NCBI RefSeq assembly: GCF_032854445.1
Contig: NC_088306.1
Coordinates: forward strand, 1,178,501 to 1,242,500
From: Liolophura sinensis
Lineage: Eukaryota > Mollusca > Polyplacophora > Chitonida > Chitonidae
DNA: 64,000 nucleotides
Reading direction: 5' to 3'
A program made the translations under genes and the position numbers. The notes under the pieces are model-generated. The model was not told where the DNA came from and made no database searches. It was given only the letters and a program-made list of their open reading frames with translations. Positions 1-64,000 of the stretch are shown piece after piece. Numbering within the stretch: the stretch's first letter is position 1; each line of letters begins with the position of its first letter.

Positions 1-2700
1 TAAAAAGCGTACAAGACAATCCCTCAAAAACTTTATAGTTCTTAAGGTATAGTCGTGACTAAGCTTCTAACCAAACCGGTCAGATTTTTTGCAGGTTTTG
101 GTGTCAGATTACCTTAGCATACTGCAGAACGAGAGAAAGGATTAAATAGAAAAAAGTATATCGTCAGTTTCATTAGAAAAGCTAGGGACGTCTTTTACAC
201 CCGGTCTTGACCGATCGCGTATAGGATCGTCTATACACTTTTAACAGCGCATGCTCAGCTCTCTTCGCTCGCTTTACATCACTGAAATATAGACGGAAAC
301 GGGGAGTCAACTTTTTTTCTATAAGTAATTGATACATAGAGGATATTGCGATATTTTGAAGGCTGAATATCATAAGTATTTTTACAGTCAGAGGTGGAAA
401 TGATAGCCAACGAGAGGTGAACGGAAAACCTAGGAAGACAGAAGCATAATCTGACCTATCAGTGAAGACAATCCGGACATTTCACCATTATGTAAATAAC
501 GAATATGCATTCTCTTTATCTAAAGCATGTATGACATGATTCCAAGGGACCACTACAGCAAGGGTATTGGTGGTGAGGCAATTCTTAAGCAAGCCCACGG
601 ATTCCAAAACTCCAGCGAGTTTGGAGACCGGCACGTGCGGTGTAAGGAATATGGGTCATGTGATTCATATTTAAAATTAAAAATGGAATAAATGACGTCG
701 CCTCTCACAACAACCATTATGTGAGGTGACAAGAAGGCAATGTAAAATGTAAGGGTCGCGATCCCAATGGAGAAGGTCGATCTTTTTAGCAATACGCAAT
801 ATGACTGGACTGATCTTATCTTAGCATGGGTATTACGACGCCATGACTCCATTAAACAGGCATGTATTGCGTTAGATATATTTTCTGACAGTTACACCAG
901 AACGTTGTACAACGAATGCAGTGTAACAAACCTGCATTCACCTCGGGGCATATTCTGTGATTCAATTTAGATAGCATTAGTGGCAAGTGCCGGGAAAGGT
1001 TACACAACTCTGCACCACATAACTGTACCACATTACCCTGAAGGAAGGAACATACGCTGAACTAGACGACCTCACACAGAACTAGCCATATGTTTCTAAT
1101 CTGTGTATAGCATATAGATAATGTTCCAATCAACCTTGCTCTTATCGTCCCGACGCAGTGAATGTCCTGACAGAACAAGACAGTGTCTGTGTGGCCTACC
1201 AACATCGTTCATCACAAGTAAGGCCATTTCCTAACAGAATGTTTATTTACTTGATTGTTGTTCAATGTGGTAATCGCGATTTTTTACGAATACAGCGGCG
1301 TTAAGGTTTATGTGTTCGAGAAACATGAGCGCCCGGTGTATACGACCGCCCCACGCCAGGTAAATTACAAACCTCCTAACTAAAAGCTATATGCAGCAGA
1401 ACAAAAGAAAACCAGATTCAAGTCAGATTGGTCACGGACCAATTGCATATGAAGACAAGAGCGCTTTAGGTCAAGGGGCACGCATGGCTCAATATCCAAA
1501 GGAAGAAGCAAATGAAACACCTGTATAGCGTATATATGTTAATTTGTGTAACATATGGTGCAGATCGCTGAATGTGGAGACAATAAATGGCTTTCTATAT
1601 AAAAATCTACATGAGCCTGTTGGAGCACTGGCAAAGACTAGCAATATTACACTTCCAAACTTGGTGGTCCTTAATGTTGTAGGAAACAGACTGATTGTTG
1701 ATTGTATACCGGTTAGATCCTACAGGAAATATACGATACTACAGGCTTTGGACTTAACTCAAACCATAATGCTGGCCACCGTCGTATATTAAGTGAAATA
1801 TTCTTCAGTACTTTCATCAAATGAATAAATAAGTAATCTGATTTTGAACATACGTTGACGAATTTTAAAGCTTTGCTTGGATGTGTTTCCATTTTATAAA
1901 AAGAACTCTAAGACTAGGGAAGGTTTCTGCAATTTGTCCCTGGATACTAAGTATTGCTCTAAAAAATGTGTCCGTCTTTGGTTCGGAACTCTCTCTCTTC
2001 AATTTGCATATCTTCGAATTACTTCCGGTAAATGCTCCTACTTTGAAAACTTCCGGAAAGCTGTTCAATGAACAGAAAACGAGGCGACAATGGTTCCGAA
2101 TCAAAGGGAGACAACTGTTTCTTTTAAATAATTAACACTATCCAATCCTAACGCTGCACAGTCATTATAATAAATACTGCCGATTATGGCCTCCGTGGAA
2201 TTCAGTATAGTGAAAAAAAACTTTTCTGATCATTTGCTATTTGGTACATACATGTTTCACTCACACAAATAATATGTTAAAAATGTTAACAAAGAAAACA
2301 TAAAGTATATGGATAAAACAAAGCTGAGCAAAATGTAAAAAAAAATGAATTTCTCAACATACACACATAAAAGCAAGAGAAAAACATTTGTATATGAACA
2401 GGTTTAAAAGCTGGTTACAGTTACGACTATAGGGAATATGCAATAGCAGAATCGTTTCAGAGAAAGTTCTTAAATACTAAAGTCAGAGAGGTGTGCAAAA
2501 TAGACAACGGTTTTTACCGTTTTAGCACGTTAATGTCAAAGTTTAGATATTATTATTGACATAAAAATTGTTAGTACATACACGTGTAGAGTGGAATTAC
2601 ACCTGCTTATCTTTGAGAGATTAGGTCAACAGGTATGGAATTAGTGTTGTAGTTATTTCTCACCCGAAGCTGTACCAGAAGAGAATAGATCCAGTATGGA
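1..2700. other. Gene-poor left flank
   Basis: I see no supportable exon on either strand apart from a SINE tail near 1763-1830. Open frames are short and do not resemble known proteins. If the transporter exon at 2749-2963 belongs to a working gene, its next exon lies in this stretch unrecognised or beyond the window edge. Confidence 0.5.
1763..1830 (+). mobile_element. SINE 3' tail fragment
   Basis: It matches the conserved 3' part of the SINE family seen elsewhere in the window (ATAATGCTGGCC, then GTGAAATATTCTT, then an AAATAAATAAG tail). The tRNA head is absent, as expected of a 5'-truncated or old copy. Confidence 0.7.
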
Positions 2701-2748
2701 TGTTAAGTCATTTCATGGTTAAATTAAAACGGAGTGAAAAAAACCTAC

Positions 2749-2963
2749 TCGCTGCATATCCGCATGCTGCTATAAGCGAGCCGACCCAAGCTGTCTCCCC
2801 CCTTCCCTGATTGAACTCTTCCAAAAACTCCACGTAAAACACCCCGGATGTAAAGGTAATGCCGTGCAGCAGAATCATGGACAACGCCGTCGCCATGACA
2901 ACCAGAATGGGCCACCATTTATCCACCCATATCCCGACAGGGTTCCTCTTTTCCAAGCCGCCT
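2749..2963 (-). CDS. Internal exon of an SLC16/MCT-like transporter
   Basis: A single minus-strand exon with a good acceptor (TTTCCAG) and donor (GTAGGT) encodes about 71 residues. The translation has a W-W-P-I-L-V-V hydrophobic run, then F-T-S-G-V-F-Y-V-E-F-L-E-E-F, then E-T-A-W-V-G-S-L. This is the pattern of the first transmembrane helix, loop and start of helix 2 in monocarboxylate transporter-like major facilitator proteins, which move lactate, pyruvate and related monocarboxylates across membranes with protons. The expected D-G-G-W-G-W is replaced by I-W-V-D-K-W-W, so the exact subfamily is uncertain. The exon starts and ends one base out of phase with whole codons. No neighbouring exon was recognised within 2.7 kb downstream, so this is either part of a large gene running off the left edge or an orphan exon. 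Confidence 0.6.
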
Positions 2964-3990
2964 CTGGAAAGATCGAGAGAAAAAAAAACAAAATCAGAAT
3001 TTCTGTTAACATAATTAAAGACATTTAGAATATCTTTGGTGTCAAGATATTTAACCTAAAAAAAATGCTTTCTAAACTGAGCTTATAAATTGAAAGAGGC
3101 TTTAACGGTTCGCTAATCAAGTCAAATTTTCTGTGTTCACCAAAAATGGCTCAAATTATTGCCTTTCAATTAATATCAGACTCGAACCTTTACTACTTAC
3201 TACTTATGGTGCTAAATTGAATATTGGGTTAGAGAAATTTATAATATGATCCAATTTACAAATTTTAAGAGCTTTATTACCTGGCTATCGCCTAATCTTA
3301 CTACGTCACATATTTCAACCAGTCAGAATCCCGTGACGTGTCTACGTGTCGCTGACAGATCGACTTTACATATAGTATTTACGAAGTCATCAAAATGGCA
3401 AAAAATGAATTGTTGTTATGATCAAATAACGTAATTTTAAGCACCTTTCAGAGGTTGTTTAATTTATAGCCCCAATATCATACCATTTGTACAAATAAAC
3501 AACAACAACACTGGCCAGTGACAAGACCATAAACATGTACCTTTATCACTGTTAAAAAAGGTCTTTTCTTTTTTCACATCAACGACAATTAAATTCTGTC
3601 AGTCGTTTAAACTGTATTTTGAGTTGAACACATCATGCTTACTAATGTCAGGAAAAATGCCGCAAGCTGTATGCTTTCCTACCTAAACAGCCATTTTGAT
3701 CTGTTAAGATTAAATGGGTATCAATGACGTCATATCCGTATTTTTGATTTACACAGTTTGTTTCCAGGTTTACTTGGCAAGGGAATACCCAGCTCTGTAA
3801 GTATATACATTCAGAACAGTATTTTCTATGTTAAGCAGCAAACACCTGATGTGACAGCGCTGATCACAACACGATCAAAATAGGCCATGTACCTGTAGAA
3901 TCTAATTTATCAAATGTCTTTTACTTGATTAAAAAATATAGAAAAAATAAAGCAAACTATTTTCCTGGAACGTCTTTAATGGTCTTTGAT
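2964..3990. other. No recognisable gene
   Basis: AT-rich sequence upstream of the transporter exon. It contains one copy (3716-3737) of a 22-bp segment with a TGACGTCA palindrome that recurs at 16014. No exon or repeat array was seen. Confidence 0.4.
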
Positions 3991-3995
3991 CTGGC

Positions 3996-4450
3996 ATGTA
4001 CATTATGTCAGTGTTTTATACATTATGTCAGTGTTTTGTACATTGTGTCAGTGTTTTATACATTATGTCAGTGTTTTATACATTGTGTCAGAGTTTTGTA
4101 CATTGTGTCAGTGTTTTGTACATTGTGTCAGTGTTTTATACATTATGTCAGTGTTTTGTACATTATGTCAGTGTTTTGTACATTATGTCAGTGTTTTATA
4201 CATTATGTCAGTGTTTTATACATTATGTCAGTGTTTTGTACATTGTCAGTGTTTTATACATTATGTCAGTGTTTTGTACATTGTGTCAGTGTTTTATACA
4301 TTGTGTCAGTGTTTTATACATTATGTCAGTGTTTTGTACATTATGTCAGCGTTTTGTACACTATGTCAGTATTTTGTACAACATGTCAGTGGCTTGTACA
4401 TTATGCCAGTGTTTGTATATTCTGTATTCTGTATACTATGTCAGTGTTTT
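3996..4450. repeat. Minisatellite, 20-bp unit
   Basis: About 22 head-to-tail copies of TACATTATGTCAGTGTTTTG. They vary mainly at A/G in ATTATG/ATTGTG and at TATA/TGTA, and the last copies are degenerate. A 20-bp period is not a multiple of three, so the array is open in all three plus-strand frames and yields spurious proteins of up to 199 residues. Confidence 0.95.
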
Positions 4451-6669
4451 GTTCCACCTCCCGACAAACTGATCAACTTAACATCGCATTTAAAACTTCA
4501 AACAGCTCCGTAATTGTACTCTAGGACTCGTACCTTGCGCAATGGGTCAAGTTGGTCATAGCCGCGATATAACTGCCGCCCCGCCCCCTCACAGGCATAG
4601 TCCCCCCTCCCCCCAACACATATACATTAATACATACGACAGGCATGTTTCATAATATCCAGACTAAATACCACACTTCTGTTTCGCATCTAAGCACATA
4701 ATGTATTTTGTGATATAAGGTCATCTGCATGCACATTTGGAATCCTAAGACGTTCAGTAACATATAGGCCTACACTTTCTAATCGTTCCCGCGCCCCCAG
4801 TCTTTCAGTGGTGTTTCTTTTTCTTTAAGGTGAACGTTTTCATTGTCGTTGACTTGGTATTGTCGACGTTCCAATTATAAATTTCATAATTAAAATAGAG
4901 GGATATACCAGAAGGGCGAGGGGATTCCTGCACGTATGTGGTACGTCTATCCGAATCATTTAGAGTGCTATACACTGATATACCTGATATATACACAGTA
5001 TATCTCCAGATATACCAATTCCGCTGACTTTTGCCCTCCTTAATGACTTTATCTTAAAATGATCTGCATTTTCCCATTAATCTAAGAAAACCTCCGATTT
5101 CAGTTGCACTGATGTTACTTTGCGCATGTGGACATGCGCGCATACAATGATTCATGACATTCAAATGTTTGCCAATACTTATGAACGTTTTTCCATCGCA
5201 TTATACAAACAATAGAGAAATGTGGAGCTATTTCAAAGACTACATATGTCGATCAATTTACACGGAAAGGAGACATTGCCAGGGGTCAGAGGTTACGCAT
5301 GCGCAATTTAGGCAATCAAATCGAATTGCCTCCGAACTGAACACTACTGACGCACCAAGTGGATAATACAGCTACACAGTAATCATATTCAACCATCTGA
5401 GTGTTACTTAACGCTACATACTCAAGACTGTTGGCAATGTTTGTACTTGTAATTTGGTGTGTTGAAGACGGAACTAAAAACTTTTTGTGAAGAACAAAAT
5501 CCTACAACCTCATTTCCAACAACACTGATCAGATTAGGACCCATGAGGTACGTTTTTCCACGCAATGGCGACTCGGGTCCAAGCTGGATGGGTCATTGTT
5601 CTCTTGTACTGGATGTGTGCAGCACTGATCCACGCTGTATCTGTACAATGTTATTGAGTGGAGCGTCAAATCTGGTGCCCTCGGCATGGTACTGTTTTAG
5701 AGAGGCATCACAACATATATGTCGGCAGTAAGACCAGACAGTTAAACCGCAAGCGAACAAACAAAAGAACTCTTTAGTACCGTGCTTTCCATCTGTTACA
5801 AAAAATATATAGAGGTATTTACGCTGTTTATTTAAAGCTTTGTCCTGAGGTCATAATCTGTAACGTGTTTTCCTCTAAGCCAAGAATTCTGCAACCTTCT
5901 GTTTTTGTTTTTTTTTATATATATAACTGGGTCTCTTTTATCTCCCTTTCAAGAGTTAACCCTTTTAGCAGTCAAGGGTCTGTGGGCAAATATAACTTAG
6001 TCAGCCAGGTGGTTTTCCTCCGACATATAAAAACAATTACCCACTGACTCCGCTTAAGTCATTTTACAGGGGTCCCCGAGACAGCGGTCGGTGCTCTTGT
6101 ACCGGGCAGCTAACAATACAGTACAACTCCACAATAAAAATATCTACTCTTAACCGGCGTGTTACATATGGATTCCCTACTGTTATAACGGCGACCCCAT
6201 CATACTAACGACCTACAGAAGCCAGACTACAGAGATATGCAACTGACGAGATATTTATCTTGTACAATCTCCCGAATTTTGTACACGTAACTAATGCGAA
6301 TACGTCAAATAGACACGAGATACACAGGTCAGCCTGAAAAGGTATGCTAGGTCATCACGCATACGTCATATCCAGCCTATACCATGTCTTCTGTAAGCTC
6401 TGCCTGATCTCGAAAGGGGACTCAACTCTTAGCTTGTTCGCACTGTCCTCTGAAATTTAGCCCTTACTCTAAACTATGTAGCTTCACACCACTGACACAA
6501 CTTGACAAGTTTGACCTTTGGATCCTTTTGAGCAAGAGTTTTTGTGTTTTCTGACATCATTTCCGGCTACATCACCATGATCCGAGTGATCTTGGCCTTT
6601 TTCAAGATCTGATGTTGTTCCCGTTGTATAAGAAGTGAGTCAAACATGGGAAGGTATGGGAAGATAATT
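4451..6669. other. No recognisable gene
   Basis: I find no coding sequence here. A 90-codon plus-strand open frame at 5459-5731 has no recognisable motif, and I could not establish splice sites around it. Confidence 0.4.
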
Positions 6670-6945
6670 CACTTTAGTACCACACCACGGTAACAATTTA
6701 CGTTACACTTTTAGTACCACATCATGGTAACAATTTACGGTACACTTTTAGTACCACACCACGGTAACAATTTACGGGACACTTTTAGTACCACACCACG
6801 GTAACAATTTACGTTACACTTTTAGTACCACACCACGGTAACAATTTACGGGACACTTTAAGTACCACATCATGGTAACAATTTACGGTACACTTTTAGT
6901 ACCACACCACGGTAACAATTTACGGGACACTTTTAGTACCAGACT
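6670..6945. repeat. Minisatellite, 37-bp unit
   Basis: About seven tandem copies built around TTTTAGTACCACACCACGG and TAACAATTTACG. Alternating sub-variants (GTTACAC, GGTACAC, GGGACAC; CACCACGG, CATCATGG) suggest duplication of two-unit blocks. Confidence 0.93.
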
Positions 6946-9629
6946 ACCGTAATCTCCTTGCCAAGCAGTCACGGACTACAGAGCTATTTGACGAAAAACG
7001 ACAACTAAAACAGTCCCAACCACAGCAGACATATGGTTTTAATAATTATAACTACGTTGAGACTAGTTATACAAACTGGTTACAACTGAATAACTTATTC
7101 AGCGTTACCGTTAACACCGGAACCTCACTATCTTTCCTTTGACCCAAATACATATCCTTATCCCCAGAGAACGTCGTCTTCTGCGTGTCAAGCTATCGTT
7201 TTATACATCGTTTATATCGCATTGCTGGCGATATAAATTTGCCATTCAGTATATCCAAGTCTGGTACACTCGAATAGCCTGAAGAGTATGTATATCTTCG
7301 TAGCATTTCAAGGGATACTCTGAATGGATGCAAAGTAGTACAAACCAACCTCAATTTTGTCGGTGGTTGAGTGGACAGGCTGTTAAAGTTTACTCGAGTG
7401 GACTGACTTTCCTTACCGTGTACATGTATATCGTAAATTGTCATTTTCTCTACAACATATCAAACACTCAATTGCATTTTCTTTAAATATTGTATCTAGA
7501 ATTTTTTCACCAGGGTATGTCCTGATGTGGCTATAAAGGAAGCAGGTGGGTGCTAAAACTGAGCAACAAGTTCCCTAACTAACGCACGAAATTCTGAGAT
7601 GTTTGAACCAGATAACATATACTAAATGTTGGGCAGTGTTATGCTATCAGTGCTCAAGCACTCTTCAACATTCTGAGGCAAGTGCGCATGTCTAACCTAA
7701 AGCAAACTGCTGATGATCTGGTTGTCATGGAAACAAGAGGCTTCCAAGTCGACCTTTCAACAGTGCTATGGTTTGTTCGCGTTCTGGGCTGCGATTACGG
7801 TCAAGATGTTCCTGACTGAATATCACCGAATTTCTAATCGATTTGCTACATCTCACGCCCACGCTAAGACGTCGGCTATCAACCCGCTGAATGGAAGGCA
7901 CACACCCGCTGTCCGAGTCACTCCTGGGCATCACGTTACGAGATCGTACAGGAACCGTTATATGCTGCTCAAGACAAGATTCTGTGGATTATGCAATCCG
8001 ATTTTATGTTGAGCTTTCTCTGCTTGCGATGTGGTTCTTCCCCGGTTTCTTCCTCCACACGTGAAGTAGTCGGCATCATAAAAGTTATAGGGTCCCGAAT
8101 AAGGCGTAATATATCATTCAGAACAAGGGACAAATATACACCATTAGCCCCCGATTCAATGCATCGCTTTATTTTGGCAAAATTATTAGTACAGTTATAA
8201 TAATAGGTTATAAACAACCGAATTAATAATGCGTTAACTTGTTGAAGCTAAGTTTAGCGTATTTGTAAATGTGTGCAACAATAATTGTTAATTATACTTC
8301 TAGTGGTACTCAAAGAGCCAGCTTGCTCTCGCGGCCATATTGAGTCTTCAATAAAAGAATCTTATTGCGTCTACTGGAGTGTACCTTTCACTGTGCACAC
8401 TGGAGCATAACGTTCTTGTGTCTGAAGGGTTCTCTGTTGCTTCTGGTCGGGTAACAAAAGTCCACTCCTACAGAGAGTGTCATTAAGACGGATAGGCCTA
8501 CATTTGTGTAGCGGAGCATCCAAGGTCGAATTTGGCTCGAGGCTGCGAAGTCCCACAAATGTGTTTTGGAAAAATCCGTGTGAAAGACGTTATTATCTTG
8601 TTTGGGTCAGTGATATACGTCATATCAGGTGATCTAACACGCTGCTTACAGATATGGCATTCCGTACGCACAATGTGGTTTGTCAGGTCGTACAGCGCAG
8701 TGGTTCATGCGGGGGGTTTTATTCGAAGCCGAATACATCCGGGCAGTTCACTTGCTCTCGACCTTGAAAAGCAGACGACGAGGTGAAAGATAACATAAAG
8801 AGATGAACAACACTGGATGGGAAGACGCCTTTTCGCTAGAGGTAATACGTCATTGTGCATTTAAATATGTCACATATGTGAAACATCTTATATCTCCTTT
8901 TCACTCGATCTGGACTATTTAGTTTGGAATGAAGAATTATTACTATTATATTCTGATAACTTCGGCTGATTAAAACCGGAAGGGAATTATAAAATTGTTA
9001 GACAACAGAACTATCTACATAGCATATATAAATTGTGAACGTCAACAAGTTTTGGGACTTATGAGGTCCTCAGGCTTGTTTTGAGTTTTGTATTAATAAC
9101 CGTGTTATTGAGTCAATATCCTGACCTCCGTATTTGCGCGTGTAAAGCTTGTAGGCGCGAGTAAAATTTGTTGGCGCGAGCAAAACATTAATCAACAGTG
9201 CAACATCAATTCAAATAAATAAACAGCACCCGATATTTGCGACATCGTATAAATGTTATAGTAAGTTCTACCCTCAGGTCATCCTGCAATGTTCATTTTA
9301 TTACATTCTGCATATTTAAATATATGCCTTAACTGCCAGGGAAAGACGGCGCGCGTGCGCCATAACTGAGTCATTTAACACGCCATGCGTTTGAGAATAG
9401 GGCTCTCCTTGGCTTAGGCGTTATAAACATTGGCTCGCTGAGACTACCAGGCCCTTGAGGTCGCGAGTTCAAATCTCGTTCTCGATCGTAACTTTCTTCT
9501 TAGCCTGGGGCTAAAAGTCAGAAGGCTTGTCTGTTATCTCGAGGGGCGGAGCATGGTTTACTCGGAGCACTTTTCTTTCTCCATAAATCTGACAGCTGTC
9601 AAATGCATGTATGTCTTTACATTTATGTA
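6946..9629. other. No recognisable gene
   Basis: No supported exon. Around 9432-9490 is a tRNA-like stretch with a B-box-like GAGTTCAAATC; it lacks a convincing acceptor stem and is probably another SINE head remnant. Confidence 0.4.
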
Positions 9630-9725
9630 TTTAATTGGTGTTTACGCCGTACTCAAGAATATTTCAATCATACACGATAGTGGCCACCATTACATGCTGG
9701 GAGGGAACCGGACAGAGGTCGGGGA
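9630..9725 (-). mobile_element. SINE fragment (3' domain)
   Basis: The reverse complement carries the family's 3' domain. On the plus strand it reads TTAATTGGTGTTTACGCCG, then CTCAAGAATATTTCA, then GGTGGCCACCATTA-like sequence. The tRNA head is missing. Confidence 0.75.
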
Positions 9726-10639
9726 AAACACCGTGATTTTAAAGAGGGGGGTTCTTGAGTACGACCATATCTCAGGCTGCAGACGGCGCGATGGCCATGT
9801 TAACGGAAGTGAAGAGGCACGTGCGGAAATGATTTGACAGCTCTACCTGCCCAACAGCACAGATATAAAGAGAAATTCCCGTAAATATATACCAAACTGG
9901 AAGTGTATAGCCGTATATACACCTAGATATTAAATTAATTTGCAGTCCCCATTAATTGAATAAAGGTCCATTGATCAATTTTCCGGGCAATCTATAAAAC
10001 ATTATCCCAAAGATGAACTCGCACGTGCAGTAGCAACATATACTATAATATAATCAGAAGCCCAAGTACGTACCGTAAATAACCTAAAGTTTCGCACGTC
10101 GATTACTTTCGCACATTTTCATACTTATCTCCCTCCCACCCACCCTTGTTATTACGCTGCATCCCAGCTCAGGCTTCTAATCCGTACCACACGGGGTCAA
10201 GTTAATGAATGTTCCTTTCTGTTAGTTGTACACGTCAGTTATAGCACTTTCCGTTTCATTTCTGTTCTACACGTACATGTAATTTAAAGCACTGTTCATT
10301 ACCGTTGAAAACGGACCAGGCACACAGTTAGGACGCCATCTGTCATACTTAGAAGCAGACGGCTCATAGGGCAAGTAATAAGAACCACTGTCTGAATTTA
10401 GCTTCGACCTGTTTAGCTGACAGAGTCTTTGCAGGGAACGTTATTAAAGATGTACATGTATTTACATAGTAGATTTTATGGGGTACTTTTAATGTAATAA
10501 AATAAACTTAATTTACTCTATAATAATTTAAATCTTAAGTCATAAGAAATAATAAAGGTTTCATTATTAATCTACACACTTTAATGCGTTTTTGAAATAC
10601 ATGGAATAGTATATAGCCGAGAATTTATTCATACAAAAA

Positions 10640-10830
10640 GAGATCACAGAGAAAGTAACGAGACCAGCGACGACAGTGTGAAGGCGGGCAAATGGTCACA
10701 CGTGACCGATGAAATACGGCCTCTTGTCAATTTACCTCAGTTAGGGTTTTTGTTTTAACTCTTCGTGTAAATGCTTTAATACTGTAACATATTACACGCC
10801 ACCTAGCCACCATAGCTTGAGCAGAATTAG
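10640..10830. repeat. Dispersed repeat, copy 1
   Basis: Resembles 17440-17630 along its length: a GCGACGACAG segment, an ACACGT stretch, then TTTAACTC/CCTCAG with TAGGGTTTTTGTT, a CGTGTAAATG block and a terminal ACATATTACACGCC. A shorter related piece lies near 15800-15860. No coding potential was seen; it is probably a non-autonomous transposon fragment. Confidence 0.5.
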
Positions 10831-12339
10831 GTAAAACAAATTGCAATAACGTTAGTTGCTATATGCCTATATTAGACGTACATTGGTCCAGAAGTACTCA
10901 AAATGGAATATATAATTTGACTTTGTCTTAATTAATGTCTTAATTGTAGCGTTGACAGGAGTTTCGGAATAGCATATCGACCAGATAAGTGCCTGGATAT
11001 AAACACACAGACCGTATGTACATAATGGGTTAGCTTCTCCCCCAATCACAAAGTGCTTTGAAAGCGCACGTTCTGCGTCCAGTAACAAAACGCTTGCGAG
11101 TACAAACCTCATGTTTTACAGACGAAAAATGTGAAGAAATCGATTTCTAGATTTTTTTTTTCATTCTTACCTCGCCATTCTGTGTTCCGTTCTTTCAGCA
11201 AAGGCTCTCCACAGCGTTTTCCATCAAACACAGTTTTCCATCGACATCAGCTGCTCTGGTCTGTCAACCAAGCACCTCTTGCCTGACATCGCTGTGCACG
11301 GAGGCTTGTTGTAAAAGCCACTCGCTATCCTTCACTTCATTGAGGAGCGGTTTACAGCCGCAGTAGTACGCAGTGAACGAGAAAACGATGTTACAGCCAA
11401 AACGTGATGAACTCAGTTCTCTGCACGTTATCAGAGGTTAAACTGCATGGAGACCGAACCGTTGTCTTGTAAATATGGGGCCAAGCGGCTGACAGTCGTG
11501 GACTTGATGTGGTGATGACGCCACCAACGAAAGAAGGCGATAGGCGAACACGGCTTTTGATGTGATCGAGGGTCTGTACACAGGGGTATCGCCAACGTAT
11601 CGCTTCTTGACGGTGTTTAACTATGTGCATATGTATTTTTTTCACAATGCGACGTTTTTTTCTCCGCCCAGCCAAAGGCAGGGAAATAAATATGCATATA
11701 AGTTACGTCCTTTTTATTCATGTATTTTTTTTTTTTTGTAAAGGGCTGAAATGTTTGAGCTGTAGTTGAATTCACTGCAAGGCTACGTAGTTGGAGGGCC
11801 CACTCAGTACCCTTGCTTGGACAATCCATTCAGTTCAGTACCATATAAATTGCAGACCCATTTTTCGCTGGCTGGTTCACGGAAATGTGTGGAAATGAAT
11901 TTAATTGATGGTAGGTCGTCTGAAAATTAGCAGTATTCTAATTACTACACACACATACATTTAACAAATTTTACATGTAAGGGAAATTTAATGTCTGCTC
12001 TGCACGATGAAGATGACTTTCAGTATACAGCTGCATAGCACGCGCTTTGGTGAAGGTCATGTGACACTTGTGTACATCCGAACAGCTGATCAAGCTCTCC
12101 ACGTGACGCCTAGGCGACGCGCCTTAGCAACGGCCTCGGCTGGATTTATTTGTGCACATAGCTGTCAATATCGCTCATAATTCATAGTTTCCAGCACCAG
12201 GGTTCCTCGCAAGGAATGAATGATTATGGTTTAACGGAACATCGGCAATATTTCCTCGCAAGGAGCAGGGGGTGATAAATAACTTGGAGCTAAATGGGAG
12301 ATATGCTGATTTTTGCCGATTCCAACACTGATACAATGG
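10831..12339. other. No recognisable gene
   Basis: AT-rich stretch with poly-T runs near 11150 and 11730. Short open frames on the minus strand have no recognisable motif or supporting splice signals. Confidence 0.35.
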
Positions 12340-12560
12340 GGGCCTTCGTTGCCGAGAGGATTCGCCAGCCAGGGCGGCGCAATGACTCAAGAGCCTCTCA
12401 CCAATGCGGTGGCTGTGAGTTCAAGTCCAGCTCATGCTGGCTTCCTCTCCGGTCGTACGTGGGAAGGTCTGTCCGCAACCTGCGACTAGTCAACCAGTCA
12501 TATAAGTGATATTTTCTAGAGTACGGCGTAAATCACTAATGAACTAAATAAGTAAATAAT
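12340..12560 (+). mobile_element. SINE, near full length, with tRNA head
   Basis: It begins with a tRNA-like head (GCCGAGAGGATTCGCCAGCC as a worn A box, GAGTTCAAGTCCAGC as B box). The middle domain CTCATGCTGGCTTCCTCTCC follows, then the GTACGGCGTAAATCACTAAT tail and short AAATAA repeats. Part of the centre is shortened relative to the copy at 14569-14818. Confidence 0.85.
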
Positions 12561-12756
12561 AACTATCCTATCTAAAGATACAGTATTTGACGAGCATTGT
12601 GGTACATCCACCATGCAAGCTTTAGGATGAGCTATTCAATTAACTATTTCTTTATGAAATATGATGGAGGCACAGATTTTAACAATTCTAGACAACTAAC
12701 CTCCATTAAATTGCTATTAACATGGCTGCAAGGCTTTTGCCTAATACTGCATGCTT

Positions 12757-12917
12757 GTAAGTGGGAAGGTCTGCCAGCAACCTGCGGATGGTCGTGGGTT
12801 TCCCCCGGGCTGTGCCCGGTTTCCACCCACCATAATGCTGGCCGCCGTCGTATAAGTGAAATATTCTTGAGTACGGCGTAAAACACCAATCAAATAAATA
12901 AATAAATAAATAAATAC
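12757..12917 (+). mobile_element. SINE, 5'-truncated
   Basis: Contains GTGGGAAGGTCTGCCAGC, the ATGGTCGTGGGTTTCCCCC segment, the conserved ATAATGCTGGCCGCCGTCG and GAGTACGGCGTAAAACACC, and six AAAT repeats. It lacks the tRNA-derived head. Confidence 0.9.
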
Positions 12918-13049
12918 TGCATGCTTAAACCGTGGTATTAAAGGAGGTGTAAGGTGCGGTACTATTTAAGCATTTTCATTAACTGTTAGAATCAAAACCT
13001 AGGTGAAGTAAATTTACAAGAACCTGCATACACGAAAAATACTTGTGTT

Positions 13050-13640
13050 GTATGAGAACAAACTGTGTTCTTTCCAACCAAAGTCTTGCGTCCTATTTGA
13101 ACAACTCTATCTTGTATTGAACAGGAGGTATTTTGTTGAAAGAATTGAACACCAGGTGTGTTGGATGTTACACGATACTTGTGCAAAATTCACAAGCTAG
13201 GTTGTTATTCAGCATATATACATAAATCACCTCATTTGGGCTCAACTCAAGTATATGTTTTACTATTTTGTTACACAAACATGTGTACTTCACATTTATC
13301 AAACACGTTTTTGTTGGAGAAACACTGTGTTGAATAAAAAACAACACAAGTTGTTGTATGATTTCACGGTTTCTATGTGTAGCCATTTTCGCCAACTGGC
13401 GACTGTAGTTTGACTCTCCACACCAAACAACCTTTTTTAATACAATTCTCTATGTTGTGGCAAATGTACATATATGTACAGGACGGCAGGACGGGTCCAT
13501 GCCGCCAAAGTGCTGCCGCCACTGAAGTATCATGCCGACATGAAACCCCACCCAGTCACATTATACTTGTGTTCTTTCCAACAAAAGTCTTGGAGTTCTT
13601 TTGTTGAAAGAACTGAACATAAAGTGTTACACAATACTGA
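13050..13640. repeat. Related inverted-repeat elements (MITE-like)
   Basis: Two segments, 13052-13165 and 13560-13640, share GTGTTCTTTCCAAC-AAAGTCTTG and a later TTTTGTTGAAAGAA. The two motifs are partly reverse complements, as expected of short terminal-inverted-repeat elements. The stretch between is rich in related ACACTTGT/ACAAGTGT-type words. No open frame appears to belong to them. Confidence 0.5.
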
Positions 13641-13715
13641 CAACAGGCCAACCACTCACGTTTCCGTGCTCTAACCTCTCATTGCTGAGAATCATTTTTA
13701 AACTCATTAAACCAT

Positions 13716-13790
13716 GACCCGACCTTGGTTTGATCCCGGATCTCTCGACTTCAAGGTAGACGCGCTAACCATTAGGCCACTGAAGGGGTC
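13716..13790 (-). mobile_element. tRNA-derived SINE head fragment
   Basis: The reverse complement reads as a tRNA-like unit: A-box region GGCCTAATGGTTAGCGCG, an anticodon-arm-like middle and B box GGGATCAAACC. A five-pair acceptor stem (GACCC with GGGTC) can be drawn. A similar head occurs at 58742-58802, which suggests a SINE family rather than a tRNA gene. Confidence 0.55.
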
Positions 13791-14437
13791 CTAGTTGTTA
13801 ATGGAAGAAAACAATGTGGAGTATAAAGTGTATACAAACCATATGGCTTTGTTTTATACGGTGGTAACCTACACAAATAGGGTTAGGTCGAACACTGACA
13901 GCTTCATTTTAGCACGACATAAATATATACCTCCTTGATACTGGTGGAGTAAATTAGCCAGTGTTAACTGAGTCAGGATGAAGCTATGCGGCATGTCCCG
14001 TCTAACACTACAGCTTCTCTTGTCAATCTCAGTATATGAAGTCAAACATAGTTTGCCCTTCTTATTCTCTAAGTTGTATAGCTGAAGTAAAGCATACCCG
14101 CAAAGCCCTATTCGTCCATACAATTCATTTCTACTTGCTGTGTTTTGGGGAAGTAGAGTTGGAAGGTCATTTCTACCTGGGATAAAGATAGACTATCTTA
14201 ATCCCAGTTTCTACTTACCTCTGACATTGTCATTAAAACAGGGGTTATCGTACGGGCTGGGACGGCTTATGATCAAACATACCGGACACGGTTATGCAGA
14301 GTATATACGCTATCCTAATGTTATATATGAGCAGTATGAACTAGATATTGTATCGGAGTAAACCTTTATTAATTATATATACTTATACATATATTTCATA
14401 TTGATATATAGCGGCAATGCGTAGGTACGCCATCACA

Positions 14438-14965
14438 GTTTCTGTACACTGAAAATATTAATCTGTTAATCTTAACTGAAAGTCTTGTTTGAGAGATGTA
14501 GAATGTTATTGTAACATAAAATCCTGTCATGTTCAACATAATATCCTGTTAGTCTAGTAGCATATTTGATTTTGTTTTTTGTTTTTTTGATTGGTGTTTT
14601 ACGCCGTACTCAAGAATATTTCACTTATACGACGGCGGCCAGCATTATGGTGGGCGGAAACCCACGACCATCCGCAGGTTGCTGGCAGACCTTCTCACAT
14701 ACGACCGGAGAGGAAGCCAGCATGAGCTGGACTTGAACTCACAGCGACCGCATTGGTGAGAGACTCCTGGGTCATTACGCTGCGCTAGCGCGCTAACCAA
14801 CTGAGCCACGGAGGCCCCAGTAGCATATTTGTGTTGAATTAATATATTATGTGTGCTATATTTAACAGAATACTTGGCTGCAATAACAGAATACATGGTA
14901 TAGCATCACTCAGACAATAGACTTTCTGTTAAAATTAACAGATTAATTTTCTGAGTGTAGACCTG
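14438..14965. mobile_element. MITE with long inverted ends, split by a SINE
   Basis: The left end (from 14440, ACTGAAAATATTAATCTG onwards) and the right end (to about 14962) are imperfect inverted repeats of roughly 60 bp. Both contain AATCTGTTAA and GAAAGTCT followed by TTTGAG/GTCTGAG. A homologous element without the SINE lies at 27450-27685. The internal part is rich in ATTCTGTTA/TAACAGAAT words and has no coding sequence. Confidence 0.75.
14569..14818 (-). mobile_element. Full-length tRNA-derived SINE with target-site duplication
   Basis: Best copy in the window. On the minus strand it reads GGCCTCCGTGGCTCAGTTGG (A box), then TTAGCGCGCTAGCGCAGCG, then B box GAGTTCAAGTCCAGC, then the central GCTGGCTTCCTCTCCGG. 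After this come ATAATGCTGGCCGCCGTCG, GAGTACGGCGTAAAACACC and a short tail. Identical 13-bp direct repeats AGTAGCATATTTG flank it at 14556-14568 and 14819-14831, which marks a retrotransposition event into the surrounding MITE. The element is about 250 bp. Confidence 0.95.
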
Positions 14966-15329
14966 TGGCCTTCACATAGCTATATTCCACACACACAGCG
15001 CAATCTATACCCCTGTGTCATCCGCAAGATCTATTGTGCAGAACAGCATATACCAGTATCTATATTCGGTATATAATGAGCATCACGACATCACGTGTGT
15101 GCATCACGGCATCACGTGTACCAAGCATCGCATGGCTAGTCGTTTGATTGTACTGTATGTTAAGTGCGATGGCAACACAGAATTTTTAGTTAATCTAGAC
15201 TAGTGACATCCAATAAATTGCAACTAACATGACTTCAGTTTTATTTTTTTTACCTAAATCTACTTCAGCCATGGTGCTGAAGGGGTTGCATATGTGGCCA
15301 CTTGCCGTGTATATACCTGAATAAAACCC

Positions 15330-15460
15330 TGACTCCAGTAAATTGACGAGGGGCCAAGTTTCACCTTTTATACGTGTGACCATTTGCCAGCCATCACACC
15401 GTTGGCGCTGCTCTTGTTTTACTCTCTATGCTGAAGTGTTTTATTATTTTATACTATATT
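15330..15460. repeat. Dispersed hairpin repeat, copy 1
   Basis: Shares with 23878-23980 the order: AGTAAATTGAC, then TTTCAC, then GTGTGACCATTTGCCAGCC, then ATCACAC, then TTTTACTCT and a T/A-rich end. The GTGTGA...ATCACAC portion can fold on itself. No open frame was seen. Confidence 0.6.
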
Positions 15461-15977
15461 ATACTCTACACGCGATACAAGCTATACGCTTATACGAGCC
15501 GCAAGGCATATTTTATAAAGGCCAGCCAGTATTAATCTCTGTATTCAGTAAACAGGAGTAGCGGAGAGGCACGGCGTCACATTTACTATACCAGCAATCA
15601 CACATATAGTCTGCGTGCAATGCAAGCTATATTCGTGATGATTGTTTTTTATGTGATTGTTTCTTAAATGTGAGGATAACACAGCATTTTCATTAATTCT
15701 ATATCCCTATGACGTAGCAGTCTACTGGGATTAACACCCCTCCACCGTTATCGCTTAATTCTGTTCAATCCGTGGTGTTAATTGGCGTTTAATGTTCCAC
15801 TGTATGTTTTCCTCAGTTTGAGGGTTTTATTCTAAATGTTCATGTAAATAAAAAGGGAAAGAAAACACTAAGATTAAGTATATATTAAACGAAAGTTCCT
15901 TAAACACTGTCCAAACAGACTGAGACATTGCGATTTATTTTGTTAGAAATTTTTTTAACCTAGTAAAATTCTTTTAC

Positions 15978-15998
15978 AACATCGTATTCTACGATGTT
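15978..15998. repeat. Perfect short inverted repeat
   Basis: AACATCGTA, three bases, then TACGATGTT: nine-base perfect arms with a three-base loop. It lies 15 bases before the TGACGTCA-type repeat at 16014. Confidence 0.7.
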
Positions 15999-16109
15999 CT
16001 GTTAGAACAAAGTGGGTATCAACGACGTCATATCCAAATCTCTGAAATGCAGAAGTTTGCCAATATGTGTGGGTTTAGTAACAATAACGTGAGGTGACGT
16101 TTTTCCTCC

Positions 16110-16205
16110 AGGTTCAGTCCGTTTTCCTCCCACCATGATGCTGGCTGCCGTCATATAAGTGAAATATTCTTGAGTACAGCATAAAACATCAATAAAAATA
16201 TATAT
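16110..16205 (+). mobile_element. SINE 3' fragment
   Basis: Carries TTTTCCTCCCACCATGATGC, the TGGCTGCCGTCATATAAGTG variant and GAGTACAGCATAAAACATC with an AAAAATATATA tail. Several CpG sites of the consensus have become TG or CA, so it is an older copy. Confidence 0.85.
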
Positions 16206-17006
16206 ACTTCATTCGGAACTATTCGAGGATTTCCGTAAACTGACATGAAGTCTCGGCTTGACCAGTGAATCATGCACGACGGGAGCCAGACATCGTAATT
16301 TCGGGACTGTTCGAGATTCCGTCATTACGTCGTATGCGCTCTCGGTTAAACACAGATAGATTAGCGGACTATCGACACACCTGTTGCCATAAGTCCTTAC
16401 AACTGACGAGTGATGCGGACGTTTGATTGGTCGATGGTAGAGCAGCTGTTGTCAGACAGAGGCACGTCCAGCCGAGCACGCGGGAATCGATCAACACAGT
16501 GGTTAGGGAACGTCTCATAATCACAAGACAAATAGAGTCTAATATTTCTTAATTAAAAGCAAGTAAAATGTTAATTTGAGGGCCTAAGTATATTTAACTA
16601 ATTAAATTAATTAATTGCTGATTATGTCTCACACAATTTTAACTTTTCCTCCTCTCTAGTTCGTATGATACATACTTTCCCGTGGTGGAATATTCGGCCT
16701 TTTTAACTCGACCCCTTGAGTTAATCGATGCCACGACTTCAGAAGTTCGTCTACGCCAAATGACGTGGTCGAATGTTGTTTACACGAAAAACAGTTTCAG
16801 ACTTACGAGTTCAGTTTCATTATTCCCGTGTCCTTAAATCGAGATTGGAGCTCAGAAGCGAATCTTATCAGAGCAAAACTTTATTTTTAAGCAAGAAACG
16901 TGGAATAATTTGGAGACTTTTCACGTGTAAAGCAGATCTCGTGGACTACACACAACATCAGGGCACAGCCCTACAAGACGTCGGATTACACTGTTCCCTA
17001 CAAGTC
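16206..17006. promoter_or_regulatory. Presumed 5' flank of the H-G-V-L-M-H gene
   Basis: Sequence immediately upstream of the signal-peptide exon. An in-frame ATG at 16773 would add 78 residues ahead of the signal peptide. I prefer the start at 17007 because it places the hydrophobic segment at the N-terminus; the upstream part is then 5' UTR. I see no convincing TATA box, so the promoter itself is not located. Confidence 0.3.
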
Positions 17007-17094
17007 ATGTATATTCTAAAACTCCTTTTTTTAGGAGCTTGTTTCTCTGGTAACCATGGAAAGCCAACGAAAAATTCAGAATCTGCCGAAGCTG
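17007..17094 (+). CDS. Exon 1 (signal peptide) of acidic H-G-V-L-M-H repeat protein
   Basis: Encodes a short N-terminus with a lysine followed by the hydrophobic run L-L-F-L-G-A-C-F-S-G, which looks like a secretion signal. A polar stretch N-H-G-K-P-T-K-N-S-E-S-A-E-A follows. It ends in a strong donor, G|GTAAGT, leaving one base of a glycine codon. The terminal exon at 24021 begins after a good acceptor with the two bases needed to complete that glycine, so the join preserves frame. The pairing is inferred from phase, strand and the expectation that the cysteine-containing acidic protein is secreted; other exons could lie in the 6.9-kb intron. An alternative first exon at 23626-23668 has the same phase. 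A longer start at 16773 is possible. Confidence 0.55.
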
Positions 17095-17439
17095 GTAAGT
17101 TCCAAAAATTATTTTTAGTTTCAAGTTGGAAATTCACATAATTGGCGTAATTATTTTTGAAGTAATGGAACAAGCTTGCAGGTGACAAATCAGATCGGCA
17201 AGATAAATGGTCAAACAGAAATACAGATTTCACCTGTAAAAATAAACATCAATTCATCCATTGGTAAACAAAACTGTGTACAGACCCAGGTTCTATTTAA
17301 GAACTGAACTATTTAATATTTATCTATTTCATACTGAAGCAAAATTCCCACAGTCAGCTGTCAAATGTTTTCATGAATTCGTGTTAGATATGTATATACA
17401 CCCATAACTTACCTACTGCAGTATAATAAAAGACTTAGA

Positions 17440-17630
17440 GAGTAAAACCAGAGCGGCGACGACAGCCTGGGGCATGTACTTCTATATCTGACAAATTATC
17501 ACACGTAGCCAGTTTATTAAATGTCGTCTCCTGTCGATTTAACTCAGAGAGGATTTTATTCTAACTGTTCATGTAAATGCGTAAATAGTAGCAAATTACA
17601 TGCGCCCTAGCAGAATGACGTAAAAAGAGA
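17440..17630. repeat. Dispersed repeat, copy 2
   Basis: Second copy of the family at 10640-10830: GCGACGACAGC, TCACACGTAG, GATTTAACTCAGAGAGG, TTCATGTAAATG, AATTACATGCGCCC. It sits in intron 1 of the H-G-V-L-M-H gene. Confidence 0.5.
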
Positions 17631-17644
17631 TTTACATTATTGAT

Positions 17645-17758
17645 ATGCCGCTGACCCTGGCTCTGCCCGGTTTCCACCCACCATAATGCTGGCCGCCGTC
17701 GTATAAGGGAAATATTCTTGAGTACGGCGTAAAACACCAATCAAATAAATAAATAAAA
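17645..17758 (+). mobile_element. SINE 3' fragment
   Basis: Contains CTCTGCCCGGTTTCCACCC, ATAATGCTGGCCGCCGTCG and GAGTACGGCGTAAAACACC with an AAATAAATAAAT tail; close to consensus apart from GGGAAATATT. Head absent. Confidence 0.9.
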
Positions 17759-18097
17759 TATACGACCGAATCCACTCATAAATACACTCATATTTCAACC
17801 GTAGCTCATTTGACCTTTACCTGTTGTACCTTTATAGAACTTTGGCTGCCAAGAAATATCAAGCGAGGTTGATTAACTACGTGACTGGCTGTAAAATAGC
17901 CTCCAGATAAAAGCACGGTAGCCGGGTCGAAACAAAACACCTTTTGTTATTACGGGGAATGTATCTTTCACTAGCTTTTAAAAAAAGAAACCACGGTCGT
18001 ATGTTTACAGTCTTCAGTATCAGAACAGGGTATTAATTGCTTTTTACTATCTAAAAAGAAAAGATGAGAAAAGCCAAAACGATATACATTACATATA

Positions 18098-18176
18098 GGA
18101 AGCTAGCATGAGCTGGACGTGAACTCAGCTCCTGAGACAATGTGCTGCGCTAGCGCGCTAACCACGAGAGGGCGGA
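18098..18176 (-). mobile_element. SINE tRNA-head fragment
   Basis: The plus strand reads GCTAGCATGAGCTGGACGTG then TGCGCTAGCGCGCTAACCAC, the reverse complement of the SINE head and B-box region. The 3' domain is missing, the opposite of the usual truncation, so this is a deletion remnant. Confidence 0.75.
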
Positions 18177-18477
18177 GATTGCGGAGGTGAATGTAAGCTA
18201 GGTGAATAAATACACATATGTAATGGGAGCATGTTACCGATAACTGTGACCTTGGATATGTTGATTTGTAGCGACTATTTTGGGTTCCTGTTTACCTGTT
18301 TTTGTAACAGCAGTGACAGATACATGGCTACAGAACTGTCCCAATATCCCACCTTTTCCGGCGTATTACAGTCAATACCGGTATGTCAAGGATTTCTTAT
18401 TGAAACATTAATATTGTGTTTATACATTGATGTTGATGATATTAAACCATGTGTATAGGGACTGAGCTAAATCACAT

Positions 18478-19075
18478 GCTGCGTATGATATCAACACTCT
18501 GTTCACATGATCCAACCACTGATGGTGTGATATAAACACTATGCCCCATCCACATGGTCCGATCATTTATAATATCATATCAACACTAAGCCTTGTTCAC
18601 ATGATCCGACCACTTACAGAATGATATCAACACTAAACCCTGTTCACATGATCCAACCTCTAACAGTATGATATCAACACTAAGCTGCGCCCACATGATT
18701 CATCCACTTATAGAATGATATCAACACTGAGCTCCGCTCACATGATCCAACTACTTATAGAATGATATCAACACTAAGCTCCGCTCACATGATCCAACCA
18801 CTTATAGAATGATATCTCACATCATCAACGATTTATAGAATGATATTAACGCTAAGCTCCGCTCACAGAATCCAAAGACTTACAGTATGATATCAACACT
18901 AAGCTCCGCTCACATGATCCAACCACTTATAGAATGATACCAACACTAAGCTCCGTTCACATGATTCAACCACTTATAGAATATCAACACTAAGCTCCGC
19001 TCACATGATCACGACTTATAGTATGATATCAACACTAAGTCCTGTTCACATGATCCAACCACTGTCATTTGATAT
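18478..19075. repeat. Minisatellite, about 47-bp unit
   Basis: Around 12 copies of a unit containing ATGATATCAACACTAAGCTC, CGCTCACATGATCCAACC and ACTTATAGA. One copy is shortened (ATGATATCTCACATC near 18810). The array lies in intron 1 of the H-G-V-L-M-H gene and carries no stable open frame. Confidence 0.93.
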
Positions 19076-19734
19076 AAGTAGAATATCAAAAACAATTTTT
19101 TTGATATATATATAGTCAAAAATGACTAAACTTTTGCGCTATAAATCTACGTTAGTTAGAATGTGTGTAACCATAAAATAAGCATCAGAGGCTGATACTG
19201 TTACCACACCGGATCACACGTACATGCTCATCTCAGCATCTGTCACCGCTATGTCTCATCCACGTGTTTCATTTTCGGGGGAGCTTGTCCTGTTTTCAGT
19301 CGATACTTGTATTCAGGGTGTAGATCGATACTATAAATTGCACAATGTGAGCGTGGCCTATTGTATTTATGATATCAATACTTGTAGCCCTGTTCATATT
19401 TTGTGCGATTTGTTCTAATCACTCAGAGAATTCAACAAAATTGCAATGTCTATTAATGGTTATTTATTTTAGTATAGAACCTAGAAATGGTATGAAACGT
19501 TGTCCAAGATTCATTCGACAAATCGATATTGTGAATTTCGTACGTGACATGACACCCCACGCAGTATCGGGAGGGACTCGACTCTCCTATTTCTTTTTTT
19601 GTTAATTCATATATTTATTTATGTACTCACTCACTATGAATTTCTTACATGACATGACACTCCACCCAGGCACAGTGAGTTGACACCCAGAGAGATCGGA
19701 AAGGAATCATTCTATCCTATTAATTAATTAATTA

Positions 19735-20015
19735 ATTAATTAATTTATTTATTTATTTATTTCTTTATCTATTTGATTTTTGACGCCATATCCATGGATT
19801 TTTCACTCATGAATGACGGTGGCTAATTTTATGGATGGAGGAAATTGGGGTAGCCGGCCGGGATAAACCAACAAACCTCACCGGACCCCTGACAAATCTC
19901 ATGACTTAATCCCGCCCCGAAACAGCGAGAGCTGGAGTTGAACACGACATCTTATCAATGATCTGACAATCTTACAGATCCAGATCTAACGCTCTGAGCC
20001 AGCCAGCCAGATCCT
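19735..20015 (-). mobile_element. Divergent SINE
   Basis: Begins with TTAATTAAT/TTTATTTATT runs, then a TTTGATTTTTGACGCCATAT block that parallels the consensus 3' domain. Its other end, GGAGTTGAACACGACATC followed by TAACGCTCTGAGCCAGCC, looks like a reversed tRNA head. It is considerably older than the main copies or belongs to a sister family. Confidence 0.6.
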
Positions 20016-20687
20016 GCGACATCCCACCCAGTCTGTTAAAGAAGTATCTCTCTCCCAGCCACCCCAACCCCTCATCCTATCCGCAAAAATGAAATTCTGT
20101 AAAATTTATTGTAGCATTAGCCCACTATAGCGACAAATTTTATAATACTTGTAAAGCTGTGAAAGCTTTAAGTACAATAGTTGCTGTCGAATTTTGTAAC
20201 GTAAAAATTTCAGCAACGAGAAACATGAAGCTATTACTATTTGAATAGACTGACAGTGTGACAACAACAACATAACTTTTTTATCTTGTGTATTGCACAG
20301 CCCGTATTCCAAGGTTCTGTTTGCAACCACTCTAGTCATGTCTAAACAGATAAAGACTCGATTTTGTGCAATCAGGCACTGATACGATCACAATAGGGAT
20401 GCTAACTTATTGCAACGTCAAGAAATTCAGAACGTACCGGTACCATCTGGCTTTAAGCATATAGATCGGCATGTCAGCCTCTTCCGAATTGCTCTAATCT
20501 GAATTTCAGACCGAATAATCCTCCGAATTCTGTTTTGCGGTATTTGTTTTGTTTTGCTTTGTTCTATTCGCATGAAATCTAACAGGTCCACACTGGCCCA
20601 GTAACGGCACCGATAACAGTAATATATTTGACAGATACATAACAAATATATACATTGTTTACGTATATAATATGTAAATAGACGGTC

Positions 20688-20800
20688 GTTGGTTTCCCCG
20701 GGCTCTGCTCGGCTTCCTCCCACCATATTGTTGGCCTCCGTCGTATTAGTGAAATACGGCGTAAAACACCAATCAAATAAATAGATGAATAAGTAAATGT
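20688..20800 (+). mobile_element. SINE 3' fragment
   Basis: GGTCGTTGGTTTCCCCGGGC, CTTCCTCCCACCATATTG and GGCGTAAAACACCAATC with an AAATAAATAGATG tail. A short deletion has removed the TATTCTTGAGT block. Confidence 0.85.
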
Positions 20801-21179
20801 AAATAGACGAAGATTACATTTGGCAATTGCATAATGTATAATACAATGTTACACACTAATGTATGTCGACGTAAGTAGAATCCCCAACACCCCGTGCTTC
20901 AATCCATTAAAATAACCACAGCTTTTTGCACTGATCATTAAACTGAACATTAACCTCAGTGAATATATTGATGTATCATGCGTGTTCATGTTGAAAAATA
21001 ATAAGAAGTCTGCGCTGTAACGCATATGGTACTTTTCCGAATATTAATTCGACTCGTTCTTTCGTTACTACTGTCGGAGAAATTCGAGAGGTGAGATCGC
21101 CTACCAACAAGTCGGCCAAACTCAAGCAGTGAGAAAGCGGTAGTGCAGTAAGAACTATAGCGTTGTGTGACGGAAAAGA

Positions 21180-22740
21180 TTGCTTCTTCGCTTGATATAT
21201 TTAAGTAAAGAAAAATGTCCTGTGATATTTAAGGCATCATACAAATGTCTGCAAACTTTTTATTATTTTTTTTTTTCGATGTTTTTTTTTTCATCCAGCA
21301 GTAACTTAATATTCTTGGATAATGTTTTATTTAAGGTCACTTTTATTACGATTTTCTGCAATCGATGTTTTCTACTCTTGTGGAACCTATGGTATTCTAA
21401 GAAGGTTCCCTTTATGAATAAAATTCCTTTCAGAATCCTAAAATCTATAAACTTTCCGTTTGTATCAATAAAATTTCGAATATTACATATATCCCATTTT
21501 TACACCAGTTTTTTTTATAACAAGAAGATGTTAGCAAAGGCTTGGATTGAAACATATCGGCTCGTTGTCTATGTTTTCAATCGATTTCATTTCTTGTATG
21601 GTTTTAGAGCTCAGCCCAGGGTTCGAAAACGTCTTTCCAAAAAGGGTTTTTGATCTTTTTCACTGACACTAGTTGTTAAGTCAGATACTATAGTATAAAA
21701 ATGTCCCCTAGAATATTTTGTATTGATCAGAGCTTGCCATTTTCTTTTATCTGCTAGGAGTAAGGCATCTAGGAAACGTTTACTACCGCTATGAAACTTG
21801 AGAGGTCAGTCATTCATTAACCACAGTGATGCTGAACTGGAGTTAGAGTCGAACGTTTTATTCTGCCACATCTGTTGTTCCAGATGAGTTTACAAATGAT
21901 ACAGTTCAACTCTACGATAATTTCTTACCAGATAACTAGGTGGAGGGATGGGGGATGGTGTATCAGTTTAGAATGAGCTTAATGGATACTTTGTCATACC
22001 GTAATTCTCCTAAATAAGGTTAGGTTTCTTTGTGTCCAATTTCAAAGTTGCTGTTTCAGCTCCTCCACTTTGTTTGCACAGTTCATTTCCCATAGGCTAA
22101 CACTAGAGAAATGGGTCTCTAAAACTTTAAATGCCTTCATTCAATCGACTTTGACATTCTTACTTAACCTGAAACCTAAGAACCTATCCATAATGCTTTA
22201 GTTTATTTCAATATTTATTTTGAGATCTGGATATTTTGTCTTAAATTTCTAACCCCTTTAACAAATGCTTGTAAAGATGTTTCCGAACTATCACGAATTA
22301 GCTGTGTATCGTCGGCATGTTGATTAATTTTGAAGTCTTAATTATTAATTGTAATGCCTTTTATCTTCTGGATCTATCATGGTCAGGACACCTTATATTT
22401 CGGTACATAGTGAAAAGTGGTGTGGTGAAAAGGAATCACCTTTTCTACGTCCTCTTGATATGTTAAAAATGTAGCTGTACTTAGATCACAGTACAAGACT
22501 TTGAGCCAGTGTTGTACGGAACCTCCAAAGGTAAAGGTTTTATCACCTCATCAATAAAGTTCCAAGAATTTGAATTCAATGCCTTTTTATTTTCAAAATC
22601 GATTGATAAATTAAATGCAAGGATATCATTTCCCTCGACATGAAACATGACAAATATTATTTTAATATTTTCTCCTATGTATCTGCCTGGAATGAATCAG
22701 TTATGAACGCGTACAAATTTTACTTTCCCCATCTCTTGTG
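21180..22740 (-). pseudogene. Decayed non-LTR retrotransposon reverse transcriptase (LINE ORF2)
   Basis: Minus-strand reading, with many stops and shifts, recovers the ordered landmarks of an endonuclease-type LINE polymerase. These are G-R-Y-I-G-E-N-I near 22705, L-S-I-D-F-E-N-K-K-A and S-W-N-F-I-D-E-V near 22580-22620, a D-D-T-Q-type active-site remnant near 22315, and I-W-N-N-R near 21880. Near the C-terminus are N-P-F-W-K-D-V-F-E-P-W (about 21640) and W-C-K-N-G-I (about 21500). The element is inactive: the catalytic region is broken by stops and frameshifts. It sits antisense within intron 1 of the H-G-V-L-M-H gene. The plus-strand open frame across 21180-21653 is its shadow. The start of the element (first ORF, endonuclease) was not found upstream. 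Confidence 0.85.
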
Positions 22741-23625
22741 GGCATTTCCAGTGTCCTCTTCGGTTTCTTTATCCTGGGGATTAAGAGACGGAGGGATATG
22801 AAGCTGTTTGTAGTTGTGCGTTTGTACCTGGCTGCTCTATCGAATTGAGTTTGATCTAGGGTGTACTTACCACACCATTATCGAAACACGACACGATAAC
22901 GATCCACAAGGAGGGCACAGAATTCCTAGAAATGAACAGATATGTTCTCAGAAACCAGATTTTAACCCACAAGAACCAATCAAAGGTCAAAGACACTAAC
23001 ACGCAAATAATCAGGCGACACCCTAGTCAGGCGAATTTCTATATATTGAAAATATATAGACATATTCAAAGAAAACGGATTAGGGTTAAACTGATCATAA
23101 ATTTACATGTTCCATTGTTCAGCTTGTATACCTGTTGACCCATGGATCTCAAACAGGATGTCTAAAGTGACGCTTACCCGACCCCCATACGGCACTTACA
23201 TCATAGCGCGTCTCATGTACATTTTTCCAACTGTAACTGTATTACACTCTTGGCCTAATACATTCTTCATATACCATGCTAATGTACCTTTAGATCACGA
23301 TAAGCGATACGGTTAGCACACACCTACAATAAACTGTGCTGAGCAATTCGACTGACGTCAACCCCTCAGTTTTGCCAAAGTTAGACTGATCTGGGCGCAA
23401 GACGCGTGAATGATATTGCTTTTTGGCACGAGCAAATTGGTGTATTTTTGTAATGTATGAGCGTACGAAAAGACAAGGCACGGGATACACCACCGCAACA
23501 TATCGTACCTGATAAACCCTCTGACGCCCAAGAAATATCATACCAGTGCAGATACATTTGACACTTAATACAAACTCAACATCTGAATAAGCTTGGATGT
23601 TTTGAACTTTTGAACGCCTTCTTAA
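22741..23625. other. Intronic sequence, no recognisable gene
   Basis: I see no repeats or recognisable exons. The minus-strand open frame at 23290-23667 (125 codons) has no known motif and lacks splice support. Confidence 0.4.
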
Positions 23626-23668
23626 ATGGATAAAGAAGGAGTTGCTGATTGGCTGGTGTGCGAGCAAG
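23626..23668 (+). CDS. Candidate alternative first exon of the H-G-V-L-M-H gene
   Basis: An ATG directly after an in-frame TAA opens a 14-codon reading (M-D-K-E-G-V-A-D-W-L-V-C-E-Q) ending at G|GTAAGT, a consensus donor. The leftover base matches the phase needed by the exon at 24021, only 350 bases downstream. If used, this would give a protein without a signal peptide. Phase agreement alone has a one-in-three chance, so this is a hypothesis. Confidence 0.25.
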
Positions 23669-23877
23669 GTAAGTTTAGGTGTCGTCTACTTGCTGAATTC
23701 TATGTACTGTACAGGATTTAACCCAGGAAATCCCATCTCCACTACCAGCCAATCAACGTCGTTTGTGTATGCGTGTGACTCACAGTTTGCTCCATCTGTT
23801 AGAATTTCTTTCTTTTCTTCCTCGAGTGCTAAGGAGTGTATAATTTGCTAAAAGTTAAGCGTTTACGTATAATAAAA

Positions 23878-23980
23878 TCCCCAGGTAAATTGACAAAAGG
23901 CTGTATTTCACTGATTACGTGTGATCATTTGCCAGGTATCACACTGTCAGATTTTACTCTTTACACTGTAGTCTTTTATA
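23878..23980. repeat. Dispersed hairpin repeat, copy 2, next to a splice acceptor
   Basis: Shares AGGTAAATTGAC, TTTCACTGATTACGTG, GTGATCATTTGCCAGG, TATCACACTGTC and TTTTACTCTTTACACTG with 15330-15460. Its T-rich end runs towards the polypyrimidine tract of the acceptor at 24019-24020. Confidence 0.6.
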
Positions 23981-24020
23981 TCTATAATTTATGCTGTGTG
24001 TTTTTTTCTGTATGTTGTAG

Positions 24021-25339
24021 GCCCGTGTATCGGAATGGACTGTCTACACGGTGTCCTCATGCACAACGACGAGAAGGTAGGTGAGGATCACAAAGCCGAG
24101 GATAGCTACATCCAGATGAAGGAGGAGCTAGCCACAGGCGGTGAGGAGGAGAAAGCGGGACCGTGCGAGGGGATGGACTGTCTACACGGGGTTCTCATGC
24201 ACGGGGACGACGAGCAGGGGAACAAGGGACACGCCGAGGAGTCCATAGGACCTCAGAAAGAAGAAGAGCCCACGGAAGCGAAACCAGAAGATCCCAACGA
24301 GTACTTTCACGGCGTGCTGATGCATAACGGAGACGAAGACGAAATGAAGCGTGAGAGAGATGCTGGGGACGTGGTGCAAATGGAAATCCCACAAAACCCG
24401 CAGAGTCTGGACGAATACTGGCACGGCGTGATGATGCATAATGATTCGGAGCCCGGTAAACGCCATCACGACGGTCCGCACGACGAAGACGCGGACAGCG
24501 ACGCTGCGGGGACGTCGGGAGAGAAGGTGAAGCCTCTGTCTGGGGACGACCTAATGCACGGGGTTCTCATGCACGGGGACGAGGGGAACGCGGGAGGGCA
24601 CGATCATGGCGAGGTGGAGGGAGAGGGGCAGAGGGGCACCGAGGGGAAGGCAAAGCCGCTTTCTGGAGACGACATGATGCACGGGCTCTTGATGCACGGT
24701 GAGGAGGACGGAGTAACCGACCACGCTGACTCCGAGTACGAAGAGAGTCACCCGAAGAACGTGAAGGCTGGGCCGGACACGGACAGTCTCCACGGCGTGT
24801 TGATGCACGGAGATGAAGAGCATGGAGTCAACCACGAAGACGACCACAAGAGACTCTCAGAGGAGGAGGAGGAGGAGGAGAGCGTTGGAGAATACGGGAT
24901 CGATCCTGAGTCTATCCTGCATCCGGAGGGGTATGAAGACATGGACCATAAAGATATCGACCTCAACAAAATCAATTCCGAGGACAAGGATGATTTCAAC
25001 GAATGGCAGAAAGAAGGGAAAAAATCTTCCGATGAAGAATTTGAAGATTTGAAATCGGACTGGCGTGAAACGCTAGGGTATATCACGGACGGGATTCTGT
25101 CGGACATCGATCTTATGAAAAGGCGCTATCTCGCGAGGTTCTACACTCAAGAGGAAGAGGAGGAGCAGGAAGGGGAAGAGCCGACGGCCGCGGAAAAGCT
25201 GGAAGCTGAGTGGTTGAATAACGCGGATTCTAACGACATGAGGCACGAGCTGAATCTGATTGGTGACACTGGACCAATCGGCGAGACGCCACACAGGCAC
25301 GACAACAAGAAAAAAGAATTCAAGAAAATTGTCTTCTGA
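24021..25339 (+). CDS. Terminal exon: acidic protein with seven H-G-V-L-M-H repeats
   Basis: Follows a clear acceptor (TTTTTTTCTGTATGTTGTAG). Joined to exon 1 it gives 468 residues; this exon encodes residues 30-468. Seven copies of [LFWM]-H-G-[VL]-[LM]-M-H-[NG] have first histidines near residues 39, 85, 126, 164, 209, 250 and 287, spaced 37-46 apart. The first two are preceded by C-I-G-M-D-C and C-E-G-M-D-C, the only cysteine pairs. Linkers are rich in Asp, Glu, His and Gly. The C-terminal third has no motif copies but is helical-looking and acidic (E-E-E-E-E-S, W-R-E-T-L-G-Y, R-R-Y-L-A-R-F, A-E-K-L-E-A-E-W) and ends with a basic K-K-E-F-K-K-I-V-F. I do not recognise the family. Acidic His/Met-rich repeats suggest binding of divalent or copper ions; that is inference. 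The exon is clearly GC-richer than its surroundings, as a maintained coding region would be. Candidate poly(A) signals lie at 26017 and near 26044. Confidence 0.85.
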
Positions 25340-25437
25340 AGAACATAGACTTAAAATGACATTGGTGCTTCGTTTCATTCTGTGGTCTGCGAAATTCCTA
25401 GAAGCCAAGGAGATGCATGGGTATTATCGTAACCCAC

Positions 25438-25504
25438 AACATTAACCCTGGGAGACCAACATTAACCCTGGGAGACCAACATTAACCCTGGGAGACCAAC
25501 ATTA
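25438..25504. repeat. Short tandem repeat, 20-bp unit, in presumed 3' UTR
   Basis: Three exact copies of ACATTAACCCTGGGAGACCA followed by a partial one, starting about 100 bases after the stop codon of the H-G-V-L-M-H gene. Perfect identity implies a recent expansion. Confidence 0.9.
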
Positions 25505-27449
25505 AACCGCGCATTTATGCAAATACCTGTGCTGTGATACATAGAATTGTGAATAGATTTAATACTGAATTGGGCATTCAACTTAAATACTGTGACAGAA
25601 AAACATTATATGTACCAAACTGAACATATTCCAGAAATGATTAAGGGAGAAGTACAAGAGACGAATGGTTGGGATACAAAAGTGAAGTTTGGTTGAATAG
25701 CTAGTAGCTGACATTTCCCCCAGCTTGTTGTGTTTTAAATTATATCTGAATGTGTCTCAAATGTTTTATACCCATAACCAGATATCTAGGGTGTGCAGAA
25801 TGGCGTACAAACAGGACATAAAACATATATAACCTGTTGTACAATTGTTGCAATATTATGAAAAGATAATGCTCATATGTCACAAATGTTTTACATCCGA
25901 TGCAAAGGTCAACTTGACGAAAATACCGTTTAAGCGTCTTCAGTGTGTGTTGACCTGGGTGTCTGGCGCTTCCTGAGCTATGAATCGACCTATATTCACC
26001 TGGTATTAATACGTACAATAAAATACTAATTATACAGTTTGTGTAATAAATAAGAATCTTATTCATTTGTGATCTTACGTTTTAAATTGGATATAATGTG
26101 GTATAATGTATGTAATATACAACATCACGTGATGCAGGATGTGGTGGTGACTTAAACAAAAGACACAGGTAAAATGAAGATAGTATGAGGAGAAGAACCA
26201 TTGAAAACTGTAACTGCCAACACTTGCACCTTTTTTTTGGAATTTTTTCCTTACGAGTCACATAGATAACACGTCGTCAGTGGAGTCACACAGCTTTGTC
26301 AACGTTTTTATGTTCAGTTAAGGATAGAATTACACATCTTAATTAATGTAGTGTGCGCCTATTCATAAAAAAGCAAGTCTGACATTAAATAGCTGTTTTA
26401 AGACCAGAAACTAGTCGCTGTGACGTCACCGGTGATATTTATTATCAGTATCGTCTGTAAGCCTGCCTTACACATAAATATATTCGACTATATTTAACTC
26501 AGTGGAAAGAAATTCAAAAAAAATTAAAAGAAAGTATTTTCAGATACATTTCTCAAAGGCCTTTCCATCAATGCTGTCTTCATTTTTTATTTCTTTCCCT
26601 TCAAACGTAAGATGACGTAGAGTCAAACCAAAGCGTGCACGGAGGTCTGCTAACTGACTGTGCCACCATTATGCGTCAAATTTTGATGTCTGCGTGTGTA
26701 GGTCAAAGTGGTGCTAGTTACATCCTACACAAGGCCTATATGTTTTAAAATTCGATTCTTCTTCGACGTGTTTAATTTTTCACGGACATGCCCGCAGTCA
26801 GAATTATAGCTGGCTGAAACCGGAGTGTCTGGAGGAAACCACCAAGGCTTACCAGGTACCTGACTAACCTCCTGGCTTCCTGAGAGCTGGATCTGAACAC
26901 GCGACCCAATTGGCCAAGGACCTGATGATCACTGAATGTCATCCAGGACAGCTGACATATACGTAAATAAGGGCTACTTCATGAAGGGAATCCTGGCGTC
27001 AAAACAGACATCAGTATACCAGTCGTTAACCATGGAAGTTCCAGGTCAATAAACGCAAAGCGAATTCTCAAAACACAGTTCAACACCAAAGCAAAGGTAT
27101 AAAATTAAGACGAGTTCTTGCTAATAGAAACAGTTAACAATTGGCAGTGATGTTGGAACACCTTTAATGCCAAGTTTTGACTGATTTTCTCATACACTTT
27201 TATTAGGTGGTTCTAGTAAAATAAAGCTGTGCTAAACGCTCGTTCACCAAAATGTTCTTGCGATTACTGAAAAGTTCATCCAGCAGACGACTGGTATATC
27301 TCAGCACTCGTATACGTATGTCTCAGTTCTAATGCTGTTGTTTTAGCCTGAATGGACTCACCCGACCTCAATTTCACCATATACGGTACAACCTTATAAG
27401 GAATACCTCGTCGAGAATTTCGTGACATTTAGCAAAATCCAAATTATCA
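25505..27449. other. Presumed 3' UTR and intergenic sequence
   Basis: Two AATAAA signals (26017-26022 and near 26044) could end the H-G-V-L-M-H transcript. A faint, old SINE-like segment on the minus strand spans about 26770-26940 (tail-like TTTAATTTTTCACGGACATG, head-like CTGAACACGCGACCC). No gene was recognised. Confidence 0.4.
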
Positions 27450-27685
27450 CGCCACACTGAAAAAAGTAATCTGGTACTCTGTTGTCTGAGTGATGCTAGA
27501 ATGTATTCTGTTATTATAACACAATATTCTGTTAGTCTAACAGAATATTTATGTTGAATTTATACAATACGTGTGTTAAATTTAACAGAACAATCTGATG
27601 TAATATAACATAATTCATTCTGGAATCACTCAGGCAGCAATCTATCTCTTCAAATTAAGATGACTTTTTTTGAGTGCAGTTCGTC
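27450..27685. mobile_element. MITE with long inverted ends, intact copy
   Basis: Homologous to 14438-14965 but uninterrupted. The left arm has CACACTGAAAAAAGTAATC and TTGTCTGAGTGATGCTAGAA; the right arm reads as its imperfect reverse complement (CTGGAATCACTCAGGCAGC, then TTTTTTTGAGTGCAG). The centre holds alternating ATTCTGTTA and TAACAGAAT words, so the whole is close to one large palindrome. No coding sequence. Confidence 0.75.
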
Positions 27686-28089
27686 CACATATGAGCACAT
27701 TGAGACCTTGCTTGAAAAGATATAACGACCAAAAAAGAAGGGAGATGTTAGATTAATATTTTATTGTCATGCGAATACGTATGTGCGCTGTATATACAGA
27801 CAGAGAGAATGAAACAGGCAGTTATAAATGATATAACGGACTTTAATACAAAGAAAGGTAATCAATTATCACGGGAACTCGGTAAAACTAGATAGAATCC
27901 TTGAGCAGGCTATTGTTATGTAAAGATTCAATACTATACGCGCTACTACACATAATAATTTTGTAAACAGGCAAACGCCAAACATAAAACGTGACACACT
28001 AATGTAGGCTATACCCTTGCTTCTATTATGCATAAAGATGTAATTTTAAACCGAGTCAAATTGTAGTCAATCTGAAAAAAAAAATACTG

Positions 28090-28250
28090 CACCGGGCCCA
28101 GTTTCAGGAAGCGGCGTGCGACACTTTTTTATCGTATGTTTGTCGTACGACATTTCATACGTCACTATTACCGCACCATTGTCCTAAATGTGCTATTATC
28201 GTGCATGTACGGACATCTATGTGTAACTGGGCCCAGATACCTATAACACG
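28090..28250. mobile_element. Short inverted-repeat element (MITE-like)
   Basis: Bounded by CGGGCCCAGTTTC at the left and GTAACTGGGCCCAG at the right, which are inverted copies of about 11 bases. The interior contains CGTATGTTTGTCGTACGACA, itself partly palindromic. Confidence 0.6.
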
Positions 28251-29521
28251 TGATGATTCCATAAAACTGGTGAGACTTGGAATTATACTGTTTCATTTCT
28301 GCATAGACCTCAGTAATTACAAACTAAAATTCTGCTTTAACAAATAATCGTACAGACCGCAACGTCACGTAAATATTACGACTCCGTACGTGTAAAAACG
28401 TAAACATGTATTGTTATTATTTTAAAATGTAACAGCCCAGTGAACACGTATGTAACTTGCTTCTATTTTGCATGGAGACGACGTAATTTTAAAACAAGTG
28501 AATTTGTAATCAATCTGAGAAAAACACTGAAAGTGTTAAGTAGATCAAAAAACTACAGTCTGATAAAATACATGCCTCAATTGAACACGCTGCAGTAGTG
28601 AACCATTCAGATAAATCCACACTTTGCTGTAGTGAACCAATCAGTTAAATCCATACAAATATAGACCAAGATGGCGGACAAAAGGCGGTTTCGGACTATG
28701 GAGAAAGTGGACAAGAGTAAGGCAACCAGTGGAAAAATAATAAGAAACAAATAAACATCATTTACAAGAAATCGGTACATTCAAAACCACATGGGAAAAC
28801 ATCTATTTGTAAAACACTTCATTGCATCAACGAAGAGTGTTAGAAAACATCGAGTGTAATATTTTTTCGAAGAACACAAGTGTGTGGATAAAAGAATAAG
28901 GAATGTCTGTTTGTATTCTGACCATGCAGATCATAACAAATTTGAAATCTGTGAAATCAGACATACAGTTCAAATAGGGTGATCCTAATCATCTACCGAC
29001 ACAGAGATAAAACGAGGTAAGATGTTTGTTCTATAATACCTGGGTTACAGGTTGTCTGGAATACGTTCATCAGTGTACGCACGCCGAAGGGTAAAGTTGG
29101 CCTGTAATGCGGTTATTGTGCCAGCAGGTACAGTACCTTTACAAATTCTGTTAAACCTACGTTGACGGTATAAGAAGAAAAAAGAGTTAATTCATTCTAT
29201 GATCTTAACCGCGACCGAATTTCACACGACCCCTTCCTGTGATGGTTGTGGAAGTAAAACCACGCACAAAACAAAATTCCGTACCTTTCTACGACGCTTG
29301 TAACCTTATACATATAGATTTTTTTGCACTGAACCGACACGAAGCAGACCCTGAATTCGCCACAACAAAAACTTATATTTTACCCAAACACCTCGATTGT
29401 GACGTGATATGACAGTGCTTGCTAACTTGAATCTCTCTACAATGTATGTACATGTATATCATAGCCGGGACTGACAGGTTTTGTTTTTTGGTTGTTTTGG
29501 GTTTTTTAAAATGAGGATTAA
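28251..29521. other. No recognisable gene
   Basis: AT-rich intergenic sequence on both strands; nothing supportable was seen. Confidence 0.4.
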
Positions 29522-29620
29522 AAGTTTTATTTACTTATTTGATTGGTGTTTTAGGCCGTTTCCACATCAAAATGTTTCACTAATACGAAGGTGGCCAGCA
29601 TTCGGGGCCTTAAACATTAT
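29522..29620 (-). mobile_element. SINE 3' fragment
   Basis: The plus strand reads TTTATTTACTTATTTGATTG, GTGTTTTAGGCCGTTTCC and CGAAGGTGGCCAGCATTC, the reverse complement of the SINE 3' end with several substitutions. Confidence 0.8.
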
Positions 29621-32170
29621 CCTGTCGAACTCCATAACAGCGATCCAATAAAATCATCCCAGGCAGGCCTGCAATGGTTGGATTCTTAATTTGAGATATA
29701 TCATTATACGATATTTATCAGATAGCATATAACAAGTTTAACCGTATAGGGAATTTCAGCGCTCTCTTCAAACATACATATACAAGTCAATGTTCTCATA
29801 GATACTGGGCAATGTTATCATAAATACAAGTCGACAAACGTATAAAAAAAATTCATTTCATATCAATATATACATTTGAAATCAATAATTGTCAATTCAA
29901 TAAATCCGGGTAATTTCTAAAAATTAAATTCACAAATTATTATGCAATCAATAAAGTCTACGTAGAAAATAATCAACGCGTGAGCGTATATGGTCTATAA
30001 ATCGAATAAAATATAAGTAGGCTAATTAACCTATCTAAGGTATCACTTGCCGATATTATATCTGTATAGTTCCAGCTATTTTATGAACTTTCCTCACGAG
30101 ACAGTACAATATCTATCACCAACAAAGTTTGATTATCTGCGGGGCACAAAAACTATGTATAACCATTTCATACGTGAAAAGATTCCATATACTAAATAGA
30201 GTAACAACAACAACATATTCACTGTATAACGGTAATGCTATTTAAAATGCTGTCTGAAAACACAAGGACACAAGATGAGTAATACACACATATCTGACCT
30301 TAAATTTTGTCTCTGCCACGAAGCGATTTTTCACAAAAGTAGAAACTTTGCAAGACTGCAAAAGTAAAGCTTACAGTTATATATGCTGCATAGTGTATGG
30401 TTCAAAAAGTTAAAGTAGCGACAACTATGTCTGTACACTAGTCAGACAGCCTTTATAATGCTTTATAACGAGGATACATCTGGACGGTTACTCAGTTCTT
30501 TCAGGACAGGGGGCGGGGTGCGGTAATCTGTCCGCGCCAGCAATTGAACAAATTACTGAAAGTTTTATAAAATCAAGGTACAAAAATATAATGATGACAT
30601 TTGCATTTGGCCTACACAACAAAAAATATTCCATACAAAATCAAAGAAATCAATGTAATGAAATCTCAGCTAAAAAAACATGAAAAACATGTGGAAAAAC
30701 ATGGCTTTTGAATGCACGGTCGTTTAATGCAAACGTAAATTATTATGCCTCTGAAATCAATCAGAATAAACATTCTGCTCTGTCTTAGCAAACAAATAAT
30801 AAAGGTCAAAGTTTGAGCAAAGTCAACGTTTTTTTTTAACTTTTGTCTGAGACAAAAAGACCCTCTGTGTTTTGTTTGCTTGTGGTTTAATTTTTTGACA
30901 GAAGCACCAATAGCAGAAAACAAATTTTTCATTTTATTCTTGTAAGTTATCATTTAATGTCATTTTTATCTTCAACCTTTAGTTCTTTCACACATGGGCT
31001 TCACTAACACTGCAAACAATGCTCTTACTTTGGTTGTTTGAATAAGCACGGATAAGGCTTGCACTAAGAAACAATAGACTGAGCAGACTCTTATCATGGG
31101 TTTTCTGGAAAAAAAAAAGAGACCCAACAAGAAAGATATATCAAAGATGATAAAATAATGCTAAGAGAAGGGGACAAACAGGATCAAAGAGTATCACATA
31201 AAATATCTACATTTTAAAAGTTACAGGGTGTAAAATGGATGCTTAAAAAATCTAAGGGGACACAATATGTAAAAGCTTGGACGGCTTACATCTTAACAAG
31301 CACAAGGAGCAACAAGAACAATGGGTGACATTTCAATTTCAAGGCACAAAATGTAAATTAACATATAACAGGATACTTTTGTTGTCACTTCATTGGACAG
31401 AATAATGATGGCACCTGCCAATCAAAAATCTCTTTAAAAAACATGGACGTCTTTTAGATTTTGTTTTTTTTTTTTACGAGTAAAATTCCCATAATGCACT
31501 AAGATGAGTTGGGACATCAGGTATACATGTGTGTATATGGACGGTAAGTTTAACAGCACGATTCCCCAAAAATCGACATAACAAAATGACTATGCATAAG
31601 ACACCGGTTTAGGAGGGAAACCCTGCAGGCCTCAAGAAGGAGTCATCTCAAATTTCCAAACAAGAGAAGGGACCATATCACAACTTCAGGCGCAATGTAT
31701 TAATCAATCAAAAAGTTAATTGCTATTATGCAATATATAGTAAGTACAGCCATTTTTCTTTCTAATCTGTTTCACATGCAAGAAAAAAATGCAGAATTGA
31801 AAGCAATTCAACAGTAAATCCAGACAAAATATCTGACATTGCCACTGAAACAAACACCACCATATTATGAATAAAATACCTGATCCACACCAGTGGATAA
31901 AATTCAATTTAAAATGACTGAATCTCAGTATTGACGGTAAGTCATCTGTTATATTTCATTGAAATAAAGTGGACAATCACACTAGTTACCGCAGTAAAAA
32001 GAACAAAGTATCTGTGTACACCCAGGAAGATACATGCACAAACATTTTTAAGTGGTGCTTACATTTTCCTGTATCCTGTACATTTAGCACCCACACGTAG
32101 TTGACAAAACTTTGTAGCAAAGGGAATATTTGAAAATGTAAAATTACTTACTATTCAACACTTTAATCAT
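29621..32170. other. No recognisable gene; possible long 3' UTR side of DZIP1
   Basis: I see no exon or repeat array. A minus-strand AATAAA (plus TTTATT at about 30933) is one candidate polyadenylation signal for the DZIP1 transcript, but it lies more than 2 kb past the stop and is unproven. Confidence 0.35.
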
Positions 32171-32227
32171 ACAGTGTTAAACAGATCCATTTTTGCCTCC
32201 CTTTATAACAGGCTTTCATTTGGTAAA

Positions 32228-32395
32228 GGATTGTTGCCACTTTGCACAAGGTTGCTGCCACTCACTGTAGGATTGTTGCCAGTTAGTACAGGATGGTTGT
32301 CACTCAGCACAAGGTTGCTGCTACTCCCTGCAGGATTGTTTCTATTCAGCCAAGGACTGTTGCCACTTAGTATTGTTGCTACTGATTGTTAGGGA
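32228..32395. repeat. Degenerate minisatellite, 21-bp unit
   Basis: About eight diverged copies of AGGATTGTTGCCACTTAGCAC and AGGTTGCTGCCACTCACTGT. It is an old array downstream of the DZIP1 stop codon, so it may be transcribed in the 3' UTR. Confidence 0.8.
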
Positions 32396-32899
32396 TTGCT
32401 GTATTCCTAACACATGATGAAGTGGAGACTTTTTCTCTCTTACATTTTATATTCCCTACACTAAGTATATATATATCAGCCTTTTTCTCATATCATAAGG
32501 GCATATTATTTTCTATTTACTATGCCATATGTCACCTAACAGAACTCTGAAATCATACCTGTTTTGGTACAGTACAGAATCACAGATATCATGCAATTCT
32601 GTATCATAGGGAACTAATGACGTATGAAACCTTCAAACTACACACAGCAACAGACCTGAAAAACATTGCTATTTTGTTACCTATTCGAATAGATACAGGT
32701 AAACCAAACTAAATATGCTGCAGTCCTTTCATTTGTAACTGACATCAGAGTGTACTGGATATAGCCTGAACATAGTCCAGATAAAATTACTATTGTTCTT
32801 AGTATTCTTAATTATTTCTTACAGCCAAAGAAAATGTTAGAGCACCTTTGTCACATAACTGCATAATACTTTAGATTTTTCTGCCCTATCATTGACTCG

Positions 32900-33204
32900 T
32901 TGCTGACAGATGTCTCCAATGCAATATTATGCAATATGTCATCTGCAGACGTCAACGCCAGATGTCATCTGCAGATGTCTATGTCAGATGTCATCTCCAG
33001 ATGTCTATGCCAGATGTCATCTCCAGATGTCTATGTCAGATGTCATCTCCAGATGTCTATGTTAGATGTCTACGTCAGATGTCATCTCCAGATGTTAACA
33101 CCAGATGTCATCTTCAGATGTCTACGCCAGGTGTCATCTCCAGATGTCGCCTCTAGATGTTAATGCCAGATGTCGCCTCTAGATGTTAATGCCAGATGTC
33201 ACCA
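32900..33204. repeat. Minisatellite, 13-bp unit, adjoining the DZIP1 stop codon
   Basis: About 20 copies of CAGATGTCATCTC / CAGATGTCTATGT, partly organised as 26-bp dimers. On the gene strand this reads GACATCTGGAGAT, and the array abuts and resembles the last codons (GACATCAGTGACATCTAG). Array-like variants continue to the stop codon at 33205-33207. Confidence 0.93.
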
Positions 33205-33287
33205 CTAGATGTCACTGATGTCTGAGTCCCAGTCTGTAAGACTCACCACAGAGTCTTTCACAGAGCTAGGTGCTGGTGAACTCATGG
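33205..33287 (-). CDS. DZIP1: DZIP1 exon 23 (last, stop codon)
   Basis: Acceptor ATGTTTCAG, phase 1. A-M-S-S-P-A-P-S-S then S-L-T-D-W-D-S-D-I-S-D-I and TAG at 33205-33207. The third W-D-S-D motif and the phase match with exon 22 identify it as the true end of the gene, 2.4 kb beyond exon 22. Confidence 0.9.
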
Positions 33288-36200
33288 CTGAAACATTGAT
33301 ATGCAATTGATGGGAATTCGTGAGACATTCCACACACACACACACACAAAATACATAAATCCTCTGTTTATATTTTACTGAAAGCTTCAAAGCTTATTAT
33401 AACCTCATACAATAAAGCCAGGTGGAAGTACATTATACCCTGTACATGAGAATAACACTATCCGACAGCTTTCAGAAATGAGGGAAGTCTCGAGTAGCAG
33501 AATCAACACTGCAGGTGTAAACCATTTCATCAAGAAGACACTTTTATATCAAATGCTAGTGAATTATCACTTAGATTAACACCAAGAAATTTAATTCAAT
33601 GTTTTAATAATTGGCAATATTTCCTCCATAATTTGACAGCCTATATATAAAAACTTGTTACTTCTGCAAAGTCACAACTACTTGGAGATAATGTAGCGGA
33701 AGCCTATCACCTTTGGCCAGAGGTGCAGAAGTTAAAAAAAACAACACATTTTCCCGGCATTTGGCTTAATGTTGCACATGTGAATCACCGCTGATACATT
33801 AGGATATGTCAGATCAATTTCTAAACTAAACAGAAGACCAAGAAAAAGAGACAACCTTGATTTCCCAGAATATCACAGAGAAATATCTAAAGCTACCTTC
33901 CACCAACTACCACTCCAAGCACTCCAAGCACTCTATCAAACAAAGCTAAAATATTTATCACCATAAGAACTAAATTGTCCATGTAGAAAGAGAAAGAGAG
34001 AGAGAGAAAAGTAAACAGTATACTACTAACTTGAATGTTCAAATAAAAGTAATTTCTGCGAAAATGTGCGTTGTGTAGAGTGGAGTTGCAAATGAGAAAT
34101 AATTATCTTTTGAATACGACAACAAACTTAAGTGGTTTAGTAATTGTAATTATTTGATAAAAATTGTGAGATCAAAACTCTGCTTTTGCCAAATTAGAAG
34201 TAGATGTGAAATTTTATTATGTAGCTTGCATTCACATTGCAGTGTCCTTGAAGAAAATCACATTTAGGTTAACTGAAACTGGAATTGCTCAAAACAAAAA
34301 TGCCAGAGCTCAAAATAATGCTGTTGCTCAAAATGATATACAGCTGAAAATTTGCTATTTGCAGTGTGAGACACATCACAAGATAATGCTGTTGGTCAAA
34401 CTAAGACAAAGCTCAAATCACACTGCGAGTCTCCACGGCTCAGTTGGATATCGCGCTAGCGTAGCATAATGACCCATCGGTTGCTGTGAGTTCAAGTCCA
34501 GATCAAGCTTGCTTCCTCTCGAGGCATACATGGGATGGTCTTCCAACAACCTGCAGATGGTCGTGGGTTTGCCCTGGGCTCTGCCCGGTTTCCTCCCACC
34601 ATAATGCTGGCCGCCGTCGTAAAAGTGAAATATTCTTGAGAACGGCGTAAAACACCAATCAAATAAATAAACAAACAAATGACACTATTGTCCACTCTCA
34701 GACAGCTCAAAATGGAGGTATGCTCAATGTAATTCTGTGTTCAAACTGAAACAGCTCAAGATAGCGCTTGTTTCAAAATGATACATAGCCCCAAAAAAGT
34801 TGAATTCAAAATGAAACAGCTCAAAATATTAAATACTTCAAAACAAAATATGGGCCTGAATTGAGCTGTGCTTAAACTGTGAGACAGCTCAAAGCTTAAA
34901 GTGAGTCTGTGCTTAAAATTAAGCTGTGCCACTTGAATGAGGTTGTGCTCAAAATTTAGGTGTGTCTTCACTCCAATGAGGGGGTGTTCAAAATTAAGTT
35001 GTCTTCACTAAAAAACGCGACTGTGCTCAAAATTAAGCTGTTTTCACTCAAATGAGGCTGTGCTCAAAATTTAACTGTGTCTTCACTCAAATGAGGGTGT
35101 GTTCAAAATTAAGCTGTCTTCACTCAAACACGACTGTGCTCAAAATTAAGCTGTCTTCATTCAAATGAGGCTGTGCTCAAAATTGTTTTCACCCTAATGA
35201 GGCTGTGCTCAAAATTTAGCTGTCTCCACTCAAATGAGGCTGTGTTCTTCATTAAGCTGTGTCTTCACCCATGTGACTGTGCTTACCATTAAACTGTGTT
35301 TTCACTCAAATGAGGCTGTGCTCAAAATTAAGCGGTGTCTTCAATCAAATGAGGCAGTGATCAAAATGAGGCTAAGATTAAAAGCAAGAAAAATAAAAAA
35401 AATAAAAAGAACATGGCTACTACAAAGTGACACAAAGACCTGTGATTATATGCAGGTTACCTCAAGTTGTACTGGAGGCTGAAATAAGGGAACACAAACA
35501 TTGGTGAGTGATGATCAAAACCATATACTGACAGACACATTGATAATGATGTGCAGAACACATAAACTATTTCATTTATATCTGTTTAGATTCAACATTT
35601 CAAAATTGCAGAAATATTTTTGGATTTCTTAAGTCCCCTTACCTCTTGAAGATGACCCCCATTTACTGGTGCCATATGTGTTCGAGGACTGATCTGTGTC
35701 GGCAAAACTAGCTCTACCCACAGCGTGCCTGAAGAGTGACAACGAAGGCAGATTACTCCAATGAAAAAACACAGTATAAACACAAGGAAATAAAATGGTG
35801 TTTTCACTTTCTCGATACTTGACAGTCAAAAATTTTAAGGATCATAATCAGAAAACCTTGAGCTCTGTCAACGAAAAATTAGTCATTTTTGAGCACTTCT
35901 CATTTAAAATGAATGTGTACTTAATCACAGGGCTTCTGGTACCCAAAAACAAATGTGTACTTAGTCATAGGGCTGCCGGTACCCAAAAACAAATGTGTAC
36001 TTAGTCATAGGGCTGCCGGTACCCAAAAACAAATGTGTACTTAATCATGGGGCTGTCGGTACCGAAAAACAAATGTGTACTTAGTCATAGGGCTGCCGGT
36101 ACCCAAAAACAAATGTGCACTTAGTCATAGGGCTGCCATTACCCAAAAACAAATGTGTACTTAATCATAGGGCTGCCATTACCCAAAAACAAATGTGTAC

Positions 36201-39200
36201 TTAATCATAGGGCTGCCAGTACCCAAAAACAAATGTGTACTTAATCATGGGGCTGCCGGTACCCAAAAACAAATGTGTACTTAATCATGGGGCTGCCGGT
36301 ACCCAAAAACAAATGTGTACTTAATCATAGGGCTGCCGGTACCGAAAAAACACAGGGCTTCCCGTACACAATGCTGCCTTGCTGGATTAAATTAAAGCTT
36401 GCACACTGCTAGATTGTCGGCCTGTCACTGAGGCAGAGCACAGTCGAGTACATTTTCTACTGACACTTTATGTACCTAAATATGAGAATCTTTCGTATTT
36501 CCAACAAAACCACAGGTGGCAATAGTGGCAACAACAGGATATAGACATGTTTTTCACTTCGTAGCAGTAACGACACAAGCTTATAAATTTCAACAAATAT
36601 TTCATTGCTGTTTAAGGTCATGCTGAAAAATTTTGCACTTGAATTAGTATGGAAACTGGGTAAAACCACCAACCTTGGGCGAACTTTCCCATATGTAACA
36701 TACAGATAAGCAACAAAATATTGGTGGAGGAAAAATGGTCTCCAGCGAGTATTATGAGCGATTAAACGGCAGCATGAACGTCACCTAAGCCTCATGAAGT
36801 GTGTCATAGCAAACGAGTGATAAAACGGCAGCCTGAACGTCATCTAAGCCTGATGAAGTGTGACACAGCAACTGAACAACAGGTTTGGCATTCACTACGA
36901 TACATGTATGTATGCGCATGTCAGACGGGAAGTACACGTAACTCACTTCTGAGGCTTGATAGGAGCGACTCCGTCGTTCTCCTCCAGGGAGGAAATATCA
37001 GGGAAGCTGTCATCGTCTTTAAAACCCTGAGAAAAAACACAGACGTAAGTATATGGTCATGAAAAATGTCTTATGAAAAAATGTGAGAATGTTACATCCT
37101 CAACCTGATAACCTTTCAGCACAAATGTGTTCATGTCTTAACCTGATAACCCATCAGCACAAATGTGTTCATGTCTTAACCTGATAACCTTTCGGCACAA
37201 ATGTGTTATGTCTTAACCTCATAACCCATCAGCACAAATGTGTTCATGTCTTAACTTGATAACCCATCAGCACAGTGTTCATGTCTTAACCTGATAACCC
37301 ATCAGCACAAATGTGTTCATGTCTTAACTTGATAACCCATCAGCACAAATCTGTTCATGTCTTAACCTGATAACCTTTCAACACAAATGTGTTCATGTCT
37401 TAACCTGATAACCCGTCAGAACAAATGTGTTCATGTCTTAACCTGATAACCCATCAGCACAAATGTGTTCATGTCTTAACTTGATAACCCATCAGCACAA
37501 ATGTGTTCATGTCTTAACTTGATAACCCATCAGCACAGTGTTCATGTCTTAACCTGATAACCCATCAGCACAAATGTGTTCATGTCTTAACTTGATAACC
37601 CATCAGCACAAATCTGTTCATGTCTTAACCTGATAACCTTTCAACACAAATGTGTTCATGTCTTAACCTGATAACCCATCAGCACAAATGTGTTCATGTC
37701 TTAACCTGATAACCCGTCAGAACAAATGTGTTCATGTCTTAACCTGATAACCCATCAGAACAAATGTGTTCATGTCTTAACTTGATAACCTTTCAGCACA
37801 AATGTGTTCATACCAAGTTAGACACCTCATATTTAGTGGACTAATTCAGTTTTATTTTTCATTTTAGATTCTTACATGAACAGTCTTAATGTTCCATGAC
37901 ATCGAGTCAATGTACACAAATCTACCTTTTCCTCCAAGTTGTACAAAAGATGAACTCTGATGGAAATATTAAGACTCTCAGGGAAAAAAATGTTTCAATG
38001 TAATAGTTTTAAGAAATTCTATCTATTTTTCATCACTCAGTTTTAACTGTTATTTTACTCTTTACTGTATACGTAAACTCTCATGACATCACAGATTTAT
38101 CACGGGGATTTATCACGGAGTTTGTGAAAACAGTCTGGCCATCTTGAGATGAGGAGCATTAACCATATCAAAGACAAACCATACACAGGACCGTGGTCAT
38201 AGCAAACTTAGTTCTGTCCTCGTTATGAAGTGCACAACTTTAACATTACTTACTTCTGTCAGATATAGGCCACAAAGGCCTACTTACAACAGACATAACA
38301 CATAACACATGCTTGTGAGAAAGTGTTATTTACACAAAGGCATCAGCACCATGGGTGAAAGGAACTGAAGTGCTCAGCGTGAACCACTAACCTCTGGCAA
38401 GTTTCTAACAAACTTTACCATACATGAAATACTACGCTGAGATGGTCCTTAACCCTTATATGCATAAAAGATGAAAAGGGCATCAAAACCTGGACATCAA
38501 AATATCACTGTAAAACTGCTAAGTCAAATCAAAGAAATTGTACTTTCAAAGAGTGATTCCTCAAAAATCATTGGTTTTCTTAAGATGCGATTGGGTACAT
38601 TTAAATTTATCAGAATAAAGAACATGTAAGTTCATGGACTTGAAATGTGTGTTCGAATTTCTGTAGAATGAAAGTACTTACTGGCAGATCATCATCTTGA
38701 CCATGAGATGACCCCATAGTGTCCACAGCCCCGGCTGGCTTCTGACCTTTACGACCCTGAAGAGAAGCAACACAGTGATGAGATTCGCTTTTCACAGTAC
38801 ATGTAGTTTGTGGGGCATGTAATGGAAACATGTCTGCACTACTCTGAGTTACATGTACAATGTCAAAAGCACATAATGATGTGACATGAGGCATGGTGTC
38901 TCTTAGAGGCATGACCCTTTTCTGTGACATGAGGCATGGCCTTTTTCTGTGACATGAGGCATGACCTTTTTCTGTGATATGAGGCATGGCCTCTGTGACA
39001 TGAGGTGTGGCCTCTGTGACATGAGGTATGGCCTCTTTCTGTGACATGAAGCATGGCCTCTTTCTGTAACATGAGACATGAGCTTTTTCTGTGACATGAG
39101 GCATGACCTTTTCTGTGACACGAGGCATGACCTTTTCTGTGATATGAGGCATGGCCTCTTCCTGTGACATGAGGTATGACCCCTTTCTGTGAAATGAAGC

Positions 39201-42200
39201 ATGACCTTTTTCTATGACATGATGTCCCTTCTCCGTCATACATTTTCTGAAAATTCTCCTGGTGAGTCTTCAATAAACTGTAGGTGCCCAAATTCCTCAA
39301 GCTTTTTGTATATGAAAGAGAAACTTTCAGTGCAATTTATGCACATGTTTTAAGTTGATTTTGGACACAAAACTACATTAGCTGGAGTGGCCAGTTTCAG
39401 GGCTTCAGAGTAATGCCTTCAGAATAACCTTGAATAAACACTGTGCCAGCATGCAGAAAGGTTGAAGAATTACAGTTAGTTAACCACGTCATCATGAACA
39501 AATATAGCCCTGTTGAGACTTATTCATTTGTCTGACTGGTGCTAAACACCTTGCTTAAGGATTCTTCACTAAAGACACCTTTGACCTTTGCCAGGTACCT
39601 GAAAAGTCTCCTGAATTAATGGCACTGGATTTAAACATGCAAATTAATTGCTTTTGCCATAAACATATCATAACTATTTCTCATTTTTTTTTCTTCCTTT
39701 CATCAGACAGGAGGAGATAACTTTTGTATTAGACATACACTTAGCTGGAACTCGATGGAGCGTGAGAGCTCAGCCACTTTCTGTCCTTTAGGCGCGGCTA
39801 CGGGTGGCCTGGCTTGACTGGTCACATTACCCGAGGTAGGCTTCAGGTCCAGTTCTTCTAAATCACTGTAACACATCCAAAGAGCGACTGACTGATTGAT
39901 TGAAAACACTCGTTGATAAACAAAATAGATGCATTAATCGGAGGGAGGTGCAGTCTGTGAGTTGTGTGCCCTACTGAACAAAATTTTGTGGAGTTGAACA
40001 AAATGTTGTGATGTTCTACAAAATGCTGTCACGTCATGCACACACCTGAGAAATTGTACGCTGTGTTGTGACATTGCCTACCTGACACCGTCAGAATCCC
40101 AGTCACTGATGTTGTCCGGGGGTCGAGTCTGTATAGGTGGCTGTGCCCTGGGTGAGGGTGAAGCCCTGGGGCGAGGCACGGGGCGCGAGGCCTGGGGGAA
40201 GCCGAGGCGCCCGTCTACCTGACCTTCATCCTCAGAATCCTCCTCCTCCTCCTCGTCACTGTCCCAGTTTGTGCTCGTCCATTCAGTCGTTGACCTGAGC
40301 ATGACAAAGAATGAAGGATTACCAATTAATGCCACATCTGCAGTATTACAACTGTGTCGTGAGGTGATGTTAGAATCAGGTAACAATTGTGGATTTCAAA
40401 ATGAGTCTTTTGTCCACCCTCCATACCATGTTTTATTAGCATTCTGTCACCTCCATCACCATTTCCTATCAGTATCAATGTCTTAATAACATCTATTAAT
40501 TTGTATATCACACCCTCACCAATATTTTCGCATGTACTACCACCTACTAGTTGGCATGTCTTTCTATCAGCTGTATGTTGTACCATCTTCTTTATCTCAG
40601 CATCCAAGAGGACATCAAAAAGAAAAAGAAGCAAACCAAAAACATGCTGATGTTGAATTAATAAATCAGTGACACACCCACTTCCCCTTTCTGCGCATTC
40701 ATACACTCACCCTGTACTCTGCAGAGGTGTGTTTGTCCCATTTCTCCATGGAGAGGTGGATCTCTGAGTTGGTTTGGGCGGGACTTGGTGACTGGGCGGA
40801 GCTTGGCGGTTTATTGGCGCCTGCTGACTGGGAGTGGGTTGGTGATGGACGGGTGATTGGCGTGTCCTTGGCATAGGCCCAGAAGCAGCAGGTCTACGGG
40901 TGTCAGAAGAGGGTCTAGAGCCTGAAGCAAGGTTTCCCTGGTGCACGTTAACGGATCTACTGCTGCCATATGTGCTGTTTGAGGCTGTTCTGTTACCTGT
41001 TACCAGTGATGGTTACAATTTATTACACTGTACATTACGCAAAAAATATTGCAGGACTAAAAAAATCCAAGGGTACATGTAGAGAGGGGGGAAAATTCCT
41101 CCACTAACATTCAAATCTATGCACATATCAACCTTCCTTCTCGATGGGGGACAAACATACAAATGTACGCATATATCCACCTTCCTTCTCAACAGGTGAC
41201 AAACATACAAATGTACACACATATCCACCTTCCTTCTCGACAAGGGACAAACATACAAATGTATGCACATATCAACCTTCCTTCTTGACAGGGACAAACA
41301 TACAAATGTATGCACATATCAACCTTCCTTTTACACAAGGGACAAACATACAAATGTATGCACATGTCAACCTTCCTTCTCGACAAGGGACAAACATACA
41401 AATGTATGCACATATCCACCTTCCTTCTTGACAGGGACAAACATACAAATGTATGCACATATCCACCTTCCTTCTTGACAGGGACAAACATACAAATGTA
41501 TGCACATGTCAACCTTCCTTCTCCACAAGGGACAAACATACCAATGTATGCACATATCCACCTTCCTTCTTGACAGGGACAAACATACAAATGTATGCAC
41601 ATATCCACCTTCCTTCTTGACAGGTGACAAACATACAAATGTATGCACATGTCAACCTTCCTTCTCCACAAGGGACAAACATACCAATGTATGCACATAT
41701 CCACCTTCCTTCTTGACAGGGGACAAACATACAAATGTATGCACATGTCAACCTTCCTTCTTGACAGGGACAAACATACAAATGTATGCACATATCCACC
41801 TTCCTTCTTGACAGGGGACAAACATACAAATGTATGCATATGTCAACCTTCCTTCTACACAAGGGACAAACATACAAATGTATGCACATATCCACCTTCC
41901 TTCTTGACAGGGGACAAACATACAAATGTATGCATATGTCAACCTTCCTTCTACACAAGGGACAAACATACAAATGTATGCACATATCCACCTTCCTTCT
42001 CGACAAGGGACAAACATACCAATGTATGCACATATCCACCTTCCTTCTTGACAGGGGACAAACATACAAATGTATGCACATGTCCACCTTCCTTCTTGAC
42101 AGGGACAAACATACAAATGTATGCACATATCCACCTTCCTTCTTGACAGGGACAAACATACAAATGTATGCACATGTCAACCTTCCTTCTTGACAGGGAC

Positions 42201-45200
42201 AAACATACAAATGTATGCACATGTCAACCTTCCTTCTACACAGGGGACAAACATACAAATGTATGCACATATCCACCTTCCTTCTACACAGGGGACAAAC
42301 ATACAAATGTATGCATATATCCACCCTCCTTCTTGACAGGGACAAACATACAAATGTATGCACATGTCAACCTTCCTTCTTGACAGGGACAATCATACAA
42401 ATGTATGCACATATCCACCTTCCTTCTCCACAAGGGACAAACATACCAATGTATGCACATATCCACCCTCCTTCTTGACAGGGACAAACATACAAATGTA
42501 TGCACATGTCAACCTTCCTTCTACACAAGGGACAAACATACCAATGTATGCACATATCCACCCTCCTTCTTGACAGGGACAAACATACAAATGTATGCAC
42601 ATATCCACCTTCCTTCTCGACAAGGGCAAACATACAAATGTATGCACGTCAACCTTCCTTCTTGACAGGGGACAATCATACAAATGTATGCATATGTCAA
42701 CCTTCCTTCTACACAAGGGACAAACATACAAATGTATGCACATATCCACCTTCCTTCTCGACAAGGGGCAAACATACAAATGTATGCACATATCCACCTT
42801 CCTTCTTGACAGGGACAAACATACAAATGTATGCACATATCAACCTTCCTTCTCCACAAGGGACAAACATACAAATGTATGCACATATCCACCTTCCTTC
42901 TCGACAAGGGGCAAACATACAAATGTATGCACATGTCAACCTTCCTTCTTGACAGGGACAAACATACAAATGTATGCACATATCCACCTTCCTTCTCGAC
43001 AAGGGACAAACATACAAATGTATGCACATGTCAACCTTCCTTCTTGACAGGGACAAACATACAAATGTATGCACATGTCAACCTTCCTTCTTGACAGGGG
43101 ACAAACATACAAATGTATGCACATGTCAACCTTCCTTCTCCACAAGGGGCAAACATACAAATGTATGCACATATCAACCTTCCTTCTTGACAGGGACAAA
43201 CATACAAATGTATGCACATGTCAACCTTCCTTCTTGACAGGGGACAAACATACAAATGTATGCACATGTCAACCTTCCTTCTTGACAGGGGACAAACATA
43301 CAAATGTATGCACATGTCAACCTTCCTTCTTGACAGGGGACAAACATACAAATGTATGCACATGTCAACCTTCCTTCTTGACAGGGGACAAACATACAAA
43401 TGTATGCACATATCCACCTTCCTTCTCCACAAGGGCAAACATACAAATGTACGCATATATCCACCTTCCTTCTCAACAGGTGACAAACATACAAATGTAC
43501 ACACATATCCACCTTCCTTCTCGACAAGGGGCAAACATACAAATGTATGCACATGTCAACCTTCCTTCTCGACAGGGGACAAACATACAAATGTACACAC
43601 ATATCCACCTTCCTTCTCGACAAGGGACAAATATACAAATGTATGCACATATCCACCTTCCTTCTCGACAAGGGCAAACATACAAATGTATGCACATATC
43701 CACCTTCCTTCTCGACAAGGGGCAAACATACAAATGTATGCACATGTCAACCTTCCTTCTTGACAGGGACAAACATACAAATGTATGCACATATCCACCT
43801 TCCTTCTCGACAAGGGGCAAACATACAAATGTATGCACATATCCACCTTCCTTCTCGACAAGGGCAAACATACAAATGTATGTATATGTCAACCTTCCTT
43901 CTACACAAGGGACAAACATACAAATGTATGCACATATCCACCTTCCTTCTTGACAGGGACAAACATACAAATGTATGCACATATCCACCTTCCTTCTCGA
44001 CAAGGGGCAAACATACAAATGTACACACATATCCACCTTCCTTCTCGACAAGGGGCAAACATACAAATGTATGCACATGTCAACCTTCCTTCTTGACAGG
44101 GGCAAACATACAAATGTATGCACATATCCACCTTCCTTCTCGACAAGGGCAAACATACAAATGTATGCATATGTCAACCTTCCTTCTACACAAGGGACAA
44201 ACATACAAATGTATGCACATGTCAACCTTCCTTCTCGACAGGGGACAAACATACAAATGTACACACATATCCACCTTCCTTCTCGACAAGGGACAAATAT
44301 ACAAATGTATGCACATATCCACCTTCCTTCTCGACAAGGGCAAACATACAAATGTATGCACATATCCACCTTCCTTCTCGACAAGGGGCAAACATACAAA
44401 TGTATGCACATGTCAACCTTCCTTCTTGACAGGGACAAACATACAAATGTATGCACATATCCACCTTCCTCCTCGACAAGGGGCAAACATACAAATGTAT
44501 GCACATGTCAACCTTCCTTCTTGACAGGGACAAACATACAAATGTATGCACATATCCACCTTCCTTCTCGACAAGGGACAAACATACAAATGTATGCACA
44601 TGTCAACCTTCCTTCTTGACAGGGACAAACATACAAATGTATGCACATGTCAACCTTCCTTCTTGACAGGGACAAACATACAAATGTATGCACATATCCA
44701 CCTTCCTTCTCCACAAGGGGCAAACATACAAATGTATGCACATGTCAACCTTCCTTCTTGACAGGGACAAACATACAAATGTATGCACATATCCACCTTC
44801 CTTCTCGACAAGGGACAAACATACAAATGTATGCACATATCCACCTTCCTTCTCAACAGGTGACAAACATACAAATGTATGCACATATCCACCTTCCTTC
44901 TCGACAAGGGACAAACATACAAATATATGCATATGTCAACCTTCCTTCTACACAAGGGACAAACATACAAATGTATGCACATATCCACCTTCCTTCTCGA
45001 CAAGGGGCAAACATACAAATGTATGCACATATCCACCTTCCTTCTCGACAAGGGCAAACATACAAATGTATGCACATATCAACCTTCCTTCTTGACAGGG
45101 ACAAACATACAAATGTATGCACATATCCACCTTCCTTCTTGACAGGGACAAACATACAAATGTATGCACATGTCAACCGTCCTTCTTGACAGGGACAAAC

Positions 45201-48200
45201 ATACAAATGTATGCACATGTCAACCTTCCTTCTTGACAGGGACAAACATACAAATGTATGCACATATCAACCTTCCTTCTCCACAAGGGACAAACATACA
45301 AATGTATGCACATGTCCACCTTCCTTCTCAACAGGTGACAAACATACAAATGTATGCACATATCCACCTTCCTTCTCGACAAGGGCAAACATACAAATGT
45401 ATGCACATATCCACCTTCCTTCTTGACAGGGACAAACATACAAATGTATGCACATATCCACCTTCCTTCTCGACAAGGGGCAAACATACAAATGTATGCA
45501 CATATCAACCTTCCTTCTCCACAAGGGACAAACATACAAATGTATGCACATATCCACCTTCCTTCTCAACAGGTGACCAACATACAAATGTATGCACATA
45601 TCCACCTTCCTTCTCGACAAGGGCAAACATACAAATGTATGCATATGTCAACCTTCCTTCTACACAAGGGACAAACATACAAATGTATGCACATATCCAC
45701 CTTCCTTCTCGACAAGGGGCAAACATACAAATGTATGCACATATCCACCTTCCTTCTCGACAAGGGCAAACATACAAATGTATGCACATATCCACCTTCC
45801 TTCTCGACAAGGGGCAAACATACAAATGTACACACATATCCACCTTCCTTCTTGACAGGGACAAACATACAAATGTATGCACATATCCACCTTCCTTTTC
45901 GACAAGGGACAAACATACAAATGTATGCACATGTCAACCTTCCTTCTTGACAGGGACAAACATACAAATGTATGCACATATCCACCTTCCTTCTCGACAA
46001 GGGCAAACATACAAATGTATGCATATGTCAACCTTCCTTCTACACAAGGGACAAACATACAAATGTACACACATATCCACCTTCCTTCTCGACAAGGGAC
46101 AAATATACAAATGTATGCCCATATCCACCTTCCTTCTCGACAAGGGCAAACATACAAATGTATGCACATATCCACCTTCCTTCTCGACAAGGGGCAAACA
46201 TACAAATGTATGCACATGTCAACCTTCCTTCTTGACAGGGGACAAACATACAAATGTATGCACATATCCACCTTCCTTCTCGACAAGGGACAAACATACA
46301 AATGTATGCACATGTCAACCTTCCTTCTTGACAGGGACAAACATACAAATGTATGCACATATCCACCTTCCTTCTCCACAAGGGCAAACAGACAAATGTA
46401 TGCATATGTCAACCTTCCTTCTACACAGGGGACAAACATACAAATGTACACACATATCCACCTTCCTTCTCGACAAGGGACAAACATACAAATGTATGCA
46501 CATATCCACCTTCCTTCTCGACAAGGGACAAACATACAAATGTATGCACATGTCAACCTTCCTTCTTGACAAGGGCAAACATACAAATGTATGCATATAT
46601 CCACCTTCCTTCTCGACAAGGGACAAACACACAAATGTATGCACATATCCACCTTCCTTCTCGACAAGGGGCAAACATACAAATGTATGCACATGTCAAC
46701 CTTCCTTCTTGACAGGGACAAACATACAAATGTATGCACATATCAACCTTCCTTCTACACAGGGGACAAACATACAAATGTATGCACATATCAACCTTCC
46801 TTCTACACAGGGGACAAACATACAAATGTATGCACATATCCACCTTCCTTCTCGACAAGGGACAAACATACAAATGTATGCACATGTCAACCTTCCTTCT
46901 TGACAGGGGACAAACATGCCAATATATGCACATATCAACCTTCCTTCTCCACAAGGGACAAACATACAAATGTATGCACATGTCAACCTTCCTTCTTGAC
47001 AGGGGACAAACATACAAATGTATGCACATATCCACCTTCCTTCTCGACAGGGGACAAACATACAAATGTATGCATATGTCAACCTTCCTTCTACACAAGG
47101 GACAAACATACAAATGTATGCACATGTCAACCTTCCTTCTTGACAGGGGACAAACATGCCAATATATGCACATATCCACCTTCCTTCTCCACAAGGGACA
47201 AACATACAAATGTATGCACATATCCACCTTCCTTCTCGACAAGGGACAAACATACAAATGTATGCACATGTCAACCTTCCTTCTTGACAGGGACAAACAT
47301 ACAAATGTATGCATATATCAACCTTCCTTCTACACAGGGGACAAAAACAGTTTACATGATGTGGCTAATCTTTCGTCAGCCACTGTGTACACACAGGCCA
47401 TTTTACAGCCAATCCTTCTGTAACTGCATAATGGTGTTCTCTGACAAAGTTCTAACCAGCTTCTAAACATGTGTATTTTTTACACAAACACAGGAACACA
47501 ATGCAGGCCCAACTCGGGCTCACTGAAAAAAAACACACCTTGAGTCTGTAAAGTCTGTAAAGAGTGACCAGAACGTATCAGTCAAATGAAGTTTACTCAT
47601 TTCCTACATCACAGAGGCAAATCACTGTTCATTTACATTTGACTTTTAAGTGAGTGAAAAAAAGGAGAAACAAAATCCAGCAGTACATGTTATTCCTCAG
47701 CTAATCCGTTGTAGCTTAGAGTGGTCTCCCCTTACCTGAGGAGGGTGGAGATCGTTTCAGCTGCTTGTACCTCTCCCGCGCTGCTTCGGTCACCTGTCTC
47801 TGAAGACGCTGACGAATCTCCGTGAATGTGGGATATTTCTAAAGGGGGGAAAAGCACAAATTAGTTATTTATTCATCATTTATTTACGTTTTCATTTGAC
47901 TGTTTTTTAAGACCGTTCTCAAGAATTCTTCACTCACACAATGGCAGTCACGTTTAGACCTGGAGCTCCCAGAGTGACCCACAAACCTTTGGAAAAGTAT
48001 CGTTAAAAATTACCAAACAGATCAACATCACTTTACAGTGGTACAACCACTAATAACGGTGTACAAAATACAAATATGTGGACAAATACAAAGGTGTGGA
48101 GATTCTGAAAGACTTCTAAGAATTTAGTAGATACATCCTGATTGTTCCCAGTCGTTATTTCTCTTACCAATGCCTTTGCCTTCCTTTCCGTGTTTAGGAC

Positions 48201-51200
48201 GGACTGTTTTGTAGCGAGCACATCATCCTTTATAGACTTCGATCCCTGGGAAACGTGAAACAAATAAGTGGATTAACTCCTTCAAAAAATAGCAAATGGC
48301 ATTTATTGTGATCATAAATAGCCATTTGTTGTGATCAAAACTAACCATTTACTGTGAACATAACTAGCCATTCAGTTACTAAGGTCAAAACTAGCCATTT
48401 GTTGTGGTCAAACCTAGCCATTTACTGCGGTCAAAACTACCCATTTACTGTGATCATAACTAGCCATTTGTTGTGGCCAAAACTAACAATTTACTGTGAA
48501 CATAACTAGCCATTCAGTTACTGAGGTCAAAACTAGCCATTTGTTGTGGGCAAAACTAGCCATTTACTGTGGCCAAAACTAACCAATTACTGTGAACATA
48601 ACTAGCCATTCACTTACTGTGGTCAAAACTAGCCATTTGTTGTGATCATAACTAGCCATTTGTTGTGGTCAAAGCTAGACATTCGTTGTGATCAAAACTA
48701 GCCATTTGTTGGGGTCAAAGCTAGCCATTTGTTGTGGTCAAAACTAGCCATTTGTTGTGGTCATAACTAGCCATTTACTGTGGTCAAAACTAGCCATTTG
48801 TAGTGGTCAAAACTAGCCTTTTGTTGTGGTCATAACTAGCCATTTACTGTGGTCAAAACTAGCCATTTGTAGTGGTCAAAACTAGCCGTTTGTAGTTGTC
48901 AAAAATAGCCATTTGTTGTGGTCATAACTAGCCATTTGTAGTGGTCAAAACTAGCCATTTGTAGTGGTCAAAAATAGCCGTTTGTTTGGAGTCATATCTA
49001 GACATTTATTGTGGCCAAAACTAGACATTTGTTGTGGTCAAAACTAGCCGTTTGTAGTGGTCAAAAATAGCCATTTGTTGTGGTCATAACTAGCCATTTG
49101 TAGTGGTCAAAACTAGCCATTTGTAGTGGTCAAAACTAGCCGTTTGTTGTGGTCATAACTAGACATTTATTGTGGCCAAAACTAGACATTTGTTGTGGTC
49201 AAAACTAGCCATTTGTAGTGGTCAAAAATAGCCGTTTGTTGTGGTCATAACTAGACATTTATTGTGGCCAAAACTAGACATTTGTTGTGGTCAAAACTAG
49301 CCATTTGTAGTGGTCAAAAATAGCCGTTTGTTGTGGTCATAACTAGACATTTATTGTGGCCAAAACTAGACATTTACTGTGGTCAAAACTAGCCATTTGT
49401 AGTGGTCAAAACTAGCCATTTGTTGTGGTCAAAACTAGACATTTATTGTGGCCAAAACTAGACATTTGTTGTGGTCAAAACTAGACATTTGTAGTGGTCA
49501 AAACTAGTCATTTGTTGTGGTAAAAACTAGCCATTTATTGTGGTCAAAACTAGACATTTGTTGTGGTCAAAACTAGCCATTTGTAGTGGTCAAAACTAGC
49601 CATTTGTTGTGATAAGCCATTTATTGTGGTCAAAAATAGCCATTTGTTGTGATCATAACTAGCCAATTGTTGTGGTCAAAAATAGCCAATTGTTGTTGTC
49701 AAAAATAGCCAGTTGTTGTGGTCAAAAATAGCCATTTGTTGTGATAAGCCATTTGTTGTGATAAGCCATTTATTGTGGTCAAAGCTAGCCATTTGTTGTG
49801 GGTCAAAACTAGACATTTGTTGTGGTCAAAAACTAGCCATTTATTGTTGTCAAAAATAGCCAATTGTTGTGGTCAAAACTAGCCATTTGTTGTGGTCAAA
49901 ACTAGCCATTTGTTGTGATAAGCCATTTGTTGTGATAAGCCATTTGTTGTGGTCAAAAATAGCCAATTGTTGTGATCATAACTAGCCAATTGTTGTGGTC
50001 AAAAATAGCCATTTGTTGTGGTCAAAAACAGCCATTTGTAGAGGTCAAAAATAGCCATTTGTTGTGATCATAACTAGCCATTTGTTGTGGTCAAAACTAG
50101 CCACTTGTTGAAGTGTGATCTTGTGATCAAAATTACATGCAGAGCTTTATTTATTTATTTCATTGTTGTTTTACGCCACACCCAAGAATTTTTCACTTAT
50201 ACGAAGGCAGTCAGTTTTAGCGCTTACTGTCACCACACCCAATCGGCCGAATCTACAAATTCCCTATCCTTGGCCGAGTTTGACAAAACAGCTGAGTGCA
50301 GAAACAACAGGATTTGAACAATTTCACCAAGCTGGAGGTCTTAAAACTGGCAACTCTGATTGACACAGATCTTATTTTCTCACCTGAGGTATTCCCTTCC
50401 TCTCCAGCTGTTCATCCAAAATAATCACCAGCTCTTCCCTCATGGCCTTCAGAATGGAAAGGGTCCTGACGGAGTTGTTCTAACAGACGGTTACTTCTCT
50501 GGGTGGAGAACTCTCCTGTGGTTCTGAGAGTAAAAAAGAGACGGGTTTGTAAGTGATTGAGTGAGAAGACAAGTCACTGGCAAGTCTTTCCGAATGAGGA
50601 GTTTTAATTTCGAACTCTTTAGTCAATAAAAGTAAAAACAGTCCCACTGTATCATGTGACTTCTCAACAGACAAACTGTCACAGTGATTCCAGTATATAT
50701 TTTACCCCTTTAGGATATTGGGAGTAAAATTAGTGGTAAAATTGCATGTGACATGAAGTACACGTATTAACACACGAGATAGAAGAACTAAGGTGATAAT
50801 ACAAAAGCCGCACCCGCCCGTGTGCCCCAGGGAGCCGCCGGTGCCCAGCGGGCTGTGCAGACCTTCTTCTTCCTCATCGCTCTCCTCTGTGTCATCATCT
50901 GGGAACGGGTCAATGTCAGTGTGCGAATGGCTGGAGGACAGCCCAGTTGATCTGCTAGCCTTTATTGCCGAGGTGCTCTGATCATAAAAAAATCCATCAA
51001 TAAAATTCAATGAAAACGGATTACTACCGTATTTGCCTTAAAGTTCATGTGAAAAGATACAATGTTAAAATATTAGTCCTGGTGCTCGATGAACTCACAT
51101 TTGTTCCAAGGGGTTCTCCCCCACACATTCCACTTTACGCAGATCAATTAACCGCGAAATCGGAATTAACGCCATGGTGTTGTGTCCCCCATGTTTTGTT

Positions 51201-54200
51201 TTTTTTTTGTACCAGTATCAAAATGTTGTCACAAGTACGTCTCTAGGCATCTAGGCGTCAGGTCTGAATGTATATCAAGTTTTTATTAACGTAAATTCGT
51301 AATATGACAAATAAAAATTGTGCTCAGAATCTGTGAGGATCTCATCCTACCTGGGTAAACAATGAGACATGCTCGAGTGGGAGTTCAGGGACAAACATGG
51401 TTTCAGCTGAATTGCTTCCCTTCACGCTTGTTGGGTGCTATTAAAGCTCTCCACCTATGACGCTGCCCTTGACTCTAAATTGTTTACTTTTATTTTCTAA
51501 AACGTAAAGCTTCAATGATGAAATTCAATAGTTGTACACCAGCATGACCTTTTTTAGGTAATTTGGTGGCACAACATTCTGCGCATAATTATGAATTCTC
51601 CTAGTATGTGGCATAGTCCGTTTGGTGCATTTAGTTTCCAGCGCATTTACCAAAACACCGAAATGTGAAGAGATCGTCAGTGCAGAATAAAAATGCTAAT
51701 ATCCTCACAGGTTATGTTTCTTTCAAATTGCCATGAAGCTTGCCAGCTTGCCTGCCTGCCTGCGTAACCAGTGGGAATTTGGTTGCAAAATATTATCAAT
51801 CTGTTCAGCTGTTATGTAAACAAAAATGAAAATATATGTATTGTGAAGTGACCTTTGCTCGAACTACGATGACTTGGTAAGAATTCTCCTTTGTGTTTAT
51901 TTTGAGTGACAGCTCTGTTGTCACCAGCCGAGTGATGTAAAAAAATGCCAACGCCATCTTTGTTTTCTTACGCAGTCAAGGCGGATTAAGGTTTGTCCTC
52001 TCCAAAATACATTATTCCATAGAAAAGTAAAGAATTCTTGTCATGCGGGTCAAAAGTTCGCCTTTCTCGAGAATCACACTCTCGATTCGCTAATAAAGCA
52101 ATGGTAAATCACTTTACATGTGATAATGTTCCATTATTTCAAGACGTTATTGAGAGACATGCAAGAAATTTTTATAATTGCCATTGTTTTATTAAACCGG
52201 CTAACTCAATCAACGCAAGTACCTGAAATTCTTGTGTATATTTTTGTACCATACTGTACAACTGTCATCAGTCACATTCAGAATTCTGCTTATTTCAGCC
52301 ATTACAAATTATCTCCCTTGTCAGGATTTGATTTTCATTGTCTGCATGAGCGCATTATTTCGAGGGAGCAGTGTAGACCTATCATAATCTGATATAACTA
52401 GATAAGCTGCACATTTTGGCCGATCTAGAGAGTTCCATTGATGGTAGAATGGTGTTCTGAGGTTTGTTTGGAAGGCACATGTAAGATTATCTACTGGACA
52501 AAGGCATGTTTCACCACCAAAAGTGGTATTTTATGACATTTATTTGCCCTTAAAAAAAGTACTTTTGGGGGGCAAATTCTTAGACCTATTACAGTCATGT
52601 TTCCACAGATATTTACTACAAAATCTTAAGCAGAGTCATCTTCAGATAAAACAAACCATATGACATCAGACAGATTATGTTAGGCCGTTGTCCACACGAT
52701 GCAGAATGGATGAGTGCTTCCATGTCAGCTGGTGATCAAACACTGATTTCAGCATTATTTCAGTCATATCCGAGCTACACTCATCTTCCAAGGAAAACAT
52801 ATGACCATCACTTTGAGGTCACAACAAAGATGAATATGTCGAAATCACTTACTGGTCTAGGTTCACTTTTAACTAGCCTCTCTTTCTCTCTCGCCACCTG
52901 AAAACATAACAGGACAGAAATTAATTCATTTGTATACACCATGCAAATCTGTTCACAGAGATCACAAATATACACTGCCAAAGATGATCAGCTTCAGAGA
53001 TTCAAATATAAAAAAAAAAAACAAAATAAATCTTGGGCAAGCAACAACATAACTTATTAAATCACCCTGTTAACATGAACAATGGTTGAGGAATAACAGT
53101 TTGTATGTTGTATGTTTGTATTTCTTCAACATTTTTATGTTTTTAAAAAAAAGATAAAAAATTCAAAAGACCTGCAAGACCATGTAAAAAGTCAATGTCT
53201 TGCACTCAGAAATCTTGTTGGGAGAATGTGACAAGCCAAAAGGCACTCTATTTACTTCTCCTGATTTAACTTCTACCTACCTGTCTGTTGGATTCAGCTT
53301 TTAGCAGTTTTTCTTTTTCCTTTGTTTCCTGAAGTAAAGAAAAAAAAACCCAAAAACAATGATTTTTTTTTTGAAAAAACACACCATTCACTGTAAACTA
53401 TCTTCACATGAAAAGTGCAATAAAAAAAAATGTCATTCACTTACTTGTTAATTCATTTGACTCTTTGTTTTGTTATTATTTAAGAGTATTTCACTTACGC
53501 AACAGAAACCAATGGCCTTGTGTCCTTCACCAAATGACTCCTCCATTAATCAAAGAATGGACCAAAATCAGACAGAAATTAATCAACATAAGTGACATTA
53601 ACATATAGTAACATCATTATCTACTAAAGAAAAAATGCTGCTGATTGTTTTTCCTGAAGCAGACACCCTAAGAAGTTAGCGAGATGTCACAGTATTGGCA
53701 GGTTGGTGACCTAACCACGTACCTTCAGGAGCTGTTGTACATCAGCCTTCTGAGCCTGATGCTGGTTCCTCTCCAGAGCCTTCACACTTTTCTCCAGGGC
53801 TGCATTCAGCTGAAACCAAACATGACAACATGGCTGTAATCAGCTGAAACCAAACATGAAAACATGGTTAACAGACACGACAACATGGCTACATTCAGCT
53901 GAAACAAAACATTACAACATGGCTGTAATCGGCTGAAACCAAGCATCACAACACGGCTGTAATCAGCTGAAACTAACATGACAACAAGGCTGTAACAGAC
54001 TGAAACCAAACATTACAATAACGCTACAATATGCTGAAATCAAACATGACAACATGGCTGCATTCTGCTAAAACCAAACATGAAAACATGGTTAACAGAC
54101 AAGACATCACGGCTACATTCAGCTGAAACCAAAGATGACAACATGGTTAACAGACATGATAACATGGCTACATTCAGCTGAAACCAAACATGACAACAAG

Positions 54201-57200
54201 GCTGTAATACGCTGAAACCAAACATTACTATAGTGTCGTAATCAGCTGAAACCAAAAATGAAAACATCGCTGCATTCAGCGCAAACCAACATAAAAACAT
54301 GGCTAACAAACAAGACAACATGGCTACATTCAGCTGAAACCAAACATTACAACAGCACCGTAATCAGCTCAAACCAAACATGAAAACATCGCTGCATTCA
54401 GCGCAAACCAACATAAAAACATGGCTAACAAACAAGACAACATGGCTACATTCAGCTGAAACCAAACATTACAATAACGCTATAATTTGCCGAAATCAAA
54501 CATGGCAACATGGCTGTATTCAGCTGAAACCAACATGACAACATGGCTGTATTCAGCTGAAACCAACATGACAGAAGGTTACCAAATATGACTTTCTTTC
54601 TGCATGGCTGCAAATACAAGAACTGTAATCATTTGCATTCAAAACACAAAACACATTTCAGGCTGTTTCTTTCGTAACTCACAATGGTAGATGTATATGC
54701 TCCAGGCATCAGCTTTAATTTTTATCAACTTTCAATCAGAAAAAGGACTTAGTATCACAAACCAAGACAGCAGCAATGTTATCGGAATAGTTTCCTCTTA
54801 GCTGGAAGCAGAATAAATTAGAATACCTCCAAAATATCTGTATCTGTACATATTTGTATGTGTCTGAAAACCCGCATGTTTTTCTCACCCTTGACAACTC
54901 GTTAGCATGTTCCACTGACATCATCTGCACTTTCTTCTCCCATTTCCTGTCCTGTTTTTTCAACTTTGTATTCAAGGTCATGTCTGTCTTTGCCGTCTAG
55001 TTTCAAAAATAACAGAAAACAATGATAATGAACACAATCAAACAAATGTGAACAAAAGTTAACTTACTATCTCACGCCAAATATGCAGAACTTATGAATG
55101 GATCAAACTGGTGTTGAAACTTGATATCAGGATACACAAGTTACACAAATAAGTACACATAATTTTATCAAAAAAAAACAAAAAAAAAAACAAATTACTG
55201 GCAAATCAGCGCCACATCAATCTTTAAATAAGCATGGATTGGGCTAGTTTTTTGAACTTGATCTGAGGTTCTCTAAAGTGAAGCTTCACACAAAATTTTA
55301 CACTACTGGAGAAGTCACAACACAGAACTGTGTACAGAATTGGAGAAGTCACAGCACAGAAGCGTGTACAGAACTGGAGAAGTCACAGCACAGAAGCGTG
55401 TACAGAACTGGAGAAGTCACAGCACAGACGCATGTACAGAACTGGAGAAGTCACAGCACAGAAGCGTGTACAGTACTGGAGAAGTCACAGCACAGAAGCA
55501 TGTACAGTTCTGGAGAAGTCAAAGCACAGAAGCGTGTACAGTACTGGAGAAGTCACAGCACAGAAGCGTGTACAGTACTGGAGAAGTCACAGCACAGAAG
55601 CATGTACAGAACTGGAGAAGTCACAGCACAGAAGCATGTACAGTACTGGAGAAGTCACAGCACAGAAGCGTGTACAGAACTGGAGAAGTCACAGCACAGA
55701 AGCGTGTACAGAACTGGAGAAGTCACAGCACAGACGCATGTACAGTACTGGAGAAGTCACAGCACAGAAGCATGTACAGTACTGGAGAAGTCACAGCACA
55801 GAAGCATGTACAGTACTGGAGAAGTCACAGCACAGAAGCGTGTACAGTTCTGGAGAAGTCACAGCACAGAAGCGTGTACAGTTCTGGAGAAGTCACAGCA
55901 CAGAAGCGTGTACAGTACTGGAGAAGTCACAGCACAGAAGCGTGTACAGTACTGGAGAAGTCACAGCACAGAAGCGTGTCGGCTGGACAGACACACATGA
56001 ATCAATATCCATCTCCTTTAGTGAAAACTTGGGAGAAGAATTACCTTCCCTAACACTTTAAAGCAGGATCCTCTGCCAGTTTACCTGTTTGTGAAGCTGT
56101 TCTTTCAGCATGGCCAGCTCCTCCCTCTGTTGCCGTAGCAACTCGTGATCATCTTCATCATCACGCAACTCACCCAGGTGAGAACGACGGCCTGGGAGAC
56201 AAAACAAGCAAATCAAAATCCATGAAATACGCCCGTCATGGCGGAGTGAATAACAAACTATGTCATCCAGGTTGACGCTCAATACCAAAATGCACAGAAC
56301 TGTGCTATTTCCAACTACGAAAGAGAAATGCCAAAATGCACAGAACTGTCCTACTTCAAACTATGAAAGAAAAACAGTTCTTTAGTGCCGTTTTACACAA
56401 AAAAAACCCCAATATATCACAAAAAGTAGTAAATTTTAAAGCTACTTTAACATTAAGATAAAAAAAATCAACAACTTCAAGTGGAAAGCCAAGCAATTTA
56501 ATGCAGGGGGAACAGCACTGAAGTTAAAAATCTTACCATATTTTTGCTCCATTTGTGACAATGCATTCTGGGAGGCCTGATATTTCTCATTCATCTCTTT
56601 TAATTCTGTCATCAATACTTTCTTCATCTTTTCGAGTTCTGACTGAAGACGAAGTTCATTGAAAACAGTGAGCATGTAGTGTGAATCTCCTGGTGCCTGC
56701 CAAAAACGGGCTTACTCAAACTATAATAAACTGTATGTGTATTTCTACGTTCATCAAATGCTGTTGAAACAAGCCTATTTAGAGAATTTACCTGTATATC
56801 CCACGTTTAATATGGAAAATAAAAGCTTGGATTACATAAGCTAGTTTTTGAACTTGTACACACAATTTTATCAGAACCAGACAATGTCTGAAGCAGCTGT
56901 TGCACAGAAACATGTGGGCAATCAGAATCATGAAATTCATAACTCATACAAAACATACTGGGCTGGTTTTCAAACATTATGAAAAAAATGAAATTCACAA
57001 ACAAGTCCGCCACAATAATTCAATTCAAGTCATAAATTTAACATTTAATTCATTTACTGGTTTATCTGGTGTTATGGTTTTTCTTAGAATTTGTGAATGA
57101 ATCAAATTTATTTTGTATTTTCTTATTTATTTATTTATTTATTTCTCTTGATGAGTGGAAGAGGTGTGGCGTTGATGTTCTAGTGATAACTCACCAGTTG

Positions 57201-60200
57201 TTCTCTGCTCAGCTCTGGCTTCTCCGTCACATGGAAGCTCTCCACTAAGTTCTCCTTGTTCTCTTGATTGTACACATTTGTAACATTCTGAGAACAACAA
57301 CATCATTTCAGGCTCTCTTAAACAGATGTGTGCAGTGTGTAGTGTAGGTACAGTGATTTCACAAAACAATGCAGATGTAATGGAGTGAGTCACACAGTAA
57401 TGCAGATGTAATGGAGTGCGTCACACAGTAATGCAGATGTAATGGAGTCAGTCACACAGTAATGCAGATGTAATGGAGTGAGTCACAAAGTAGTGCAGAT
57501 GTAATGGAGTGAGTCACACAGTAACGCAGATGTAATGAGTGAGTCACACAGTAATGCAGATGTAATGGAGTGAGTCACAAAGTAGTGCAGATGTAATGGA
57601 GTGAGTCACACAGTAATGCAGATGTAATGGAGTGAGTCAGAAAGTAGGGTAGATGTAAAGAGTGAGTTTACAAAACAGTGTTAGACATTCTAATCACAAA
57701 ACAGTGTTAGAAGCAATTGAGAGTCGCAAAGTAGTGCAGATGTAATGGAGTGAGTCAGAAAGTAGGACAGATGTAATGAGTGAGTTTACAAAACAGTGTT
57801 AGACATTCTAATCACAAAACAGTGTTGGAAGTAACTGAGAGTCACAAAGTAGTGAAGATGTAATGGAGTGAGTCACAAAGTAGTGAAGATGTAATGGAGT
57901 GAGTCACAAAGTAGTGCAGATGTAATGGAGTGAGTCATAAAATAATGTCTGATGTAATGGTTCAGGAGTGAGTGATAAAATGGTGTATATAAAGGAAGTT
58001 GAAAAGTATTTAAGATATTTATTAATTTAACACTTCATTGAGCGGAATATTAAGCCTGCAGATGCACATGAATAATTAATGAAAGAATACCATTCTTACC
58101 TTTTCTGTGAAGAGTTCTCGCTTGGCTTTACTCCTCTCTGACTGTAGCAGCGTCTCCGTCATCTTCAGCCTCTCTTTGATCTCTAGTAGCTCTTTCTCCA
58201 GAGCGGTGTTCAGGCGTGCAGGCGACTGTGGTGATTGGCTAGGGCTGGCTGAATCTCCATGACGACGTACAATGTGAGCTTGGAGGAATGAAGCATTCAG
58301 GAATGCCTTGGAGCAGTAAGGGCACTGAAGAAATGAGACAAATGGGAAAAAGCAAAAGAGATATATTGGCAAAGTTAGGAAGCTGTATAAACTTGATATC
58401 CATAAATTCCATGAGGATTAGTTAGGACTTAATACATGACCACTACAAATTTTCTGATCCTTTGTAACTGGTAAAAGTAACTGTATGACTGGCTGCCAGC
58501 TATGTTGGGGAGGACAGATATCCTGTGTCTTAAGAATAATAATGACATCATCTTTTAACAAAGGATGCTTGATCAGTTTACAAATGTTCCACCCAAAGGC
58601 CTTCTAGATTCATGTTATAATAATAATTCATCGTAGCACTAATAATTACAAAGTATTTAACACGTGGAAACAAATGAAATGAACACTTAAATGTTTGCAG
58701 CATTAAGTAACGTAAGTATATGTGGCTAAATATTAATGATCCCACCCAGATTTGATCCCAGGTGCCCCAGCTTTGAGGCAGACGCTGTACCCATTAGGCT
58801 ACCAAAGCACTTTATTCATAAACGCTACCTTGTTATAACTACTGGAACCGCCCTGTAACAGTTGTTGTTGTGCAGCTAGCATCTTCTTCCTCTTGTGGCT
58901 TTCTTTCTTCACCTCAGTGAGTTCCTTCTGTTGCTGCTCCAAGCGTGTCGTCATCTGCTCATGTTCCTGAGGATGGATCAATCCATGACACCAATGTTAC
59001 AAATATGCTTTCTCCATGGGGACCTAGCAAACGCCTGGCCGCATGAGACATTACAAATATACTTTCTCCATGGGGACCTAGCAAACGCCTGGCAACATGA
59101 GACGTTACAAACATACTTTCTCCATGGGGACCTAGCAAACGCCTGGCAGCATGAGACATTACAAACATACTTTCTCCATGGGAACCTAGCAAACACCCGG
59201 CAGCATGAGACATTACAAACATACTTTCTCCATGGGGACCTAGCAAACGCCTGGCAGCATGAGACATTACAAACATACTTTCTCCATGGGGACCTAGCAA
59301 ACACCCGGCAGCATGAGACATTACAAACATACTTTCTCCATGAGGACCTTGCAAATGCCGGCACCATGACACATTACAAACATACTTTCTCCATGGGGAC
59401 CTTGCAAATGCCGACACCATGACACATTACAAACATACTTTCTCCATGGGGACCTAGCAAACGCCCGGCAGCATGAGACATTACAAACATACTTTCTCCA
59501 TGGGGACCTAGCAAACGCCCGGCAGCATGACACATTACAAACATACTTTCTCCATGGGGACCTAGCAAACGCCTGGCACCATGACACATTACAAACATAC
59601 TTTCTCCATGAGGACCTTGCAAATGCCGGCACCATGACACATTACAAACATACTTTCTCCATGGGGACCTAGCAAACACCCGGCAGCATGAGACATTACA
59701 AACATACTTTCTCCAGGGGCACCTAGCAAATGCCTGGCAGAACGAGACATTACAAACATACTTTCTCCATGGGGACCTAGCTAATGCCTGGCACCATGAC
59801 ACATTACAAACATACTTTCTCCATGAGGACCTTGCAAATGCCGGCACCATGACACATTACAAACATACTTTCTCCATGGGGACCTTGCAAATGCCGACAC
59901 CATGACACATTACAAACATACTTTCTCCATGGGGACCTAGCAAACGCCCGGCAGCATGAGACATTACAAACATACTTTCTCCATGGGGACCTAGCAAACG
60001 CCCGGCAGCATGACACATTACAAACATACTTTCTCCATGGGGACCTAGCAAACGCCTGGCAGCATGACACATTACAAACATACTTTCTCCATGAGGACCT
60101 TGCAAATGCCGGCACCATGACACATTACAGACATACTTTCTCCATGGGGACCTAGCAAATGCCTGGCACCATGACACATTACAAACATACTTTCTCCATG

Positions 60201-62792
60201 AGGACCTTGCAAATGCCGGCACCATGACACATTACAAACATACTTTCTCCATGGGGAGCTAGCAAATGCCTGGCACCATGACACATTACAAACATACTTT
60301 CTCCATGAGGACCTTGCAAATGCCGGCACCATGACACATTACAAACATACTTTCTCCATGGGGACCTAGCAAACGCCTGGCAGAATGACACCGACACCAT
60401 CTTAAACATTCCTGTCCAAGCTCATTAACAAGTCGTTCCACAGATCTACTTTGCATAAAATAGAAAGAAGGTAACTCCGAACATTAAAGTCATATTATTA
60501 TTATTATTCAGACAGACTAATAATACGACTTCAATATTCGGAGCTACTTTGCTTTAATTTCAAGCTCATTATGAGGTCACATTATAAACGGAAAAAGATT
60601 ACAGTAGAAATTACATGTAATGCAGGACACCATACAATTTAGGGGTTTCAAATAATAATGATCATAACTGCATGAACTTTTTTTAATTTCATCAAACTCG
60701 TACATACTCTAGACACCTATGACAGATATAGCACCTTACCTGCTGTGTTGTTTTCAGCTTCTCTTCAAGGGAGGTAACTACACCAGCCAAGTAGTCCTGA
60801 GAGTGCTGAACGATGAAGACAATAGATACATTTTATTATTTGGTTTGAGTTTTACACCTTACACAAGACTATTTAACTTCTACAATGGCAGCTTGAGGAA
60901 ACCAAGCAGAGTCCCTCGACTGAGAAAAACCCACGACCATGCACAGGTTGCTGTTAGATCTTCCCCCTGAGACGTCTATGAGACCAGAGACTGAGGCTCC
61001 TAGGTCACTGTTCTACGCTAACCACTTGGCCACGGCTTCCCCACAAAGAGAACAGAATGTATATGGGAGAAGAGTACAGAAACTGGACTTATGGCATGGA
61101 AGATATTTCCGACATCACAAGTCTGATATTTTATTCAAATGTACACATATGGATGCTGCTGTTTTTCACTAGCCATGCGTTTTTATACGGCACTTTTTTC
61201 GAACACCTTTTAACAGTAAGATATTGTTTCACATTTTTTAACTCTAAGCGCACTTACCAATAAGTACTCAATAGTCAGCTGAGCAAGTTTGAACAGTTTG
61301 GTGAAATTCGGGTCCACATTTCTTAAATCCTGAAGAGAAATAAGACAAGACAATGGTTGGAGGGCAATAAGTGAAACTGAATTACTATTATATGTACATG
61401 TATGTACTCAATGCTGACCTACCACCATTTCTTATAATCACTAATCTTTTTTTCCTCAGAAGTCTTTCTACCTTGATATCTCTTTAACTGTAAGGGAAGA
61501 CGACAGTTTAGTTAATGGATGGATTACTCGTGACTTTCACCCGCGCCTATGTTGAATTTCTACAGGAAGAATTTAATGGTGTCTGCTGAAGGGTACCTGA
61601 CACTATGTGTTCTGTGCACCATAGGACTCTTTTGTTTGAGATCCAACATTAAATATAAATCCCAATTAACACAATGCAGACACTTTTTGATTTTCTGACT
61701 TTGATGAGGCTTAAATGACGCATTTAATATTCACAGGACACCTAAAACATGCTGAATTAAGAGATTGCCACAACGTCTGATCCTGTTGAGTAAATATTGG
61801 CCAATTAGGCTGCCTTCTTGTCCAGTGTACTGGGCAGGAAGTCCTGCATGTATACACAGCTCATTATCCTCTCTCCCTCTTACTGTGAAGACATGCATGT
61901 GACCGAATAGTATGTTAGGATTTAGTGAGGATAAAATGAGGACTATGCTCGTGGTACACGTGTGCCCAGGCAGCTCATTATCCTTTCTCCCTCATGATAA
62001 CAGGCATGTGACAGAATTAGTATCTTAACAGCCAGTGAAGATTAAATTTTCTCCATGAGTGTGTTTTCCAAAATGTCAAACACCTATATGCAGACTTGTG
62101 CCCCGGCCAGATTATGTCACATTTCAGCTTAATATGGCTGTCAACATAAATCAACCAAGTACCACCATTTTCCAAATTCACTGGCCATTAATTAAACATT
62201 TCCAAGGAATAGAAAATGGATTATCTGACTTTCATAATTTTCAGGCATGCTTCAGGTGTTATAGTTCTGATACCCTTCATTATACATGTGTCACAGCAGT
62301 TGTCCTTTCAATCAGAGATGAAAGCAGAGCTGTTTCGTCAAATTAAGTACAAATTTAATAAATTTTACGGAATTTACCAGGATACTAGATTTTGATTCAG
62401 TCAAAAAAACCCCCCACTGATTCTGAATAAATCCTGAAAACTTTCATGCCTGGGGGGTTTTTTTTCCAATAAATAACCACTTTCTTTTTCCCAAAACAAA
62501 CCAATCAGATAAAACCACCCCTCTGACTTACTAATTCAGCCTCAATATTGCAGAAGGTGATGTTGGTGATGTTTTCCTGTAAAGCGTTGAAGTCCATATT
62601 CCTCGCTATCTGATCCACATCCACCGAGGCTATTTTCCTCCAATCAATACGCTCCATTCTTTTCCTGAATGCCACGCTAGGTGGGGCCCCGGCAATGTTA
62701 CCGGGGGCGTAACCTTCCTGATACCCCATCCCTGAATATGGGCTGTAACCTACGTGTGACTGAGGCCGCGGGGAATAGGCATAGGTTGTCAT
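33205..62792 (-). CDS. DZIP1: DZIP1/DZIP1L (Iguana) orthologue, 23 coding exons
   Basis: DZIP1 family proteins act at the basal body and ciliary base, are needed for ciliogenesis and modulate Hedgehog/GLI signalling; that role is assigned from the family. Coding exons descend from 62532-62792 to 33205-33287 and total 2845 bases, about 947 residues (vertebrate proteins are somewhat shorter). All exon phases match except one surplus base in exon 14. Domain order: the N-terminal Iguana domain (residues about 45-150, I-D-W-R-K-I, then D-F-N-A-L-Q-E-N, then L-T-I-E-Y-L-L); one C2H2 finger (C180, C183, H196, H201); coiled coil to about residue 470; an acidic segment; a conserved helical block (K-A-M-R-E-E-L, then F-T-E-I-R-Q-R-L); and a proline/serine-rich acidic tail with three W-D-S-D motifs, ending S-D-I-S-D-I. 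An acceptor-like TTTCAG 14 bases before the ATG suggests a non-coding upstream exon. Introns hold many minisatellites, listed separately. Confidence 0.95.
34427..34675 (+). mobile_element. Full-length SINE in DZIP1 intron 22, with target-site duplication
   Basis: tRNA head CTCCACGGCTCAGTTGGATA, B box GAGTTCAAGTCCAG, the 3' domain and an AAATAAATAAAC tail. It is flanked by CAAATCACACT (34414-34424) and CAAATGACACT (34676-34686), an 11-bp duplication with one mismatch. It is antisense to the gene. Confidence 0.93.
34880..35375. repeat. Minisatellite, 36-39-bp unit, DZIP1 intron 22
   Basis: About 13 diverged copies of GTGCTCAAAATTAAGCTGTC / TTCACTCAAATGAGGCT. The left part grades into degenerate CTCAAAATG words from 34700 on. 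The array lies near the donor side of the intron, unlike most arrays in this gene. Confidence 0.9.
35643..35728 (-). CDS. DZIP1: DZIP1 exon 22
   Basis: Phase 2 to 1, acceptor CTCTTCAG, donor GTAAGG. H-A-V-G-R-A-S-F-A-D-T-D-Q-S-S, a Ser/Gly-rich tail segment. Confidence 0.85.
35914..36348. repeat. Minisatellite, 40-bp unit, DZIP1 intron 21
   Basis: About ten or eleven copies of CCCAAAAACAAATGTGTACT and TAGTCATAGGGCTGCCGGTA, nearly identical, about 190 bases upstream of the exon 22 acceptor. Confidence 0.95.
36947..37026 (-). CDS. DZIP1: DZIP1 exon 21
   Basis: Phase 0 to 2, acceptor TTTTCTCAG. G-F-K-D-D-D-S-F-P-D-I-S-S-L-E-E. Reading through the GTGAGT donor meets a TGA at once, so an unspliced form would end here; the in-phase exons 22 and 23 argue for splicing. 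Confidence 0.88.
37093..37812. repeat. Minisatellite, 38-bp unit, DZIP1 intron 20
   Basis: About 19 copies of TTAACCTGATAACCCATCAG and CACAAATGTGTTCATGTC. A block spanning 37220-37400 recurs at 37470-37650 with the same CAGTGTTC-shortened copy, so a segment of five or more units was duplicated as a block. It starts about 65 bases upstream of the exon 21 acceptor. Confidence 0.95.
38682..38756 (-). CDS. DZIP1: DZIP1 exon 20
   Basis: 25 codons, phase 0 to 0, acceptor TCTCTTCAG, donor GTAAGT. G-R-K-G-Q-K-P-A-G-A-V-D, continuing the conserved C-terminal Q-L-S block. Confidence 0.9.
38888..39235. repeat. Minisatellite, about 25-bp unit, DZIP1 intron 19
   Basis: About 14 copies of CATGAGGCATGGCCTCTTTC followed by TGTGA, with T-run length variation. 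On the gene strand it reads as a Lys/His-rich open frame that runs into exon 20, but it is intronic because exon 20 has a clear acceptor. Begins about 130 bases upstream of that acceptor. Confidence 0.93.
39739..39865 (-). CDS. DZIP1: DZIP1 exon 19
   Basis: Phase 2 to 0, acceptor TGTTACAG. S-D-L-E-E-L-D-L-K-P then V-A-E-L-S-R-S-I-E-F-Q-L-S. The donor GTATGT is preferred over an overlapping GTGTAT three bases... earlier candidates because it gives the phase needed by exon 20. Confidence 0.87.
40082..40294 (-). CDS. DZIP1: DZIP1 exon 18
   Basis: Phase 2 to 2, acceptor ATGCTCAG, donor GTAGGC. T-N-W-D-S-D-E-E-E-E-E-D, a Pro/Arg-rich middle, then I-S-D-W-D-S-D-G-V: two of the gene's three W-D-S-D motifs. 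Confidence 0.92.
40711..40996 (-). CDS. DZIP1: DZIP1 exon 17
   Basis: Phase 1 to 2, acceptor GGTAACAG, donor GTGAGT. Low-complexity Ser/Pro/Gln/Arg linker (P-T-P-S-Q-Q-A-P-I-N-R-Q-A-P-P). It is separated from exon 16 by an intron dominated by a 6.2-kb minisatellite; the phase match across that intron supports the join. Confidence 0.88.
41105..47345. repeat. Large minisatellite, 47-48-bp unit, about 130 copies, DZIP1 intron 16
   Basis: Unit: ATCCACCTTCCTTCTCGACA, then AGGGACAAACATACAAATGT, then ATGCACAT. Variants alternate ATCCACC/GTCAACC, CTCGACAAGG/CTTGACAGGG/CTACACAAGG/CTCCACAAGG and GGGCAA/GGGACAA; the missing base in some copies changes 48 to 47. Each unit has CATAC-AAAT-GTATG, a five-base inverted repeat. 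Blocks of several variant units recur (for example the series at 43430-43780 again at 44220-44430 and 46050-46240), so expansion occurred by multi-unit duplication. Both strands stay open for hundreds of codons because stops are absent from the unit in several frames; these are not genes. The array lies about 110 bases upstream of the exon 17 acceptor. Confidence 0.97.
47736..47838 (-). CDS. DZIP1: DZIP1 exon 16
   Basis: Phase 0 to 1, acceptor CCCCTTTAG, donor GTAAGG. K-Y-P-T-F-T-E-I-R-Q-R-L-Q-R-Q-V corresponds to the conserved P-x-F-x-x-I/L-R block after the coiled coil. Confidence 0.92.
47868..47960 (-). mobile_element. Divergent SINE 3' fragment, DZIP1 intron 15
   Basis: TTTATTCATCATTTATTTAC, GACTGTTTTTTAAGACCG and CTCAAGAATTCTTCACTC parallel the reversed SINE 3' domain with many substitutions. 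Confidence 0.5.
48168..48245 (-). CDS. DZIP1: DZIP1 exon 15
   Basis: 26 codons, phase 0 to 0, acceptor GTTTCCCAG, donor GTAAGA. G-S-K-S-I-K-D-D-V-L-A-T then R-K-A-K-A-L. The 23-bp minisatellite begins about 45 bases upstream. Confidence 0.9.
48291..50112. repeat. Minisatellite, 23-bp unit, about 78 copies, DZIP1 intron 14
   Basis: Unit TGTGGTCAAAACTAGCCATT then TGT, with variants CATAACTAGCC, AAATAGCC, TAGTGG, and a shortened GTGATAAGCC form. Higher-order blocks (GTAGTGG-AAATAGCCG-TCATAACTAGAC-TTATTGTGGCC) recur between 49010 and 49390. It starts about 45 bases upstream of the exon 15 acceptor. Confidence 0.96.
50143..50290 (-). mobile_element. Divergent SINE, DZIP1 intron 14
   Basis: TTTATTTATTTATTTCATTG, TTGTTTTACGCCACACCC, AAGAATTTTTCACTTATACG: reversed SINE 3' domain, aged. 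It adjoins the end of the 23-bp array. Confidence 0.65.
50384..50523 (-). CDS. DZIP1: DZIP1 exon 14, with an apparent one-base frameshift
   Basis: From the acceptor ACTCTCAG the frame expected from exon 13 reads S-N-R-L-L-E-Q-L-R-Q-D-P-F, then would stop. One base further along, the next frame reads K-A-M-R-E-E-L-V-I-I-L-D-E-Q-L-E-R-K-G-I and exits in phase 0 into exon 15. Both halves look like conserved DZIP1 sequence. The exon length (140) leaves exactly one surplus base. The alternative is an acceptor at GTTAG (exon 50384-50479), which avoids the shift but drops the first half and needs a different donor upstream. Confidence 0.8.
50814..50977 (-). CDS. DZIP1: DZIP1 exon 13
   Basis: Phase 0 to 2. 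Ser/His then strongly acidic, P-F-P-D-D-D-T-E-E-S-D-E-E-E-E-G. The acceptor TGATCAG is clear. The donor GTGCGG is weak but is the one that gives the phase required by exon 14; the end coordinate is therefore less certain. Confidence 0.75.
51351..51398 (-). CDS. DZIP1: Candidate alternative first exon of a short DZIP1 isoform
   Basis: An ATG opens 16 codons (M-F-V-P-E-L-P-L-E-H-V-S-L-F-T-Q) ending at a donor GTAGGA in phase 0, which fits exon 13. It would produce a C-terminal isoform lacking the zinc finger. As an internal cassette its 56-base form would break the frame. Support is limited to the donor and the phase. Confidence 0.2.
51400..52840. other. DZIP1 intron 12, no recognisable element
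   Basis: No repeat array, SINE or supported exon apart from the candidate alternative exon at 51351-51398. Intron 12 is unusual among the longer introns of this gene in lacking a minisatellite. Confidence 0.4.
52853..52897 (-). CDS. DZIP1: DZIP1 exon 12
   Basis: 15 codons, phase 0 to 0, acceptor TTTTCAG, donor GTAAGT. V-A-R-E-K-E-R-L-V-K-S-E-P-R-P closes the coiled coil. Confidence 0.88.
53281..53328 (-). CDS. DZIP1: DZIP1 exon 11
   Basis: 16 codons, phase 0 to 0, acceptor TTACTTCAG, donor GTAGGT. E-T-K-E-K-E-K-L-L-K-A-E-S, coiled coil. Confidence 0.9.
53723..53809 (-). CDS. DZIP1: DZIP1 exon 10
   Basis: 29 codons, phase 0 to 0, donor GTACGT. L-N-A-A-L-E-K-S-V-K-A-L-E-R-N. The acceptor GGTTTCAG and the first bases CTGAATGCAGC are repeated many times in the minisatellite that begins right upstream. 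Confidence 0.92.
53812..54570. repeat. Minisatellite, about 34-bp unit, containing copies of the exon 10 acceptor
   Basis: About 20 copies of CAGCTGAAACCAAACATGAC and AACATGGCTGTAATC, with CATTCAGC and GTTAACAGACA variants. It begins flush with exon 10. On the gene strand many units contain GGTTTCAGCTGAAT, identical to the real acceptor plus first exon bases. Confidence 0.93.
54889..54996 (-). CDS. DZIP1: DZIP1 exon 9
   Basis: 36 codons, phase 0 to 0, acceptor ending CTAG, donor GTGAGA. Basic coiled coil L-N-T-K-L-K-K-Q-D-R-K-W-E-K-K. Confidence 0.9.
55296..55982. repeat. Minisatellite, 34-bp unit, DZIP1 intron 8
   Basis: About 20 very similar copies of TACTGGAGAAGTCACAGCAC and AGAAGCGTGTACAG. 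The period is not a multiple of three, so it is open in all three plus frames, giving three overlapping spurious proteins of about 240 residues. Upstream of the exon 9 acceptor by about 300 bases and about 100 bases from the exon 8 donor. Confidence 0.96.
56085..56191 (-). CDS. DZIP1: DZIP1 exon 8
   Basis: Phase 1 to 0. R-R-S-H-L-G-E-L-R-D-D-E-D-D-H-E-L resembles the conserved S-N-L-G-x-L-x-D-D-E block of DZIP1, then R-E-E-L-A-M-L-K-E-Q-L. Acceptor GTCTCCCAG, donor GTAAAC. Confidence 0.93.
56537..56696 (-). CDS. DZIP1: DZIP1 exon 7
   Basis: Phase 0 to 1. Coiled coil F-N-E-L-R-L-Q-S-E-L-E-K-M then M-N-E-K-Y-Q-A-S-Q. The final G joins exon 8 to make glycine. Acceptor TTTTTGGCAG, donor GTAAGA. 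Confidence 0.93.
57195..57287 (-). CDS. DZIP1: DZIP1 exon 6
   Basis: 31 codons, phase 0 to 0, acceptor TTCTCAG, donor GTGAGT. N-V-T-N-V-Y-N-Q-E-N-K-E-N, charged linker. The 31-bp minisatellite starts about 75 bases upstream of its acceptor. Confidence 0.88.
57365..57950. repeat. Minisatellite, 31-bp unit, DZIP1 intron 5
   Basis: About 16 copies of GAGTCACACAGTAATGCAG and ATGTAATGGAGT, interrupted by a longer block (TTTACAAAACAGTGTTAGAC) at 57665 that recurs at 57785. Begins about 75 bases upstream of the exon 6 acceptor. Confidence 0.93.
58100..58324 (-). CDS. DZIP1: DZIP1 exon 5 (C2H2 zinc finger)
   Basis: 75 codons, phase 0 to 0. Opens with the finger C-P-Y-C-S-K-A-F, then Q-A-H-I-V-R-R-H, spacing C-x2-C-x12-H-x4-H, followed by a Ser/Pro linker and the helix E-L-L-E-I-K-E-R-L-K-M. 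This single finger is characteristic of the DZIP1 family. Confidence 0.95.
58742..58802 (-). mobile_element. tRNA-derived SINE head fragment, DZIP1 intron 4
   Basis: The reverse complement reads TAGCCTAATGGGTACAGCG, a tRNA-like middle, then TGGGATCAAATCTGGG. Same head type as 13716-13790. It lies just inside the donor side of the intron after exon 4. Confidence 0.55.
58829..58966 (-). CDS. DZIP1: DZIP1 exon 4
   Basis: 46 codons, phase 0 to 0. Gln/Lys/Glu-rich coiled coil (E-H-E-Q-M-T-T-R-L-E, K-K-E-S-H-K-R-K-K-M-L). Acceptor ATCCTCAG; the donor GTAGCG is weaker than usual. A 54-bp minisatellite begins only about 20 bases upstream of the acceptor. Confidence 0.92.
58985..60395. repeat. Minisatellite, 53-54-bp unit, about 26 copies, DZIP1 intron 3
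   Basis: Unit ACATTACAAACATACTTTCT, CCATGGGGACCTAGCAAACG, CCTGGCAGCATGAG, with a second type GAGGACCTTGCAAATGCCGG. Blocks of types recur (59330-59530 and 59800-60010 are close copies). Because 54 is a multiple of three the minus strand stays open, giving spurious Cys/Trp-rich frames. It starts about 20 bases upstream of the exon 4 acceptor. Confidence 0.96.
60740..60805 (-). CDS. DZIP1: DZIP1 exon 3
   Basis: 22 codons, phase 0 to 0, donor GTAAGG. H-S-Q-D-Y-L-A-G-V-V then S-L-E-E-K-L-K continues directly from exon 2 and starts the coiled coil. Confidence 0.95.
60835..61042 (-). mobile_element. Divergent full-length SINE, DZIP1 intron 2
   Basis: From left: TTTGAGTTTTACACCTTACA, CAAGACTATTTAACTTCTAC, AAACCCACGACCATGCACAG, then CTACGCTAACCACTTGGCCA at the right, the reversed tRNA head. 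All blocks of the family are present in order but at lower identity, so this is an old insertion. Confidence 0.75.
61258..61329 (-). CDS. DZIP1: DZIP1 exon 2
   Basis: 24 codons, phase 0 to 0, acceptor CTCTTCAG, donor GTAAGT. Encodes D-L-R-N-V-D-P-N-F-T-K-L-F-K-L-A-Q-L, then T-I-E-Y-L-L, matching the second half of the Iguana domain. Too short to appear as an open frame of its own. Confidence 0.95.
61380..62500. other. DZIP1 intron 1, no recognisable element
   Basis: No exon, SINE or tandem array was seen. The plus-strand open frame at 62059-62346 has no recognisable motif. Confidence 0.4.
62532..62792 (-). CDS. DZIP1: DZIP1 coding exon 1 (start codon, Iguana domain)
   Basis: 87 codons from ATG (62790-62792) to donor GTAAGT, phase 0. 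Tyr/Gly/Pro-rich leader, then R-I-D-W-R-K-I and V-D-V-D-Q-I-A-R-N-M-D-F, the diagnostic start of the Iguana domain. No in-frame upstream ATG was evident before the acceptor-like CATCATTTCAG at 62805-62815. Confidence 0.93.
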
Positions 62793-64000
62793 TGTCTGCT
62801 AAGGCTGAAATGATGTCAAACGAAACAATAAAGATGATCGAAGAGCTAAGCACTTTAGTTCTAAGACAAACTAGATTGAAATGTCAAAAATATGTGATGA
62901 AAGACTTATAGAATAGAGCTGGTAACATGGTTCACAAACAGTTATTTGATTGTTGTTTAATGTTGTACACAAGAATTTCCACTTATGCACTGATGGTTAG
63001 TTATATTGTTGAGGGAAACCGAAGTGCCCAGTGTAAACCAACAACATTGGGCGAGTTACTAACACATTCTTCCACCTGACATGCAGACCATTTTGATGGA
63101 AGGCAAGAGGTTTTCAAAGAACATTATATTGGAAAAATGGCAACACCAGTTAAATTTTGTTAATCAGTCACCAAGAAACTATGAACAGTGATATCGGAGG
63201 AAAGAAAAAGATTTACACAGCACATTTGTAACATTACACCATTAATGATTATTACATGGGTATAACTGAGGTGTCCTGAGAAACAAATTCTTCAGCAGTT
63301 TCAATGCAATGCCTGTGAAGACATGGAAACCCTGATGTGATGTCAAAGGAAGCAAATTTGACATCAAGGAAGGCAACTTTTCTGGAACAGCGTAAAAAAC
63401 TTTAAAAAATAATGTGACAAGTATTAACCTTAAAATGATTGGTTTTCCACGACACATCAACTTAAAAATCACCCGGCGTGTTCACTGGTCATCTATCTGA
63501 TCCTCTTCTCAACCATCAATGACATATCCTTCATTGCACATGTAGGCTTATTTCTGATCTTGGGCGTTTATTTTGTAAGGGATAAAACCAGCACCTTGCT
63601 ATTTGTTAAGAAGAAGATGCACGAACCGGGGCTTGTTCGCTTACGTTTTAATTTCGTTTTACATATCTGTGGGCGAGAGTAAACGGTAAGAATTTCGGCT
63701 GATTTGACATGTCAGAACATGATTGTGTGTCAACGCCACCTTCAGTGGATCTTATCTCCCTCATCAAAGACATCAATAGGGAAATAAGACTGAGGCATTT
63801 AAAAACAGTCATTTGCAGACAATCTAATTATCACCCTTATGAGCCAGCATGTGGGCGAACAGATAAATAGTGCTCTTTGTCTTTTCCGCGAACTACCGAA
63901 TTGGATACGCCTCAGCGGGTAACCTAGGTTGTTGTTGCAATTTCAAACATGCTCTGAAACCTAGCTCATTGGCACTAATATCAATCAAATTAGCACCAAA
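62793..64000. promoter_or_regulatory. Presumed 5' UTR, upstream exon and promoter side of DZIP1
   Basis: The acceptor-like CATCATTTCAG ending at 62805 suggests the ATG exon is preceded by a spliced non-coding exon further right. A divergent SINE-like fragment (GATTGTTGTTTAATGTTGTA) lies at about 62935-63060. I cannot place the transcription start. Confidence 0.35.

Follow-up and report, generated by a model that had tools for sequence, protein, structure and literature searches.

To our knowledge, the storage and delivery of transition metals in the secretory pathway and outside the cell are poorly known in animals. Among described calcium-binding proteins, HRC has a signal sequence, tandem histidine-containing acidic repeats, and a poly-glutamate run, and binds calcium with low affinity and high capacity, as set out in the available text of PMC6171002. 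SilE, and PcoE by similarity, are characterised in the accessible parts of PMC5008109 and PMC10080550 as disordered histidine- and methionine-rich proteins that soak up soft metal. In chitons, the radular teeth matrix protein 1 (RTMP1) is presented in PMC6351634 as a repetitive protein of 539 amino acids with a predicted signal and a histidine-rich region, and the available part of PMC7850002 reports its mRNA to be without an iron-response element. The histidine-rich EP-type shell proteins of Mytilus contain a C1q domain and 14.3% histidine, and a calcium role has been suggested for them by analogy with HRC, according to the accessible text of PMC4517812.

The locus described here lies in a stretch of 64,000 nucleotides of the chiton Liolophura sinensis (contig NC_088306.1, positions 1,178,501 to 1,242,500 of the forward strand), called the window below. 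Its main coding exon, on the forward strand at 24021-25339, is delimited by an open frame, a phase-1 acceptor, and a rise in GC. An AG stands just before it at 24019-24020, and the exon carries the two remaining bases of a split codon and then 438 codons up to a TGA stop at 25337-25339. When 16000-26999 is divided into 500-base blocks, the GC fraction is 0.55-0.58 in the two blocks filled by the exon, 0.47 in the block that it fills partly, and 0.33-0.45 in the other 19. Joining 17007-17094 in phase to this exon regenerates the 468-residue product proposed by the first-pass annotation, and the acidic nature claimed for it is borne out by a predicted pI of 4.47 and a charge of about -78 at pH 7 (residues 16-468). 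The exon product consists of 16.2% glutamate, 11.6% aspartate, 11.2% glycine, 7.1% histidine, 4.6% serine, 1.4% phenylalanine, and 0.9% tryptophan. Outside the signal sequence there are four cysteines, all within the first two repeat copies, and the last 156 residues are free of cysteine. A run of seven glutamates, read from the sequence, follows the repeat region on its 3' side (24860-24880, forward strand).

Beyond the stop codon, two hexamers resembling the AATAAA polyadenylation signal start at 26017 and 26045 (26017-26050, forward strand). A perfect 20-base tandem repeat of 3.5 copies occupies 25437-25505, about 100 bases past the stop codon in the presumed 3' untranslated region. An Rfam search of 16500-26600 returned three matches, all scoring far under the gathering scores, which were judged to be chance.

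The repeat that sets this protein apart is short. Its copies are LHGVLMHN at 24044-24067, preceded by CIGMDC; LHGVLMHG at 24182-24205, preceded by CEGMDC; FHGVLMHN at 24305-24328; WHGVMMHN at 24419-24442; MHGVLMHG at 24554-24577; MHGLLMHG at 24677-24700; and LHGVLMHG at 24788-24811, all on the forward strand. The motif [LFWM]HG[VL][LM]MH[NG] had been reported to occur seven times at a spacing of 37-46 residues. All seven copies are indeed present in a single uninterrupted frame, at spacings of 46, 41, 38, 45, 41, and 37 residues, and not one copy arose in 20,000 composition-preserving shuffles. In the alignment, H, G, M, and H are common to all seven copies, so that the invariant core is H-G-x-x-M-H. 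The residue that opens the motif varies from copy 1 to copy 7 (L, L, F, W, M, M, L), while the two positions after the invariant glycine hold V in 6/7 and L in 6/7.

The linkers between the copies had been said to vary freely, which is only partly true. Numbered from the first histidine of the motif, aspartate or glutamate recurs at -3 in all seven copies, proline at -8 in six, and a third histidine at +14, nine residues past the second, in five; copy 2 has this histidine one residue later and copy 3 has none. Shuffling within the linkers places five histidines in one column with p of about 0.0001, a value that treats the copies as if unrelated. The repeat unit thus extends beyond the motif first noticed, and the full module reads P-x4-[DE]-x-[LFWM]-H-G-[VL]-[LM]-M-H-[NG]-x7-H, with proline in 6/7 and the last histidine in 5/7, set in strongly acidic linkers. 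Individual copies carry further residues: cysteine at -2 in copies 1 and 2, methionine at -1 in copies 5 and 6, and a second methionine inside the motif in copy 4.

Selection on the motif itself had also been proposed, and the codons agree with it. Across the copies, the seven motif codons give pN 0.13 and pS 0.77, a pN/pS of 0.17 that is rough because pS is near saturation; extended to 14 codons, the comparison gives 0.41. The residues are kept despite differences at third codon positions, which places the constraint at the level of the protein rather than the DNA. The copies are mutually related, and the counts of invariant positions are therefore not independent. It could be argued that no functional gene exists here and that the frame is a chance or decayed one, as it occurs in a single copy and no relative was found in the libraries and genome searched. 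In contrast, 438 stop-free sense codons, a pN/pS below 1 between copies, the GC rise, and splice sites in phase make that account extremely improbable. Judged from its sequence, the exon appears to be a constrained and unusual coding repeat, the function of which we can only infer.

The reading that we prefer, and hold tentatively, is that of an intrinsically disordered, putative metal-buffering protein, probably secreted or in the lumen of the secretory pathway and perhaps restricted to chitons. Each module, with its two invariant histidines, one invariant methionine, and usually a third histidine, would take up one transition-metal ion. Copper would be the first candidate metal for the HGxxMH...H sites, and the cysteines of copies 1 and 2 and the extra methionines of copies 4, 5, and 6 may act as added ligands. 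By analogy with HRC, the aspartate/glutamate linkers could give low-affinity, high-capacity binding of calcium or iron. Metal, and pH, might then make the chain compact or cross-linked, and the protein would in this way store metal and pass it on, either outside the cell or within the secretory pathway. An invariant methionine would fit calcium less well than a soft metal, for instance copper, and calcium would then be bound by the acidic linkers.

Counts of ligand pairs bear on this reading from both sides. The 468 residues contain seven H-x3-M pairs, whereas 3,000 shuffles of residues 16-468 averaged 1.34 and never exceeded 6; Met-His pairs number nine, against at most 5 in the shuffles. Metal binding is further favoured by the invariance of H, G, M, and H in every copy even though the preceding residue varies, by the low pN/pS over the seven motif codons, and by the fixed distance of the third histidine in 5/7. 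On the other hand, the nine H-x4-H pairs only equal the highest count among 3,000 shuffles, copy 3 lacks the third histidine, and the invariance and the pN/pS come from related copies with pS near saturation. Moreover, the conserved glycine, valine, and leucine are not needed for binding metal and would equally fit a hydrophobic docking motif.

This last point leads to a different account, in which the protein is a multivalent scaffold: each repeat would be a short linear motif with a hydrophobic V-L-M core, and the acidic disordered chain would dock seven copies of one folded partner. The histidines would make docking sensitive to pH, and metal would play no part. Several features suit such a scaffold: the invariant glycine, V and L each in 6/7, a hydrophobic side chain at -1 and an acidic residue at -3 in every copy, and linkers that look disordered in the predicted models. 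Docking would not, however, need an invariant methionine beside an invariant histidine, nor a third histidine at a fixed distance in five of the seven copies, and we regard the scaffold as a serious but rather unlikely explanation. As the short conserved unit can be made as a peptide, the metal question is directly testable. If the unit is not a metal site, it would be a multivalent motif of a new type, carried by a disordered protein.

Disorder itself was assessed with AlphaFold2. Run on a single sequence, the 439-residue exon product has a mean pLDDT of 41.9, with block means of 30-45 over the first 290 residues, whereas the C-terminal 156 residues alone reach a mean of 59.7. Within that piece a long helix is predicted at residues 37-98 (24977-25162, forward strand), where block means are 70-82 for residues 31-90 and 58 for residues 91-100. 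The models weakly suggest that the repeats are disordered and the tail is helical, since both were built from single sequences with no alignment. The lack of confident structure in the repeat region is consistent with metal buffering, even though low confidence of this kind is weak proof of disorder. The predicted C-terminal helix could serve as a partner-binding or anchoring part.

Acidic granins are likewise disordered, and the protein was also considered as a granin-like or prohormone precursor cleaved at dibasic sites. In favour of this, the protein has four KR pairs, a number reached but never exceeded in 3,000 shuffles, which averaged 0.77, and one GKR, for which the shuffles averaged 0.09. 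However, these KR sites do not flank the copies in a regular way: linkers 1-2, 2-3, 5-6, and 6-7, four of the six between neighbouring copies, contain none, which makes a cleaved precursor highly improbable.

Secretion of the putative metal buffer depends on its first exon, for which there are two candidates. Exon 1A, at 17007-17094 on the forward strand, encodes MYILKLLFLGACFSG..., is signal-peptide-like, ends in phase 1, and has a donor score of 10.5. Exon 1B, at 23626-23668 on the same strand and in the same phase, encodes MDKEGVADWLVCEQ, is without a signal peptide, and has a donor score of 12.6. Donor scores come from splice matrices that were not trained on this genome. A scan of both strands of the whole window for ATG exons of 40-399 bases with a phase-1 donor of at least 10.5 returned these two only, both on the forward strand and upstream of the main-exon acceptor. 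At a donor score of at least 10.5 and a hydrophobicity of at least 2.2, exon 1A is the sole candidate on either strand, although these cut-offs are its own values and were picked after it had been seen. With a donor cut-off of at least 4, there are 32 first-exon candidates whose ATG lies between 3001 and 24000; five of them exceed exon 1A in hydrophobicity, but their donors score 5.0-6.5. No internal exon of 30-899 bases in phase 1-1 was found above the set splice scores between 17151 and 24000.

The junction of exon 1A with the main exon reads EAG-PCIGMDC and resembles KAG-PCEGMDC of copy 2. This resemblance and the signal-like sequence, in phase with the repeat, lead us to favour exon 1A, as a predicted exon, for the start of the main product. 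The protein is probably secreted if that prediction is right, and the signal-like exon in turn favours a buffer in the secretory route. A secreted form is disfavoured by a further ATG that shares the frame and open stretch of exon 1A and lies at 16773 (234 bases 5' of 17007), as a start there would bury the hydrophobic stretch of exon 1A inside the chain. Exon 1B also tells against it, having the better donor. Its donor is the only one scoring at least 12 on either strand of the window, a TAA in frame immediately precedes its ATG, and it sits 352 bases 5' of the acceptor, in phase. Translation from exon 1B would give a cytosolic or nuclear acidic protein that binds metal or other proteins, alone or beside a secreted isoform. 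The signal-peptide-like character of exon 1A and the match of its EAGPC join to KAGPC of copy 2 speak against this, and a non-secreted product is, in our estimate, quite improbable. Two promoters giving secreted and non-secreted forms are possible.

Other open frames occur in the window. A long tandem-repeat array at 41013-47466 has several frames open on both strands, such as one of 586 codons at 45143-46903, and these look like artefacts of the repeat and not genes. Further repetitive stretches with several open frames lie at 3850-4524, 38610-39336, 55248-56061, and 58880-60231. On the minus strand, an open frame at 58076-58417 contains a C2H2 zinc-finger-like stretch with four Pfam matches, all below the cut-offs, and presumably resembles DZIP1. 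Another minus-strand frame, at 2708-3055, matches nothing in Pfam up to E 0.01, and we take it to resemble part of a monocarboxylate transporter.

The repeat had not been recognised as part of any described family, and the searches agree, giving no convincing match in Pfam, NCBIfam, or PDB sequences. The 439-residue product had no Pfam match up to E 1, and two C-terminal pieces had none up to E 10; within these limits there was no EF-hand domain. NCBIfam gave no family match, and a search of PDB sequences with the whole exon product was empty up to E 1. With the limit raised to E 10, a profile of the repeat had one PDB match, to a penicillin-binding protein (E 0.57), which was judged to be chance. 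The C-terminal part matched three lipoprotein or ABC-transporter binding proteins (E 0.04-0.05); these were also set aside as chance, their best stretches each having E above 2. Six short peptide patterns yielded 150 and 68 candidate stretches in the prokaryote and virus collections, none of which was confirmed by tblastn, and the string 'HGVLMH' was absent from the literature searched. The repeat family is undescribed in the Pfam, NCBIfam, and PDB sequence libraries.

The chiton's own genome was searched as 632 contigs with 609,464,459 bases, in which the window is C12:1178501-1242500 and a missing match does not show absence. When the repeat region was used as a protein query with E allowed up to 10, the gene itself was the only match, with no second copy. 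The C-terminal part had one further match at E 0.27, which was dropped as chance and contains an internal stop. The pattern HG-x-x-MH followed by an RRN-type codon occurs 27 times, seven of them in the gene, whereas the pattern read backwards occurs three times. The excess of 20 outside matches over three may only reflect word composition, and we think the control count too low because the reversed pattern contains a CpG word. All 20 outside matches, read in 18 stretches, were rejected: none resembles the gene or has an acidic frame, and aspartate plus glutamate is at most 11% over the stretch read. At C11:13193200-13194500 on the minus strand, a repetitive stretch contains HGV-(L/V)-MH words three times. 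It is non-acidic, and its spacings are 59 and 249 bases, one of which is no multiple of three, which suggests that it is unrelated.

Chitons mineralise shell plates and iron-rich teeth, as described in the available part of PMC7850002, and the acidity and histidine content of the protein would suit a matrix protein of a shell plate, sclerite, or radular tooth. There, the polyacid would bind calcium or iron, the histidines would be stickers switched by pH, and the protein would form a gel or coacervate on chitin. The histidine-rich region of the novel tooth protein RTMP1, noted in the accessible text of PMC6351634, agrees with such a role. Against it, the protein has no Pfam domain of any sort and thus no known chitin-binding domain, and its composition, with serine as given above, is unlike that of Gly/Ser-rich RTMP1. 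No iron-response element was found among the Rfam matches in 16500-26600, which also counts against the matrix role, although RTMP1 mRNA likewise lacks one in the report cited above. Use in shell or matrix is a serious but rather unlikely alternative, and nothing seen here makes it preferable to a metal buffer of the secretory lumen.

The metal buffer gains some plausibility from a large copper protein gene in the same animal, with eight haemocyanin beta-sandwich domains at one locus. These domains stand in a row on one strand at C8:37880506-37891931 and are the only matches to the family listed in the genome. A more specific version of this reading would make HGxxMH(x8)H an undescribed animal metal-binding repeat, forming an HRC-like copper (or iron) sponge of the secretory pathway that loads haemocyanin, ferroxidases, or the radular tooth. 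We think this version quite improbable.

Set beside the known systems, the chiton protein resembles each in part. Like the histidine-rich EP-type proteins of Mytilus it is rich in histidine, but it has no C1q or other Pfam match. RTMP1 is likewise a novel chiton protein with a predicted signal, repeats, and a histidine-rich part. As described in the available text of PMC6351634, however, RTMP1 is Gly/Ser-rich and has a Trp/Phe-rich, chitin-binding-like part, whereas the present protein is Glu/Asp-rich with HGxxMH, and the two are set apart by this description.

With SilE and PcoE it shares a His/Met-rich chain with repeated His/Met sites and predicted disorder, low pLDDT being the only sign seen of a SilE/PcoE-like chain when free of metal. 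In the accessible parts of PMC5008109 and PMC10080550, these proteins show that disordered His/Met metal sponges occur, which supports a metal buffer. In contrast, they are bacterial and periplasmic while the chiton protein is from an animal. The SilE motifs described there are HxxM and MxxH, whereas the 468-residue chiton product has one HxxM, no MxxH, and seven HxxxM, and the H-x3-M-H spacing of its motif weighs against metal buffering. SilE is described as having no cysteine or aromatic residues, and the chiton protein has both.

HRC is compared here as given in the available text of PMC6171002. Its repeat model PF10529, of 15 positions only, did not match the protein up to E 1; the genome search with it was empty and detected none of 14 controls. 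HRC has over 30% acidic residues, 13% histidine, and a run of 13 glutamates, and the chiton protein has about 28%, 7.1%, and seven. The HRC repeats are nearly identical around an HRHRGH core, whereas the chiton repeats are diverged around HGxxMH. HRC also ends in a C-terminal CxxC cysteine cluster that the chiton protein lacks, and because of this and the different core the chiton protein is not classed as HRC. Even so, tandem repeats that combine a histidine-rich sequence with an acidic stretch are present, as seven copies in acidic linkers, and an N-terminal signal would be supplied by predicted exon 1A, which is signal-like, but not by alternative exon 1B. The order of parts, namely a signal (predicted in the chiton), His/acid repeats, poly-glutamate, and a C-terminal region, is shared with HRC and, together with the low-affinity, high-capacity calcium binding of the latter, favours a metal buffer. 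The chiton protein presents a new type of repeat within a known sort of protein.
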